NCBI GenBank assembly: GCA_020723505.1 | Contig: DYIT01000030.1 | Location: forward strand, 1-41,784 | Length of the DNA stretch: 41,784 nt | Reading direction: 5' to 3' | Source of the DNA: Candidatus Kuenenia stuttgartensis | GTDB taxonomy: Bacteria > Planctomycetota > JAKEIC01 > DYIT01 | Part shown: positions 1 through 41,784 of the stretch, one piece after another | How positions within the stretch are numbered: the stretch's first letter is position 1 | Layout: the number at the start of each line of letters is the position of its first letter | Program-made: the position numbers and the translations under genes | Notes under the pieces: model-generated | What the model saw: the letters and a program-made list of their open reading frames with translations, nothing else | Told to the model about the DNA's origin: nothing | The model's database searches: none

Positions 1-18
1 TGCTGTCCGAGGCGGCGA

Positions 19-819
19 TTATTCAGTCATAACCCTCTCCGGGCAGGAGTAGACGTTCATCCTGCCGGATCTCGCGAAGCCTATCAGGGTGAGCATGAAC
101 CTGGACGCTATGTCCACGGAAAGGGCGGTCGGAGCTGATCGCGAAACGACGATCGGAATCCTGCCGCGCACGGCCTTGAGCGCGATGTCCGAGGAAATCC
201 TGCCGGAGCAGCACAGCAGCAATCCGCCTATTTGAAGGCCGGTCCTCAGCGCATGTCCGATGACCTTGTCCACCGCGTTGTGCCTCCCGATGTCCTCGGT
301 CATTACGACTATCCGGCCGGCCGGGTCGCCCAGCCCCGCCACGTGCGTTCCCCCCGTGGCTTTGAAGACCGGGGATCCCTCGGCAAGCGACTTCATGAGC
401 TTCCACACCGCGGCCGGGGAAACCCTGGTCGTAGTGTCAATCTTCATGCACCCGCGCCGCCGTCCGTCTCCGCCCGACCTGCCTGCCCCGCAGCCGGATC
501 CCAGCACCTGCCCGCGTTCGAAAGCGGCCGCGGCCTCCTCGTCGGCAGGTCCCTCCGCATGAACCTCCAGACGGCCGGGATCAAACCTCAATGCAAGCGA
601 CGCGGGTTCGGGGGATATCCCCTCGCTGAACAGGAAGCCCGCGGCCAAATCCTCCACGTCCCGCGGAAGACATGAGAAGGAAAGCAGGCGCTTCCCGTTC
701 AGGAACAGCGCGACCTCGGCCTCCTCGACGACGTCGTCCAGGGCGCCTGACGCTCCCGAAGCGTCGACTTTGACGATTTCCATTTTCCGCAGGGCTGCCT
801 GCTTTTCTTCTGCGCTCAT
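19..819 (-). CDS. fdhD: FdhD, sulfurtransferase for formate dehydrogenase maturation
   Basis: A 266-residue FdhD-family protein. The family carries sulfur from a cysteine desulfurase to the molybdenum cofactor of formate dehydrogenase in the cytoplasm. The start is the ATG at 819 (MSAEEKQAALRK), preceded by GGAGGAG about 6 bases upstream; longer readings run into the upstream 109-bp repeat and are spurious. Family hallmarks are the N-terminal ALFLNGKRLLSFSC and ATGGTHVAGL segments, TEDIGRHNAVDKVIGHAL, CCSGRISSDIALKA and the C-terminal region. The conserved sulfur-relay cysteine is C110 in GSGCGAG. The second Cys of the CxxC loop found in E. coli FdhD is Gly here. It is encoded opposite the formate dehydrogenase cluster, which it very probably serves together with fdhE at the far end. 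Confidence 0.95.
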   Translation of the reverse strand: MSAEEKQAALRKMEIVKVDASGASGALDDVVEEAEVALFLNGKRLLSFSCLPRDVEDLAAGFLFSEGISPEPASLALRFDPGRLEVHAEGPADEEAAAAFERGQVLGSGCGAGRSGGDGRRRGCMKIDTTTRVSPAAVWKLMKSLAEGSPVFKATGGTHVAGLGDPAGRIVVMTEDIGRHNAVDKVIGHALRTGLQIGGLLLCCSGRISSDIALKAVRGRIPIVVSRSAPTALSVDIASRFMLTLIGFARSGRMNVYSCPERVMTE

Positions 820-854
820 TGCGACTCCTCCGTAACCAGGACGACACCGCCCTG

Positions 855-871
855 CAGAAAACGTTTTTCTG
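855..871. promoter_or_regulatory. Small inverted repeat upstream of fdhD
   Basis: CAGAAAA-cgt-TTTTCTG is a perfect 7-bp inverted repeat with a 3-base centre, about 35 bases upstream of the fdhD start. Its size and place fit an operator or a small hairpin in the leader. No known regulator site is recognised. Confidence 0.3.
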
Positions 872-892
872 ATACCAACTGCGAAGCATAGT

Positions 893-1152
893 CTATCCCA
901 CGCGAAGCGCCTGGCATACAGCTTCGCCTGCGGGAACAAACGGATCCTCCGCCAGTTCTCCCTCTCCCCCGGTTCGGGGAGAGGGTTGGGGTGAGGGGCG
1001 TCTATCCCACGCGAAGCGCCTGGCATACAGCTTCGCCTGCGGGAACAAACGGATCCTCCGCCAGTTCTCCCTCTCCCCCGGTTCGGGGAGAGGGTTGGGG
1101 TGAGGGGCGTCTATCCCACGCGAAGCGCCTGGCATACAGCTTCGCGTGGGAT
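893..1152. repeat. 109-bp tandem repeat, two full copies plus a truncated third ending in a hairpin
   Basis: Copies start at 893, 1002 and 1111, exactly 109 bases apart, and the first two appear identical. Each unit contains CCTCTCCCCCGGTTCGGGG followed by AGAGGG and GGGTGAGGGG, the intergenic motif that gives spurious PHPNPLP peptides in many genomes. The third copy stops after about 42 bases and closes a 15-bp perfect inverted repeat (TATCCCACGCGAAGC ... GCTTCGCGTGGGATA, 1112-1153). A related element lies at 26608-26799. It fills the space between fdhD and the divergent barrel gene. Confidence 0.9.
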
Positions 1153-1207
1153 ATGTCGATTTGGATATAATCCGGTGGATTTTTCAACTCTTTTTATCTT
1201 TTTCGAA

Positions 1208-1235
1208 TTGCATTTTCCCGGGCCGGATTTAGAAT
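1208..1235 (+). promoter_or_regulatory. Candidate promoter for the barrel-cytochrome-formate dehydrogenase operon
   Basis: TTGCAT (1208-1213), a 16-base spacer and TAGAAT (1230-1235) match a sigma-70 promoter reasonably well. The following leader (about 1242-1426) carries no gene. Purine-rich GAGGGAGAAGGAGG near 1250 can pair imperfectly with CTCTTCCCTCCTTTC near 1340, which would form a long leader hairpin. Confidence 0.35.
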
Positions 1236-1426
1236 TCTTCGCAACTATTCCGAGGGAGAAGGAGGAAGCAATAGGATATGGACAGGCTTCTTTTCCGCTC
1301 GTCCATGAGTCCGGATTCCGCGGCAGTCGCATCATTGCTCTCTTCCCTCCTTTCTCATCCATCACATTCCGGACATAGACCTTCAGGGCGGGATATATAT
1401 AGAAAACGGATTTGAAGAGTGTAGAG

Positions 1427-3073
1427 ATGAAAAGACGCGCGATTCTTTTCCTGTGTGCAGTAGTGATAGCCTCGCTTTCAATTGGGGCGCAGGCGCTGGC
1501 CCAGGCCGGCGATACGGGGAAGAAGGATGAGGCCAAGCCCGGGGGGAACCCGGGGGACCCGAAGAATCCCGCGCCCAAGGAGACGCCGAAGGAAGCGCCC
1601 AAGACCGACCCGAAGGCGCCGCCCAAGGACGTGAAGCCCGCCCCGAAGCCCGAGGAGAAGGCCGCTCCCAAGGAGACCGCCAAACCCGCGGAGGAGAAGA
1701 AGGCGGAACCTGCGGCCGAAGGAGAGGAGGGGGTCTTCTCCCCGAAGCTCACGGGCAGCCTGAGCCTCAAGTACAAGATAAAGTATGCCGAGTACACGGA
1801 CGACACGGGCGACAAGGCGGAGGAGACCGACCAGGACCTCCAGATGCTCCTCAACCTTTCGATGAAGAACCTGTACAAGAACCAGATTCATTTCCACATG
1901 ATGGGCGGCTACAACATCGACACGTGGGGCAGGCAGGACAGCAAGCACAGGGCAGAGGTCTTCGAGTTCGCCGACGTATACGACACGTACAACCACAAAG
2001 CCCACGGCAAGCTCTACTACAGCTACCTGGAGACCGACGACTTCCTGCTCGAGGGGCTCGACATGAAGTTCGGAAGGGTCGGCATCGAGAAGGGGGAATC
2101 CATCCACATCGACGGCCTTGCCGTGAGCTACGAGCCCGAGAAGGCCCTGGTGGTGACGGCGTTCGCCGGGCTGCCGGTCTATTTCTGGAAGCACCACATG
2201 GTGGACAACTTCACGGCCGGGTTCTACATAGAATTCCTGCCGTTCCACCTGGTGGAGGACGTGCCCGGAGACACGACCAAGCTCACTCTCGAGTACATCT
2301 ACGTGAGCGAGGACCAGAACGACGCGGGAATCGAGGACAACTTCTTCTCGGTGGTGCTGGACCAGAAGCTCTTCCACAGGACCGTGGACCTCCAGGCGCG
2401 CGCGAGCGTGCTCAATGGAGAGTTCCGCGACTTCAAGATTCGCGGCACCCTGCGCGACCCCGAGAACGACATCAGGCTCAGGCTCATGTTCTTCACGCTG
2501 CCCGTCAAGCTCGAGGAGGAGCTCTCGATAGACATGAGCCCGTTCATGGACGTCATGGGACGCTACAACCCCTACAACGAATTCAAGCTCGACATCTTCA
2601 AGGGATTCGTCGACGGGAAGTTCGGAATCGAGCTCGGTTACCACGGGAGGATGCTGAAGAAGGAGCGCTACGAGGGCAAGTTCAACCATGATTTCGACAG
2701 GCTGTACGCCACCGGCTCCGCCTACGACTTCCTCGAGTCGCACCTCGACATCTCCGTGACGGTCGAATACGTGCAGTCCATGACGCCGGACGACGAGGAC
2801 AAGATTCTGACCATGGGGTTCGACCTCGGCTACAAGTTCAGCGACGAGGTCAAGTTCGGCATCGGCATGCATTACCACAGGTGGGAGATGGCTTACCTTT
2901 CCACGCAGGATACCGTGGAGGAGCTCGAGAACGTCCGGCTCTTCAGCCTGTTCATAGACGTGAAGCCGGTCCAGGGCCTCAAAATCGGCCTGAACTACTC
3001 CTTCGAGACAGTAGGCGGCGACCTGAAGCGCGAGTACGACCGCTTCATGCTGTCCGCCACCTATTCCTTTTAG
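1427..3073 (+). CDS. Outer-membrane beta-barrel, porin-like partner of the multiheme cytochrome
   Basis: A 548-residue exported protein. The ATG at 1427 gives a clean Sec signal (MKRRAILFLCAVVIASLS, ending near AQA at 27); a TTG at 1412 is the alternative start. Residues 28-101 are a Lys/Pro/Ala/Glu-rich linker without fold. From about 102 the sequence alternates polar and hydrophobic residues with many aromatic strand ends (KLTGSLSLKYKIKYAEY, FKLDIFKGFVDGKFGIELGY) and ends in YSF, the C-terminal Phe signature of outer-membrane barrels. It lies 17 bases before a multiheme cytochrome and upstream of formate dehydrogenase genes. By analogy with MtrB/DmsF barrels that sheath multiheme cytochromes, I infer it holds the cytochrome across the outer membrane. 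It is shorter than MtrB, and homology to that family is not proven by eye. Confidence 0.75.
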   Translation: MKRRAILFLCAVVIASLSIGAQALAQAGDTGKKDEAKPGGNPGDPKNPAPKETPKEAPKTDPKAPPKDVKPAPKPEEKAAPKETAKPAEEKKAEPAAEGEEGVFSPKLTGSLSLKYKIKYAEYTDDTGDKAEETDQDLQMLLNLSMKNLYKNQIHFHMMGGYNIDTWGRQDSKHRAEVFEFADVYDTYNHKAHGKLYYSYLETDDFLLEGLDMKFGRVGIEKGESIHIDGLAVSYEPEKALVVTAFAGLPVYFWKHHMVDNFTAGFYIEFLPFHLVEDVPGDTTKLTLEYIYVSEDQNDAGIEDNFFSVVLDQKLFHRTVDLQARASVLNGEFRDFKIRGTLRDPENDIRLRLMFFTLPVKLEEELSIDMSPFMDVMGRYNPYNEFKLDIFKGFVDGKFGIELGYHGRMLKKERYEGKFNHDFDRLYATGSAYDFLESHLDISVTVEYVQSMTPDDEDKILTMGFDLGYKFSDEVKFGIGMHYHRWEMAYLSTQDTVEELENVRLFSLFIDVKPVQGLKIGLNYSFETVGGDLKREYDRFMLSATYSF

Positions 3074-3090
3074 TTGATGAAGGTGCAACG

Positions 3091-4293
3091 ATGAAGAAGA
3101 ACCGCTGGTCGCTATATATGGGCGTTGGGCTGTCCGCAGCGCTCCTCGTCCTCTTCTCCTGCTCGTACTTCGAGTACCTGAAGGAGAAGGAGGTGCAGAG
3201 AGAGAAGGTCTTCAGCCACAAGCCGCACTCCGTGGACAATGACATGGCGTGCACGGACTGCCACGCCGGCGCCTTCGCCAAGGAGCGCGCCGGAATGCCC
3301 GAGCTCTCGGTATGCACCGGCTGCCACGAGGAGACGGACGCGAAGACCCCCGTGGGCCTTGCAATGACCAAGCTCAAGGAGCGGGAGAAGACGGACAAGC
3401 CCCTGTGGCGCATGGTCCATGCCGAGGGGGATCTCCTGTTTTCGCACAAGACGCACTCCGGCATCGCCGAGCTCAAGGCCGGGAAGAAGACCGCCTGCGC
3501 GGCCTGCCACGGAAAGGCCGGCGAGTCCGAGGGGCTCTCGGGGTCGGCGGTCGCGAAGATGAAGTCCTGCATGGCCTGCCACGAGAAGGGCGAGCCCGCG
3601 CCGGCCAAGGCCGCGGAGAAGCCCGCGCCCGCCAAGGAGGCCCCGGCGGCGCCCAAGGAAAAGGGCAAGGAGGCCGAGGCGAAGAAGGATGAGCCCGCCC
3701 CCAAGGAGGAGCCTGCTCCGGCGGTCAAGACGGGCAAGGAAATGACAGCATGCTCGTTCTGCCATTCCGAGTGGAGGCAGGACGTGAAGCCCGCGGGACA
3801 CAAGGCGCTCTGGAGGGTCACGCACGGCGAGGAAATCAGGTTCGGAATCGACAAGGAGAAGATGTACTACTGCCGCGCGTGCCACGGCGAGGACCTCTGC
3901 GTCCGCTGCCACCAGGTTGAGAAGCCGAGAAGCCATACAGAGTTCTTCAGGACCCGCGGCCATGGCATCGAAGCCGAGGTCAGCCGCGAGCGCTGCTCCA
4001 CCTGCCACAGGCAGGACTTCTGCATCCACTGCCACTCGGACACGAGACCCCGCAGCCACACCGCTTCGTGGGGGCTGGCTCCCTACAGGCACTGCAACGA
4101 TTGCCACATGACCATGTCTGGGACCTCATGCGGCGTGTGCCACAAGGCCGGCTCGGCATCAATAGCGGCCGCCCACGCCGCCAAGGCGCCGCTGTATCCC
4201 AAGGACCTCACGCATGCGGCCAACTGCACCATGGAATGCCATACTTCCAGGCACCCGGACCCCGGTCCGACATGCAAGAACTGCCATAAATAG
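3091..4293 (+). CDS. Multiheme c-type cytochrome lipoprotein (12 CxxCH plus one CX3CH)
   Basis: A 400-residue exported cytochrome. The start at 3091 yields a short signal with a lipobox-like end (VLFSC, Cys24), so it is probably a lipoprotein. Twelve CxxCH heme sites can be read: CTDCH, CTGCH, CAACH and CMACH in an N-terminal module, then CSFCH, CRACH, CVRCH, CSTCH, CIHCH, CNDCH, CGVCH and the terminal CKNCH. CTMECH is a CX3CH variant that may bind a thirteenth heme. Between the modules (about 168-212) is a Lys/Pro/Ala/Glu linker very like that in the upstream barrel. The FSHKxHS segments before the early sites resemble class III cytochromes. The expected role is electron transfer between the formate dehydrogenase encoded next and an acceptor in or beyond the outer membrane. 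It is co-directional with both neighbours. Confidence 0.88.
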   Translation: MKKNRWSLYMGVGLSAALLVLFSCSYFEYLKEKEVQREKVFSHKPHSVDNDMACTDCHAGAFAKERAGMPELSVCTGCHEETDAKTPVGLAMTKLKEREKTDKPLWRMVHAEGDLLFSHKTHSGIAELKAGKKTACAACHGKAGESEGLSGSAVAKMKSCMACHEKGEPAPAKAAEKPAPAKEAPAAPKEKGKEAEAKKDEPAPKEEPAPAVKTGKEMTACSFCHSEWRQDVKPAGHKALWRVTHGEEIRFGIDKEKMYYCRACHGEDLCVRCHQVEKPRSHTEFFRTRGHGIEAEVSRERCSTCHRQDFCIHCHSDTRPRSHTASWGLAPYRHCNDCHMTMSGTSCGVCHKAGSASIAAAHAAKAPLYPKDLTHAANCTMECHTSRHPDPGPTCKNCHK

Positions 4294-4339
4294 GAAAAGA
4301 TAAACAAACGTACGGCGTTTTTATTTGGGAGAAGGACGG

Positions 4340-7300
4340 ATGAATGTATCACGCAGGTCATTCCTCAAGCTGTCCGCAGCGGGCGCGTTCGCCGCGACGT
4401 TCGGCTGCACGGACCGCGACCGGCCGGTCCCCAAAACGACTGAGCACCAGCCGTTTCGGACCGAGCTCAAATCCGGGACGGAAACCACGACAATCTGCCC
4501 GTTCTGCGGGGTCGGATGCGGCGCAATCGTCACGACCGCCACAATCAACGGGGCGCCGAAGATTGTCAACATCGAGGGAGACCCGGACCACCCGATAAAC
4601 CGCGGCGCGCTGTGCAGCAAGGGCTCCTCGATGTACCAGATTGCCAACCAGCCGCTGTTCAGCCTGGCGGACGAGCCGAGCGGCAACAACGGCCGCAGGC
4701 TCGCCAATCCGATGAAGCGCCTTGCGGGCACGAATCAGTGGACGGAAATCACCTGGCAGACCGCGATAACCGAAATCGCCGCGGCCATGCAGGCCACGAG
4801 GGACGCGGCGTTCGTGACGCCGGAAAACCGCTGCGAGAACATGTACTGCCTCGGCGGCGCGGCGCTCGACAACGAGGAATGCTACCTCATATCGAAGATG
4901 GCGCGTGCGCTCGGGATTGCATATCTCGAGCATCAGGCCCGAATATGACACAGCCCCACTGTTGCGGCTCTGGCAGAGTCGTACGGAAGGGGAGCTATGA
5001 CGAACCACTGGGTCGATATCAAGAACGCGGACTGCATCATGATTATCGGGTCCAACGCCGCCGAGAACCACCCCATGAGCTTCAGGTGGATTGAGGAGGC
5101 CAGGAAGCCCGTGGCCAACGGCGGACGGAACGCGAAGCTCATCGTCATCGACCCGAGAATCTCCCGCAGCGCCAACCAGGCGGACATGTACGGGAGGATA
5201 AGGTCGGGCACGGACATCGCGTTCATCGGCGGGCTCATCAACTGGGCCCTCACCCACAACATGTACAACGCCGATTACGCCAAGAACTACTCGAACCTCG
5301 CTTACGTGCTCAACGGGTTCGACGCGGCCATTAACCCCGGTCCAAATTACAACAACTTCACGGGCGAATTCCCGGGATACAACTCTGCGACGCACAAGTA
5401 CGACGGCGCCGGCACCAGCGCGTGGACCTACGCGATAGGCGCCTCCGGCCCCACGGTCGACAACACGCTCGCCAATACCGAGACCGTCTTCAACGTGCTC
5501 AAGAAGTTCTACGCCCGCTATACCTCGGACCTCGTATCCAGGATTACGGGCATGGACAAGACCCTGTTCGAGCAGATTGCGCAGGAGTACTGCTCCACGT
5601 ACGCGGACGGGAAATCCGGGCTCATCATGTACGCAATGGGCACCACGCAGCACACCTACGGCACGCAGAACATAAGGGCATACTCCATCCTGCAGACCCT
5701 GCTCGGCAACATCGGCGTAGCCGGCGGCGGCATCGCGGCCATGCGCGGCGAGTCGAACGTCCAGGGTTCTACCGACATGGGCCTGCTGTTCGGCAACCTC
5801 CCGGGCTATCTCGACATTCCCAACAGCACGATGGCGACCCTGGGCATCCAGACCACGACGTCCACCCAGAAGCTCACGGGAACGCTCACCGCAGGCACGG
5901 CCTCCGGCAGGGTCATCTCCGGTCTCACGGGCGTGGACGCGACTCAGGTTCGCAGCGGCGACAAGATCCAGAACACCACCCTGGGCGGAACCGCCAACAC
6001 CTACACCATCGAGGCGGTAATCAACGCCACTACCGTGCGCATCACAGCGAACATGGGGACCGCCTGGACGCTCGGCGACGGCTATGCCATCACCTCGGAA
6101 TCAGGCATCAACCACCTGACGGGCTCGACTTCTTTCCTCGGCCAAACAGTCGCCAAAGGCGTTGCAGGGACAGCGGACATCCTCAACACGGCGCGGTTCA
6201 GCAACAACTGGAAACAGCACGAGGTGAAGTACATGATGAGCCTTCTCGCCGCGTGGTGGGGAAGCTCCAACAGCTTCATCCTCGGCGGCGCGAACGGCGA
6301 CTTCTGCTACGACTTCCTGCCGAAAATCAACTCGGCAGTCAACTACTCGTACATGAGCGTCTTCAAGCAGATTGAGACCCTCGCTGCCACACCGAGCGTA
6401 CCCCAGCTCATGATGTGCTGGGGCATGAACCCGGCGGTAGGCGGCCCGGACGTCATTCACGGCAGGAAGATGCTCGCGAACCTGACGACCCTCGTGTGCG
6501 TGGACCTGTGGGAGACCGAGACGGCGGCATTCTGGAAGGAGGACCCGGCCAACCCGGGCTATTCCTACGCAGCCTCGGGATCGCAGGACGCAACGCTGAC
6601 GCCCACGGCCATCCAGACCACTGTCTACCTCCTCCCGGCCAAAGCTTCCATGGAAAAGGAAGGAAGCGTGTCGAACTCGGGCAGGTGGGTGCAGTGGCGC
6701 TACGGGGCCGAGGACGGCGGCGTGATGGTGCAGAAGGGGACCGCGAAGTCCGACCTCGACATAGCCAACGACCTCATGCTGCAGCTCAAGACCAACTACG
6801 CCGCGGCCACGACCATAGCCGGAGGCCTCGGAATCAAGGAAATGTCCTGGGGCCCCAACACGCCCAACAACTACGGCATCCAGTTCTCCGAAGCGGATCC
6901 AAAGGCTGTGATGAAGGAAATCAACGGATACACGCTGCTCTACCCCGCGAACATCGGCGGAACCGCCGCGAAGGGCAACCAGCTCTCTAGCTTCATTTCG
7001 GACCTCAAGTTCGACGGGACCACGGCCTGCGGAAGCTGGATTCACTGCGGATGCTGGGTCCAAACCGACGTCACTACTCCGACCGGCACATACCAGGGCA
7101 ACAGGGCGGCAAAGAGGATTTCGGTCGACAACTCTGCCACGGGAATCGGCCTCTACTCCGACTTCTCCTGGTGCTGGCCGGTGAACAGGAGAATCATCTA
7201 CAACCGCGCTTCCATGAAGCCCGTGGCCGTGGACGGCTATGTGCCTTTCCAGACGGACAAGTGGGTCATGAAGTACGACTACGTCACCTCGACCTGGTTT

Positions 7301-7975
7301 GCGGGAAGCGACGTGGTCGACGGCGGCGCGAATACAAAACCCGACGCCTACATGCCGTTCATTATGAAACCGGAAGGCGTTGCCAGATTGTTCGGGCTGA
7401 ATTCGACAAAGCATGTCGACGGCCCGCTTCCCGAGCACTACGAGCCCGCGGAAACTCCGCTTGCGACACACCCGTTCGGGGCTTCCCACGTCATGTGGAA
7501 CCCGATCGTGATGCACATGGATGCGGGCCCCGTGCTCTGGGCCCAGTACAACTTCGTCCCCGGGACAGTGGCCAATTATCCGTACGTGGGCACGACCTAC
7601 AGGCTGGTCGAGCACTGGCAGGCAGGCGCCATGACGCGCAACCTGCCGTGGCTCGTGGAGCTCCAGCCGGAGATGTTCGTCGAGATGAGCTACGAGCTCG
7701 CTGCCCTGCTTGCAGTGAACAACGGCGACCATGTCAAGGTAACGACCGCCAGGAACCCGAACAACCCGGTGCTGGCCGTCGCCCTCGTGACGAAGCGCAT
7801 CAAGCCGTTCACAATCATGGGGAACACGGTGCACCAAATCGGCATGCCATGGCACTTCGGGTACCGCGGCCTTGCACAGGGAACCAGCGCAAACAGGCTG
7901 ACGCCGAACATCGGCGACGCCAACACGCGCATCCCCGAGTACAAGGCGTTCCTGTGCAAGGTGGAGAAGGTGTAA
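4340..7975 (+). CDS. fdnG: Formate dehydrogenase catalytic subunit, selenocysteine-containing, Tat-exported
   Basis: A 1,211-residue molybdopterin oxidoreductase of the FDH-N/O type that oxidises formate to CO2 at a Mo/W-bis-MGD centre. The reading frame passes an in-frame TGA at 4946-4948: before it YLEHQAR-I, after it HSPTVA and YGRGAMTNHW, exactly the setting of selenocysteine in FdnG, so residue 203 is Sec. The ATG at 4340 follows GGGAGAAGG. The N-terminus has a Tat motif (SRRSFLK) and a possible lipobox Cys23. The [4Fe-4S] ligands are C53, C56, C60 and C91 with the following SKG. The C-terminal cofactor-binding domain ends in HQIGMPWHFGYRG and NRLTP. It is longer than FdnG (about 1,015), partly because of a beta-rich insert at about residues 508-588 (5861-6105). 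It needs FdhD, FdhE and the selenocysteine machinery, the last not present here. Confidence 0.95.
4946..4983 (+). promoter_or_regulatory. Selenocysteine UGA and SECIS-like hairpin
   Basis: TGA at 4946-4948 is followed by a stem with arms 4963-4971 and 4975-4983 (nine pairs, two of them G-U) closed by the loop GGC at 4972-4974. The loop starts with G and lies 24 bases after the TGA, inside the spacing usual for bacterial SECIS elements. It sits inside the coding sequence, as bacterial SECIS elements do. Confidence 0.75.
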
Positions 7976-7989
7976 ATCCGGATGAAATC

Positions 7990-8007
7990 CCCGCGGCCGG
8001 CCGCGGG
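7990..8007. repeat. Perfect 18-bp palindrome between the two formate dehydrogenase genes
   Basis: CCCGCGGCCGGCCGCGGG is a perfect palindrome in the 50-base gap between the catalytic and Fe-S subunit genes, just before the AGGAGG ribosome site of the latter. In RNA it could form a short GC hairpin that affects mRNA stability or the ratio of the two subunits. Confidence 0.6.
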
Positions 8008-8025
8008 AATGTCTAGGAGGATAAC

Positions 8026-8829
8026 ATGGTCGAGTACGGTTTGCTGATTGACCAGTCGCTCTGCATGGCGTGCAGGGGATGCCAGGTCTCCTGCAAGCAG
8101 TGGAACGAGCGCCAGGCCATCGTCACGACGAACGTCGGGACCTACCAGAACCCGCAGGACCTTTCCTGGCAGACCTGGACCTTCATGAGGTTCTCGGAAT
8201 ACGAGGAGCCGGGCGGCAAGGTCCGCTGGCTGTTCAGGCGCGAGTTGTGCAGGCACTGCGAGAATCCCGGATGCCTCGCCGCATGCCCGGTCCCCAATGC
8301 CATCGTCAGGGACCAGGGCGGCATGGTTATTGTGAACAGGAACCTCTGCGGCGACTGCAACCGCGAGTGCTTCTACGGCTGCCCCTGGGGCGTCCCGCGC
8401 TTCCCCGGCACCAACAACGAGGCATGGAAGTGCTGGATGTGCCGCGACAGGCTCTACGAGGGCAAGCCGTCGGCATGCTCGTCCGCATGCCCCGTGCAGG
8501 CCACGAGGACCCTGGAAAAGAGCGTGCTGCTCGCAACGGCTTACGAGAGGCTCAGCATCGTGAAGCAGAAGCACCCGCGCGCCAACATCTACCCGCCGAC
8601 GGGCTACGGTTCCAACGTCGTCTGGATTCTCGTCGACAGCCCTGAACATTACGACTTCTCCTTCCCCACAACCTCGGTATCGAGCGAAGGCGCGAAACCC
8701 GCGGCGAAAGGCTTCCTGAGCGAGGCCGCGAGACCCATGCTCGCCGCCACGGCCCTCACGGCCGGAATCGCGGCGGCCGCGAAGTTCCTCGACCGCAGGG
8801 AAAAGGTCGCCAGGGCGGAGGCGAAGTAG
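8026..8829 (+). CDS. fdnH: Formate dehydrogenase Fe-S (beta) subunit
   Basis: A 267-residue ferredoxin-like electron-transfer subunit with four Cys clusters: CMACRGCQVSCKQWN, CRHCENPGCLAACP, CGDCNRECFYGCPWGVPRF and CWMCRDRLYEGKPSACSSACP. The sequence matches FDH-N-type beta subunits, which pass electrons from the catalytic subunit. The start at 8026 has an excellent AGGAGG site. The C-terminus (about 238-258) has one short, Ala-rich hydrophobic stretch followed by charged residues, a weak counterpart of the membrane anchor helix of FdnH. There is no signal peptide, so it would be carried out through the Tat pore with the catalytic subunit. No cytochrome b gamma subunit follows; a terminator does. 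Electrons therefore probably go to the multiheme cytochrome encoded upstream. Confidence 0.93.
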   Translation: MVEYGLLIDQSLCMACRGCQVSCKQWNERQAIVTTNVGTYQNPQDLSWQTWTFMRFSEYEEPGGKVRWLFRRELCRHCENPGCLAACPVPNAIVRDQGGMVIVNRNLCGDCNRECFYGCPWGVPRFPGTNNEAWKCWMCRDRLYEGKPSACSSACPVQATRTLEKSVLLATAYERLSIVKQKHPRANIYPPTGYGSNVVWILVDSPEHYDFSFPTTSVSSEGAKPAAKGFLSEAARPMLAATALTAGIAAAAKFLDRREKVARAEAK

Positions 8830-8846
8830 GGTTGCAAATGTCATTC

Positions 8847-8882
8847 AAAGGGGGCGCAATTGAAAAGCGCCCCCTTTTTTAT
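8847..8882 (+). terminator. Intrinsic terminator of the formate dehydrogenase operon
   Basis: AAAGGGGGCGC, loop AATTGAAAA, then GCGCCCCC and a run of T residues, 17 bases after the beta-subunit stop. It is a textbook rho-independent terminator, so fdhE is expected to need its own promoter or controlled readthrough. Confidence 0.92.
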
Positions 8883-8970
8883 GCATGCTGACAAGGTACA
8901 GGGAGTGAAGGCGCCGAACAGGGGCTGACGAACCCGAAAAGCTTCTTTCGGTTCGGATTGCCGACTATAC

Positions 8971-9100
8971 ACCTCTGTGGGAGCCGCCGGAACGTTCCCG
9001 GCGCTGCAAGGCGGCGATGATTGCCTGCATCTCTATTCGCCGCCTTTGGCCGGACAGGAAAGACGCGTCGGCTCCCGCAGGCTTTTTCCAGAGGAGAAGG
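8971..9100 (+). promoter_or_regulatory. Structured leader of fdhE, candidate molybdenum/tungsten cofactor riboswitch
   Basis: A 12-bp closing stem (8975-8986 with 9069-9080, one G-U) encloses 82 bases. Inside are CCGG at 8987-8990 able to pair with CCGG at 9050-9053 and a perfect 10-bp stem (9008-9017 with 9037-9046). The 3' part reads TTTGGCCGGACAGGAAAGACGCGT, written here as TTTGGCCGGAC then AGGAAAGACGCG. CCTCTG (8972-8977) is also complementary to CCAGAGG (9088-9094), which merges into the fdhE ribosome site, giving an alternative fold that could hide it. The layout and position before a formate dehydrogenase maturation gene fit the Moco RNA motif. The structure is visible; the family assignment rests on memory of the motif and context. 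Confidence 0.55.
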
Positions 9101-9102
9101 CG

Positions 9103-9963
9103 ATGGATATCAATAGGCACTCGACGCTCGATCAGGTCGCGGCCGCGATTGAGAAGGCGAAGACCGAATCGGCCCACCCTGCAGAGTACTTCAACTTCAG
9201 AATCGAGCTCGCGAAAAGCGCCGCCCTGGCATGGAAGGAGGCGTCGCCCCTCGCGTCAGCCTCCGGCCTGCCGGACGACCTTGCGCTGAAGCTTGCGGCC
9301 GGGAACGTGGTCCTCAAGCCCGAGAAGCTCGAAATCGGCGAAGAATGGGCGGCAGGACGCGCCGCCGATACCACCGGGATCTTCGCCCGGCACGGAATGG
9401 CTTTCGGCGAGGCGCTCTCGGCTTTCGTAGCCGACAAGGGAGGGGCGCCGGTCGCCGGATGGATTCGGATGCTCCTCAAGAGGGACAGGAAGGGCCTGGC
9501 GAAGGAAGCAAGGACTTTCGATATGCAGGGATCCATGCTCGCTTTCTTCGCGGCCGAGGTCGCGAGGCCGGTCATGGTCAGGACGGCCGAAGCCCTGAGA
9601 CCCGCACTCGACGAGGAGAGATGGAAGCGCGGAAACTGCCTCGTGTGCGGATCGGACCCGTGCTTCTCGAAATACGAGGGCGAGGGCGGCGCGAGGTACC
9701 TTCTGTGCATGGCCTGCGGCACGATTTGGAAGTTCCAGCGCATCCACTGCCCGTTCTGCGGATGCACGGACGGCAAGAAGCACGGGTTCATGTCCTACGA
9801 CGACGACCCCTCGTACCGGATTGACCACTGCGGCGAGTGCAAGAGATACATGAAGGCCCTGGACCTCCGGGGGAAGCTCGCGCAGGAAAGGGTCCTCGAA
9901 GCCGAGGACGCCATGACCCTGTACCTGGATCTCGCCGCCGAGAAGAAGGGGTTCAAGAGGTGA
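9103..9963 (+). CDS. fdhE: FdhE, formate dehydrogenase accessory protein
   Basis: A 286-residue cytoplasmic maturation factor needed for assembly of exported, Tat-dependent formate dehydrogenases. The C-terminal half has the rubredoxin-like CxxC pairs typical of FdhE that bind iron: CLVCGSDPC, CMACG, CPFCGC and CGECK. The ATG at 9103 follows GAGGAGAAGG; the in-frame upstream reading would pass through the structured leader and is unlikely. Its position after the formate dehydrogenase operon, behind its own candidate riboswitch, implies separate control of this maturation step. The stop codon is the first three bases of a hairpin shared with the convergent neighbour. Confidence 0.93.
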   Translation: MDINRHSTLDQVAAAIEKAKTESAHPAEYFNFRIELAKSAALAWKEASPLASASGLPDDLALKLAAGNVVLKPEKLEIGEEWAAGRAADTTGIFARHGMAFGEALSAFVADKGGAPVAGWIRMLLKRDRKGLAKEARTFDMQGSMLAFFAAEVARPVMVRTAEALRPALDEERWKRGNCLVCGSDPCFSKYEGEGGARYLLCMACGTIWKFQRIHCPFCGCTDGKKHGFMSYDDDPSYRIDHCGECKRYMKALDLRGKLAQERVLEAEDAMTLYLDLAAEKKGFKR

Positions 9964-9989
9964 TTTTTCGCGCCATGCGCGAAAAATCA
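9961..9989. terminator. Bidirectional hairpin containing both convergent stop codons
   Basis: A 13-bp perfect stem (9961-9973 with 9977-9989) with the 3-base loop CAT. The left arm begins with the TGA of fdhE and the right arm ends with the TCA that is the TGA of the minus-strand vWA gene. A/T-rich outer stem segments give T runs in both directions, so it can end transcription from both sides. Confidence 0.75.
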
Positions 9990-11696
9990 GTCCGCTTTCA
10001 CGTACTTCCCGTCGTTCTGCTCGGCGAGCTTCTGCATGAACGGGACGTTGTGGTCCCCGACACCGACCGTGTGGATTGTTATCTTCCTGAGCTTGTTGAG
10101 CTTTGCAATCTCCTCCAGTATCGCACCGGCCTCGGGCACCCTTCCCGCGTTCGGGCTGCCGTCCGAGAGCAGGAAGATGGTGTCCGCGCCGCCCATGGTC
10201 TGCGCGTATCGCTCGTCCGCTTGCTCCTTGGGCTTGCCCGGACCCGCCATCTTGAACGCCTTCTCCATGGCGTCGAATATGTTCGTCGTCCCGTTTGGCC
10301 CCTGCTTGTCGATGAACTCGTACGCCTTCTGCTTGTTCTGCGGATTGGCCCTCACCATCTCCTCCTGCCAGATCTCGAAGTGGTCGCTGTAGAAGATGAC
10401 GTTGAACCACGCCTTCTGCGACAGGAGCCTTATGGACTTCTTGAGCTCGTACTTCACGAAGTCGAGCTTCGTGTTCCCGGTGGGGCCTTCGTCCTTGGGC
10501 TCGTCCCCCTTCTTCTTCTCGCCCTCGCCGGTTATCACCGGCCCGGGCTTCTCGCCTTCCCTGGCCCTTCTCGTAGCCGGCCCGGCCATCGAGCCGGACA
10601 CGTCCAGGACGTAGATGATGTTGTGCGACTTGGTCTCGATGCCGTAGAAGGACCCAGTGATGTGCGGCTTCCCCGGCTCCGGCCTCGGCACGGGCGCCGG
10701 CTCGGGTGCCGGATCGCCCTTGAAGCCTTCCTTGCCGGCGGGGGCGGGCGCCCCCTCGGCCGGGGCGAACTTCGAACGGTTGTCCTTCCACCACTTCTGC
10801 CAAAGCTTGCCGTCGCCGTAGTAGGAGAGCCCGGTTATCTTCTCGAGCACCTTCTCGTAGTCCTCGGCGGCCCTGCCCTCGGCCGCGCACAGGCCTTCGA
10901 TGAGCGCGTCGACGGTCTCCGCGTCGCGGTATCCGAACCCGGCTATGACCTCGAGCGCCTGGGCCACGACCTCCCATTCCCTGTCCTTGAGCATGGCCAG
11001 GTACTTCTGCCTCTCGGTCTTGAGATCCTTGGCCATCGCCGCGGAAAGCGCAGCCACGCGGACGTGCGGGTCCTTGTCGGAAAGGGCGGTTACGATGCAG
11101 GCCCCTGCCCGCGCCTCGTCCTTGATTTCCGCCATCGCCTCGACGACGCCGACGCGCACCTCCCAGTCCGGGTTCTGGAGGCCTTTTGCGAAGAGCCAGT
11201 CGAGCGCCTTGCCGTCGGTCTTCGAGGTGAACCCGCCCAGCGCAATCCTCTTCACCTTGAGGAGCGCCGTGATTCCCTCCTGGACCGTCTTGAGCCCCTC
11301 CTGCAGCTCCTTGAGCCTTTCCATGTCCTCGGCCTTCTCGTACCGCCTCTTGTCGCCCTCCTGGACGAAGGGGATTTTATCGATGGCCTTGCGCAGGTCC
11401 GCCTCCTGCTTGACGGCAACGGCAAGCTGGGCGTTCGCCAGCTTCACGGTTCCTGCGAGGAGCGGGAGCGCCCTCGCGTCGTCGGCCTTGGCAAGCTTCG
11501 ACACGGCCGCAATCTTGGCTTCCGCGTCGTTGCCCTGGAACGCCGCGTTCAGTTCGGCCTGGATCTTCTTCCATTCCTGGTCCGTCAGCTCGCCCGCCGA
11601 CCGCCGGCCGGACAGGAGGGAAAGAAGAATGCAGGCTGCCAGGGCGGGCATTCGCAGCCCGGCCATGCACAGCGAAAACGGAAGGGGGTTCTTCAT
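9987..11696 (-). CDS. Exported HEAT-repeat plus von Willebrand A domain protein (second of a pair)
   Basis: A 569-residue protein. The ATG at 11696 (MKNPLPFSLCMAG) follows AAGGAGA and gives a Sec-type signal ending near RRSAGE. Residues about 35-290 are helical HEAT-like repeats (DPHVRVAALSAAMAKD, DREWEVVAQALEVIAGF) ending in WQKWWKDNR. A Pro/Ala-rich hinge leads to a vWA domain from about 345 with an intact MIDAS: DVSGSM, the NGTTNIFDA Thr loop and LLSDGSPNAGR. Such domains bind a divalent cation and protein ligands. It lies 16 bases downstream of a paralog with the same architecture, so they form an operon. The ligand and cell process are unknown. Confidence 0.85.
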   Translation of the reverse strand: MKNPLPFSLCMAGLRMPALAACILLSLLSGRRSAGELTDQEWKKIQAELNAAFQGNDAEAKIAAVSKLAKADDARALPLLAGTVKLANAQLAVAVKQEADLRKAIDKIPFVQEGDKRRYEKAEDMERLKELQEGLKTVQEGITALLKVKRIALGGFTSKTDGKALDWLFAKGLQNPDWEVRVGVVEAMAEIKDEARAGACIVTALSDKDPHVRVAALSAAMAKDLKTERQKYLAMLKDREWEVVAQALEVIAGFGYRDAETVDALIEGLCAAEGRAAEDYEKVLEKITGLSYYGDGKLWQKWWKDNRSKFAPAEGAPAPAGKEGFKGDPAPEPAPVPRPEPGKPHITGSFYGIETKSHNIIYVLDVSGSMAGPATRRAREGEKPGPVITGEGEKKKGDEPKDEGPTGNTKLDFVKYELKKSIRLLSQKAWFNVIFYSDHFEIWQEEMVRANPQNKQKAYEFIDKQGPNGTTNIFDAMEKAFKMAGPGKPKEQADERYAQTMGGADTIFLLSDGSPNAGRVPEAGAILEEIAKLNKLRKITIHTVGVGDHNVPFMQKLAEQNDGKYVKAD

Positions 11697-11712
11697 GCGG
11701 GGGTCTCCTTCA

Positions 11713-13416
11713 TCATTTCTGCACGTATTTGCCGCCGTTCTGTTCCGCAAGTTTCCTCACGAACTCCTCGAGCCTGCTCTGCTCCTCGGGCTTGTCGGAT
11801 TCCGTGGTTATGCCCACGGCGTTGATGATAATCTTGCGGACCTTGTTCCGGTGGCGGATGTCCTTGAGGATGAGGTCCGTATCCGTGATTTTCCCCGCGG
11901 TCGGCACGCCGTCGGACAGGAAGAAAATCGTGTCCACGCTGTTCTCGAAGTTCTTCTTCTCGTTGTCCCCTCCCCCGAGGGTGAAAGCCTTGACCAGGGA
12001 ATCGTAGATGTTGGTCCCGCCCCCGGCCTTGATTTCGTCTATGAGCTTGATTGCCTGGAGCTTCATCCCCTTTGAGGCCGGGACCATCTTGGGCTGGAAC
12101 ATCTTCACTTCCGTGCCGTAGTAAATCAGGTTGAAGAGCGCGTCCTCCTCCAGGTTGGCGATGGCCTGCTTCAGCTCCCACTTCGCCACGGATATCTTCC
12201 TGTCGTCGGCCGGGCCCGGAGCCGCGGGGCTTCCGCCGAAACCGCCGCCGCCGGCCGGGGGCGCCGGAGCCGGCTTCTGTCCCCCGCCGTCCTTCTTCCC
12301 GGACTTGGATTTCCATTCCATCGATCCAGATACGTCGATTATGAAGAGTATGTTCTTCGACCTCGTCTTGATTCCGTAGAAGGAGACGGTCTTGTCGTGC
12401 GATTCCGCCGCGGGACCGCCGGCGCCCGCGGCTTTCCCGGCCTTCACGTCCGATCCGTGCGACGCCCACCAGGCTTTCCACATGAGGTAGTCGCCGTCAA
12501 GCGACTTGCCGGTAAGCTTCTGAAGCGCCTCGTCTATGTCCCCCCTTATCCTCCCGGGCTCCTTCTCGAGCGCAGCTATCAGCGGCTCGACCGCCGCCAG
12601 GTCCCCGAAATCCCCGAGAATCCTCACGGCCGTGCATCTCACCTGCCAGAATTCGTCCCCGAGCGCCTTGAGAATCGCGCCGTAGATTTCCGCGAGGCGC
12701 AGGGCGCGGACCGGCGTGCGGAATGGGAGGCGGGCTTCGTTCCAGAACGCCGCAGGCAGGAGGTCGCACGGCGCCTCCTCGGGCCTCCCCGCGAGGCTTT
12801 CAATCGCGGCCGTTCTCACCTGCGGGTCCCTGTCCATCGCCGCCTCGAAGATCTCGGCCGTGAGAGCCTGGCTCCCAATCAGCCCGAAGGCCCGTATGAC
12901 GGCAATCTGCACTGCCTGCGATTTGGACTTCCTCCACGACGCCTTCAGCCAGCCGAGAATGGCCGGATCGCGCGTCCTGGCGATGGCCTCTACCGCCGAG
13001 TCCTTGAGGTCCGATTCCCTGAGTATCGCGTCGTGTATCTCCTTGAGCTCGGCCTGGAGGTTCTTCATCCTCTGCATGTCGTCGAGCGTCATCTTGTTTC
13101 CGAGGCTGGCGGCTATCTTGTTCAGCTGCTGGATGTCCTTGAGAATCTCCCTCTCCTTCTGTTCCAGGGGGGCGAGGCGGGGGTTGTTCTTCTCGATGAA
13201 CATGACGAGGAGCTGCACGGCCTTGAGGTAGTTGGCGTCCCCAAGCTTCGCGATTATCTCGAACCGTTTCCTTTTGGACAGGCCGTAGAGGTCCTCGCGG
13301 GCCTCCTCCTCGAGCTTCTTCCACTCGGATTCGGTCCTGATTTCCGCGAATGAACGCGGAACGGCAGTGGATGCGGCGAGCAGGAGCGGAATCAGATACG
13401 CCGCGAACCGCGTCAT
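11713..13416 (-). CDS. Exported HEAT-repeat plus von Willebrand A domain protein (first of a pair)
   Basis: A 567-residue paralog of the next gene. The chosen ATG at 13416 (MTRFAAYLIPLLLAAS) has GAGGGA about 8 bases upstream; a TTG five codons earlier is possible. After the signal peptide come charged helices (about 25-110), then HEAT-like repeats (DPQVRTAAIESLAG, WQVRCTAVRILGDFGD) and a WKAWWASHG segment. A Gly/Pro/Ala hinge precedes the vWA domain (about 335-555) with the MIDAS residues DVSGSM, GGGTNIYDS and FLSDGVPTAGK. The FYGIKTRSKNILFIIDVSG lead-in is nearly the same as in its neighbour, so the pair arose by duplication. Extracytoplasmic adhesion or scaffold work is plausible, not shown. 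Confidence 0.85.
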   Translation of the reverse strand: MTRFAAYLIPLLLAASTAVPRSFAEIRTESEWKKLEEEAREDLYGLSKRKRFEIIAKLGDANYLKAVQLLVMFIEKNNPRLAPLEQKEREILKDIQQLNKIAASLGNKMTLDDMQRMKNLQAELKEIHDAILRESDLKDSAVEAIARTRDPAILGWLKASWRKSKSQAVQIAVIRAFGLIGSQALTAEIFEAAMDRDPQVRTAAIESLAGRPEEAPCDLLPAAFWNEARLPFRTPVRALRLAEIYGAILKALGDEFWQVRCTAVRILGDFGDLAAVEPLIAALEKEPGRIRGDIDEALQKLTGKSLDGDYLMWKAWWASHGSDVKAGKAAGAGGPAAESHDKTVSFYGIKTRSKNILFIIDVSGSMEWKSKSGKKDGGGQKPAPAPPAGGGGFGGSPAAPGPADDRKISVAKWELKQAIANLEEDALFNLIYYGTEVKMFQPKMVPASKGMKLQAIKLIDEIKAGGGTNIYDSLVKAFTLGGGDNEKKNFENSVDTIFFLSDGVPTAGKITDTDLILKDIRHRNKVRKIIINAVGITTESDKPEEQSRLEEFVRKLAEQNGGKYVQK

Positions 13417-13504
13417 TGAGCCATCCCTCAATCGGCCCTTCTTCGTGTCGGATAAACAGAATGTACCAAAGAGCGCCGGCGCTTTCCACTGCTCAACTGC
13501 TCTA

Positions 13505-13555
13505 AACCCTGACGAGCCGGGGACGACACCTGTTTATTGCCGGCTTGTCCGGGTT
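13505..13555. repeat. Dispersed inverted repeat B, copy 1
   Basis: Imperfect 16-base arms AACCCTGACGAGCCGG and CCGGCTTGTCCGGGTT around a 19-base loop. It is followed directly by GTGGGAGGC and hairpin C copy 1. The flank GAGCAGTTGAGCAGTGGAA (read on the minus strand, about 13484-13502) also accompanies copy 3 at 17400-17424. Confidence 0.8.
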
Positions 13556-13561
13556 GTGGGA

Positions 13562-13604
13562 GGCGGATGTTCCGGCGAGCGCAGAGAACACAAAGGAACT
13601 CCGC
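13562..13604 (+). repeat. Dispersed bulged hairpin C, copy 1
   Basis: GCGGATGTTCC pairs with GGAACTCCGC except for one unpaired T. Preceded by GTGGGAG. It is one of five copies in the window sharing the same stem layout. Confidence 0.7.
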
Positions 13605-13626
13605 AAGGACGATTGATCCTGTGGGA

Positions 13627-13669
13627 GGCGGATGTTCCGCGAATGCAAGGAACTCACAGGAACTCCGCC
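13627..13669 (+). repeat. Dispersed bulged hairpin C, copy 2
   Basis: GGCGGATGTTCC with GGAACTCCGCC, same single-T bulge, preceded by CCTGTGGGA and followed by GAT. It stands 20 bases downstream of the asd stop codon and could act as the 3' hairpin of that gene. The rest of the 272-base gap between the asd stop and the vWA start is taken by copies B1 and C1. Confidence 0.7.
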
Positions 13670-13688
13670 GATAACCCTAATCCCTGAA

Positions 13689-14696
13689 CTATCCGTGCAA
13701 TCCTTCCTGCACGAGAAGCTCAGCAATCTGCACAGCGTTGAGAGCCGCGCCCTTCAGGAGCTGGTCGCCTGATACGAACAGGTCGATGCCGTTCTCCTGG
13801 GACGCGTCTTCCCTGATGCGCCCCACGAGGACGTTGTACTTGCCGGACGCGTCCAGCGGCATCGGATAGACGTCCTTGAGCGGCTCGAGGTCCACGCCCG
13901 GCGCGGACGCGAGGGCTTCCCTGACCTGTTCCGCGGTGACTTTCTTCTCCGTCTCTATGTTGGCAGCGATTGAATGCGCCCTCATGACCGGTATGCGCAC
14001 GCAGGTCGTGGTCACTTTAATCCGCGGATCGCCGATGATCTTCCTGGTCTCGTTCTGCATCTTGACCTCTTCGGTCGTGTATCCCGCGGAATCGAACGAT
14101 CCGATGCGCGGGATGATGTTGAAGGCTATCCTGTGCGGGAACGCCTCGGGTTTCGGCTTGCCGCCCTTCATCACTTCCGCAAGCTGCGCGGGCAGCTCGT
14201 CCATGGCCTTCCTCCCTGCCCCGGACACCGCCTGGTACGTGGCGGCTACGATCCTCCTGACCCCCGCGAGCTTGTACACGGGATAGACCGCCATGAGCAT
14301 GATTGCCGTGGAGCAGTTCGGATTCGCGATTATCCCCTTGTGATCGAACGCCTTCCGCGGGTTGATCTCGGGCACCACCAGAGGCACGTCCTTATCCATC
14401 CGAAACGACGAGGAGTTGTCTATGACCACCGCGCCCTCGGCCGCCGCCTTGGGGGCTATCTTCTTCGCAAGCTCCTTGTCAACCGCGAGCAGGGCAATCT
14501 GCACCCCCTTGAACGACCCGTCGCGGATTTCCTCTACGGTCGCCTGCTTTTTCCCGCACTTCACTTTCCTGCCTGCGGACTTCGGCGATGCGAAGACCCG
14601 GAGCTCGTCGAGGGGGAACTTCCTGTCCCGGAGCACGTTCAACATCTCCTCGCCCACCACCCCGGTCCCTCCCACTACAGCCACCCTGCAGCCCAT
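13689..14696 (-). CDS. asd: Aspartate-semialdehyde dehydrogenase
   Basis: A 335-residue enzyme that reduces aspartyl phosphate with NADPH to aspartate semialdehyde, the branch point for lysine/diaminopimelate, threonine and methionine. Visible hallmarks are the N-terminal nucleotide loop VVGGTGVVGEEML, the catalytic Cys128 in NPNCST, QAVSGAGRKAMDEL, and RIPVMRAHS near the substrate site. Length is normal. The ATG at 14696 follows GAGGAG. It is not in an evident operon: a 197-base gap separates it from yraN upstream, and repeat-rich spacer lies downstream. Confidence 0.96.
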   Translation of the reverse strand: MGCRVAVVGGTGVVGEEMLNVLRDRKFPLDELRVFASPKSAGRKVKCGKKQATVEEIRDGSFKGVQIALLAVDKELAKKIAPKAAAEGAVVIDNSSSFRMDKDVPLVVPEINPRKAFDHKGIIANPNCSTAIMLMAVYPVYKLAGVRRIVAATYQAVSGAGRKAMDELPAQLAEVMKGGKPKPEAFPHRIAFNIIPRIGSFDSAGYTTEEVKMQNETRKIIGDPRIKVTTTCVRIPVMRAHSIAANIETEKKVTAEQVREALASAPGVDLEPLKDVYPMPLDASGKYNVLVGRIREDASQENGIDLFVSGDQLLKGAALNAVQIAELLVQEGLHG

Positions 14697-14815
14697 CTCT
14701 TTACTCCTCGAAATAGCGGTTTTGCTTCTCTTCCCCTCTGCTTGTCTCCTGACTATAGCGCATCAGTCACTTAATCGGAATATTCCTGTAGAAATTGAAA
14801 AGATATGCGGTAAGG

Positions 14816-14891
14816 CACGCGCGAAGCGCGTGATATAACCCGGACAGGCCTGATTTTGCATTCTTGTCTGGTTCCGGCTCGTCCGGGTTAT
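14816..14891. repeat. Short hairpin and dispersed inverted repeat B, copy 2
   Basis: CACGCGC-gaa-GCGCGTG (14816-14832) is a 7-bp hairpin. Then ATAACCCGGACAGGCC ... GGCTCGTCCGGGTTAT (14835-14891) is a copy of repeat B with a longer, diverged centre. Both lie in the 197-base gap between yraN and asd, and copy 2 ends three bases from the yraN stop. A TATAGT on the minus strand near 14754-14759 could be a -10 box for asd, but no good -35 accompanies it. Confidence 0.7.
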
Positions 14892-14893
14892 GC

Positions 14894-15286
14894 TCAGCCC
14901 GGCCCGAAACGCCCCCTTTCCAGATCCTCGGTCCCGAACGCCCCCTTGATTATCCTGCACTCGAGCCCCGCGGATCCGGGAACCACTTCCACCACGTCGA
15001 ACCTGACGGGCGAATCGAAGGCCCTCTTCTCCTTCAGGTACTGCACCGCGACCTGGACCATCTTCTTCCTCTTGGCCACGCCGACGGCTTCCCCGGGACT
15101 GCCCGCCGCAGAGGACGACCTCGCCTTGACCTCCACGAAGCAGATGGTCCCCCCGTCAAGGCAGATTACGTCAATCTCCCCCCGCCCTCGCGAATAGTTC
15201 CGGTCCACCACCCGGCAGCCCGCCTTCGAAAGGGCCTTGCACGCCTCGTCCTCGGCACGGACGCCCAAATCGCGTTCTGGATTCAT
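14894..15286 (-). CDS. yraN: YraN/UPF0102 family endonuclease-like protein
   Basis: A 130-residue protein of the UPF0102 family, which has a restriction-endonuclease-like fold. The core is visible: GVRAEDEACKALSKAGCRVVDRNY, then GEIDVICLDGGTICFVEVKAR, holding the Asp and the E-x-K of a PD-(D/E)xK site. The role in the cell is not settled; a link to DNA processing is assumed from the fold. Length is typical. The ATG at 15286 lacks a clear ribosome site. It follows rplS on the same strand after 168 bases; trmD-rplS-yraN neighbourhoods are common in bacteria. Confidence 0.88.
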   Translation of the reverse strand: MNPERDLGVRAEDEACKALSKAGCRVVDRNYSRGRGEIDVICLDGGTICFVEVKARSSSAAGSPGEAVGVAKRKKMVQVAVQYLKEKRAFDSPVRFDVVEVVPGSAGLECRIIKGAFGTEDLERGRFGPG

Positions 15287-15373
15287 GGTCGATTAGCGAT
15301 CCTCGCCGGCCAGGCCTGTGAAGCTTAATCGGCGAAGCCGGAATCAGGCAGCCGCTCTGCGGATTCCCCCGCC

Positions 15374-15446
15374 GAATCGCCCGGGAACGGGGCGTATGTG
15401 AAGCCGCCGAATCGAACCGGCGAATGGAAAGCCTCCCGGGCGATTC
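15374..15446 (-). terminator. Large inverted repeat downstream of rplS
   Basis: GAATCGCCCGGGA (15374-15386) and TCCCGGGCGATTC (15434-15446) are perfect 13-base arms around 47 bases that hold a smaller CCGCCG/CGGCGA pairing. It lies 9 bases after the rplS stop on the minus strand. There is no T run, so it may protect the mRNA 3' end or act with Rho rather than be a classical terminator. Nothing else is seen in the 168-base gap. Confidence 0.5.
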
Positions 15447-15454
15447 CCCCGGGC

Positions 15455-15895
15455 CTAGGCCTTGGCAGGAGCCTTTGCAGGTTCCGCCGCGGGCTGCGGG
15501 GCGGCATCGGCCGGGACGGCCGCCGCTTCGGCCCCCTCCTCGCCGGACTTCGTCCAGCGCCGCTCGCTGACCTTCGTGGCCTTGCCGACCTTGTCGCGCA
15601 GATAATAGAGCCTCGCCCTGCGAATCTTGCCCTTCTTCTTCGTTTTCACGGCGACCACGGTCGGAGACGAAAGCGGGAACATCCTCTCCACGCCCTCGCC
15701 CTGCACGACCCGGCGCACGGTGATTGCCCTCCTCGTGCCCCGGCCCCTGTCCCTGATTACTATGCCGTTGAAAATCTGGATTCTCGTCTTGTCCCCTTCC
15801 ACTATCCTGACGTGGACGTCCACGGTGTCGCCCACCTCGAAGTCGAAGTCCTTCGCCGGAACAAGTTTCCTCACGTAGTCGTCCGCGTTAAGCAT
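15455..15895 (-). CDS. rplS: Ribosomal protein bL19
   Basis: A 146-residue bL19, a 50S protein at the interface with the 30S subunit. Conserved blocks are VGDTVDVHVRIVEGDKTRIQIFNG, RGRGTRRAITVRRV, GEGVERMFPLSSP and KIRRARLYYLRDKVGKA. It exceeds the usual 115-120 residues because of an Ala/Pro/Glu-rich tail of about 30 residues after ERRWTKSG, which is probably disordered. Its start overlaps the trmD stop by 8 bases, so the two are translationally coupled, as in the standard rpsP-rimM-trmD-rplS operon; rpsP and rimM are not here. Confidence 0.97.
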   Translation of the reverse strand: MLNADDYVRKLVPAKDFDFEVGDTVDVHVRIVEGDKTRIQIFNGIVIRDRGRGTRRAITVRRVVQGEGVERMFPLSSPTVVAVKTKKKGKIRRARLYYLRDKVGKATKVSERRWTKSGEEGAEAAAVPADAAPQPAAEPAKAPAKA

Positions 15896-16580
15896 CGCTC
15901 CTGCCTTTCAACAGGTCGGCCCTGCGCGCGGCGGTCCGCGTAAGGGCCATCCTTTCTCTCCACTCTTCTATCTTTGCATGGTCGCCCGAAAGCAGCACTT
16001 CCGGCACTTCCATGCCCCTGAACACCCGCGGCCTCGTGTACTGCGGAAACCCGAGGAGATCCCTCGCGAACGAGTCTCTCTTCCCGGATTCCGCGCAACC
16101 CAATACCCCCGGCACCAGCCTGACCACCGCGTCTATCACCGCCATCGCCGGGATTTCGCCGCCGGTCAGCACGAAGTCGCCGATTGATATCTCTCTCGGC
16201 TTGAGCCCGGTCCTTATCCTCTCGTCGAACCCTTCGTAATGCCCGCAAAGGATGAGGAGCGCCTTCTCCGAAGCCAGCTCCATGGCTATCCTGTGCGAGA
16301 ACGTCTCCCCCTCCGGAGTCATCATCACAAGCCTGTGCCCGGCCGCGCTCCCGCCGGATACGCTCTCGACCGCCTTGAACACCGGCCCGGGCGTGAACAC
16401 CATCCCGGGCCCGCCTCCGAACGGCTTGTCGTCCACCTTGCGGTGCTTGTCCTCCGAATAGTCCCGGAGGTCGTGAATCCCGAACTCGACCAGCCCCTTG
16501 GTCCCGGCGATTCCCAGAATCGACGTTTCCAGGTACGGCTTGAACAGTTCCGGGAATATCGTCAGAACGTCGATTCTCAT
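15888..16580 (-). CDS. trmD: tRNA (guanine-N1)-methyltransferase
   Basis: A 230-residue SPOUT-class enzyme that methylates G37 of tRNAs with S-adenosylmethionine, preventing frameshifts. Hallmarks are MRIDVLTIFPELF at the start, DDKPFGGGPGMV, CGHYEGFDERI, and the trefoil-knot SAM site SIGDFVLTGGE followed by RLVPGVLG. The ATG at 16580 begins the family consensus; a longer reading upstream is not supported. It is the first gene of the trmD-rplS unit and diverges from ribE across a shared promoter region. Confidence 0.97.
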   Translation of the reverse strand: MRIDVLTIFPELFKPYLETSILGIAGTKGLVEFGIHDLRDYSEDKHRKVDDKPFGGGPGMVFTPGPVFKAVESVSGGSAAGHRLVMMTPEGETFSHRIAMELASEKALLILCGHYEGFDERIRTGLKPREISIGDFVLTGGEIPAMAVIDAVVRLVPGVLGCAESGKRDSFARDLLGFPQYTRPRVFRGMEVPEVLLSGDHAKIEEWRERMALTRTAARRADLLKGRSDA

Positions 16581-16621
16581 CGAACGCGCCCCGCGCCGCG
16601 CCGGGCCTTTTTTCCTTTTTC

Positions 16622-16650
16622 CTGAAACCAGGGGCAAAGTAGAATATGAT
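16622..16650 (+). promoter_or_regulatory. ribE: Candidate ribE promoter
   Basis: CTGAAA (16622-16627), 17 bases, TATGAT (16645-16650). The -10 box overlaps that of the divergent trmD promoter. The leader would be about 34 bases, too short for an FMN riboswitch. Confidence 0.45.
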
Positions 16651-16673
16651 ATTATCATTCCCGGAGTTGTCAA
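16646..16673 (-). promoter_or_regulatory. trmD: Candidate trmD promoter
   Basis: On the minus strand a perfect TTGACA (16668-16673) is followed after 16 bases by TATCAT (16646-16651), five of six bases matching the -10 consensus. It shares its -10 bases with the opposite ribE promoter, so the two may compete for RNA polymerase. Confidence 0.65.
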
Positions 16674-16690
16674 CTTAAAAGGACCTGCTT

Positions 16691-17347
16691 TTGTTCACCG
16701 GGATTATAGAAACCGTCGGGAAACTGAAGTGGAAGAAACCGTCGTCCTCCGGGCTTCGGATTTGCGTGGAGTTCAGCCCCGGCGCCGAACCCGTGAAGGG
16801 CGGCGAAAGCGTGGCTATAAACGGCGTTTGTCTCACTGTTTGCGGCATGGCTCGCGATTCGTTCGAGTTCGACGTCTCGCGTCAGACCGCCTCCGCGACC
16901 ACCATCCAATCCCTTGCCCTAGGCACGCGCCTCAACATCGAAAGGGCCATGAAACCCGACTTCAGGCTCGGCGGACACCTGGTCATGGGCCACGTGGACG
17001 GCGTGGGAATCGTGAAGGAGTTCAGGAAAGACGGATCTGCTGCGCACATGCTGGTTGCCATGGATCCCGCAATAGCCCGCATAAACGTGCCCAGAGGTTC
17101 CATTGCCATCGACGGCGTCAGCCTCACCATCGCCGAAGCGGATTCGGCTTCTGTCCGGCTTGTCCTCATTCCGGAGACCCTCGCGCGCACTGCGCTGGGA
17201 GGGCTTTCCGAAGGCTCGGGAGTCAACGTGGAGACCGACATCATAGGGAAATACGTTTTCAGGCGCATTGACCTCGCCAATCCCGGCGCCCGGGGCAAGT
17301 CCGCCGGCATGTCCGAGGGCATGCTCAGGGAGCAGGGATACCTCTGA
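16691..17347 (+). CDS. ribE: Riboflavin synthase, alpha chain
   Basis: A 218-residue enzyme that converts two 6,7-dimethyl-8-ribityllumazine molecules into riboflavin. It has the two duplicated lumazine-binding barrels of the family, each with its own signature: MFTGIIETVG, GESVAINGVCLTV and GGHLVMGHVDGVG in the first, and GSIAIDGVSLTI with the end of the second barrel near VNVETDIIGKYV. The start is a TTG at 16691 behind AAAAGGA, since MFTGI is the almost invariant family start. Other rib genes are not nearby, so the gene is isolated. A repeat B copy begins four bases after the stop. Confidence 0.95.
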   Translation: MFTGIIETVGKLKWKKPSSSGLRICVEFSPGAEPVKGGESVAINGVCLTVCGMARDSFEFDVSRQTASATTIQSLALGTRLNIERAMKPDFRLGGHLVMGHVDGVGIVKEFRKDGSAAHMLVAMDPAIARINVPRGSIAIDGVSLTIAEADSASVRLVLIPETLARTALGGLSEGSGVNVETDIIGKYVFRRIDLANPGARGKSAGMSEGMLREQGYL

Positions 17348-17351
17348 CGGC

Positions 17352-17400
17352 AACCCGGACGAGCCGGAACCAGGCTTCCATGTTCCGGCTCGTCCGGATT
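17352..17400. repeat. Dispersed inverted repeat B, copy 3
   Basis: Arms AACCCGGACGAGCCGGAAC (17352-17370) and GTTCCGGCTCGTCCGGATT (17382-17400), 18 of 19 bases paired, around an 11-base loop. It lies right after ribE and may serve as its 3' hairpin. Confidence 0.85.
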
Positions 17401-17506
17401 GGGAGCAGTTGAGCAGTGGAACAGGCGTGCAGGTGATAGACTTCCGCTCAACTGCGGTCACTAGGTGACTGACGATCGAGCTTTAAACCAACGCAGACCG
17501 ATCCTG

Positions 17507-17528
17507 TTTCAAACATATTTCAAACATA
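17507..17528 (+). repeat. Tandem 11-bp direct repeat
   Basis: TTTCAAACATA occurs twice head to tail and is followed by TTATG. It is A/T-rich in otherwise GC-rich DNA and lies 60 bases before the structured element at 17589, so it may be part of a promoter or binding site. Confidence 0.6.
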
Positions 17529-17588
17529 TTATGCAGCCGTAACAATTCCGTGACAAAAATGGAGTATAACCAATAATGAAACGACCGG

Positions 17589-17659
17589 GGCTTGTGCCCA
17601 AGCGTGGAGAAAAGTTCAAAGGGGGGGGCTTTTCTCATAGGGCGCAAGCCTTTTTTTTT
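17589..17659 (+). ncRNA. Two-tier hairpin with T9 tail: small RNA 3' end or strong terminator
   Basis: An outer stem (17589-17599 with 17640-17650, 11 pairs, one G-U) and an inner perfect stem (GAGAAAAG 17607-17614 with CTTTTCTC 17629-17636) enclose a loop holding eight G residues. Nine T residues follow (17651-17659), then GCCCCCG, which could pair with the loop G run. ribE ends 240 bases earlier with its own hairpin, so this may be an independent small RNA. TATAAC at 17565-17570 might be its -10 box, but no good -35 is present. Confidence 0.5.
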
Positions 17660-17753
17660 GCCCCCGTTTTCCCGCGCGAGGAAACGAGCGGCGATCCCGG
17701 CGGCCGAGCGCAGTGATTAAAACCGACCGCTTTCTGCATGCAGGAGTGAAATC

Positions 17754-17896
17754 GGCGGAGTCCGGGCAGACGGCACGGCGAGAACCCGAACATCCGCCTC
17801 CCACAACCCGGACGAGCCGGACCAATAAACCTTGTTGTTCTGGCTCGTCCGGGTTGTGGGAGGCGAATGTCCCGAGCGGAGTCGAGGGACTTCGCC
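17754..17896. repeat. Composite palindrome: hairpin C copy 5, repeat B copy 4, hairpin C copy 3
   Basis: The centre is repeat B with arms extended to 24 perfectly paired bases (17795-17818 with 17842-17865) and several more pairs beyond one mismatch. Each arm runs into a bulged hairpin C, in opposite orientations: copy 5 on the minus strand (17754-17798) and copy 3 on the plus strand (GGCGAATGTCCC at 17862-17873 with GGGACTTCGCC at 17886-17896). No open reading frame is involved. Confidence 0.8.
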
Positions 17897-17970
17897 GATT
17901 GCTCGACGTTCGACTTCGGACCTTCGACTCCGGATGCGGGCGCGGCCTATTCCGGACGCCGTATGGCTGT

Positions 17971-17999
17971 TTGCTTCTTCCCGCCGGAATTGCTATAAT
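17971..17999 (+). promoter_or_regulatory. Promoter of the FG-GAP lipoprotein gene
   Basis: TTGCTT (17971-17976), 17-base spacer, perfect TATAAT (17994-17999). The expected transcript starts near 18006, leaving a leader of about 120 bases before the gene. Confidence 0.7.
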
Positions 18000-18124
18000 T
18001 CCAGTTCATTACCCCCCACCGGAACGGAGTGTTGTCTGACCCCATGGGGCAGTTACGTCCATGTCCCGCTCGGAAAGACCGGGATCGCGGGAACGGCCCC
18101 GGGTCCATCTCGAAGGAGGCCGAA

Positions 18125-21100
18125 ATGAGGCCGAATCTCGTCATCTGCGCGGCTGCCGTCATACTTGCATTCATGCCGGGGTGCTCTTCGGAAAGGAAAC
18201 CCCGTCCGCCGGTCCGGCCCGTGGGCTCCGGCGAGTTCGAGCTCGCCCAGACGCTGGGCGCGAGCTGGAATACAAGATTCGTGCTTGCGGGGGACTTCGA
18301 CGGCGACGCTGATCTCGACCTGTTCTTCGCCAACTACGGCGAACAGAACCGCCTGCTCATCAACAACGGGGCCGGCGAGTTCACGGACGGGACCGGGCTC
18401 GAAGCGCAAACGACCACCGGGCTGCCTGCCGCCGAGGACCTTTCGAACCATGCCGCAGCGGCGGACGTGGACGGGGACGGCGACCTCGACATCCTGGTCG
18501 CAAACAACGGCCAGAACACGCTCCTGATCAACGACGGCCTAGGGAGGTTCACGGATGGGACGGATCCCTACTTCAACATGTCATCGGGCCTCCCTCTGGT
18601 GATGGACGACTCGAAGTTCATCGCGTTCATCAACGTCGACCAATCCCACGGCGACACGGACATGGACGCGATTGCAATCAACAACGGCCAGAACAAGCTC
18701 CTTCTCAACGACGGCCACGGCGAATTCCTGGACGGGACCGATCTCGCCCAGACCTTCACCTCGGGAATGCCGGTCGGCAACGACAACGGCCAGTGCGCCC
18801 TTGTCCTCGACATCGACGCGGACGGCGACCTGGACTTCATGACCGGCAACATCGGCGGGCCCGACAGGATATTCCTGAATTCCCCCACCAAGGTCACGGT
18901 CTCGCCCGAGGTCTGGCAGGACGGCTGGGGGGAATTCAAGGAGACCACTTTCGATACGGCGACGAACGCCATCTCGCTGCCGTACTATTCCGATGCCACT
19001 TATGACGTGAAGGCGGCAAACCTGGACATGGACGGCGGCGCGACAATGGACCTCGTGCTCGCGTGCAACGGCGGATCCCGGATCCTCCTGAACCAGGGCA
19101 GCGGATTCTTCCAGGACGCCCAGGCCGACTGGAAAAGGGAACGAGCCTTCGTCAACGGCGGATTCAGCGCCCTCGCGGGCGTGAGCTCGCACCTCTATGC
19201 AGTCGGCGTCATGGGCCAAATCAGCCACAATCCCGACGGATCGTCATGGGGCCCCGAGGGCGGCGTGACCGGCAACGACCTCCTTTGCGCCGCGGGCATT
19301 CCCGCGACCATACGGACCTTCGCAGCCGGCAAGGCCGGTGTGGTCGTCGAGAACACGTCCGGCTCGTTTGTCGCGCTCAACCAGGCGCTCACCCAGGGCG
19401 ACCTCCGGGGATGCACGGCCTTCGCCCTCAACAACGCGTATTTCGTGGGCGACGGCGGGACGATTCTCAAGTGGAACGGCTCGGCGTTCTCCTTCGACTA
19501 CAGGTTCTCCGCAAACAACCTCACATCGGTGCACGGCGGGTCCTCCTCGGACGTGACGGTCGTGGGCTACCAGGACGCGATTCTGCAGTATAACGGCACA
19601 GGATGGACCGTGCAGCCCACCAACCTGACGGCGCCGGGGACGCTGCTCGGCGTCTACCACCAGGCGGCGGACAACAAGTATGCCGTAGGCGCAGGCGGCC
19701 TCATCCTCCGCTACTACAACGGCGCCTCGGGCCTCAAGTGGTATCAGCAGACGAGCCCGACCACGTATTCAATCAACTCCGTATCAGGATCGGGACCGAC
19801 GAACGTCTACGCCGTCGGCAGCGCCGAACTGATTGCCGGCGACTACAACGTGATGCGCTCCGACGGGAGCTCGTGGTCCTTCGTGAGCTTGAGGAGCATG
19901 CAGTATCTTAGAGTGAACTCCCCCTCGGGCGCGTACACCGTCGGCGAAACCGTCATCGGATCGTCATCCGCCGCCAACGCCACGGTCCTGAGCTGGGACC
20001 CCGCTTCGAGGCTCCTGCTGGTCTCGGTCGCCTCGGGCGTGTTCAGCGTGACCGCGCCCGACCAGGTCCAGGGCCAGACATCGGGCGCCTCGGGAACTCT
20101 CGCGTACGTCTGCCAGGCGATTCCGACTCCCAGGAACCTGAACGACGTCTACGTCGATTCCGCCTCGGGCGAGGTCTTCATCGCGGGCGAGTACGGCACG
20201 GTCATCCACTACGACGGAGCGTCGGTGTGGGAACTCCAGGCCGTCACGAACCTCACGGTTTCATCCCCCTCGGGCAACTACCAGGTCGGGGAGACCGTGA
20301 GCGGGTCGATCTCGGGCGCCACCGGCCGGGTCACTGCATGGAACTCGACCACTAACGTGCTTACCGTCAACCCGATTCGCGGGATTTTCGACTACGCGGC
20401 CCCTGACCAGATTGCAGGCCAGACCTCGCTCGTCACCTCCACGCTGACCTTCTCGGGCCCTGCATGCACGTCCTCGCTCAGGGGAATCGCCGGCACTTCC
20501 AACACGGACTGCTTCATTGTCGGCACAGGCCCCGCTGTGCAGAGGTACACGGGATCGGGCGTCTGGACCGACGTCACGCCTGCAGGGGTCACCGCCAACC
20601 TGAACGCCGTCTGGGTGCAGGGCAACGACCTGTACGCCGTCGGCGCAGGCGGAACCATCATCTCATGCAATACGTCCACCATGACGTGGAACACGTCGAT
20701 AACCTCGCCGGTGACCGAGAACCTCCTGTCCATCTGGGGCTCCTCGGCGACCGACCTCTTCGCCTGCGGGGAAAACGGCACGATTATCCACTACAACGGC
20801 ACGAACTGGTTCGTCGAATCCGCAGGCTCGCTTAACGGAATCTCCGCTTCCGGCCCCAACGACCTGTGGGCGGTAGGCGACAGCGGCTGGATTCTCCACG
20901 GCGACGGAGCCGGCCATTGGACTCCCCAGACCGCCGTGCCGTCGAGCGCGGACCTGCTCGCGGTCCAGGCACTCACGCCGAGCGACGTCATGGCAGTAGG
21001 CAGGAACGGGACAGTCCTCAGGTACAACGGCTCGACCTGGACGCTCTCCAGCCCGGCGATCGTGGACCTGTACGCCGTCTTCGCAATCGACGCGACCGAC

Positions 21101-22702
21101 ATATTCGCATGCGGAGACAACGGCACGGTCATCTTCTGGAACGGATCAACATGGGCGCCGTATTACCGCACCGGCACCGCGGCGAGGCTGACCGGCCTTT
21201 GGGCGTCATCGATTTCCAACGTCTGGGCGGTCGGCGACCATGCGACATGCATCCACTTCACCGGCACGGTCTCTACCAAGGGTTTCGACGCGGCCAACAC
21301 GGCCGCATCGATGTCTGTCGCGATTGTGGACATCGACGCCGACGGGCACCAGGACCTCGTCTTCGGAAACCTGGGCCAGAACACTCTCTGGAAGAACGCG
21401 GGCATCTCAAATCCTGGCAGGTTCAGCCTGGACGCGTCAGGATACTTGCCCGTTGACTCTGATCAGACGGTCTGCCTTGCGAAGGGCAACTTCAACGCAG
21501 CATGGCCGTATCAGCTCGTCGCGGGCAACATGGGCGGCCAGAGCAGGCTCTACCTGCGCAACTCCGGCACCGGGCACTACGAGGACCGGACCGACCTCGC
21601 GGGGACGCAGCTTGCAGGGCTGCCCGCGTCGTTCAGGAGCTCGAAAGCCGCGGCAGGCGACATCGACGGCGACGGAGACCTCGACGTCGCGGTTGCGGTG
21701 AAGAACGGCCAGTGCAGGCTCTATGTCAACTCGGGGGGCCGCTTCACGGACGGCACCGCCAACGCGCCATATACGTCGCTCCCCGTTCTTTCGGCCGACT
21801 CCAGGGGAATGGCGATGGCCGACATGGACCGGAACGGGCACATGGACATCGTCGTGGCCAATTACGGATCACAGAACCGCATCTACCTGAACACCGGCGG
21901 CGGAGTGTTCTCCGACGCGACTGTGGCGCCGTTCTTCCCGAACGATACTGACGCCACCTCGGACGTGGCGCTCGGCGACCTCAACAACGACGGATATCCG
22001 GACATCGTCTTCGCGAACGACGGCACGCAGAACAAGCTTTACCTGTTCTCGTCCGGCGCGTATTCGGACCAGACCGCGCTCGCCTTCCCGGTGGATACCG
22101 CCGCTTCCAGGGCCGTCTGCCTCGTGGACGTGGACAACGACATGGATCTCGACGTGCTGTTCTGCAATTACGGGGGCCAGAACCTGCTCTACCTGAACCA
22201 GCTCACGCTCACCGGGCAGTTCCTAAACGCCACTGCAAGCAACCTGCCGGCGGACACGGACAACACCGTGGCTGCGGCGGTGGGCGACGTGAACGGCGAC
22301 GGTTACGCCGACATCGTCTTCGTCAACTACGGCCAGCAGTGCAGGCTGCTCATAAACGACGGCATCGGCAGGTTCACGGACAGGACCGACATAGCCACGC
22401 ACGTCACCAAGGGCCTTCCCGCGGCCACGTGGAACTCGACCTCGGCGGTGCTCGGCGATTTCGACGGCGACGGCGACCTCGACCTGGTCCTCGCCAACAC
22501 GAACCAGCAGAACAGGCTCTACCTGAACAACGCTTCCGGGCTCTTCTCGGAAGACACCGACGAGCTCAAAATCAAGCCATGCGGCCTTCCCGCAGGCCAG
22601 GGCTACTCGAACCACGTGCTCGCCGCGGACTTCGACGGCGATACCGATCTCGACCTGTTCCTCTCATCCGACGGGCCTATAAGGGTCATGGAGAACAGAT
22701 AA
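18125..22702 (+). CDS. Giant FG-GAP/VCBS and beta-propeller lipoprotein
   Basis: A 1,525-residue exported protein. The ATG at 18125 follows GAAGGAGG and gives a lipoprotein signal (ICAAAVILAFMPGCSS). The N-terminal part (about 40-330) has roughly five FG-GAP/VCBS units with calcium-loop motifs such as DFDGDADLDLFFANYG and DVDGDGDLDILVANNG. The middle (about 360-1050) is propeller-like, with repeated VGDGGTILKWNGS and FACGENGTIIHYNGTNW strands, interrupted by two related inserts (VNSPSGAYTVGETVIG and VSSPSGNYQVGETVSG). The C-terminal third has about nine further FG-GAP units, ending DFDGDTDLDLFLSSDG. The family is usually linked to cation-dependent ligand or matrix binding at the surface. I infer a surface lipoprotein; the ligand is unknown. 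It is flanked by opposed copies of hairpin C. Confidence 0.88.
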   Translation: MRPNLVICAAAVILAFMPGCSSERKPRPPVRPVGSGEFELAQTLGASWNTRFVLAGDFDGDADLDLFFANYGEQNRLLINNGAGEFTDGTGLEAQTTTGLPAAEDLSNHAAAADVDGDGDLDILVANNGQNTLLINDGLGRFTDGTDPYFNMSSGLPLVMDDSKFIAFINVDQSHGDTDMDAIAINNGQNKLLLNDGHGEFLDGTDLAQTFTSGMPVGNDNGQCALVLDIDADGDLDFMTGNIGGPDRIFLNSPTKVTVSPEVWQDGWGEFKETTFDTATNAISLPYYSDATYDVKAANLDMDGGATMDLVLACNGGSRILLNQGSGFFQDAQADWKRERAFVNGGFSALAGVSSHLYAVGVMGQISHNPDGSSWGPEGGVTGNDLLCAAGIPATIRTFAAGKAGVVVENTSGSFVALNQALTQGDLRGCTAFALNNAYFVGDGGTILKWNGSAFSFDYRFSANNLTSVHGGSSSDVTVVGYQDAILQYNGTGWTVQPTNLTAPGTLLGVYHQAADNKYAVGAGGLILRYYNGASGLKWYQQTSPTTYSINSVSGSGPTNVYAVGSAELIAGDYNVMRSDGSSWSFVSLRSMQYLRVNSPSGAYTVGETVIGSSSAANATVLSWDPASRLLLVSVASGVFSVTAPDQVQGQTSGASGTLAYVCQAIPTPRNLNDVYVDSASGEVFIAGEYGTVIHYDGASVWELQAVTNLTVSSPSGNYQVGETVSGSISGATGRVTAWNSTTNVLTVNPIRGIFDYAAPDQIAGQTSLVTSTLTFSGPACTSSLRGIAGTSNTDCFIVGTGPAVQRYTGSGVWTDVTPAGVTANLNAVWVQGNDLYAVGAGGTIISCNTSTMTWNTSITSPVTENLLSIWGSSATDLFACGENGTIIHYNGTNWFVESAGSLNGISASGPNDLWAVGDSGWILHGDGAGHWTPQTAVPSSADLLAVQALTPSDVMAVGRNGTVLRYNGSTWTLSSPAIVDLYAVFAIDATDIFACGDNGTVIFWNGSTWAPYYRTGTAARLTGLWASSISNVWAVGDHATCIHFTGTVSTKGFDAANTAASMSVAIVDIDADGHQDLVFGNLGQNTLWKNAGISNPGRFSLDASGYLPVDSDQTVCLAKGNFNAAWPYQLVAGNMGGQSRLYLRNSGTGHYEDRTDLAGTQLAGLPASFRSSKAAAGDIDGDGDLDVAVAVKNGQCRLYVNSGGRFTDGTANAPYTSLPVLSADSRGMAMADMDRNGHMDIVVANYGSQNRIYLNTGGGVFSDATVAPFFPNDTDATSDVALGDLNNDGYPDIVFANDGTQNKLYLFSSGAYSDQTALAFPVDTAASRAVCLVDVDNDMDLDVLFCNYGGQNLLYLNQLTLTGQFLNATASNLPADTDNTVAAAVGDVNGDGYADIVFVNYGQQCRLLINDGIGRFTDRTDIATHVTKGLPAATWNSTSAVLGDFDGDGDLDLVLANTNQQNRLYLNNASGLFSEDTDELKIKPCGLPAGQGYSNHVLAADFDGDTDLDLFLSSDGPIRVMENR

Positions 22703-22720
22703 TTTCCAGAAGAGATTAGA

Positions 22721-22755
22721 ATGACTTCATTCATAGAATAAGCTCATGAAGTCAT
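22721..22755 (+). promoter_or_regulatory. Inverted repeat overlapping the start of the next small gene
   Basis: ATGACTTCAT (22721-22730) and ATGAAGTCAT (22746-22755) are a perfect 10-bp pair with a 15-base loop. The right arm begins with the ATG of the 89-residue gene, so the RNA hairpin would bury its start codon. Confidence 0.55.
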
Positions 22756-23015
22756 CCGGCCTTTACAGGATGTCCGCGGTACGGACGGTCATCTTCTACG
22801 GGACCGTTCTCGCGGTCTGCTTCCTGTTCCCGATAATCGTCTGTCTCGGAATCAGCCTGTTCTTCCTCAAGTTCTACAGAAAGCAGGTCAGGGAGTTCTT
22901 CGCGGCGAGGGGGGGATGGACAGGGGCGGGAGACGGGAAGACTGCGCCGCCGCCTTTCGGGGCAATCCGTTTCGACCATGTGCCCCGGGGGACGTTCGGG
23001 GGAGAAGAAGAATAG
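22746..23015 (+). CDS. Small single-span membrane protein
   Basis: An 89-residue protein without recognised family. Residues about 15-42 form one strong transmembrane helix (VIFYGTVLAVCFLFPIIVC and onward), followed by a basic segment (KFYRKQVREFF) and a Gly/Pro-rich polar tail, so the tail is probably cytoplasmic by the positive-inside rule. It begins 43 bases after the FG-GAP gene on the same strand with only a weak ribosome site, so it may be co-transcribed and poorly translated. An ATG eight codons later is a possible start. The coding call rests on the helix and codon pattern only. Confidence 0.55.
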   Translation: MKSSGLYRMSAVRTVIFYGTVLAVCFLFPIIVCLGISLFFLKFYRKQVREFFAARGGWTGAGDGKTAPPPFGAIRFDHVPRGTFGGEEE

Positions 23016-23120
23016 GGACCCAGGCATAAGTGTGGCGCCGAACAGAGGGTCGGGCAGACTGCGCGAGGCAGTTCATATCTGTCGGGGAGTCGAAGGTCCG
23101 ATGTCGAACTTCAAGCAATC

Positions 23121-23155
23121 GGCGAAGTGCCGGAATGCTGCAAGGCACATTCGCC
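23121..23155 (-). repeat. Dispersed bulged hairpin C, copy 4
   Basis: On the minus strand GGCGAATGTGCC pairs with GGCACTTCGCC with the same single unpaired T. The match to copy 3 continues on both sides (about 23083-23165 against 17855-17937), including TCGGACCTTCGACTCC, and the orientation is opposite to copy 3. Confidence 0.75.
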
Positions 23156-23181
23156 TCCCACAGGGATTGAAACGGACAGCG

Positions 23182-24282
23182 GTGAGTTGTATCCAGACTG
23201 GTCATCGCTTATCGGCCGAAGACCCTGCCTGCTTTCGCCTTGAAGCAAGGCTGAGGCTTCCGCGGGTTTCACTAATCAAGACTGCGGCCTCCTGCCAAAC
23301 CTTCGCCCTGCTTGCGGTCCTAGTCATGCCGTTGGCCTCGTGCACCCAGACTGAAATCAGCGCCGGAGGGAACGGCGCAGGAGGCGGAATAGAAGCCAGG
23401 GAAGAGAAGAGGGAGCAGGAACCGGACAAGTCGGCCGAGATAAGCGCCCTCATCGGGCGGCTTGGCGACTACGACTGGCGTGCGCGTGAGGATGCGGAGA
23501 AGAAGCTCATCGCAATCGGCCAGGCTGCCGAACCGCTGCTCAGGCTGGCAATCGACACGCACGGCGACACTGAAGTCAGGCTGAGGGCCGAGCGGGTCCT
23601 CAACGTAATCCCGGCCGAGAAAGCCTTCCGGAAAGCCCTGTTCCTCCTGAACACGGGCATCCTGACCGCGGCGCGCAGCGAGCTTCAGAAACTGGTCGGA
23701 ATCGCGGTCGGCGCATATGCCGAAAAATCCAGGTTCCTACTCGCTGAAATCGGGAACATAACCAGGGTCTACCCGGGCTACGACAAAGGATCGACCTCGT
23801 TCTGGTCGTGGTACACGCAGTATAACGGCGAAGACAGGAACGACCGGATTTTCTTCATGGCAATCGCCTACAACAACATCTATCTGTTCCTCAAGGCTGA
23901 AGGAATCGAATCTTCATTCGCCTTCGAGAAATCCGAGATGTTCTACAGGACCATCATCGAGGAGGAGACCGCAAGGAAGAATCGCAGGCCCGCTTCCGGA
24001 TACGCCGCGCTCCTGTCCGCCGCCGGAAAAGTCGACAAGGGCCTGGAGGCGCTTTCCAAGGTCGAGAACATCCCTCTGGTGAGCTGGACAGAGTATTTCG
24101 ACGTTGCGAGCTTCTACACCTACGCCGGCAGCAAGGCAAAGGCGCTGGAATACCTGAATCTCGGGCTGCTCGCGGCCGTGGAAACCGGATACTTGTCCCA
24201 TGCCAAAAACTGGGCGCGAACAAGCAACGACTTCCAAAGCCTCCACGGCGACGATACGTTCGAAAAACTTGTAGAAGATTGA
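23182..24282 (+). CDS. Putative lipoprotein with HEAT-like repeat; start uncertain
   Basis: The convincing part begins at a hydrophobic signal with a lipobox (FALLAVLVMPLASC) near 23300, followed by a Gly/Glu-rich linker, a HEAT-like segment (WRAREDAEKKLIAIG, EVRLRAERVLNVI) and a helical region with TPR-like spacing (SEMFYRTIIEEETA, SKAKALEYLNLGLLAAVE). No family is recognised. The only in-frame starts near the signal are a GTG at 23182 and a TTG at 23167, both without a ribosome site and both leaving an oddly long, basic leader before the signal. A hairpin C copy ends at 23155. I take 23182 provisionally (366 residues); the 5' end may have been rebuilt by the repeat. A hairpin overlaps the stop. 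Confidence 0.6.
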   Translation: MSCIQTGHRLSAEDPACFRLEARLRLPRVSLIKTAASCQTFALLAVLVMPLASCTQTEISAGGNGAGGGIEAREEKREQEPDKSAEISALIGRLGDYDWRAREDAEKKLIAIGQAAEPLLRLAIDTHGDTEVRLRAERVLNVIPAEKAFRKALFLLNTGILTAARSELQKLVGIAVGAYAEKSRFLLAEIGNITRVYPGYDKGSTSFWSWYTQYNGEDRNDRIFFMAIAYNNIYLFLKAEGIESSFAFEKSEMFYRTIIEEETARKNRRPASGYAALLSAAGKVDKGLEALSKVENIPLVSWTEYFDVASFYTYAGSKAKALEYLNLGLLAAVETGYLSHAKNWARTSNDFQSLHGDDTFEKLVED

Positions 24283-24323
24283 TTCCGCCGCAAAAACCCC
24301 GGATTCAAGCTACCGGCGGAATC
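24281..24323 (+). terminator. Hairpin at the stop codon of the HEAT lipoprotein
   Basis: GATTCCGCCG (24281-24290) and CGGCGGAATC (24314-24323) pair perfectly around 23 bases, starting inside the TGA stop. No T run follows, so it is a 3' stabiliser or Rho-linked site at best. Confidence 0.45.
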
Positions 24324-24661
24324 GACCTATAAAAACACGTAAGGGACCAAAACTCAAATAGTTATGAGGGCGCATATATTCGAAGGATTCCTGAGATTTC
24401 ATTGGAAGTTGGGGTTGGAGTTCATTTCACGTACGTCCATCCCTGGACGACTCGTCCCATGCTGGACTGCCGTCCAGGTTTGACATGCGCCGGTCCTTCA
24501 TGCCCAAGCATGGAATAGGAAAAATCCTTACCCGGAAATCGGGGAATGCCGTATTCCGAATTCCGGTCGCGTCTAACTATCTTGACGGCAATACGTTGCG
24601 CAGTCGAATCCGCCCAAATGGCTATGGATGGATATGAAACGTTTGAAATGGACGCAATAGC
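24324..24661. other. Intergenic stretch without a supported gene
   Basis: About 340 bases with lower GC than the neighbours. The only structure seen is CCTGGACG ... CGTCCAGG (24442-24449 with 24471-24478), a perfect 8-bp inverted repeat. No tRNA, no reading frame with a ribosome site and no copy of the B or C repeats was found. Confidence 0.6.
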
Positions 24662-24689
24662 TTGAAATTCGAACGCCGGAAGGCATAAT
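24662..24689 (+). promoter_or_regulatory. Candidate promoter of the TP-rich HEAT protein gene
   Basis: TTGAAA (24662-24667), 16 bases, CATAAT (24684-24689), giving a leader of about 55 bases before the ATG at 24750. Confidence 0.55.
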
Positions 24690-24749
24690 AGTTTTCGGGC
24701 ACGGTAATTGCTGATTTATGATGAAAATCGAATTTTTGGAGGTTCTCCG

Positions 24750-26549
24750 ATGAATAAGGTTCTCCTCGCGACGATTATTGCGGCAGCCGCATGCCTGGCA
24801 TGCCAGTCGGTAGCCATGGCTCACGGCGGGTCGCATCCAACCCCGTGGCCCACTCCTCCTCCTGATACCCCTCCTCCTCCCCCGACGCCGCCTCCTCCGA
24901 CGCCCACGCCGAGCCCGACCCCGAGTCCGACGCCCGGCCCGGACGGAAGGACGCCTACCCCCACGCCTACCGGTCCTGCGACGACCCCGACAACGCCGAC
25001 AAAGTCCGGCGACGGGAGCATCTCCGCGGCGACATGGAAGGACTGGTGGGAAATCAACAAGTGGAGATTCACATGGACCGCCCAGCGGCAAGCCATCGAA
25101 TCGGGCGGAACCGAGGGCGAAAGCCAGAACAAGCTGGTCGAGTTCCTGGTCGGTCAGCTTTCCAACGGCTACTATGACATCCGCTCGGCTGCTGCCATTG
25201 CTCTGGGCAAGGCGGGCGACGCGCGCGCCATCCAGCCGCTCAAGGACCTCGCCTCCTCGGATTCCAACGCCACGGTGGTCGAATCCGCCATCCTGGCGCT
25301 GGGCATGCTGAAGGCCAAGGACGCCATTCCCCTGCTCATCGAGATATTCAAGAGCCAGAAGCAGGGATTCAGGTTCAGGGTCTATTCCGCGGTTGCTCTC
25401 GGGCTCATTGGCGACCATTCGGCTGCGAAAGACCTCATGAACATCGCCGTTGTGCCCAAGGAGCATGACGAGGTGAAGGCCGCGGCCCTGCTCGGGCTTG
25501 CGCTCATGCAGTACGAGCCCGGAGCCCATACGATGATCACGGTGCTCAGCAACGGCCAGGAGAAGGACCAGGTGCGCGCCGTAGCAGCCACCGCTCTCGG
25601 CAAGCTCGGAATCCATTACGTGAAAATGGGGCAGAACAAGAAGGTCCCGGTCATGAAGTACCTCCTCCAGGTACTGCAGACCTGCAAGAAGGAGGATGAA
25701 ATCAGGCAGTCGGCCATTCTCTCGATTGCCGCGCTTGGCCCCTCGGCCGACATCCCGCAGGAGCAGCTCCTCACTGCCCTTCTCCAGGTCTACGAGGACA
25801 AGGACGACAACGTGAAGTGCCTCACGCTCATGGCCATCGCCGAGCTCGCGAACAAGGGCAAGGCGCTCACCCAGGCGCAGAGCGTGTTCCGCAGCAGGCT
25901 CACGAACGAGAAGAACGCGAACGTGAAGAGCTTCGCGTGCCTGGCCGCGGGCCTTTCCCAGGACCGCGAGTCGATTGACCCGCTGCGCAACATCCTCAAG
26001 GGCGGGGCGAACCCGGACGTCAGGTCGGCCGCCGCGGTCGGGCTCGGGCTCCTCAAGGACGTGGGCGCGACTCCGACTCTGCTCGAAATCCTGAACGAGA
26101 AGACCGACAAGACTCTCAAGGGCTACTGCTGCATATCGCTCGGACTCATGGGCGCCAAGGACAACAAGGAAGCCATGCCCAAGCTCAACGAAATCATCAC
26201 CACGGCTTCCGACCCGGAGCTCAGGGCCGCAGCGGCCATGGCCCTCACTCAGCTCGGCGACATCAACGCGGTGAACATCCTCACGGGGCTCCTCAACGAG
26301 AGCAACATGTACTTCAAGATGTCGGCCGTCATGGCCATAGGCGCGTTCAGGGACCTCGGCACGGTGACGCCGCTCATCAACATCTTCAACGGGGGATCGG
26401 TGAACGACGAGACCAAGGCCATTATCATCGTCGCGCTCGGGCACATCGCCGAAAAGGGCGAGGTGCCCCTGCTCAGGCAAATCGGGCTGCACTACAACTT
26501 CCTGCTCGAGCGCTGCCCGACGCTCAAGGAAATCGTGAGACTGCTGTAA
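24750..26549 (+). CDS. Exported HEAT-repeat protein with Thr-Pro linker
   Basis: A 599-residue protein. The ATG at 24750 follows TTTTGGAGG and gives a Sec signal (LLATIIAAAACLACQSVAMA). Residues about 25-90 are a low-complexity Pro/Thr linker (PTPSPTPSPTPGPDGRTPTP), then KDWWEINKWRF, the same Trp-rich motif style as in the two vWA proteins upstream. From about 125 to the end there are at least ten HEAT repeats (YDIRSAAAIALGKAGDARAI, PDVRSAAAVGLGLLKDVGAT), giving a long solenoid. Such proteins act as binding scaffolds; the partner is unknown. It ends just before a strong terminator. Confidence 0.88.
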   Translation: MNKVLLATIIAAAACLACQSVAMAHGGSHPTPWPTPPPDTPPPPPTPPPPTPTPSPTPSPTPGPDGRTPTPTPTGPATTPTTPTKSGDGSISAATWKDWWEINKWRFTWTAQRQAIESGGTEGESQNKLVEFLVGQLSNGYYDIRSAAAIALGKAGDARAIQPLKDLASSDSNATVVESAILALGMLKAKDAIPLLIEIFKSQKQGFRFRVYSAVALGLIGDHSAAKDLMNIAVVPKEHDEVKAAALLGLALMQYEPGAHTMITVLSNGQEKDQVRAVAATALGKLGIHYVKMGQNKKVPVMKYLLQVLQTCKKEDEIRQSAILSIAALGPSADIPQEQLLTALLQVYEDKDDNVKCLTLMAIAELANKGKALTQAQSVFRSRLTNEKNANVKSFACLAAGLSQDRESIDPLRNILKGGANPDVRSAAAVGLGLLKDVGATPTLLEILNEKTDKTLKGYCCISLGLMGAKDNKEAMPKLNEIITTASDPELRAAAAMALTQLGDINAVNILTGLLNESNMYFKMSAVMAIGAFRDLGTVTPLINIFNGGSVNDETKAIIIVALGHIAEKGEVPLLRQIGLHYNFLLERCPTLKEIVRLL

Positions 26550-26570
26550 TTGCGGCTTCAAGCGATTCGA

Positions 26571-26608
26571 AAGCACCCGCGCGCTCACGCGCGCGGGTGC
26601 TTTTTTTT
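26571..26608 (+). terminator. Intrinsic terminator
   Basis: AAGCACCCGCGCG (26571-26583) pairs with CGCGCGGGTGCTT (26590-26602) over 13 bases around a 6-base loop and runs into eight T residues (26601-26608). It closes the HEAT protein gene; the last T is the first base of the following repeat. Confidence 0.95.
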
Positions 26609-26799
26609 ATCCCACGCGAAGCGCCTGGCGCACGGCTTCGCGTGGGATCCGCGAGGCGCGTGGCGCTCCGCCTCGCCTGCGAGAACAAAATATCCTCCGC
26701 CAGTACCCCCTCTCCCCCCGGGACCGGGGGAGAGGGCCGGGGTGTGGGGGCGATAATCACACGCGAGGCGCGTGGCGCTCCGCCTCGCGTGTGATTATT
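26608..26799. repeat. Repeat cluster related to the 893-1152 element
   Basis: Three hairpins surround a GC-rich core. The first (26609-26648) has 14-base arms ATCCCACGCGAAGC and GCTTCGCGTGGGAT, the same stem as at 1112-1153. The second is GCGAGGCG with CGCCTCGC. The third (26753-26798) has an 18-bp perfect stem. Between the second and third is CCTCTCCCCCCGGGACCGGG and GAGAGGG with GGTGTGGGGG, the same core as the 109-bp unit. The right arm of the third hairpin contains the TAA stop codon of the minus-strand membrane protein. Confidence 0.88.
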
Positions 26800-27712
26800 G
26801 GACGATCATCGAGTGGGGTATCATGTAGACCGCCGCGGACAGGACCGAGGCAGAAATGACGGTGATTGACCAGGCCTTCTCGCCCCGCTTCCAAAGCACG
26901 GCGAAAACAACCGCCCAGAGCAGCACGAGGAACAGGGACTTCGTGTCCGTTATGTCCCCGCCGAAGGGCCAGGGTTCGAATCCGACGTTGAAGGCCTGGG
27001 ATGTGATTATTATCCCTATGGGGATTGAAGACGCGGTGAAGCAGACCCAGCCCGCGATAAGGCTGGTCTTGAGCTTCCTCAACGGGTCTCCGGACCCGGC
27101 GAGTATGAGCACGGCGTAGTAGAGCGCATGCAGCAGGAACACGGGCGCTGCGACCATGAGCACTATGTGGGCAATCAGCCAGCACCTGCTCACCTCTCCT
27201 TCGAATGTAAGCTTGAACTTCTTGTCCGGAGCCCAGCCCATAATCCTTTCGAGCCAGTTTCTTTCGGGCTGAATAAGAGCCTTCTTTCCTGACCTCGAGG
27301 CCGCCTCGACGACGTACAGATACCTGTCCGACACCTTGATTTCGTTACCCGAGAAGTTGTCCAGCAGGACCCCCCGTTTCTTGAGGCCGATGGGCGCAAT
27401 CCAGACCGATGTGTCGGGAGTCCGGGCCAGAGGCAGGATGGCAGGCTCAGATGCTCCGGGGGGGACGATTCTCAGGACCACGCTTTCCACGGGATTGGAC
27501 GAATCGAACGACCAGCATTCCACCTGCATGAGCTGCTGCCTGCCGACCTTCTGGTCGTCGTCGTGGACGTACACGTATCCGATGCCATTTTCGGGGTCCG
27601 TGGACCTGAAGATGTCGGGCGTCATGATTGAATTGAAAAGGAATCCGAAGCCGGTCATGGACAGGCCTGCGAAGACGATCAGGATAATCCTGCGTTTTGC
27701 GGTTCCGCTCAT
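26795..27712 (-). CDS. Membrane protein with periplasmic domain, unknown function
   Basis: A 305-residue protein not assigned to a family. An N-terminal helix (IILIVFAGLSMTGFGFLF) leads to a domain of about 130 residues that is probably outside the cytoplasm, followed by about four transmembrane helices (WLIAHIVLMVAAPVFLLHAL, SLIAGWVCFTASSIPIGIII, SLFLVLLWAVVFAVLW, WSITVISASVLSAAVYMI). Its ATG overlaps the stop of the upstream M1-M28 peptidase gene by four bases (ATGA), so both are made from one mRNA by coupled translation. A role tied to that peptidase is likely but not shown. Its stop codon lies within a repeat hairpin. Confidence 0.75.
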   Translation of the reverse strand: MSGTAKRRIILIVFAGLSMTGFGFLFNSIMTPDIFRSTDPENGIGYVYVHDDDQKVGRQQLMQVECWSFDSSNPVESVVLRIVPPGASEPAILPLARTPDTSVWIAPIGLKKRGVLLDNFSGNEIKVSDRYLYVVEAASRSGKKALIQPERNWLERIMGWAPDKKFKLTFEGEVSRCWLIAHIVLMVAAPVFLLHALYYAVLILAGSGDPLRKLKTSLIAGWVCFTASSIPIGIIITSQAFNVGFEPWPFGGDITDTKSLFLVLLWAVVFAVLWKRGEKAWSITVISASVLSAAVYMIPHSMIVQ

Positions 27713-30700
27713 TTTCCCGCGATTGCCTCCACCACGCCGGCCACGAGACGCGCAAGGCCGGCGATTTTTTCGAAATCGACCTTGTCTACCGTGTCATCCC
27801 TGCTGTTCATGACGCTCCGCGAGGACGAGAACAGCCCCGCCGAGGGCACGCCCGCCTCGGCGAAGGGGAAATAGTCTGACCCGTGCATGTACGCGAACCT
27901 GTCTATGTCCGACCCGCGAGCAAATCCGGAAACCGGGAGGAACCTGAAAACCAGGTCCGCGACCGCGACGTACTTCGAGGAGCCGACGACGAACAGCTTT
28001 CTCACCTCGCGGCTCCCGATTGTGTCCACGTTCAGGACCAGCCTCGTGGACCTCGCGTTCAAAGCAACCCATTCCCGCGATCCGCGCAGCCCCCATTCCT
28101 CGGCGTCGAACAGCACGACCCTCACCGGCGCGGCGAGCGGCCTGTCCCTGAGCAGACCGGCCGCGAGGAGCGCGCATGCGACGCCAGAGGCGTTGTCGTC
28201 CGCCCCCGGGAAGCCCTCCCCGCACGAATCGTAGTGCGCGGAAATCAGGGTCTCCTTCGCGTTCCCGTCCACAGGACTTCCCTTGAGACGCGCCGAAATG
28301 CTGGTCCCGGCGATCCGGACCTCCTCCCTTACCAGGAACACCTTGCCCGTCACGGACCCGGACAGCTCGAACGATCCCTCGACGAGCGGCGCAATCATGC
28401 AAATCGGACCCGAATACTCCTTCGTCATCCTGGATCGGAACGAGGAGATCCTCATCTGTGCGTCCTCCGCCCCGGCTTCGGATACGTCCGCGAGGGAGAA
28501 TCCCCCCCTCTCCCCTCTTCCATGCGCCGCGGACTCGTAGAGAATCACGGCCTTGACCGCTTCCGGCGAATTCTCGAGGGCGTCGACCAAATCGGTCCAG
28601 GCTCCGAATTTCCCGTCGATTCGGAAGATAACCAGCGCAGGTCCCGGCAGTTCCTTTGGGATTTCCGTGCAGTGCACGATGTGCATGAATTCCGCGCCCG
28701 CGGCGGCGAGCCTGTGCCCCCCGAACTCGACGACAGGCGGCGACGGGAAGAACACTGGGACGGAAAGCTCCATGGACGCGAACGATCCTCCCAGCCTCAC
28801 CACGGCCGTCTGGCCCGCCCTGGGCACGGCGAACTCGAACTCGTGCATTTCCGCCGCGCCGCCGCATGCCTCGCAAAGCATTTCGCCGAGCTTCTTCTGA
28901 AGATCCTTCCTCTCCGCGGAATCCGCGCCCGGGCGGCATTTGCGGGCTGCCGTCGCCTTGGCCAGGAATTCGACCATCCCCTTCGCGAAGGCTCCTTCCC
29001 TGGTTGCAGTTGCAGGTTCCGCCCTGCGAAGCACGCCCTTCTGGAGCGCCCTGCCGGACTTGAATACCACGAACTGGTCCCAGCCGTAGTGGAACAGGTT
29101 TCTGAGCTTCGATACGGCCTCCGCGGAATTGCCCCAGAGGATCGAGCAGGACTGGCCGGACGGGAGCATGAAGGAAACGAGGAGCGCGGACTCGGCGCCG
29201 GCATGACGGGTCGAGTTCACCGAGAACCACGGCTGCCCTCCGTTCACGCCGAAATCCAGGCTGCTTTCCGGGGCGAAACGGACGCCCTGCGCGGTTACGG
29301 ACTTCCTGAGCCAATCCGCGTCCGCCGGCCTGCCCAGGACGATGAACGGCCCGCCCCCTTTCGCCACGGCTTCCGCCGCCTTGACGCATTTCCGGTTCTT
29401 CCAGATGCTCTCCTGCGCCCACGCGAGGGCCTGCGCCTGGCCCGGGTCCGCCTCGCCCAAGGCCAGCGACACTGCGGAACCCTGGGACATGGTGGAGTTC
29501 AGGCATGGAAGGATTTCGCTCTTCGGGATCCTCCTGAACACGTGGAATTCCGGGTCGGCCTCCACGCCGGCGGCATTTTCGCCTTCGAGACAGATGTCGA
29601 CCTCTGCGCGGCCGGCCGAGACCGGAATGAGCCTGTCCGTGGTCCTTCCGTCCGCGAACCTGATTCGGAGCGGCACCTCCAGGTCGTAGCCGAGCGCCGG
29701 ATCGAGGCTGTTGGTCGCGGTCAGGACGCCCTTTACGCGCGCTCCCTGGTCGAGGATGCCGCCCTCGAAGCGGATTGCAGGGGCGCCTTTCCATTTGAGC
29801 CACTGGTCGAACATGGCGGCGAGGTTCCTGCCCGAGGCTTTTTCGAGCGCTGCCCTGAAGTCGCCCCATCCCGCGGTCTTGCCCCTGAATTCCGCCGCAA
29901 CGGAGCGCATGGCCTGCCAGAAAGCCTCGTCCCCTGCGGTCCTCCTCAGGAGATGGAAGAACATCGAGGACTTGCCGTATCCGATCTCGTTCTCGAAGTC
30001 CTCCTTCTTGGACCTGAACATATGAAGCGGATAGTCGTTCTCCGTACCGACCGATATCGAGAACTTCCTGGACACCAGTTCCCTGTAGGCGTCCGCCTCG
30101 GCGGTGTCCTGCGCCTCCCTGCCTCCGAAGTAATTGGCGCAGTATGTGGTCGCGCCCTCGCACCAGTTGCCCTGCGCGTAGTCGACGTAGACCGAGTTGC
30201 CCCACCAGTTGTGAACCAGCTCGTGGTCTATGAAGCCCGGGCGGAGGCCTATCATGGCGATGACGTCGAAAACCTGGCTTCCGAGCAGCGTGTAGGAAGG
30301 CATGCCGTAGCCGGAGGTGAAGAAGTTCTCAACGATGTCGAACCTGGCGTATGGGTAAGGGCCGAGCAGGTCGACGTAGAACTCGAGATACCGCGCCGTC
30401 GCCTCCAGGAGTTCCTTTGCCATTCCGGCGTGCTTTTCGAAGAGGTACGTCGTGAGGACCACTCCGGCATGCTCGATTGAGGATGACGTGTACACGCCCC
30501 CGGAAATGGTCAGGCCGTCGGACGGCAGGTCCTGGGTCCATGCCGAGACGATATATTTCGTACCGTCGATTTCGGTTTCCCTTTCCGAGTCCCTGGAGCC
30601 CTGGGAAACGATTCGCCATGGGGCCGGGAGCATGGCGGTGACCGTGCATGTGATCATTCCGCCGGTTTCCGGGTACCAGCCGGTTTCTCCGGGAAGGAAC

Positions 30701-31107
30701 AGGCCTTCGGGGCCTATGTATCCGTCGGTCTCGTCGCCGGCCACGAAAGCCATGGCGCCGGATTTCTTCACCTGCCTGTCGAGCGTGAGCGTGTACTGGA
30801 CTGTCAGGCATGCGGATCCGCCCTTGAATTCCGCGTTGAGGTCGAGCGTCCTCCACCCTTCGGCGTCCGATTCGCCGAGAAGCCCGGCGGGGGGCTTGGA
30901 TTCGGCGAACGCGAACTCCTTCCTCACGCGGAACCTGACCTGCCTCTTCCCATCCGGTCCTTTCAGGGTGATTGAATCCGTGGCCGCAAGCCTGTGCGAC
31001 TCAGGCACGAACTGGAGCGACAGGTCGTGCCTGGCGGGTGCGTCCCCGGCGATGGAGACCGATGCGAAACAAGCCGCAAGAATCGCTGAAAGCAGCGCAA
31101 TTCTCAT
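27709..31107 (-). CDS. Exported M1-like / M28-like metallopeptidase fusion
   Basis: A 1,132-residue secreted protein with two zinc peptidase units. The signal is MRIALLSAILAACFASVSIAG-like at residues 1-20. The first unit is of the M1 gluzincin type: H295-E-L-V-H299 with the third ligand Glu in GNWCEG at 317. The spacing is 17 residues, and the region where M1 exopeptidases have GxMEN reads GYGMPSY. The last 250 residues are an M28 unit with SAHYDSC, GADDNASG, FDAEEWG, LNVDTIG and the final HGSDYFPF ligand region. A PA-like segment lies in between. The ATG at 31107 has GAGGACA upstream. Both active sites look intact. The membrane protein that follows is translationally coupled. Confidence 0.88.
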   Translation of the reverse strand: MRIALLSAILAACFASVSIAGDAPARHDLSLQFVPESHRLAATDSITLKGPDGKRQVRFRVRKEFAFAESKPPAGLLGESDAEGWRTLDLNAEFKGGSACLTVQYTLTLDRQVKKSGAMAFVAGDETDGYIGPEGLFLPGETGWYPETGGMITCTVTAMLPAPWRIVSQGSRDSERETEIDGTKYIVSAWTQDLPSDGLTISGGVYTSSSIEHAGVVLTTYLFEKHAGMAKELLEATARYLEFYVDLLGPYPYARFDIVENFFTSGYGMPSYTLLGSQVFDVIAMIGLRPGFIDHELVHNWWGNSVYVDYAQGNWCEGATTYCANYFGGREAQDTAEADAYRELVSRKFSISVGTENDYPLHMFRSKKEDFENEIGYGKSSMFFHLLRRTAGDEAFWQAMRSVAAEFRGKTAGWGDFRAALEKASGRNLAAMFDQWLKWKGAPAIRFEGGILDQGARVKGVLTATNSLDPALGYDLEVPLRIRFADGRTTDRLIPVSAGRAEVDICLEGENAAGVEADPEFHVFRRIPKSEILPCLNSTMSQGSAVSLALGEADPGQAQALAWAQESIWKNRKCVKAAEAVAKGGGPFIVLGRPADADWLRKSVTAQGVRFAPESSLDFGVNGGQPWFSVNSTRHAGAESALLVSFMLPSGQSCSILWGNSAEAVSKLRNLFHYGWDQFVVFKSGRALQKGVLRRAEPATATREGAFAKGMVEFLAKATAARKCRPGADSAERKDLQKKLGEMLCEACGGAAEMHEFEFAVPRAGQTAVVRLGGSFASMELSVPVFFPSPPVVEFGGHRLAAAGAEFMHIVHCTEIPKELPGPALVIFRIDGKFGAWTDLVDALENSPEAVKAVILYESAAHGRGERGGFSLADVSEAGAEDAQMRISSFRSRMTKEYSGPICMIAPLVEGSFELSGSVTGKVFLVREEVRIAGTSISARLKGSPVDGNAKETLISAHYDSCGEGFPGADDNASGVACALLAAGLLRDRPLAAPVRVVLFDAEEWGLRGSREWVALNARSTRLVLNVDTIGSREVRKLFVVGSSKYVAVADLVFRFLPVSGFARGSDIDRFAYMHGSDYFPFAEAGVPSAGLFSSSRSVMNSRDDTVDKVDFEKIAGLARLVAGVVEAIAGK

Positions 31108-31459
31108 GTGTCCGTGTCCTCAAATCCGGCCGTCCCAGGGCCCTTGTGACGACGTGCCGCCGCAAGGGTCCTATCATGCGTGAATCTGCATCGGAAGTCC
31201 AGACGCGGAAAGCGCCCGCCAGCGCTGAAAAGCCGGGCGCGGAATCGGTCGTGCCGGCGACCGTAGTTGGATGGGAATGCCACCGTGGGCCGGATATGCG
31301 TGCGGCACGGGAATTACCAAGGAGTGCAGAATAATATTGATGCGAATTCGACGCTGAGAACGCTGAATGATTTCTGAAAACGCTGAAAGAGTGCGTCTCC
31401 AGCTTTGGACCTTTGACTCTCGACCATGGACTCAAACAATGGACTAATTCGTTGCAAAG
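31108..31459. other. Intergenic stretch between the kinase and the M1-M28 gene
   Basis: About 350 bases without a supported gene. ACGCTGA occurs three times between 31351 and 31386 (at 31351, 31360 and 31380), and a low-complexity GGACC/TTTGACT tract lies near 31400-31440. No clear promoter or terminator for either minus-strand gene was recognised. Confidence 0.5.
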
Positions 31460-33856
31460 CTACTTCGTCTCGGCCTTCTTCGCTTCCTGCTCCTGGATTA
31501 CGACCACGATCTTCGCGACTTGCTTCAGCATATTCCTGGCCGCAAGGAGGTTCGGTTCCAGGGAGAGCGCCTCGTTGAGCATGCCCGCCGCCGCGGCGAG
31601 GCTCTCAGCGTCCTTCGCGTCGCCCTCTATGATTATCTGCGCCTTGTAGGCGAGCTTGGATGCCTTGAGCACGTTCTGGGCCGATTCCTTTGTGACAATC
31701 ATGAGCTGGGCCGGCCTGCCTGCCGCTCCGAGTTTGCGGGACATGCGTCCACGGGTCAGGTTCTCGCCCTCCTTGCTGCCGGGCGCAGTGCCGGCGTCGC
31801 CGACGCTCCCGTCTTTGACTTCCTTCTCGGCATCAGCCATCTTCGCGCATCTCTCCGGTTCGGCGTCCGACGCCGCCGTGCTCTTCTTGTCTTCCGCCTG
31901 ATCCTTGCCGACCTTCTCCCCGGCATCGGATGCCTTGTCCTTCTTCGGAGATCCCCCCGCGCCCTCGGCGCTCGGAGCTGCAGGCGTGGCGGCAGGCTTT
32001 TCCTTTTCGCGGCCCGGTTCGTCCTTCGCCTCCTCCGCGTCCTCCTCGTTCCTGAAGGTCTCGGACCTGCGGCGCTGCTCCAGATTCTTGATGTTGTCCC
32101 TTAGAGCCGCCACGGCCTTCGCGCCCTCTTTCCCCTTCATGTACCCCGCGACAACGTCCAGCCTCTCGCTGAGAAGCTTCATAATCTCCGCCATCTCGCC
32201 GGGAGTAGGCAGATCCTTGAACTCGACAGTGACGCCTTCCGGCGGGTCCAGGCTTATGAGGTTGTTGACCAGCGTATGTTCCGCGACCGGTGAAACTCCG
32301 GGCGCCCCTACTTCGCCGGCAATGCGATCCATGCTCTTGCCGTATTTGAGCTCGAGGTTGGCCCGTATTTTCCTGGAAAGCCGGTCCACCACGTCCAGGA
32401 GCTCGTCTTCGGTCCCCATGTCGCCGTCGGAAAGCACGACCTGTCCTCCCGGGCAGCCCACGACCTTGATGTCGATTTTCACCTTGCCGCCGATGAGCAC
32501 GTAGCTCCCGCGCACCAGAATGTCGGCCTTGAGGTCCTCCACGACCTTGTTGACCGCGTCCGCGTGGCTTGCGCCCCCGGCCCTGAAGGCGGCGAGCTTC
32601 TCCTGGATCTTCTCCCTGGAATAGACGTTCAGCCAGGAGATCCTCGCGAGGTCGGTAATGATCATGTCCGCGACCCCGACCTTCATCCACGCGAGGTCGG
32701 CGTTGCCCTGGAGGTTCTCGAAGTCGAGAACCACGCAGACCGCGGGCTTTTCCTTCTTCTGGGTTTCCGACGCGGCCGGGTCGAGGCGGACCAGCCCCGC
32801 GCCATCGGAGGGCGCAGTTCCGGACCCGTCCGGCGCCGCGCCGCTATCATCCGCCTCCCGGCCCGAGAGGCCGGTGAGCACCAGCGTCACTGCCAGCGCC
32901 GCAGCTGCGAATGCGGCTGCGAACGCCGCGACCGCTATTCTCGCCCGCGATTTGGCCTCGGCGGGAGGCTTCAGGCTGATTTCGCTGGTCGGAACGCCGT
33001 CCACGAGAAGCTTGTCCAGGCTCGTCTCGCGGGACTTGCCGAGGATCTTGTCGATGTCGCCGACAACCTCGCCGGCGTCCTGGTAGCGGTGCTCCCTCTT
33101 CTTCGCGAGCATCTTCTCGAGGAGGGATACGACCGTCTTTGGGACCAGCGGGTTGATCTCGTCTATGGGTCTCGGCTTGTCGTACACGATCTTCTTGAAT
33201 AGCGACAGGGGCGTTTCCGCCTTGTGCGGGACCGTCCCCGAGAGCATCTCGTACAGGACCACTCCGAGGGAGTAGATGTCCGCCCTGGCGTCGACCTCCA
33301 GCGTCTCGCACTGCTCGGGCGAGCTGTACTCGGGAGTGCCGAGGTATACGCCCGACTCGGTTATCTTCGAGTCGAAAACCGCTCCCTTGGCCAGCCCGAA
33401 ATCCATGACCTTCACTATGCCGGACTGCTCAATCATGATGTTGTCCGGCTTTATGTCCCGGTGGATTATCCCCTTCTGGTGAGCGACGTGCAGGGCCGAC
33501 GCCGCCTGCCGAATGACCTCAAGCGCTTCCTTCCAGGGGAGAACGCCCTCTTCCCTGACTATCTTCGCGAGCGTCTTGCCCTTGACCAGCTGCATTGCGA
33601 GGTAGTAGTCGCCCTCGTCCACTCCGGCCCCGTAGATGGTAACGATGTTGGGATGCTCGATCTTGGCCGCGGCCTTGGATTCACGGAGGAAACGGTCGAT
33701 GTACTTCTCGTTGGAGGAAACCTCGCGCGGCAGGACCTTGATTGCGACTTCCCTGTCGAGATTCCGCTCGTATGCGCGGTAGACGACGCCCATGCCGCCC
33801 TGGCCGATTTTGTCCCTTATCTCGTATGGGCCCAGGAACTTCTTGTCTTTCATCAT
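31460..33856 (-). CDS. PknB-type Ser/Thr protein kinase with FlgO/CsgG-like extracytoplasmic domain
   Basis: A 798-residue receptor-like kinase. The N-terminal kinase domain (about 11-270) is complete: GQGGMGVV loop, Lys40 in VAIK, HRDIKPDN with Asp134, DFG at 152-154, and TPEYSSPEQ in place of the APE motif. One transmembrane helix lies at about 307-330 (IAVAAFAAAFAAAALAVTLV). Outside is a domain resembling FlgO/TolB-like N-terminal domains (VVLDFENLQGNADLAWMKVGVAD), then a Lys/Glu/Ala-rich stretch and a helical C-terminus. It probably senses an envelope signal and phosphorylates Ser/Thr targets. The FHA and STAS proteins encoded downstream are candidate partners. Starts at ATG 33856 behind AAAGGGGG, under an ECF-type promoter. 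Confidence 0.92.
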   Translation of the reverse strand: MMKDKKFLGPYEIRDKIGQGGMGVVYRAYERNLDREVAIKVLPREVSSNEKYIDRFLRESKAAAKIEHPNIVTIYGAGVDEGDYYLAMQLVKGKTLAKIVREEGVLPWKEALEVIRQAASALHVAHQKGIIHRDIKPDNIMIEQSGIVKVMDFGLAKGAVFDSKITESGVYLGTPEYSSPEQCETLEVDARADIYSLGVVLYEMLSGTVPHKAETPLSLFKKIVYDKPRPIDEINPLVPKTVVSLLEKMLAKKREHRYQDAGEVVGDIDKILGKSRETSLDKLLVDGVPTSEISLKPPAEAKSRARIAVAAFAAAFAAAALAVTLVLTGLSGREADDSGAAPDGSGTAPSDGAGLVRLDPAASETQKKEKPAVCVVLDFENLQGNADLAWMKVGVADMIITDLARISWLNVYSREKIQEKLAAFRAGGASHADAVNKVVEDLKADILVRGSYVLIGGKVKIDIKVVGCPGGQVVLSDGDMGTEDELLDVVDRLSRKIRANLELKYGKSMDRIAGEVGAPGVSPVAEHTLVNNLISLDPPEGVTVEFKDLPTPGEMAEIMKLLSERLDVVAGYMKGKEGAKAVAALRDNIKNLEQRRRSETFRNEEDAEEAKDEPGREKEKPAATPAAPSAEGAGGSPKKDKASDAGEKVGKDQAEDKKSTAASDAEPERCAKMADAEKEVKDGSVGDAGTAPGSKEGENLTRGRMSRKLGAAGRPAQLMIVTKESAQNVLKASKLAYKAQIIIEGDAKDAESLAAAAGMLNEALSLEPNLLAARNMLKQVAKIVVVIQEQEAKKAETK

Positions 33857-33897
33857 ACCGCACCCCCTTTAACTGCAGGACCTCTGGTCATGCAGGG

Positions 33898-33925
33898 TTA
33901 GACGAATTAGGACCCTGATAGTTCC
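33898..33925 (-). promoter_or_regulatory. ECF sigma factor-type promoter of the kinase gene
   Basis: On the minus strand GGAAC (33921-33925) and CGTCTAA (33898-33904) are separated by 16 bases, the classic ECF sigma -35/-10 pair. Transcription would start near 33891, about 35 bases before the kinase ATG. No other gene in the window has this signature that I could find. Confidence 0.65.
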
Positions 33926-34029
33926 CTATTTTCGGCGCTTTTTACCGAAAAAGCAACTTGCTGCGGGGAAACAGGCCGTGAGGAGTCATGCGCCGGAGAG
34001 GACGGACGGGAATCACTGCGGAGAGAGGA

Positions 34030-34530
34030 CTATCTTCCCTTGAGTTCTTGGTCGAGGAGCTTGAGGAACAGCTTGAACTTCTCCTCGTTGCGCCTGTCGA
34101 GGGCGACCAGCCTCGCATGCACGTCGCGAATCTTGAGGATTCTCTCCTCGGAAGTACGCGGGAACGCGTCGAGCCGCCTCATCTCTATTTCGGGCAGTTC
34201 GGTCCTTCCGGACCTGATGCTAATCATCTTGGGAAGGCCGAGACCGTCCATGAGCTTCATGTGGTGGTCGTTCGGGTTGATGACCATGACGGCTTCGCCG
34301 GCCTTCACTTTCGGGGATTCCGCGATTCCGACAAGGACGCCCATGAAGGTCGAGTCCATGGACCTGCACTGGCTCAAGTCGACGATGAAGCGGTTGAACC
34401 CCTGCTTCACCATCTCTTCGGAGAAGTCCCAGAAGTCGATTCCGACGGTGGCCATCCCCAGGCCGACGACGCGGGCATAGATTGCAGTGCCCGACCTCGC
34501 GACTTCCAGATAGCCCAAAGATTCATCCAT
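34030..34530 (-). CDS. STAS-domain protein, anti-sigma-antagonist-like
   Basis: A 166-residue cytoplasmic protein. The first 110 residues match the STAS fold of anti-sigma factor antagonists: YLEVARSGTAIYARVVG, then FIVDLSQCRSMDSTFMGVLVGIAE with the Ser at the usual phosphorylation point, and VMVINPNDHHMKLMDGLGL. The C-terminal third is an added basic, helical stretch (ERILKIRDVHARLVALDRR). STAS proteins switch partners when phosphorylated by Ser kinases and dephosphorylated by PP2C/SpoIIE phosphatases. The ATG at 34530 is chosen because the longer reading overlaps the terminator and the neighbouring gene; its ribosome site is poor. A kinase follows about 170 bases downstream on the same strand. 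Confidence 0.78.
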   Translation of the reverse strand: MDESLGYLEVARSGTAIYARVVGLGMATVGIDFWDFSEEMVKQGFNRFIVDLSQCRSMDSTFMGVLVGIAESPKVKAGEAVMVINPNDHHMKLMDGLGLPKMISIRSGRTELPEIEMRRLDAFPRTSEERILKIRDVHARLVALDRRNEEKFKLFLKLLDQELKGR

Positions 34531-34550
34531 GTGGCGTCTGCAAAGAGCGT

Positions 34551-34590
34551 AAAAATCACGGGCCGGCTTCTCCAAAGAAAGGCCGGCCCG
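34551..34590 (-). terminator. Intrinsic terminator of the TPR protein gene
   Basis: CGGGCCGGC pairs with GCCGGCCCG (34559-34567 with 34582-34590) around 14 bases, and the minus strand continues TGATTTTT. It lies 26 bases after the TPR gene stop and only about 20 bases before the STAS start, so that gene needs readthrough or a start site close by. Confidence 0.75.
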
Positions 34591-34615
34591 GGGCGTGTAA
34601 TGTCCTCCGGCGGTA

Positions 34616-35863
34616 CTAGCCTTTTTCCGGCGGTGTTTCCGGCGGGGTTTCCGGCTGGCTTTCCTTCTCCTGGCTGCCGAATTCCTTTTCAATCCAGGCG
34701 ATGAACTGCGTCTTCTTGCTCGTGATGTCGTTGAGGCGGTTCACCTCGTCCGGAAGATTCGGGTCGATGAAAAGCGCCTTGCGGCATTCCCGGATTCCCT
34801 GGTCGTAAAGCGCAATGATCTCATCCTTCATGGCGAGGGTGAGCTGTCTGCGTTCCACGGCGAACTGGCCGGCCTTTGGCGGGGAGAATTCGAGCCTCGT
34901 CTGCTTGTCGCGGCGCCGGACCTCCTCGGGCTTCTTTTCCTTGAATACCGTGGATCCGGAGCGGACCTTGTTAATCTTCTCGTCCGCCACCTTGGCGTAG
35001 CAGAATCCGATTTTCGCGTACACTTCCGCCTGCTTGCCGAGGTACTTGAGCGAGAGGTTGTAGAAGTTGATGGCTTCGGAGTACTTGCCGAGGTTCATCG
35101 ACGCGTCGCCCCAGTACATGTAGACCTCGTAGTCCCCGCTCTTGGCGCCGTAGGACGACTCGAAGGCCGCCGATGCCTCCGCGTATTTGCCTATGGCCAT
35201 CAGGCTCTTCCCGAGCCTCTTGAAGAGCATGGACCTGAGCTCGTCGTTGGCGTCGTACTGCAGGGTCCTGCGCAGCTCCTCGACGGCCAGGTCATGCTGC
35301 CCCTTGTCGGCCATATCCTCGGCGAGCTTGATGTGGGTGAACAGAGTGATGTTGAGGGCGTTCTTCTCGAGGAACCTGATGTCCGACACGTTGAACCAGG
35401 GCCTCGAGTCGAAGAGGGTTTCGACCCTGGCGTAAATCAGGACGACGTCGAACCTCTTTGCGCGCAGGAGCTTCTGCGACTCGTCCGTGCCCCTTTCCAC
35501 GAAGAACATCGGATAGTCGCTCGTCATCTCGTCGCGGTTCCAGAGGTTCGCGGAGATGTCCCAGACCGAGAAGGCGAGATGCACCGATGAGTTGAACGGC
35601 GTGAACTCCGGTATTGTGAGGTCCTCCTCCAGCCTGTGGAAGCGGCACTTCAAGGTGACGTACGAGTTGTAGTAATGTTTGGCGTTTTCGAGGATGTTCT
35701 TGAGCGGAATCGGCTCATAGTTCATCCTCCTCGTCTCGGGCACGTACAGGTGCTTGAAGATCCCCTTGTCGAGCTCGTCTTCAATCGCGGATGCGGATCC
35801 GGACAGGGCAATCAGGACCGACGAAAGGCAGGCCGCAATACCGCTCAACGTCTTGAGACTCAT
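34616..35863 (-). CDS. Exported TPR-repeat protein
   Basis: A 415-residue protein. The ATG at 35863 has a strong AAGGAGGA site and begins a Sec signal (LSGIAACLSSVLIALSGSASA). Residues about 25-190 form a beta-rich domain of unknown family (NSYVTLKCRFHRL, VHLAFSVWDISANLW). About 195-300 are TPR units (HDLAVEELRRTLQYDAND, GKYAEASAAFESSYGAK, GKYSEAINFYNLSLKYLGK), and another helical pair follows before a Pro/Glu-rich tail (PETPPETPPEKG). It probably works as an envelope scaffold. The role is not known. A terminator follows. Confidence 0.82.
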   Translation of the reverse strand: MSLKTLSGIAACLSSVLIALSGSASAIEDELDKGIFKHLYVPETRRMNYEPIPLKNILENAKHYYNSYVTLKCRFHRLEEDLTIPEFTPFNSSVHLAFSVWDISANLWNRDEMTSDYPMFFVERGTDESQKLLRAKRFDVVLIYARVETLFDSRPWFNVSDIRFLEKNALNITLFTHIKLAEDMADKGQHDLAVEELRRTLQYDANDELRSMLFKRLGKSLMAIGKYAEASAAFESSYGAKSGDYEVYMYWGDASMNLGKYSEAINFYNLSLKYLGKQAEVYAKIGFCYAKVADEKINKVRSGSTVFKEKKPEEVRRRDKQTRLEFSPPKAGQFAVERRQLTLAMKDEIIALYDQGIRECRKALFIDPNLPDEVNRLNDITSKKTQFIAWIEKEFGSQEKESQPETPPETPPEKG

Positions 35864-35934
35864 CAGTTTCCTCCTTACATGCCGTCGCGGGCGAACGCCG
35901 ATTCGACACAAGCCCGGCGGGCCGATTCTATTCA

Positions 35935-35958
35935 TGATTCAAGTGGTTTATTGAATCA
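35935..35958. promoter_or_regulatory. Operator-like inverted repeat upstream of the TPR gene
   Basis: TGATTCAA (35935-35942) and TTGAATCA (35951-35958) are perfect 8-base half-sites with an 8-base centre, so equivalent points are about 16 bases apart, on nearly one and a half helix turns. It is 70 bases upstream of the TPR gene. No specific regulator is recognised. Confidence 0.4.
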
Positions 35959-36060
35959 CGGGCGAGGGGCCGGGTCAAGCATTTTTCGCGCATATGACAA
36001 GAATTATGATTCCGCCTTTTCAGGCTTACGTCCGGGCCCGGAATTCCCGGTCTCAGCAAG

Positions 36061-36083
36061 GTTCCGGCTCGTCCGGGTCATGA
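36061..36083. repeat. Half copy of dispersed repeat B
   Basis: GTTCCGGCTCGTCCGGGTCA matches the right arm of repeat B, but the left arm is lost; CGTCCGGGCCCGGAATTCCC just before it is only partly complementary. It lies just before a perfect TTGACA (36088-36093) that may be the -35 box of the next gene, though the -10 is poor. Confidence 0.6.
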
Positions 36084-36170
36084 TTTGTTGACAGGAACGG
36101 GGGAAGGGGGCAATATCAGCTTTCACGACCGCCGGGGGAGGCCTGTGCAGGAGGTTTTGGAGACATCAGC

Positions 36171-38033
36171 ATGAAGACCGCGATCATGGCATGCGTTGCG
36201 GCAGTCCTGGCGCTGCTTCTGCCCGCCGGAGCAGCGACGGGGACCGACGCAGCTGGCGATTTCGAGAAGATGGTCGAAACGGCCGGGGCCAAAGTGCAGG
36301 AGCTGAGGGGGCTCAAGTTCAAGTCGAGCGTTGCGGTCGGCATGAAATCGAGGAAGGAGCTGGCCGATTTCCTCCGGCGCTCGCTCGACGAGGAGTTCCC
36401 GGAGAAGAAGGCGGCCGACGTGGAGAGGGCGTACAAGAAGTTCGGCCTGATTCCCGCGGACCTGAACCTCCGCAAGACCGTGCTTGACATGCTCGAATCG
36501 CAAATCGGCGGATTCTACGATCCCCAGACCAAGAAGCTCTACGTCATAAAACCCGGCGAAGGCGCGGGGGCGGCCGCCGGGATGATGAAGCAGGTGGACG
36601 CGTTCCTGAAGATGGCAGGGACGTCGCTTGACGAGATTACCGCGGCCCACGAACTAGTCCATGCCCTCCAGGACCAGCACTACGACCTGATGAAACTCCA
36701 GGCGCCGATTTCCGGGAACGACGACAGGACGAACGCCTTCAAGTGCCTCGTGGAAGGGGACGCCGTCGAGGTCCAGAACGAGTTCCTGTTCGCGAAGATT
36801 CCGCCCCAGTTCAAGGGGCTCCTAAAGGCGCTGTCCAAGTCGGGCGGGGACTCCGGCATGAACGTCCCGCAGCCCGGCCTCGAAGGCGTGCCCGAATTCC
36901 TGAAGGTCTCGCTAATCTATCCTTATGCGGCAGGAGCGAAACTGATCGAGAAGATCAAGGAAAAGGGCGGAAGGGAGTCCATCGAGGCCTTCTTCAAGAA
37001 TCCTCCCCTTTCGACCGAGCAGGTGATGCACATCGAGAAGCTCCTCGACAATCCCGACGAACCCACGCAGGTGGAGTTCAAGGATCTCGCAAAGGCCCTT
37101 CCGGAAGGCGCAAGGCTTCTCGAGCAGAACGTCCTGGGCGAGCTGGGCGTCTTCATCCTCCTCAAGCAGTTCATGGGAGAGGACGAAGCCCGCCCGGCCG
37201 CGGCAGGATGGGACGGGGACTCGTTCGCCGCGTTCGATGTCGCCGGAGGAACCGCCCTCGTCTGGGTCTCGAACTGGGACGGCGAGGACCACGCCGAGGA
37301 ATTCGCCGCGGCCTATAGGAACCTCCTGGACTCGAAGTACGACGGCCGCGGCCGCTTCGAAGCCGGGACCACGGACGAATCCGGACTGGAATTCGCCGGG
37401 CTCGAGGGAGGCGGAGGGTACAACGTCATCGTCCGCAGGGGCGCGGACGTAGCGGTCATCGAAGGCCTTCCAAGGGCCGCCGCGCACAGGCTTGCCGGAG
37501 CAATCTGGAGCCGCTTCTCGAAGAGCCCGTACAAGCATCATACCCTTCTGCCCATGCCGGGAATCCCGGACCGTAAGCCGCAGCCTGGAACTCCACGGAT
37601 GGACGCCGGCGAGTTCAGAATCCCGGAACCTGCCGAAGGCTGGAACAAGTACGCCGGCCGAGGCGGCATGGCGCGTTTCTCGCTCTTAAACGCTAAGCTC
37701 GACGCGTGCATCGAGGGATCCGTGCTCGATCTGGGCGCTGAAATGACCCCCGAAAAAGTCGCAGGCCTCATGGCGCGCGGCCTCGAAGGCAGAATCGAGG
37801 GGCTTGCGATTGCAGGTTCGGAGCCCGTCGAGGGCGCGGGCATGCAAGGCCGCCAAATCACCTACTCGGGCAGGGACCCCGACACCGGTGCGGCGATGGT
37901 CTGGCGCCAGGCCGTCTTCTGCCGCGGCAAGTCCGCGTACGTGTTCACGCTCTCCGTGCCGAAGGAGAACTTCGAGAAAGCGCTGGAGTACTTCGGCGCG
38001 TTCCTGGAAGGAACGCTCATCAAGGAGAAATGA
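36171..38033 (+). CDS. Exported HExxH zincin-like protein
   Basis: A 620-residue protein with a Sec signal (IMACVAAVLALLLPAGAATG). Residues about 30-330 hold a zincin-like core: H160-E-L-V-H164 in AAHELVHALQDQH, followed by VEGDA with Glu196 as a likely third ligand. The lead-in QIGGFYDPQTKKLYVI is common to an uncharacterised family of secreted bacterial proteins with this motif. The C-terminal half has two beta-rich segments of unknown type (ALVWVSNWDGEDHAEEFAAA, FRIPEPAEGWNKY). Peptidase activity is inferred from the motif. The ATG at 36171 has AGGAGG and GGAG sites upstream. It converges with the ubiquitin-like operon; I see no functional link. Confidence 0.78.
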   Translation: MKTAIMACVAAVLALLLPAGAATGTDAAGDFEKMVETAGAKVQELRGLKFKSSVAVGMKSRKELADFLRRSLDEEFPEKKAADVERAYKKFGLIPADLNLRKTVLDMLESQIGGFYDPQTKKLYVIKPGEGAGAAAGMMKQVDAFLKMAGTSLDEITAAHELVHALQDQHYDLMKLQAPISGNDDRTNAFKCLVEGDAVEVQNEFLFAKIPPQFKGLLKALSKSGGDSGMNVPQPGLEGVPEFLKVSLIYPYAAGAKLIEKIKEKGGRESIEAFFKNPPLSTEQVMHIEKLLDNPDEPTQVEFKDLAKALPEGARLLEQNVLGELGVFILLKQFMGEDEARPAAAGWDGDSFAAFDVAGGTALVWVSNWDGEDHAEEFAAAYRNLLDSKYDGRGRFEAGTTDESGLEFAGLEGGGGYNVIVRRGADVAVIEGLPRAAAHRLAGAIWSRFSKSPYKHHTLLPMPGIPDRKPQPGTPRMDAGEFRIPEPAEGWNKYAGRGGMARFSLLNAKLDACIEGSVLDLGAEMTPEKVAGLMARGLEGRIEGLAIAGSEPVEGAGMQGRQITYSGRDPDTGAAMVWRQAVFCRGKSAYVFTLSVPKENFEKALEYFGAFLEGTLIKEK

Positions 38034-38079
38034 ACAGCGCGACCCAGGCTTCATTTCGACGGCATCAGAAATGCACGAG

Positions 38080-38673
38080 TCACCGGCCGGACGCCTGCCG
38101 CAGGCGCGCGAGGTAGAAGCCCCTTCCGGCTATTTCATGGCCTTTCCAGCCGAAGAGCTCGAGCTTCCCGCCCCTCGGGTCCACGACGAGGGCAATCTGC
38201 CAGGGAAGATTGAAGAAGTGGCGCTGGATGAAAAGGTCGTTCCCCGACAGGAAGGTCCCCAGCCCGGGATGGGAGTGATGCCAGCCGACCAGGAACTGCG
38301 GCCTGCCCGAGGGATTCGGCGACCTGGCGATTTCCCTCCATGCCGCCTCGAAGCAGTCGTGGGTGAACACGAGGGATGCCGGCCTGCTTTTCGCGTCCAT
38401 GGCCCGGAGGAATCGTTCGACCAGAGTGTAATCCGCGCCGCCGCAGGAGTGGTATCCTCCAACGAGGAATCCGCCGACCTCCCTGTCGGGAGAGGCTGCC
38501 GAGAACGCTGCGGCGTCTTTGAGGGCCTGCTCCATGACGAAGACTGCCGCGCAGCCCGATTCCGGCGCTAAGCCCTTTGCTTCGACCTCGAACGCGGGGT
38601 CCCTGAGCGGGCTTTCCATCGCCAGAGGCGAGGCGAAGGCGAGATTCCCGAATTCCACGGACGCCGAATCCAC
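38080..38673 (-). CDS. JAMM/JAB-domain metallo-isopeptidase (deubiquitinase-like)
   Basis: A 197-residue MPN+ protein, the third gene of the ubiquitin-like operon. The JAMM zinc site is complete: Glu65 in REVGGFLVG, then H133-S-H135-P with S143 and D146 in HSHPGLGTFLSGND, spaced as in active JAMM enzymes (ten residues between the second His and the Asp). These remove or process ubiquitin-like modifiers or sulfur-carrier proteins. It starts at a GTG four bases after the E2-like stop, so it is coupled to that gene. No RadC-like or Rpn11 insert is evident. The first 40 residues are an extension before the MPN core. Given its neighbours, a role in cutting or trimming the ubiquitin-like protein is the best inference. 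Confidence 0.9.
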   Translation of the reverse strand: MDSASVEFGNLAFASPLAMESPLRDPAFEVEAKGLAPESGCAAVFVMEQALKDAAAFSAASPDREVGGFLVGGYHSCGGADYTLVERFLRAMDAKSRPASLVFTHDCFEAAWREIARSPNPSGRPQFLVGWHHSHPGLGTFLSGNDLFIQRHFFNLPWQIALVVDPRGGKLELFGWKGHEIAGRGFYLARLRQASGR

Positions 38674-38676
38674 CGG

Positions 38677-39231
38677 TCAATCCAGAAAATCGATGCCCTT
38701 TGCGGGGGGCGCGCCCCGCGAATCGGCGCGCATGGAGCGTTCTCCCCGCGCCGCCTTGTCCCTTATCTGCCTCGGGTCGAGCGGGAACCTGAAATCCCTC
38801 TGGGTCAGCGCCCAGCGCGCGGCCCTTATGTTATAGGCGCTCCGAGGGTCGAAATTGGCCCACCTTAGCATGTCCCAGAGCATCTCGCAGAGCCTGTCCA
38901 TGGCGAGCCCGGGAACCCAGTCGGTGGTGTAGCCTCCCAGGCACACGGCTCCCGACTCCGACACGTTCGGATGGAATACGGGCGTCATCCAGTGGAGGTC
39001 GGGCTTGAGCCGGGGGTATTCTGATCCGAGGACCGCCTCGACTTCATGGCTCAAGGCTGCTGTGACGCCGGCCTGGGGATCGAGGTAGAGCCCGCTTCCT
39101 GCGAAATGGAAGCGGTATTTGTCGGGCGGATCGCCAATCCACCTCATGTCGAAAATCGTGCTCTCGGATCTGAGGTTCGAGAGGCATGCGAAATCGTTGC
39201 GTAGCCTGCGCAGCCTGGGCGACTCGGCCAC
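38677..39231 (-). CDS. E2 ubiquitin-conjugating-enzyme-like protein
   Basis: A 184-residue protein with a recognisable UBC fold: RLRRLRNDF helix 1, YRFHFAGSGLYL strands, YPRLKPDLHWMTPVFHPN and the catalytic stretch. It has the eukaryotic-type HPN motif (87-89) and Cys97 in ESGAVCLGG at the right distance, then a Trp-containing loop (TTDWVPGLAMDRLCEMLWDML) and SAYNIRAARWAL. So it should accept a modifier as a thioester. It starts at GTG 39231 behind GGGGGA; a nearby ATG is out of frame. It sits between the ubiquitin-like gene and the JAMM gene. No E1-type adenylating enzyme is in the window, so how the Cys is charged is open. Confidence 0.9.
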   Translation of the reverse strand: MAESPRLRRLRNDFACLSNLRSESTIFDMRWIGDPPDKYRFHFAGSGLYLDPQAGVTAALSHEVEAVLGSEYPRLKPDLHWMTPVFHPNVSESGAVCLGGYTTDWVPGLAMDRLCEMLWDMLRWANFDPRSAYNIRAARWALTQRDFRFPLDPRQIRDKAARGERSMRADSRGAPPAKGIDFLD

Positions 39232-39284
39232 TGGTCATCCCCCACGCCGGAAGTACATGAATCGGGTGCCAAGGTTTCTCCATG

Positions 39285-39325
39285 GCATTCCGTCATTCCG
39301 CGCGCGGCGGGGAATGACGGAATGC
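39285..39325. repeat. Palindromic repeat covering the 3' end of the ubiquitin-like gene
   Basis: GCATTCCGTCATTCC (39285-39299) and GGAATGACGGAATGC (39311-39325) are perfect 15-base arms with an 11-base GC loop. It resembles the widespread intergenic repeat that yields FRHSRAGG-type peptides. It encodes the last ten residues of the ubiquitin-like protein, and the stop codon lies in one arm. Confidence 0.8.
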
Positions 39326-39595
39326 GGCGATAATCTCCGGAAATATGACAAGGTGGTCGCCTTCCTTCACGCCTGCGTCCTGAAGCGTCTGGCCGGCAAG
39401 CAGGCGTTTCCCCCCCTCCCTGTGGTCTAAAGTGTACTTCACCGGACCGCCGTCCGGGCCGACCACCGGCAGGTTCATGCGGGTGATTAGGCTGGAAATT
39501 ATCTCCCTGGACGTGACCGACCCCGCGATTACCGCTTCTACCATTTTCGCGCCGGTCTGGTCCAGGAACTTGACTCTCAATCCAGCTTCGGGCAT
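39293..39595 (-). CDS. Ubiquitin-like beta-grasp protein, no Gly-Gly tail
   Basis: A 100-residue protein at the head of the E2/JAMM operon. Strand-helix-strand order fits a beta-grasp of the YukD/EsaB-like kind: LRVKFLDQTG, VEAVIAGS, the helix SREIISSLITRM, VKYTLDHREGGKRLL, then TLQDAGVKEGDHLVIF, typical of the ubiquitin 3' half. The ATG at 39595 follows GAGGA. After PEII the sequence reads AAFRHSPPRAE; there is no terminal Gly-Gly and the tail from residue 91 comes from a palindromic repeat. It may be a non-conjugated partner, a protein damaged by repeat insertion, or use other chemistry. Assignment is by pattern and context, not a database match. Confidence 0.78.
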   Translation of the reverse strand: MPEAGLRVKFLDQTGAKMVEAVIAGSVTSREIISSLITRMNLPVVGPDGGPVKYTLDHREGGKRLLAGQTLQDAGVKEGDHLVIFPEIIAAFRHSPPRAE

Positions 39596-39661
39596 CGAAT
39601 CCTCGCAATCTGGAGATGCCGGATATCGGCACATCCGGCGATTGACCGTCACCAGGCAGCT

Positions 39662-39689
39662 ATTATACATCGTCGCCCCGGATGAGCAA
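39662..39689 (-). promoter_or_regulatory. Promoter of the ubiquitin-like/E2/JAMM operon
   Basis: Minus-strand TTGCTC (39684-39689), 16 bases, perfect TATAAT (39662-39667). The leader would be about 60 bases, and the TATAAT rules out the longer upstream reading of the ubiquitin-like gene. Confidence 0.7.
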
Positions 39690-39820
39690 AGCGCCTGTTC
39701 GCCGCAGCCGGAGCTCACCACGAAGATCACCCGCCTTCGCTTTGTTTGTCGTAACGAGAGCCGGATGGCGCCACGACCGATTCCGTCTGCTGCTCTTCAC
39801 CGTCCGGACCGGGAATGCCA

Positions 39821-39849
39821 TTGACACAACCGGAAGCGCTGGTTTAATT
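39821..39849 (+). promoter_or_regulatory. Promoter of the FHA-phosphatase-like gene
   Basis: Perfect TTGACA (39821-39826), 17 bases, TTAATT (39844-39849), about 55 bases before the ATG at 39909. It is back to back with the operon promoter at 39662, 130 bases away. Confidence 0.65.
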
Positions 39850-39908
39850 TAATACATTCCCCTGGGATTCCGGATTTCCGGAGGGTTTGTTTTTACCGGA
39901 CCCGCACA

Positions 39909-41048
39909 ATGGCAGCGAAGGTTTTCCTGCGAATCAGCCGCGACGGGAAGCTCGAATCCGAGAAGGAACTCACCGGCCGCAAGACTATACTGGGAAGGGG
40001 GGAAGGCGGCGCCGACAACAGGATAGTCCTCAACGACGAAACCGTCTCGTTCGACCATGCGCAGATTCAGCTTCGCGGAGAAGACGTCCTCATACAGGAC
40101 CTGAAGAGCAGGAACAAGGTCCTCGTGAACGGGCAGTTCATCAATCCGGGAGTCTTCTACAGGCTGAGGCAAGGCGACGTCATAGAGATATGCGCCTACA
40201 GCATGAAGGTGGACATCAGGACGCCCAGGACCGCCCCTCCCCTCGAGAAGGCGCCTCCCGAGCTCGGGGGTATCTCGCTGGCCGTCTACTCCTCTCCGGC
40301 CTCGGCGGCGGCGCACGATTTCGTCTCGTTCCAATCGCTAAAGGACGGCAGGGCAGGAATCGCCGTGGGGACAATCGGCATGGATTCCGAAATCGGCGAA
40401 GAGACCGCAACAGGATGCGGCGAGCTCCTGAGGATTGCAGCCGCCGCCTCTGAGTCTCCCTCGGAAGTCATCGCGGGGCTGAGCCGGGCGCTCGCGGGCG
40501 ATCCGGTGACGCGGAACCCGGTCGGAATCGCCTACGGCATACTCGATCCGAAGCAGCTGTCCTTCAGGTTCGCTTCCGCGGGCGGGATCTCGGCCGCCTT
40601 CTACAGCAAGGCCAAGCCGGCCGGGCTGAGGCACATCGCGTCCGACTGCGGGCCGCTCAATCCGGGCCAGGATCCCCCGGCCGCCGCGGAGAAGGTCGTG
40701 AAATTCCGCGACGGGGACGTGCTGCTCATCCTAAGCCCAGGCGTGGTCGAATGCTCGTTCGTGCCTGACCACGAGGAGACGCAGCAGCTCAGGAACGTGG
40801 TCAGGGAAGAGCTCATCGAATCATGGGGAGAGAACCTGTCCACCTTCATCGACCGCCTGAAGTCCAGGATCGGCGAAGTCGAGTGCAAGGTCGGACCTTT
40901 CGGCCTCCAGGGGCTCGCCCGCGCCGCCGCCTCGGCCGCCCTGGGAGGCGTCAAGGCGCTCATGCCGCTCCTCGACGAATCGCTGAAGAAGCACCTCCGG
41001 GGCCAGCCGCCGGCGCGCGACCTTACCGTGTTCGGCATAGAGAAATGA
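39909..41048 (+). CDS. FHA domain fused to a degenerate SpoIIE/PP2C-like phosphatase domain
   Basis: A 379-residue cytoplasmic protein. Residues about 6-103 are an FHA domain, which binds phosphothreonine: ILGRGEGG, VSFDHAQI with the Ser and His of the motif, and SRNKVLVNG. From about 120 it follows the SpoIIE/PP2C plan (SLKDGRAGIAVGTIGMDSE, ISAAFYSKAKP, DGDVLLILSPGVVECSF), but the metal-binding Asp of the usual GD-x-SG is Thr (VGTIG) and the Asp of TDGVxEA is Pro (SPGVVE). So it is probably a pseudophosphatase acting as a binding module. The ATG at 39909 has only a weak ribosome site. Its stop overlaps the next start (ATGA), and it is divergent from the ubiquitin-like operon. Confidence 0.8.
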   Translation: MAAKVFLRISRDGKLESEKELTGRKTILGRGEGGADNRIVLNDETVSFDHAQIQLRGEDVLIQDLKSRNKVLVNGQFINPGVFYRLRQGDVIEICAYSMKVDIRTPRTAPPLEKAPPELGGISLAVYSSPASAAAHDFVSFQSLKDGRAGIAVGTIGMDSEIGEETATGCGELLRIAAAASESPSEVIAGLSRALAGDPVTRNPVGIAYGILDPKQLSFRFASAGGISAAFYSKAKPAGLRHIASDCGPLNPGQDPPAAAEKVVKFRDGDVLLILSPGVVECSFVPDHEETQQLRNVVREELIESWGENLSTFIDRLKSRIGEVECKVGPFGLQGLARAAASAALGGVKALMPLLDESLKKHLRGQPPARDLTVFGIEK

Positions 41049-41784
41049 ACGACGGATTGCCGCGAAGCACGAGCCTCTTACAGACGGCGGCAATCTTCCT
41101 CTCCTGCCTGGTCTGCATGGCGGCTGCGGCAGCCGCCCTGACGCCTGTCATGGGACTTGCCGGAATGGCAGCCTCGCAGATCGCGTTTTTCCTCGCCGTG
41201 CCCCTCGTCATGTCGCTTCGATGGGCCGGAAGCCCGCCGGCCGACATCGCTCCCGTCCGCCTGCGAAGCTCAAACCCCCTGCCTGCAATCCTGCTGATCC
41301 CCCTGTCCGTGGCCGTGGCGGTCTATTACGAGGGCTTCCAGGAGACCTTCGTAACGAGCTACCAGGAGGAATTGATTCTCAAGTACCGGGAAATCTTCGG
41401 CATCGGCGAGACCAGCCCGGCCGTCCTGTATGCGACAGTGGCCGTCGTCCCGGCCGTCTGCGAGGAGTTCTTCTTCCGCGGGTTCCTCCTGGGCTCCCTG
41501 CAGCGCAGGATGCCCGCATGGGCGGCGATTTGCCTGTCGTCGGTGCTTTTCAGCCTGACGCACCTTCCGCCCGCGGTGATGCCTCCGATATTCCTCCTCG
41601 GGATCCTCCTGGGCCTCATGAGGCACGTGACGGGATCGCTCGCCCCGCCCGCGGCAGCGCACCTGCTGAACAACGTGATAGCCGTCGCCTATGCGTCGGG
41701 CAGCCTCGGCAGCCTCGGCGGCCTGCTCGAGTACGGGCACCTCAAGTTCGCGGCATCGGCGCTGGGGTTTTCAGCGGTCTGCGC
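41045..41784 (+). CDS. CPBP-family intramembrane metalloprotease (cut by the window end)
   Basis: The open frame starts at ATG 41045 inside the stop of the FHA gene and runs off the right edge without a stop; 246 residues are visible. It is very hydrophobic, with about seven predicted spans, and has the CPBP (Rce1/ABI) motifs in order: EEFFFRGFL, FSLTHLPP and HLLNN. The family includes CAAX-type endoproteases and bacteriocin self-immunity proteins. Four-base overlap indicates coupled translation with the FHA protein, so a membrane-linked signalling role with that gene is a fair inference. The substrate is unknown. Confidence 0.88.
   Translation, partial: MNDGLPRSTSLLQTAAIFLSCLVCMAAAAAALTPVMGLAGMAASQIAFFLAVPLVMSLRWAGSPPADIAPVRLRSSNPLPAILLIPLSVAVAVYYEGFQETFVTSYQEELILKYREIFGIGETSPAVLYATVAVVPAVCEEFFFRGFLLGSLQRRMPAWAAICLSSVLFSLTHLPPAVMPPIFLLGILLGLMRHVTGSLAPPAAAHLLNNVIAVAYASGSLGSLGGLLEYGHLKFAASALGFSAVC

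Follow-up and report, generated by a model that had tools for sequence, protein, structure and literature searches.

Known outer-membrane conduits are either fed with electrons from quinol through periplasmic cytochromes or feed surface reductases themselves. FdhAB of Desulfovibrio vulgaris is a two-subunit periplasmic formate dehydrogenase (FDH) that has a cytochrome as partner. In Shewanella, DmsEFAB is an extracellular DMSO/iodate reductase whose barrel, multihaem cytochrome, molybdoenzyme, and Fe-S subunit are encoded in one operon (PMC11302344), and the MtrB barrel is formed by 26 strands (PMC7198977). The Pcc pair of Kuenenia stuttgartiensis consists of the genes for a porin-like barrel and a multihaem cytochrome (Shi et al., 2014; PMC4245776). 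The published Pcc cytochromes of Kuenenia and Anaeromyxobacter comprise 338–344 amino acids with 12–14 haems, and the description of the Kuenenia cluster comprises two genes, without a partner in the outer membrane (PMC4245776). This pair is the nearest described relative of the pair analyzed here, which is found in an operon with the genes of a selenocysteine (Sec)-containing FDH.

Conduit genes within a formate dehydrogenase locus

The window, i.e., the complete stretch of 41,784 nucleotides that was analyzed, originates from an uncultured planctomycete (assembly GCA_020723505.1, 89% complete). According to the ORFs of the window, the genes for barrel, cytochrome, FDH alpha, and FDH beta follow each other on the forward strand at positions 1427–8829, separated by gaps of 17, 46, and 50 nt, which confirmed the sequence-only reading that the four genes are consecutive and co-directional. 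Divergent to them lies a gene for an fdhD-like sulfurtransferase involved in FDH maturation (19–1026, reverse strand), whose product matches PF02634 (E 3.9e-66, residues 100–332) and scores above the TIGR00129 cut-off. The true start of this gene is probably located near position 819, and the 5′ extension of its ORF crosses a repeat at 960–1106. The operon is followed by a gene for an fdhE-like maturation factor (9103–9963, forward strand), which scores above the cut-off of PF24859 and, with 56.5 bits, under that of TIGR01562 (187.65 bits). With fdhE behind and the divergent fdhD in front, the conduit genes thus sit within an FDH locus. Counting against a coupling of conduit and FDH, the stretch between the cytochrome and FDH genes contains a weak hairpin together with a U run; this hairpin is absent from the terminator list.

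The barrel gene (1427–3073, forward strand, ATG start at 1427) encodes a protein composed of a signal sequence, a Pro/Lys/Glu-rich linker of about 80 amino acids, a 22-strand barrel (residues 107–547), and a C-terminal Phe. In the AlphaFold2 model, which was calculated from a six-sequence alignment, the strands lie in blocks with pLDDT values of mostly 80–95, and the barrel is predicted to be wide and without a plug domain rather than to have a narrow closed pore that could not hold the cytochrome. VIA-align gave Z values of 16–19 with TonB-receptor barrels and ushers; the matches listed by Foldseek and VIA were generic porins, TonB receptors, and ushers; MtrB was not among the listed matches, which carries no weight against an MtrB-like fold. 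The family is conserved (27-member alignment), but the window barrel had no match in Pfam or NCBIfam, and neither the single sequence nor the 27-member profile matched a PDB sequence. A membership in the MtrB/DmsF family, for which a profile search had been proposed, was rejected because the curated MtrB/PioB models matched none of the 27 members.

The adjacent gene (3091–4293, forward strand) encodes a c-type cytochrome with 13 haem sites, 12 of the CXXCH type and one of the CX3CH type, all of which are kept in an alignment of 11 members. Its lipobox (LFSC) with a nearly invariant Cys24 identifies it as a lipoprotein. Three parts can be distinguished. The N-terminal 4-haem head (residues 25–164; 3163–3582) is related to QrcA, ActA, and cytochrome c7: the QrcA model scored 41.6 bits over residues 12–168, and the ActA chain 6btm_A as well as 8k9e_A were matched. 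The C-terminal 9-haem core (residues 219–400; 3745–4290) equals the whole of a deltaproteobacterial relative (233 amino acids, 9 haems), which lacks the head and whose gene adjoins that of a homologous barrel. Head and core are joined by an Ala/Pro/Lys-rich linker (residues 165–218; 3583–3744), owing to which the spacing of haems 4 and 5 is 61 residues, compared to 13–25 in the other 50 members with thirteen motifs. A flexible insert of about 48 residues between head and core is thus restricted to the window cytochrome (1 of 51 members). Assignment of the cytochrome to MtrA/DmsE, the second family relationship to be examined, was likewise rejected: TIGR03508 (DmsE) gave 15.5 bits at a cut-off of 192.2 bits. 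The cytochrome profile weakly matched chain 6r2q_A (E 1.8e-5), which we take to be MtrA although the entry is labelled otherwise. Structure prediction without haem yielded no usable fold (pLDDT 40.5), as expected given the missing cofactor.

To place this pair, we compared it with homologous loci, nearly all of which belong to Planctomycetota. The barrel gene is located directly upstream of the cytochrome gene in 60 of 64 distinct cytochrome loci, a pairing that is not due to chance; on this comparative evidence, the two genes are a genuine porin-cytochrome module. They also show the gene arrangement that defines Pcc, a barrel gene beside the gene of an exported multihaem cytochrome. Seven loci of the anammox family fall within the profile matches and the tree, and the homologous cytochromes of anammox genomes have 338–388 amino acids and 13–14 haem motifs. 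They match the published Kuenenia pair, based on its description and on HZS-positive genomes. The genome from which the window originates encodes another conduit, whose cytochrome has 10 haems.

The formate dehydrogenase and the third-gene slot

FDH alpha (4340–7975, forward strand) scored 933.3 bits with TIGR01553 (cut-off 814.2) and is open through a single in-frame TGA at 4946–4948 in the context ARIUHSPTVA. With a score above this equivalog cut-off and a Sec active site, it has the characteristics of the alpha subunit of formate dehydrogenase-N; its best PDB match is DvFdhA (E 7.8e-226). A SECIS-like hairpin starts 5 nt behind the UGA (codon and hairpin, 4946–4995, forward strand; MFE −21.2, z −2.7), and the genome encodes a tRNA-Sec (71 bits, gathering score 47). 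Together with a twin-arginine motif (SRRSFLK) at the N-terminus, these features bear out the proposal of a Tat-exported Sec-FDH. The signal sequence also fits the lipobox pattern (FAATFGC). Since this possible lipobox is also present in two related conduit-free FDHs (L145, L148), it is no mark of surface export; the latter are soluble two-subunit enzymes of other planctomycetes and their genes stand alone. An insert of about 105 residues (5867–6196, forward strand), apparent as a gap in the DvFdhA alignment, is missing in the six planctomycete homologues aligned and had no match in Pfam.

FDH beta (8026–8829, forward strand) gave an E value of 8.7e-50 with 1kqf_B and matches both FdnH and DvFdhB. 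All four [4Fe-4S] clusters with their 16 cysteines are kept, and a hydrophobic C-terminal tail (8734–8790) is found at the FdnH position, although the protein scored far under the cut-off of the FDH-beta equivalog (180.8 versus 334.7 bits). Tail and clusters favour a periplasmic FDH tethered to the inner membrane, but as the tail is only moderately hydrophobic (KD 1.46), such tethering is uncertain. A gene for a cytochrome-b gamma subunit was not detected in the window, as had been noticed before, and none is obvious elsewhere in the 89% complete assembly. The sole PF01292 match lies on another contig beside 8-haem cytochromes and the sole NrfD match within an alternative-complex-III-like cluster; a gamma gene could sit in the missing part of the genome. 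Neither of the two observations named beforehand as refuting the sequence-only reading, a gamma gene elsewhere or a narrow barrel, was made.

In the homologous loci, the third gene usually encodes a large MtrC/OmcA-like decahaem cytochrome, often with a lipobox; in one locus it scored 269 bits with the MtrC/OmcA family (cut-off 209). Based on mechanical ORF calls, a neighbouring multihaem gene is present in 33 of the 64 loci, tblastn added 5 more, and 6 loci end at a contig edge. In three other planctomycete genomes, the third gene encodes a TtrA/PhsA/DmsA-like molybdoenzyme of the DMSO-reductase family, accompanied in the two complete loci by a DmsB-like Fe-S protein without a hydrophobic tail. 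An FDH-N in this position was found only in the window. No other FDH-conduit operon was present among 392 sampled Planctomycetota genomes, and the association is therefore without replicate; at the level of the class of the source organism, the search covered two genomes. Our search of the open-access literature likewise revealed no report of such an operon. In the tree, the window cytochrome is placed apart from the three molybdoenzyme-partnered cytochromes, so the FDH pairing looks like a separate partner switch. Of the suggested parallel to dmsEFAB, the layout of a conduit serving a molybdoenzyme was strengthened by the wide distribution of the module and by the three molybdoenzyme loci, whereas family homology to MtrB/DmsF and MtrA/DmsE was not supported by the curated models.

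Possible electron path from formate to the cell exterior

From this arrangement we infer the physical coupling of enzyme and conduit, the location of the enzyme, the direction of electron flow, and the outside acceptor as follows. The operon may encode an FDH that is hard-wired to a cytochrome conduit across the outer membrane, so that formate electrons bypass quinone; we assign this reading a probability of just under one half (about 0.48). FDH alpha and beta would be exported folded via Tat, tethered to the inner membrane through the C-terminal helix of beta and possibly also a lipid on alpha, and oxidize formate on the periplasmic side. Since a cytochrome-b subunit is lacking, electrons from the Fe-S chain of beta would enter the lipoprotein cytochrome at its 4-haem head, travel along the 9-haem core, which the 22-strand barrel would enclose, and finally reach an outside acceptor; the quinone pool would not be used. 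The linker, being unique to the FDH-partnered cytochrome, counts in favour of such a coupling.

The gene slot of the FDH, on the other hand, normally encodes surface proteins, which counts against a periplasmic enzyme as the best explanation. As in the Dms system, FDH alpha and beta might be located on the outer face in place of the MtrC-like cytochrome and oxidize outside formate, with the conduit taking the electrons inward, where quinone and the pool of periplasmic cytochromes would receive them. The decahaem cytochromes that otherwise hold the slot, many with a lipobox, argue for this possibility, as do the parallel molybdoenzyme replacements in three genomes with beta subunits (two seen) devoid of a tail, the lipobox pattern of FDH alpha, the lack of another surface cytochrome in the operon, and the type II secretin homologues present in the genome. 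The tail of the window beta would, however, keep the complex in the inner membrane, and the possible lipobox is shared with the conduit-free enzymes. Lipobox and gene slot on one side and the beta tail on the other are thus at odds, and we consider a surface location less probable than a periplasmic one. Improbable in our view is that conduit and FDH are chance neighbours, the former serving general extracellular electron transfer, the latter feeding other periplasmic cytochromes, and the operon providing only co-expression. The occurrence of the pairing in a single genome, the stand-alone FDHs of other planctomycetes, and the second conduit would agree with this, but the conduit genes are enclosed by fdhD and fdhE, the downstream slot repeatedly holds the redox partner of the conduit, and the linker is specific for this member. 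Reverse flow, in which the conduit would bring in electrons of an electrode or extracellular donor for reduction of CO2 to formate and carbon fixation, is highly improbable: the nearest solved relative, DvFdhAB, is known to reduce CO2 and conduits of this kind are able to carry electrons either way, but the formate couple near −420 mV lies under the usual conduit range, so that inward flow needs a very reducing outside donor, of which the window gives no sign.

More broadly, we tentatively regard the system as a conduit-coupled or cell-surface Sec-FDH in which formate/CO2 in the periplasm or outside trades electrons across the outer membrane via a dedicated 13-haem porin-cytochrome, with the flexibly tethered 4-haem head as moving contact. 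Such a system would be the counterpart of DmsEFAB with an oxidative enzyme, and it would have arisen independently. The data suggest that an uncultured planctomycete links formate chemistry directly to the cell exterior. If true, the dedicated FDH of the operon would allow electrons of formate to exit the cell without the quinone pool, and the planctomycete conduit would accept exchangeable partners, namely a surface cytochrome, a TtrA/Dms-like enzyme, or an FDH. Nature would thereby provide a blueprint for connecting electrodes with CO2/formate chemistry, and, as the conduit of anammox relatives is homologous, their extracellular electron transfer would become more accessible to study.

The type of porin-cytochrome conduit is already known, and the new element is the FDH in its operon. 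With Kuenenia Pcc the window shares barrel and multihaem cytochrome, to which it adds the FDH and the long cytochrome linker. As in DmsEFAB, conduit genes are joined with those of a Tat-dependent molybdoenzyme and its Fe-S subunit, but the enzyme is a Sec enzyme of the FDH-N type instead of a DmsA-type reductase, the cytochrome is not DmsE but a lipoprotein with 13 haems, and beta has a C-terminal tail. MtrCAB likewise has a barrel sheath around a multihaem cytochrome, and related loci carry an MtrC/OmcA-family third gene; the window operon lacks MtrC, and its barrel is unrelated to MtrB by sequence models, with 22 predicted strands instead of 26. E. coli FdnGHI is resembled by alpha, which scores above the FDH-N cut-off, and by beta with its four clusters and C-terminal tail, but not by the locus, which lacks the gamma cytochrome b, nor by the score of beta far under the FDH-beta cut-off. 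D. vulgaris FdhAB provides the best PDB sequence match of alpha and differs by the absence of the insert of about 105 amino acids and of the beta tail, and the partner cytochrome of the window enzyme would be a conduit. Finally, the 4-haem head is related to QrcA and ActA of menaquinone reductase and alternative complex III, from which the window cytochrome differs by the 9-haem core that continues the head and by its pairing with a barrel.

Gene order and the formate dehydrogenase

The assembly to which the window belongs as a single contig spans 4.95 Mb and is 89% complete. The run of barrel, multihaem cytochrome, Sec formate dehydrogenase (FDH) alpha and Fe-S beta genes proposed in the sequence-only reading was borne out at 1427-8829, with the barrel at 1427-3073, a 13-haem cytochrome at 3091-4293, FDH alpha at 4340-7975 and FDH beta at 8026-8829, all on the plus strand. 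An fdhE-like gene follows on the same strand (9103-9963), and an fdhD-like gene lies upstream on the minus strand (19-1026). The mechanically assigned start of the latter is probably wrong, since it runs into two identical GC-rich, REP-like palindromic repeat copies (CCCTCTCCCCCGGTTCGGGGAGAGGGTTGGGGTGAGGG; 960-997 and 1069-1106, 109 nt apart). In the 46-nt gap between the cytochrome and FDH alpha genes, a U run accompanies a weak hairpin, which is absent from the list of the terminator scan. On the opposite strand, 3′ of the fdhE-like gene, two adjacent HEAT-repeat and von Willebrand A proteins are encoded (9987-13431, minus strand), apparently tandem duplicates, of which the first one alone was scanned. 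At 18029-22702 lies the gene for a protein of 1557 aa, in which at least eight FG-GAP repeats were recognised.

With 933 bits, FDH alpha is above the cut-off of the FDH-N alpha model (814), and its closest PDB match was FDH alpha of Desulfovibrio vulgaris. Its UGA codon sits in the canonical ARIUHSPTVA context and is followed by a hairpin (z -2.7); a tRNA-Sec is present in the genome. An insert of about 105 Thr/Gly/Ala-rich residues (5867-6196) had no Pfam match and is missing from seven aligned homologues. FDH beta contains 16 cysteines, for four clusters. As also proposed, a gene for a cytochrome-b (gamma) subunit is absent from the window, and none was obvious elsewhere in the 89% complete assembly. 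The genome's only Ni_hydr_CYTB-type cytochrome b (contig C128, 2489-6268) adjoins two 8-haem cytochromes and no FDH.

Barrel and conduit cytochrome

The barrel matched no recognised family in sequence and profile searches. The AlphaFold2 model shows 22 strands, most blocks having a confidence of 80-95, and about 80 disordered linker residues at the N-terminus. The best structural matches (Z 16-19) included TonB receptors, ushers and other porins. TonB receptors and ushers have 22 to 24 strands; a plug domain is absent from the barrel sequence. By analogy with MtrB, 22 strands could be enough for a conduit barrel, because the first four of the 26 strands of MtrB make no contact with MtrA (PMC7198977).

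The conduit cytochrome is a predicted lipoprotein whose 13 haem motifs are all kept across an 11-member alignment. Its 4-haem head (residues 1-164) is related to QrcA/ActA and is followed by a 9-haem core that occurs alone, beside a homologous barrel, in a deltaproteobacterial relative. Haem spacing is near-constant in this family. The gap between haems 4 and 5 has 61 residues in the window only and 13-25 elsewhere (51 members with 13 motifs). The roughly 48 extra residues are Ala/Pro/Lys-rich and lie exactly at the head/core boundary. They may give the head access to a partner off the barrel, such as an FDH tethered to the inner membrane, or they may be a neutral low-complexity loop, as the window's barrel also carries such a linker.

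Distribution of the conduit and its partners

A profile search with the cytochrome matched 112 of 392 sampled planctomycete genomes, about 60 loci at full length; many weaker matches covered the head alone. The collection holds only two genomes of the window's class. Related loci with organism names belong to Planctomycetota, one being a Candidatus Brocadiia MAG (L038). The barrel gene directly precedes the cytochrome gene in 60 of 64 distinct loci. The anammox family, recognised by its hydrazine synthase alpha (present in five of the six genomes tested), also has the pair, with cytochromes of 13-14 motifs, and fits the published description of the Kuenenia porin-cytochrome pair (PMC4245776). 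The window's own genome encodes a second, distant pair (contig C138, 7526-12104), preceded by a 10-haem cytochrome; the translation of its 15-motif cytochrome includes an XXXX run (undetermined bases).

The slot directly downstream of the conduit cytochrome is most commonly occupied by a large decahaem cytochrome, often with a lipobox and MtrC/OmcA-like in tested examples. In G060, G160 and G319 it holds a Tat molybdoenzyme with TtrA, PhsA and DmsA as nearest models, followed by a DmsB-like Fe-S gene in the two complete loci of the three. An FDH occupies the slot in the window only (64 loci compared). In the cytochrome tree, L024, a locus with a decahaem partner, is the window's sister (support 99/89), and the three molybdoenzyme-partnered loci lie elsewhere (deep branches are weak); this suggests that the window's FDH was acquired as partner by an independent switch.

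Coupling, location and relation to known systems

Operon structure, use of the slot and absence of a gamma gene make it likely that the FDH is coupled to the conduit. Its location, periplasmic or at the surface, is less certain. FDH beta has a hydrophobic C-terminal tail (KD 1.46) where E. coli FdnH has its membrane helix. This favours a periplasmic enzyme anchored at the inner membrane, from which electrons would flow outwards to some acceptor. Such a tail is kept in relatives in which a multi-TM gene follows (L146, 2.20; L147, 2.37; L149, 1.53), and the stand-alone two-subunit FDHs L145 and L148 have a beta subunit without it. The same tail speaks against a surface enzyme on the model of Shewanella DmsEFAB, here with inward electron flow, a less probable alternative for which the slot and a possible lipobox on FDH alpha argue. 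The twin-arginine signal peptide of FDH alpha ends in FAATFGC, compatible with the lipobox pattern. L145 and L148, related planctomycete FDHs with no conduit, have LSSC and DIGC at this position.

Earlier work already describes porin-cytochrome conduits, the Kuenenia pair among them, as well as DmsEFAB. The molybdoenzyme loci of three other planctomycetes (L105, L108, L121) are candidates for Dms-like extracellular reductases outside Proteobacteria. As our searches of open-access literature gave no report of an FDH within a porin-cytochrome operon, we call the FDH-conduit operon, present in one genome, new as a variant of the known conduits.

Follow-up and report, generated by a model that had tools for sequence, protein, structure and literature searches.

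Prokaryotic systems that combine a ubiquitin-like protein (UBL) with E1, E2 and JAB proteins were predicted by Iyer 2006 (PMC1779556), and prokaryotic RING E3s by Burroughs 2011 (doi 10.1039/c1mb05061c) as cited in PMC7159879, where a UBL-E2 fusion together with JAB, E1 and RING is also described as a complete set. In Caldiarchaeum subterraneum one operon encodes ubiquitin, E1, E2, a small RING and Rpn11/JAMM; this system has been reconstituted in vitro, and its JAMM/Rpn11 trims pro-ubiquitin, exposing Gly-Gly (PMC5654768). Precursor trimming is also reported for BilABCD: BilC acts on BilA, which consists of two UBL domains, and BilB carries a CEHH motif (PMC11354881). Bacillus YukD is reported not to be conjugated (PMC1779556).

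The window, that is the whole stretch of DNA analyzed here, is the entire 41,784-base contig C135 of genome G000 (the bacterium under study), a draft assembly of 207 contigs with 89% completeness and 4.4% contamination. It carries a small operon for a UBL, an E2 and a JAMM peptidase. By descent this system belongs to the prokaryotic UBL-E1-E2-JAB-RING systems: G000 has the same component set, and UBL-E2 fusions are also seen in two of the loci compared (L119:9695 and L120:8301, each a single 313-aa frame in which the E2 begins just past the Ala-Gly of the UBL). What differs is that in G000 the E1 and RING genes are unlinked to the operon and the UBL has no terminal Gly. Because both the E1 linkage and the C-terminal Gly are absent from this copy, it is termed a variant here, and no claim of a working system is made.

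The other described systems are further away. The Caldiarchaeum operon is archaeal, linked, and its ubiquitin ends in Gly-Gly, whereas the bacterial family ends in Ala-Gly and the window UBL in Ala-Ala. With BilABCD there is a resemblance in the four-part set of UBL, E2, JAB and E1 with precursor trimming; in contrast, the window has one UBL domain and an HPN-type E2 with Cys97. Identity with BilABCD was rejected, as the UBL is not a tandem-UBL BilA and the E2 not a CEHH-type BilB. In CBASS Cap2/Cap3 and the 6a-type systems E1 and E2 are fused, and a separate UBL is not known to be used. An E1-E2 fusion is also described in PMC1779556. The E1, E2 and JAB chemistry is shared, but the G000 proteins are all separate, and a Cap2/Cap3 system was rejected for lack of such a fusion: the E2 stands alone and the E1 is a separate protein of 381 aa. 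Finally, the window UBL falls in Pfam YukD, as do type VII YukD/EccD proteins; unlike these it shares an operon with E2 and JAMM, and its relatives have a conserved Ala-Gly end. The EccD profile scores far below cut-off against the UBL. PADLOC gives no Bil profile match for the UBL or the E2, and PADLOC and NCBIfam together contain no specific match for either.

The sequence-only reading of this DNA had proposed three adjacent genes under their own promoter, all on the minus strand and without an E1 gene. The three genes hold up: sequence profiles, structure prediction and the conservation of gene order are concordant (Table 1). For the UBL, Pfam YukD is over cut-off (6e-10), and the AlphaFold2 model, built like that of the E2 from alignments of relatives, is a beta-grasp with a pLDDT of 88.0 whose best PDB matches are SUMO, ubiquitin and Caldiarchaeum ubiquitin. 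For the unfused E2, UQ_con is over cut-off (5.5e-11) and the model (pLDDT 86.6) has the UBC fold, with eukaryotic E2s such as UbcH5c, Rad6 and UBE2S as best PDB matches. Across 20 aligned E2s the proposed catalytic Cys97 is invariant together with Pro88 and Asn89, and His87 is nearly invariant. The JAMM protein is just under the Pfam cut-off (JAB/Prok-JAB, 4e-4) and scores 162 bits against the family profile; its zinc site is complete by eye, as had been claimed (E65, H133-S-H135-x7-S143-x2-D146). It is the sole clear Prok-JAB match in G000. The UBL and the E2 are single copy; a second UBL was searched for in the genome and none is present. The promoter finds no support: a search of positions 38000-40000 of the window returned no sigma-70-like promoter.

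Table 1. Features of the system in G000; coordinates without a contig name refer to the window.
Feature	Coordinates	Strand	Evidence or detail
UBL, YukD-type ubiquitin-like protein, 100 aa	39293..39595	-	Pfam YukD, beta-grasp model, alignments
E2, UBC-fold conjugating enzyme, 184 aa, GTG start, HPN 87-89, Cys97	38677..39231	-	Pfam UQ_con, alignment, model
JAMM/JAB peptidase, 197 aa, GTG start	38080..38673	-	Pfam JAB, motif, family profile
Palindrome, 41 bases, 15-base arms GCATTCCGTCATTCC / GGAATGACGGAATGC, 11-base loop	39285..39325	.	arms at 39286 and 39311
FHA + SpoIIE/PP2C-like phosphatase gene, divergent, probably not a part	39909..41048	+	Pfam
E1, separate protein, 381 aa	G000:C114:28263-29405		ThiF search; sole Pfam match ThiF
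RING E3 candidate, 267 aa, hydrophobic N-terminus, C-terminal RING	G000:C82:51-854		5e-22 vs L109 operon RING protein
Second RING protein, 179 aa, E3 candidate	G000:C127 about 31.3 kb

A profile scan of the window finds no E1-family match, so the absence of an E1 near the operon extends to the whole contig. It does not extend to the organism. G000 encodes exactly one E1 of the operon-linked family, on contig C114, in addition to ordinary ThiF/MoeB-type genes; E1 and operon thus lie at separate loci. The E1 gene begins 27 bases past a gene that we take, from its sequence, to be cyclophilin-like. In a maximum-likelihood tree the protein falls inside the operon-E1 group with support 100/99, apart from the ThiF/MoeB-like outgroup; its placement within the group is left unsettled by the tree. 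Every position that is invariant across 23 operon E1s is retained in it, among them the ATP-site glycines, Arg, Asp and the conserved Cys, and it departs at only two sites, both near-invariant hydrophobic positions. The tetranucleotide profile of C114 correlates with that of the window at r = 0.948; for comparison, the two window halves give 0.936 and other genomes at most 0.79. This match argues against contamination as the source of C114.

Other candidates were rejected: a ThiF match on C58 groups with the ThiF outgroup, and matches on C201 are short stretches. Nor does the E1 lie just beyond a contig end, since it is at least 18 kb from either end of C114.

When the C114 E1 was used as query against 99 relatives, its close homologues were found to adjoin E2 genes. 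Profiles were rebuilt and the loci on contigs long enough to tell were counted by hand, with the G001 duplicate removed: at 29 of these 31 informative loci an E1 is linked to an E2 of this kind, nearly always along with UBL and JAMM. The remaining two loci hold an archaeal E2 (L121) and, in G024, an E2-like protein whose catalytic Cys is replaced (L065:7868-8533); G024 is a one-contig genome, and E1, UBL and JAMM are all absent within about 8 kb of this gene. The only relative with the same gene order is G001, where E1, UBL, a GAF-adenylate/guanylate cyclase gene, E2 and JAMM follow each other (L107, with the cyclase gene at L107:7742-9979). There is also some variation among the loci. In G018 the E1 belongs to a frame of 1047 aa, of which the N-terminal 660 residues have no Pfam match (L058:9104-12247), and five operons (L103, L109, L111, L114 and L118) have a second JAMM, most of them also a second, more divergent E2.

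The sequence-only reading had left two ways out: an E1 working from elsewhere, or an E2 used independently of E1. The first is supported by the intact family E1 on C114. As that E1 is unlinked to the operon, we infer rather than observe that the two function together. The second, in which UBL and E2 would interact non-covalently or the UBL would be charged by another route, could appeal to an E1-free contig and a UBL without C-terminal Gly. We consider it highly improbable: nothing supports it directly, the genome itself encodes an intact family E1, which makes it unneeded, and the E2 family is otherwise E1-linked at the loci counted above.

The end of the UBL had been overlooked. In all 27 distinct UBLs from relatives, Ala-Gly closes the fold, and either a variable tail or nothing comes after it, which fits trimming by JAMM to expose the Gly. 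The window UBL alone has Ala-Ala, followed by FRHSPPRAE and a stop (C-terminus PEIIAAFRHSPPRAE); the tail contains no Gly, and the assembled protein therefore has no C-terminal Gly that JAMM could expose. The palindrome of Table 1 occupies the site of the Gly codon of the relatives and encodes the final 10 residues and the stop of the window UBL. Its hairpin (-33 kcal/mol) is far stabler than those of shuffled sequences (z -4.2). An abundant repeat was considered and rejected, as a genome search finds weakly similar copies only.

The likeliest explanation is that the palindrome is a local lesion standing where the end of the UBL gene should be. Since the Gly is gone and the palindrome stands at that very site, this copy of the UBL is most likely recently damaged and would be a poor or inactive substrate. 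The active-site residues of E1, E2, JAMM and RING are kept; any decay would therefore either be of recent date or affect the UBL alone. Normal attachment of a tag without terminal Gly may be lost. Should the loss of Gly be genuine, the system in its assembled form may be unable to conjugate anything.

Sequencing and assembly are difficult across strong hairpins. The missing Gly could thus stem from a misassembly of the palindrome, in which case the real UBL would be normal and the system an ordinary working one whose E1 has moved. The near-uniqueness of the palindrome within the genome and the intact state of all other active sites would agree with this; against it, the sequence is continuous, the spacing between UBL and E2 is ordinary and a plausible ribosome site precedes the E2 start. 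On balance we find an assembly error rather unlikely, though it deserves to be kept in mind.

A real change could also have been put to use. Ubiquitin G76A is still conjugated yet resists removal, and the window UBL might likewise end in Ala and be conjugated slowly and irreversibly, or it might have taken on a role other than conjugation; in either case E2 and JAMM would have been kept for the new use. The kept active-site residues of E1, E2, JAMM and RING are compatible with such a role, and so are the branch lengths, which exceed the medians for the E2 (0.73 vs 0.42) and for the E1 (1.11 vs 0.54). However, no relative has an Ala-Ala end, and the change resembles palindrome damage rather than a selected tail; we regard this as improbable. 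A Gly-less modifier that is still used with E1, E2, JAMM and RING, either as an Ala-terminated irreversible tag or as a non-covalent partner of the cascade, appears quite improbable as well. The preferred reading is that the UBL is damaged.

RING proteins had also been overlooked. In eight loci of relatives a gene of ~250-320 codons with a C-terminal RING lies near the operon; the RING was named Prok-RING_1 in the one such protein scanned with Pfam. G000 does contain RING E3 candidates, on contigs C82 and C127. C82 is a short contig, and its composition matches that of the window less closely (r = 0.78 on 2.3 kb). In general, Prok-RING matches over cut-off accompany the system: they are present in 14 of 14 carrier genomes tested, and in none of 14 controls.

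The ratio of the two components is uneven. Ten carriers searched have one or two E2s each, and Prok-RING matches per carrier range from 1 to 53 at E 0.01. Some of these bacteria thus combine one or two E2s with many RINGs, a pattern that resembles the eukaryotic E3 hierarchy. Genomes of this kind are G099 (of L104), G018, G102 (of L116) and G100 (of L105), with 53, 32, 22 and 11 matches. In G099, the richest of them, a full RING-like Cys/His signature is seen in 17 of 20 sampled loci (L160-L179); the proteins concerned differ in length and in membrane content.

It had further been suggested that the neighbouring FHA and CPBP genes could be partners. This is not borne out: at none of the other loci compared does a homologue of either adjoin the system, and both the FHA-phosphatase and the CPBP protease gene were rejected because the neighbourhood is not conserved. 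FHA proteins of another architecture are found beside the system in three distant loci, and protein-kinase-related genes near it in several. From these recurring neighbours in the gene maps a link of the system to phosphorylation signalling is possible. The window itself encodes a protein kinase (31460-33856, minus strand), on the same contig as the operon and the FHA-phosphatase gene.

Taken together, we give a probability of about 0.8 to the reading in which the operon supplies UBL, E2 and JAMM to a bacterial E1-E2-RING(E3)-UBL-JAMM system whose E1 and RINGs are encoded elsewhere and whose UBL is most likely damaged. G000 has the full E1-E2-RING-UBL-JAMM set, dispersed over several contigs. 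The sequence-only reading was right on the fold and enzyme assignments, and its suggestion of a distant E1 is supported.

Every catalytic step of the pathway is predicted from what is known of the families. The JAMM would trim the variable tail of the UBL after the conserved Gly, whereupon the E1 would adenylate the exposed Gly and take the UBL onto its own Cys. From there the UBL would pass to Cys97 of the E2, and a membrane-anchored RING protein would bring the E2~UBL to the target, from which the JAMM would also be able to strip the tag. G000 does encode these enzymes, though at scattered places, and we would expect its modifier in the assembled form to be a poor or dead substrate.

These results remove a false exception, as the E2 need not act without E1. 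Further, the genes of a bacterial ubiquitin-like pathway can lie scattered over the genome, and surveys restricted to operons will therefore report E1s and E3s as missing though they are present. The pattern of one E2 and many RINGs in related bacteria, with over 50 matches in one genome, offers test material for the origins of E3 diversity. The Gly-less modifier, if real, would be a natural test of how strictly the Gly is needed.
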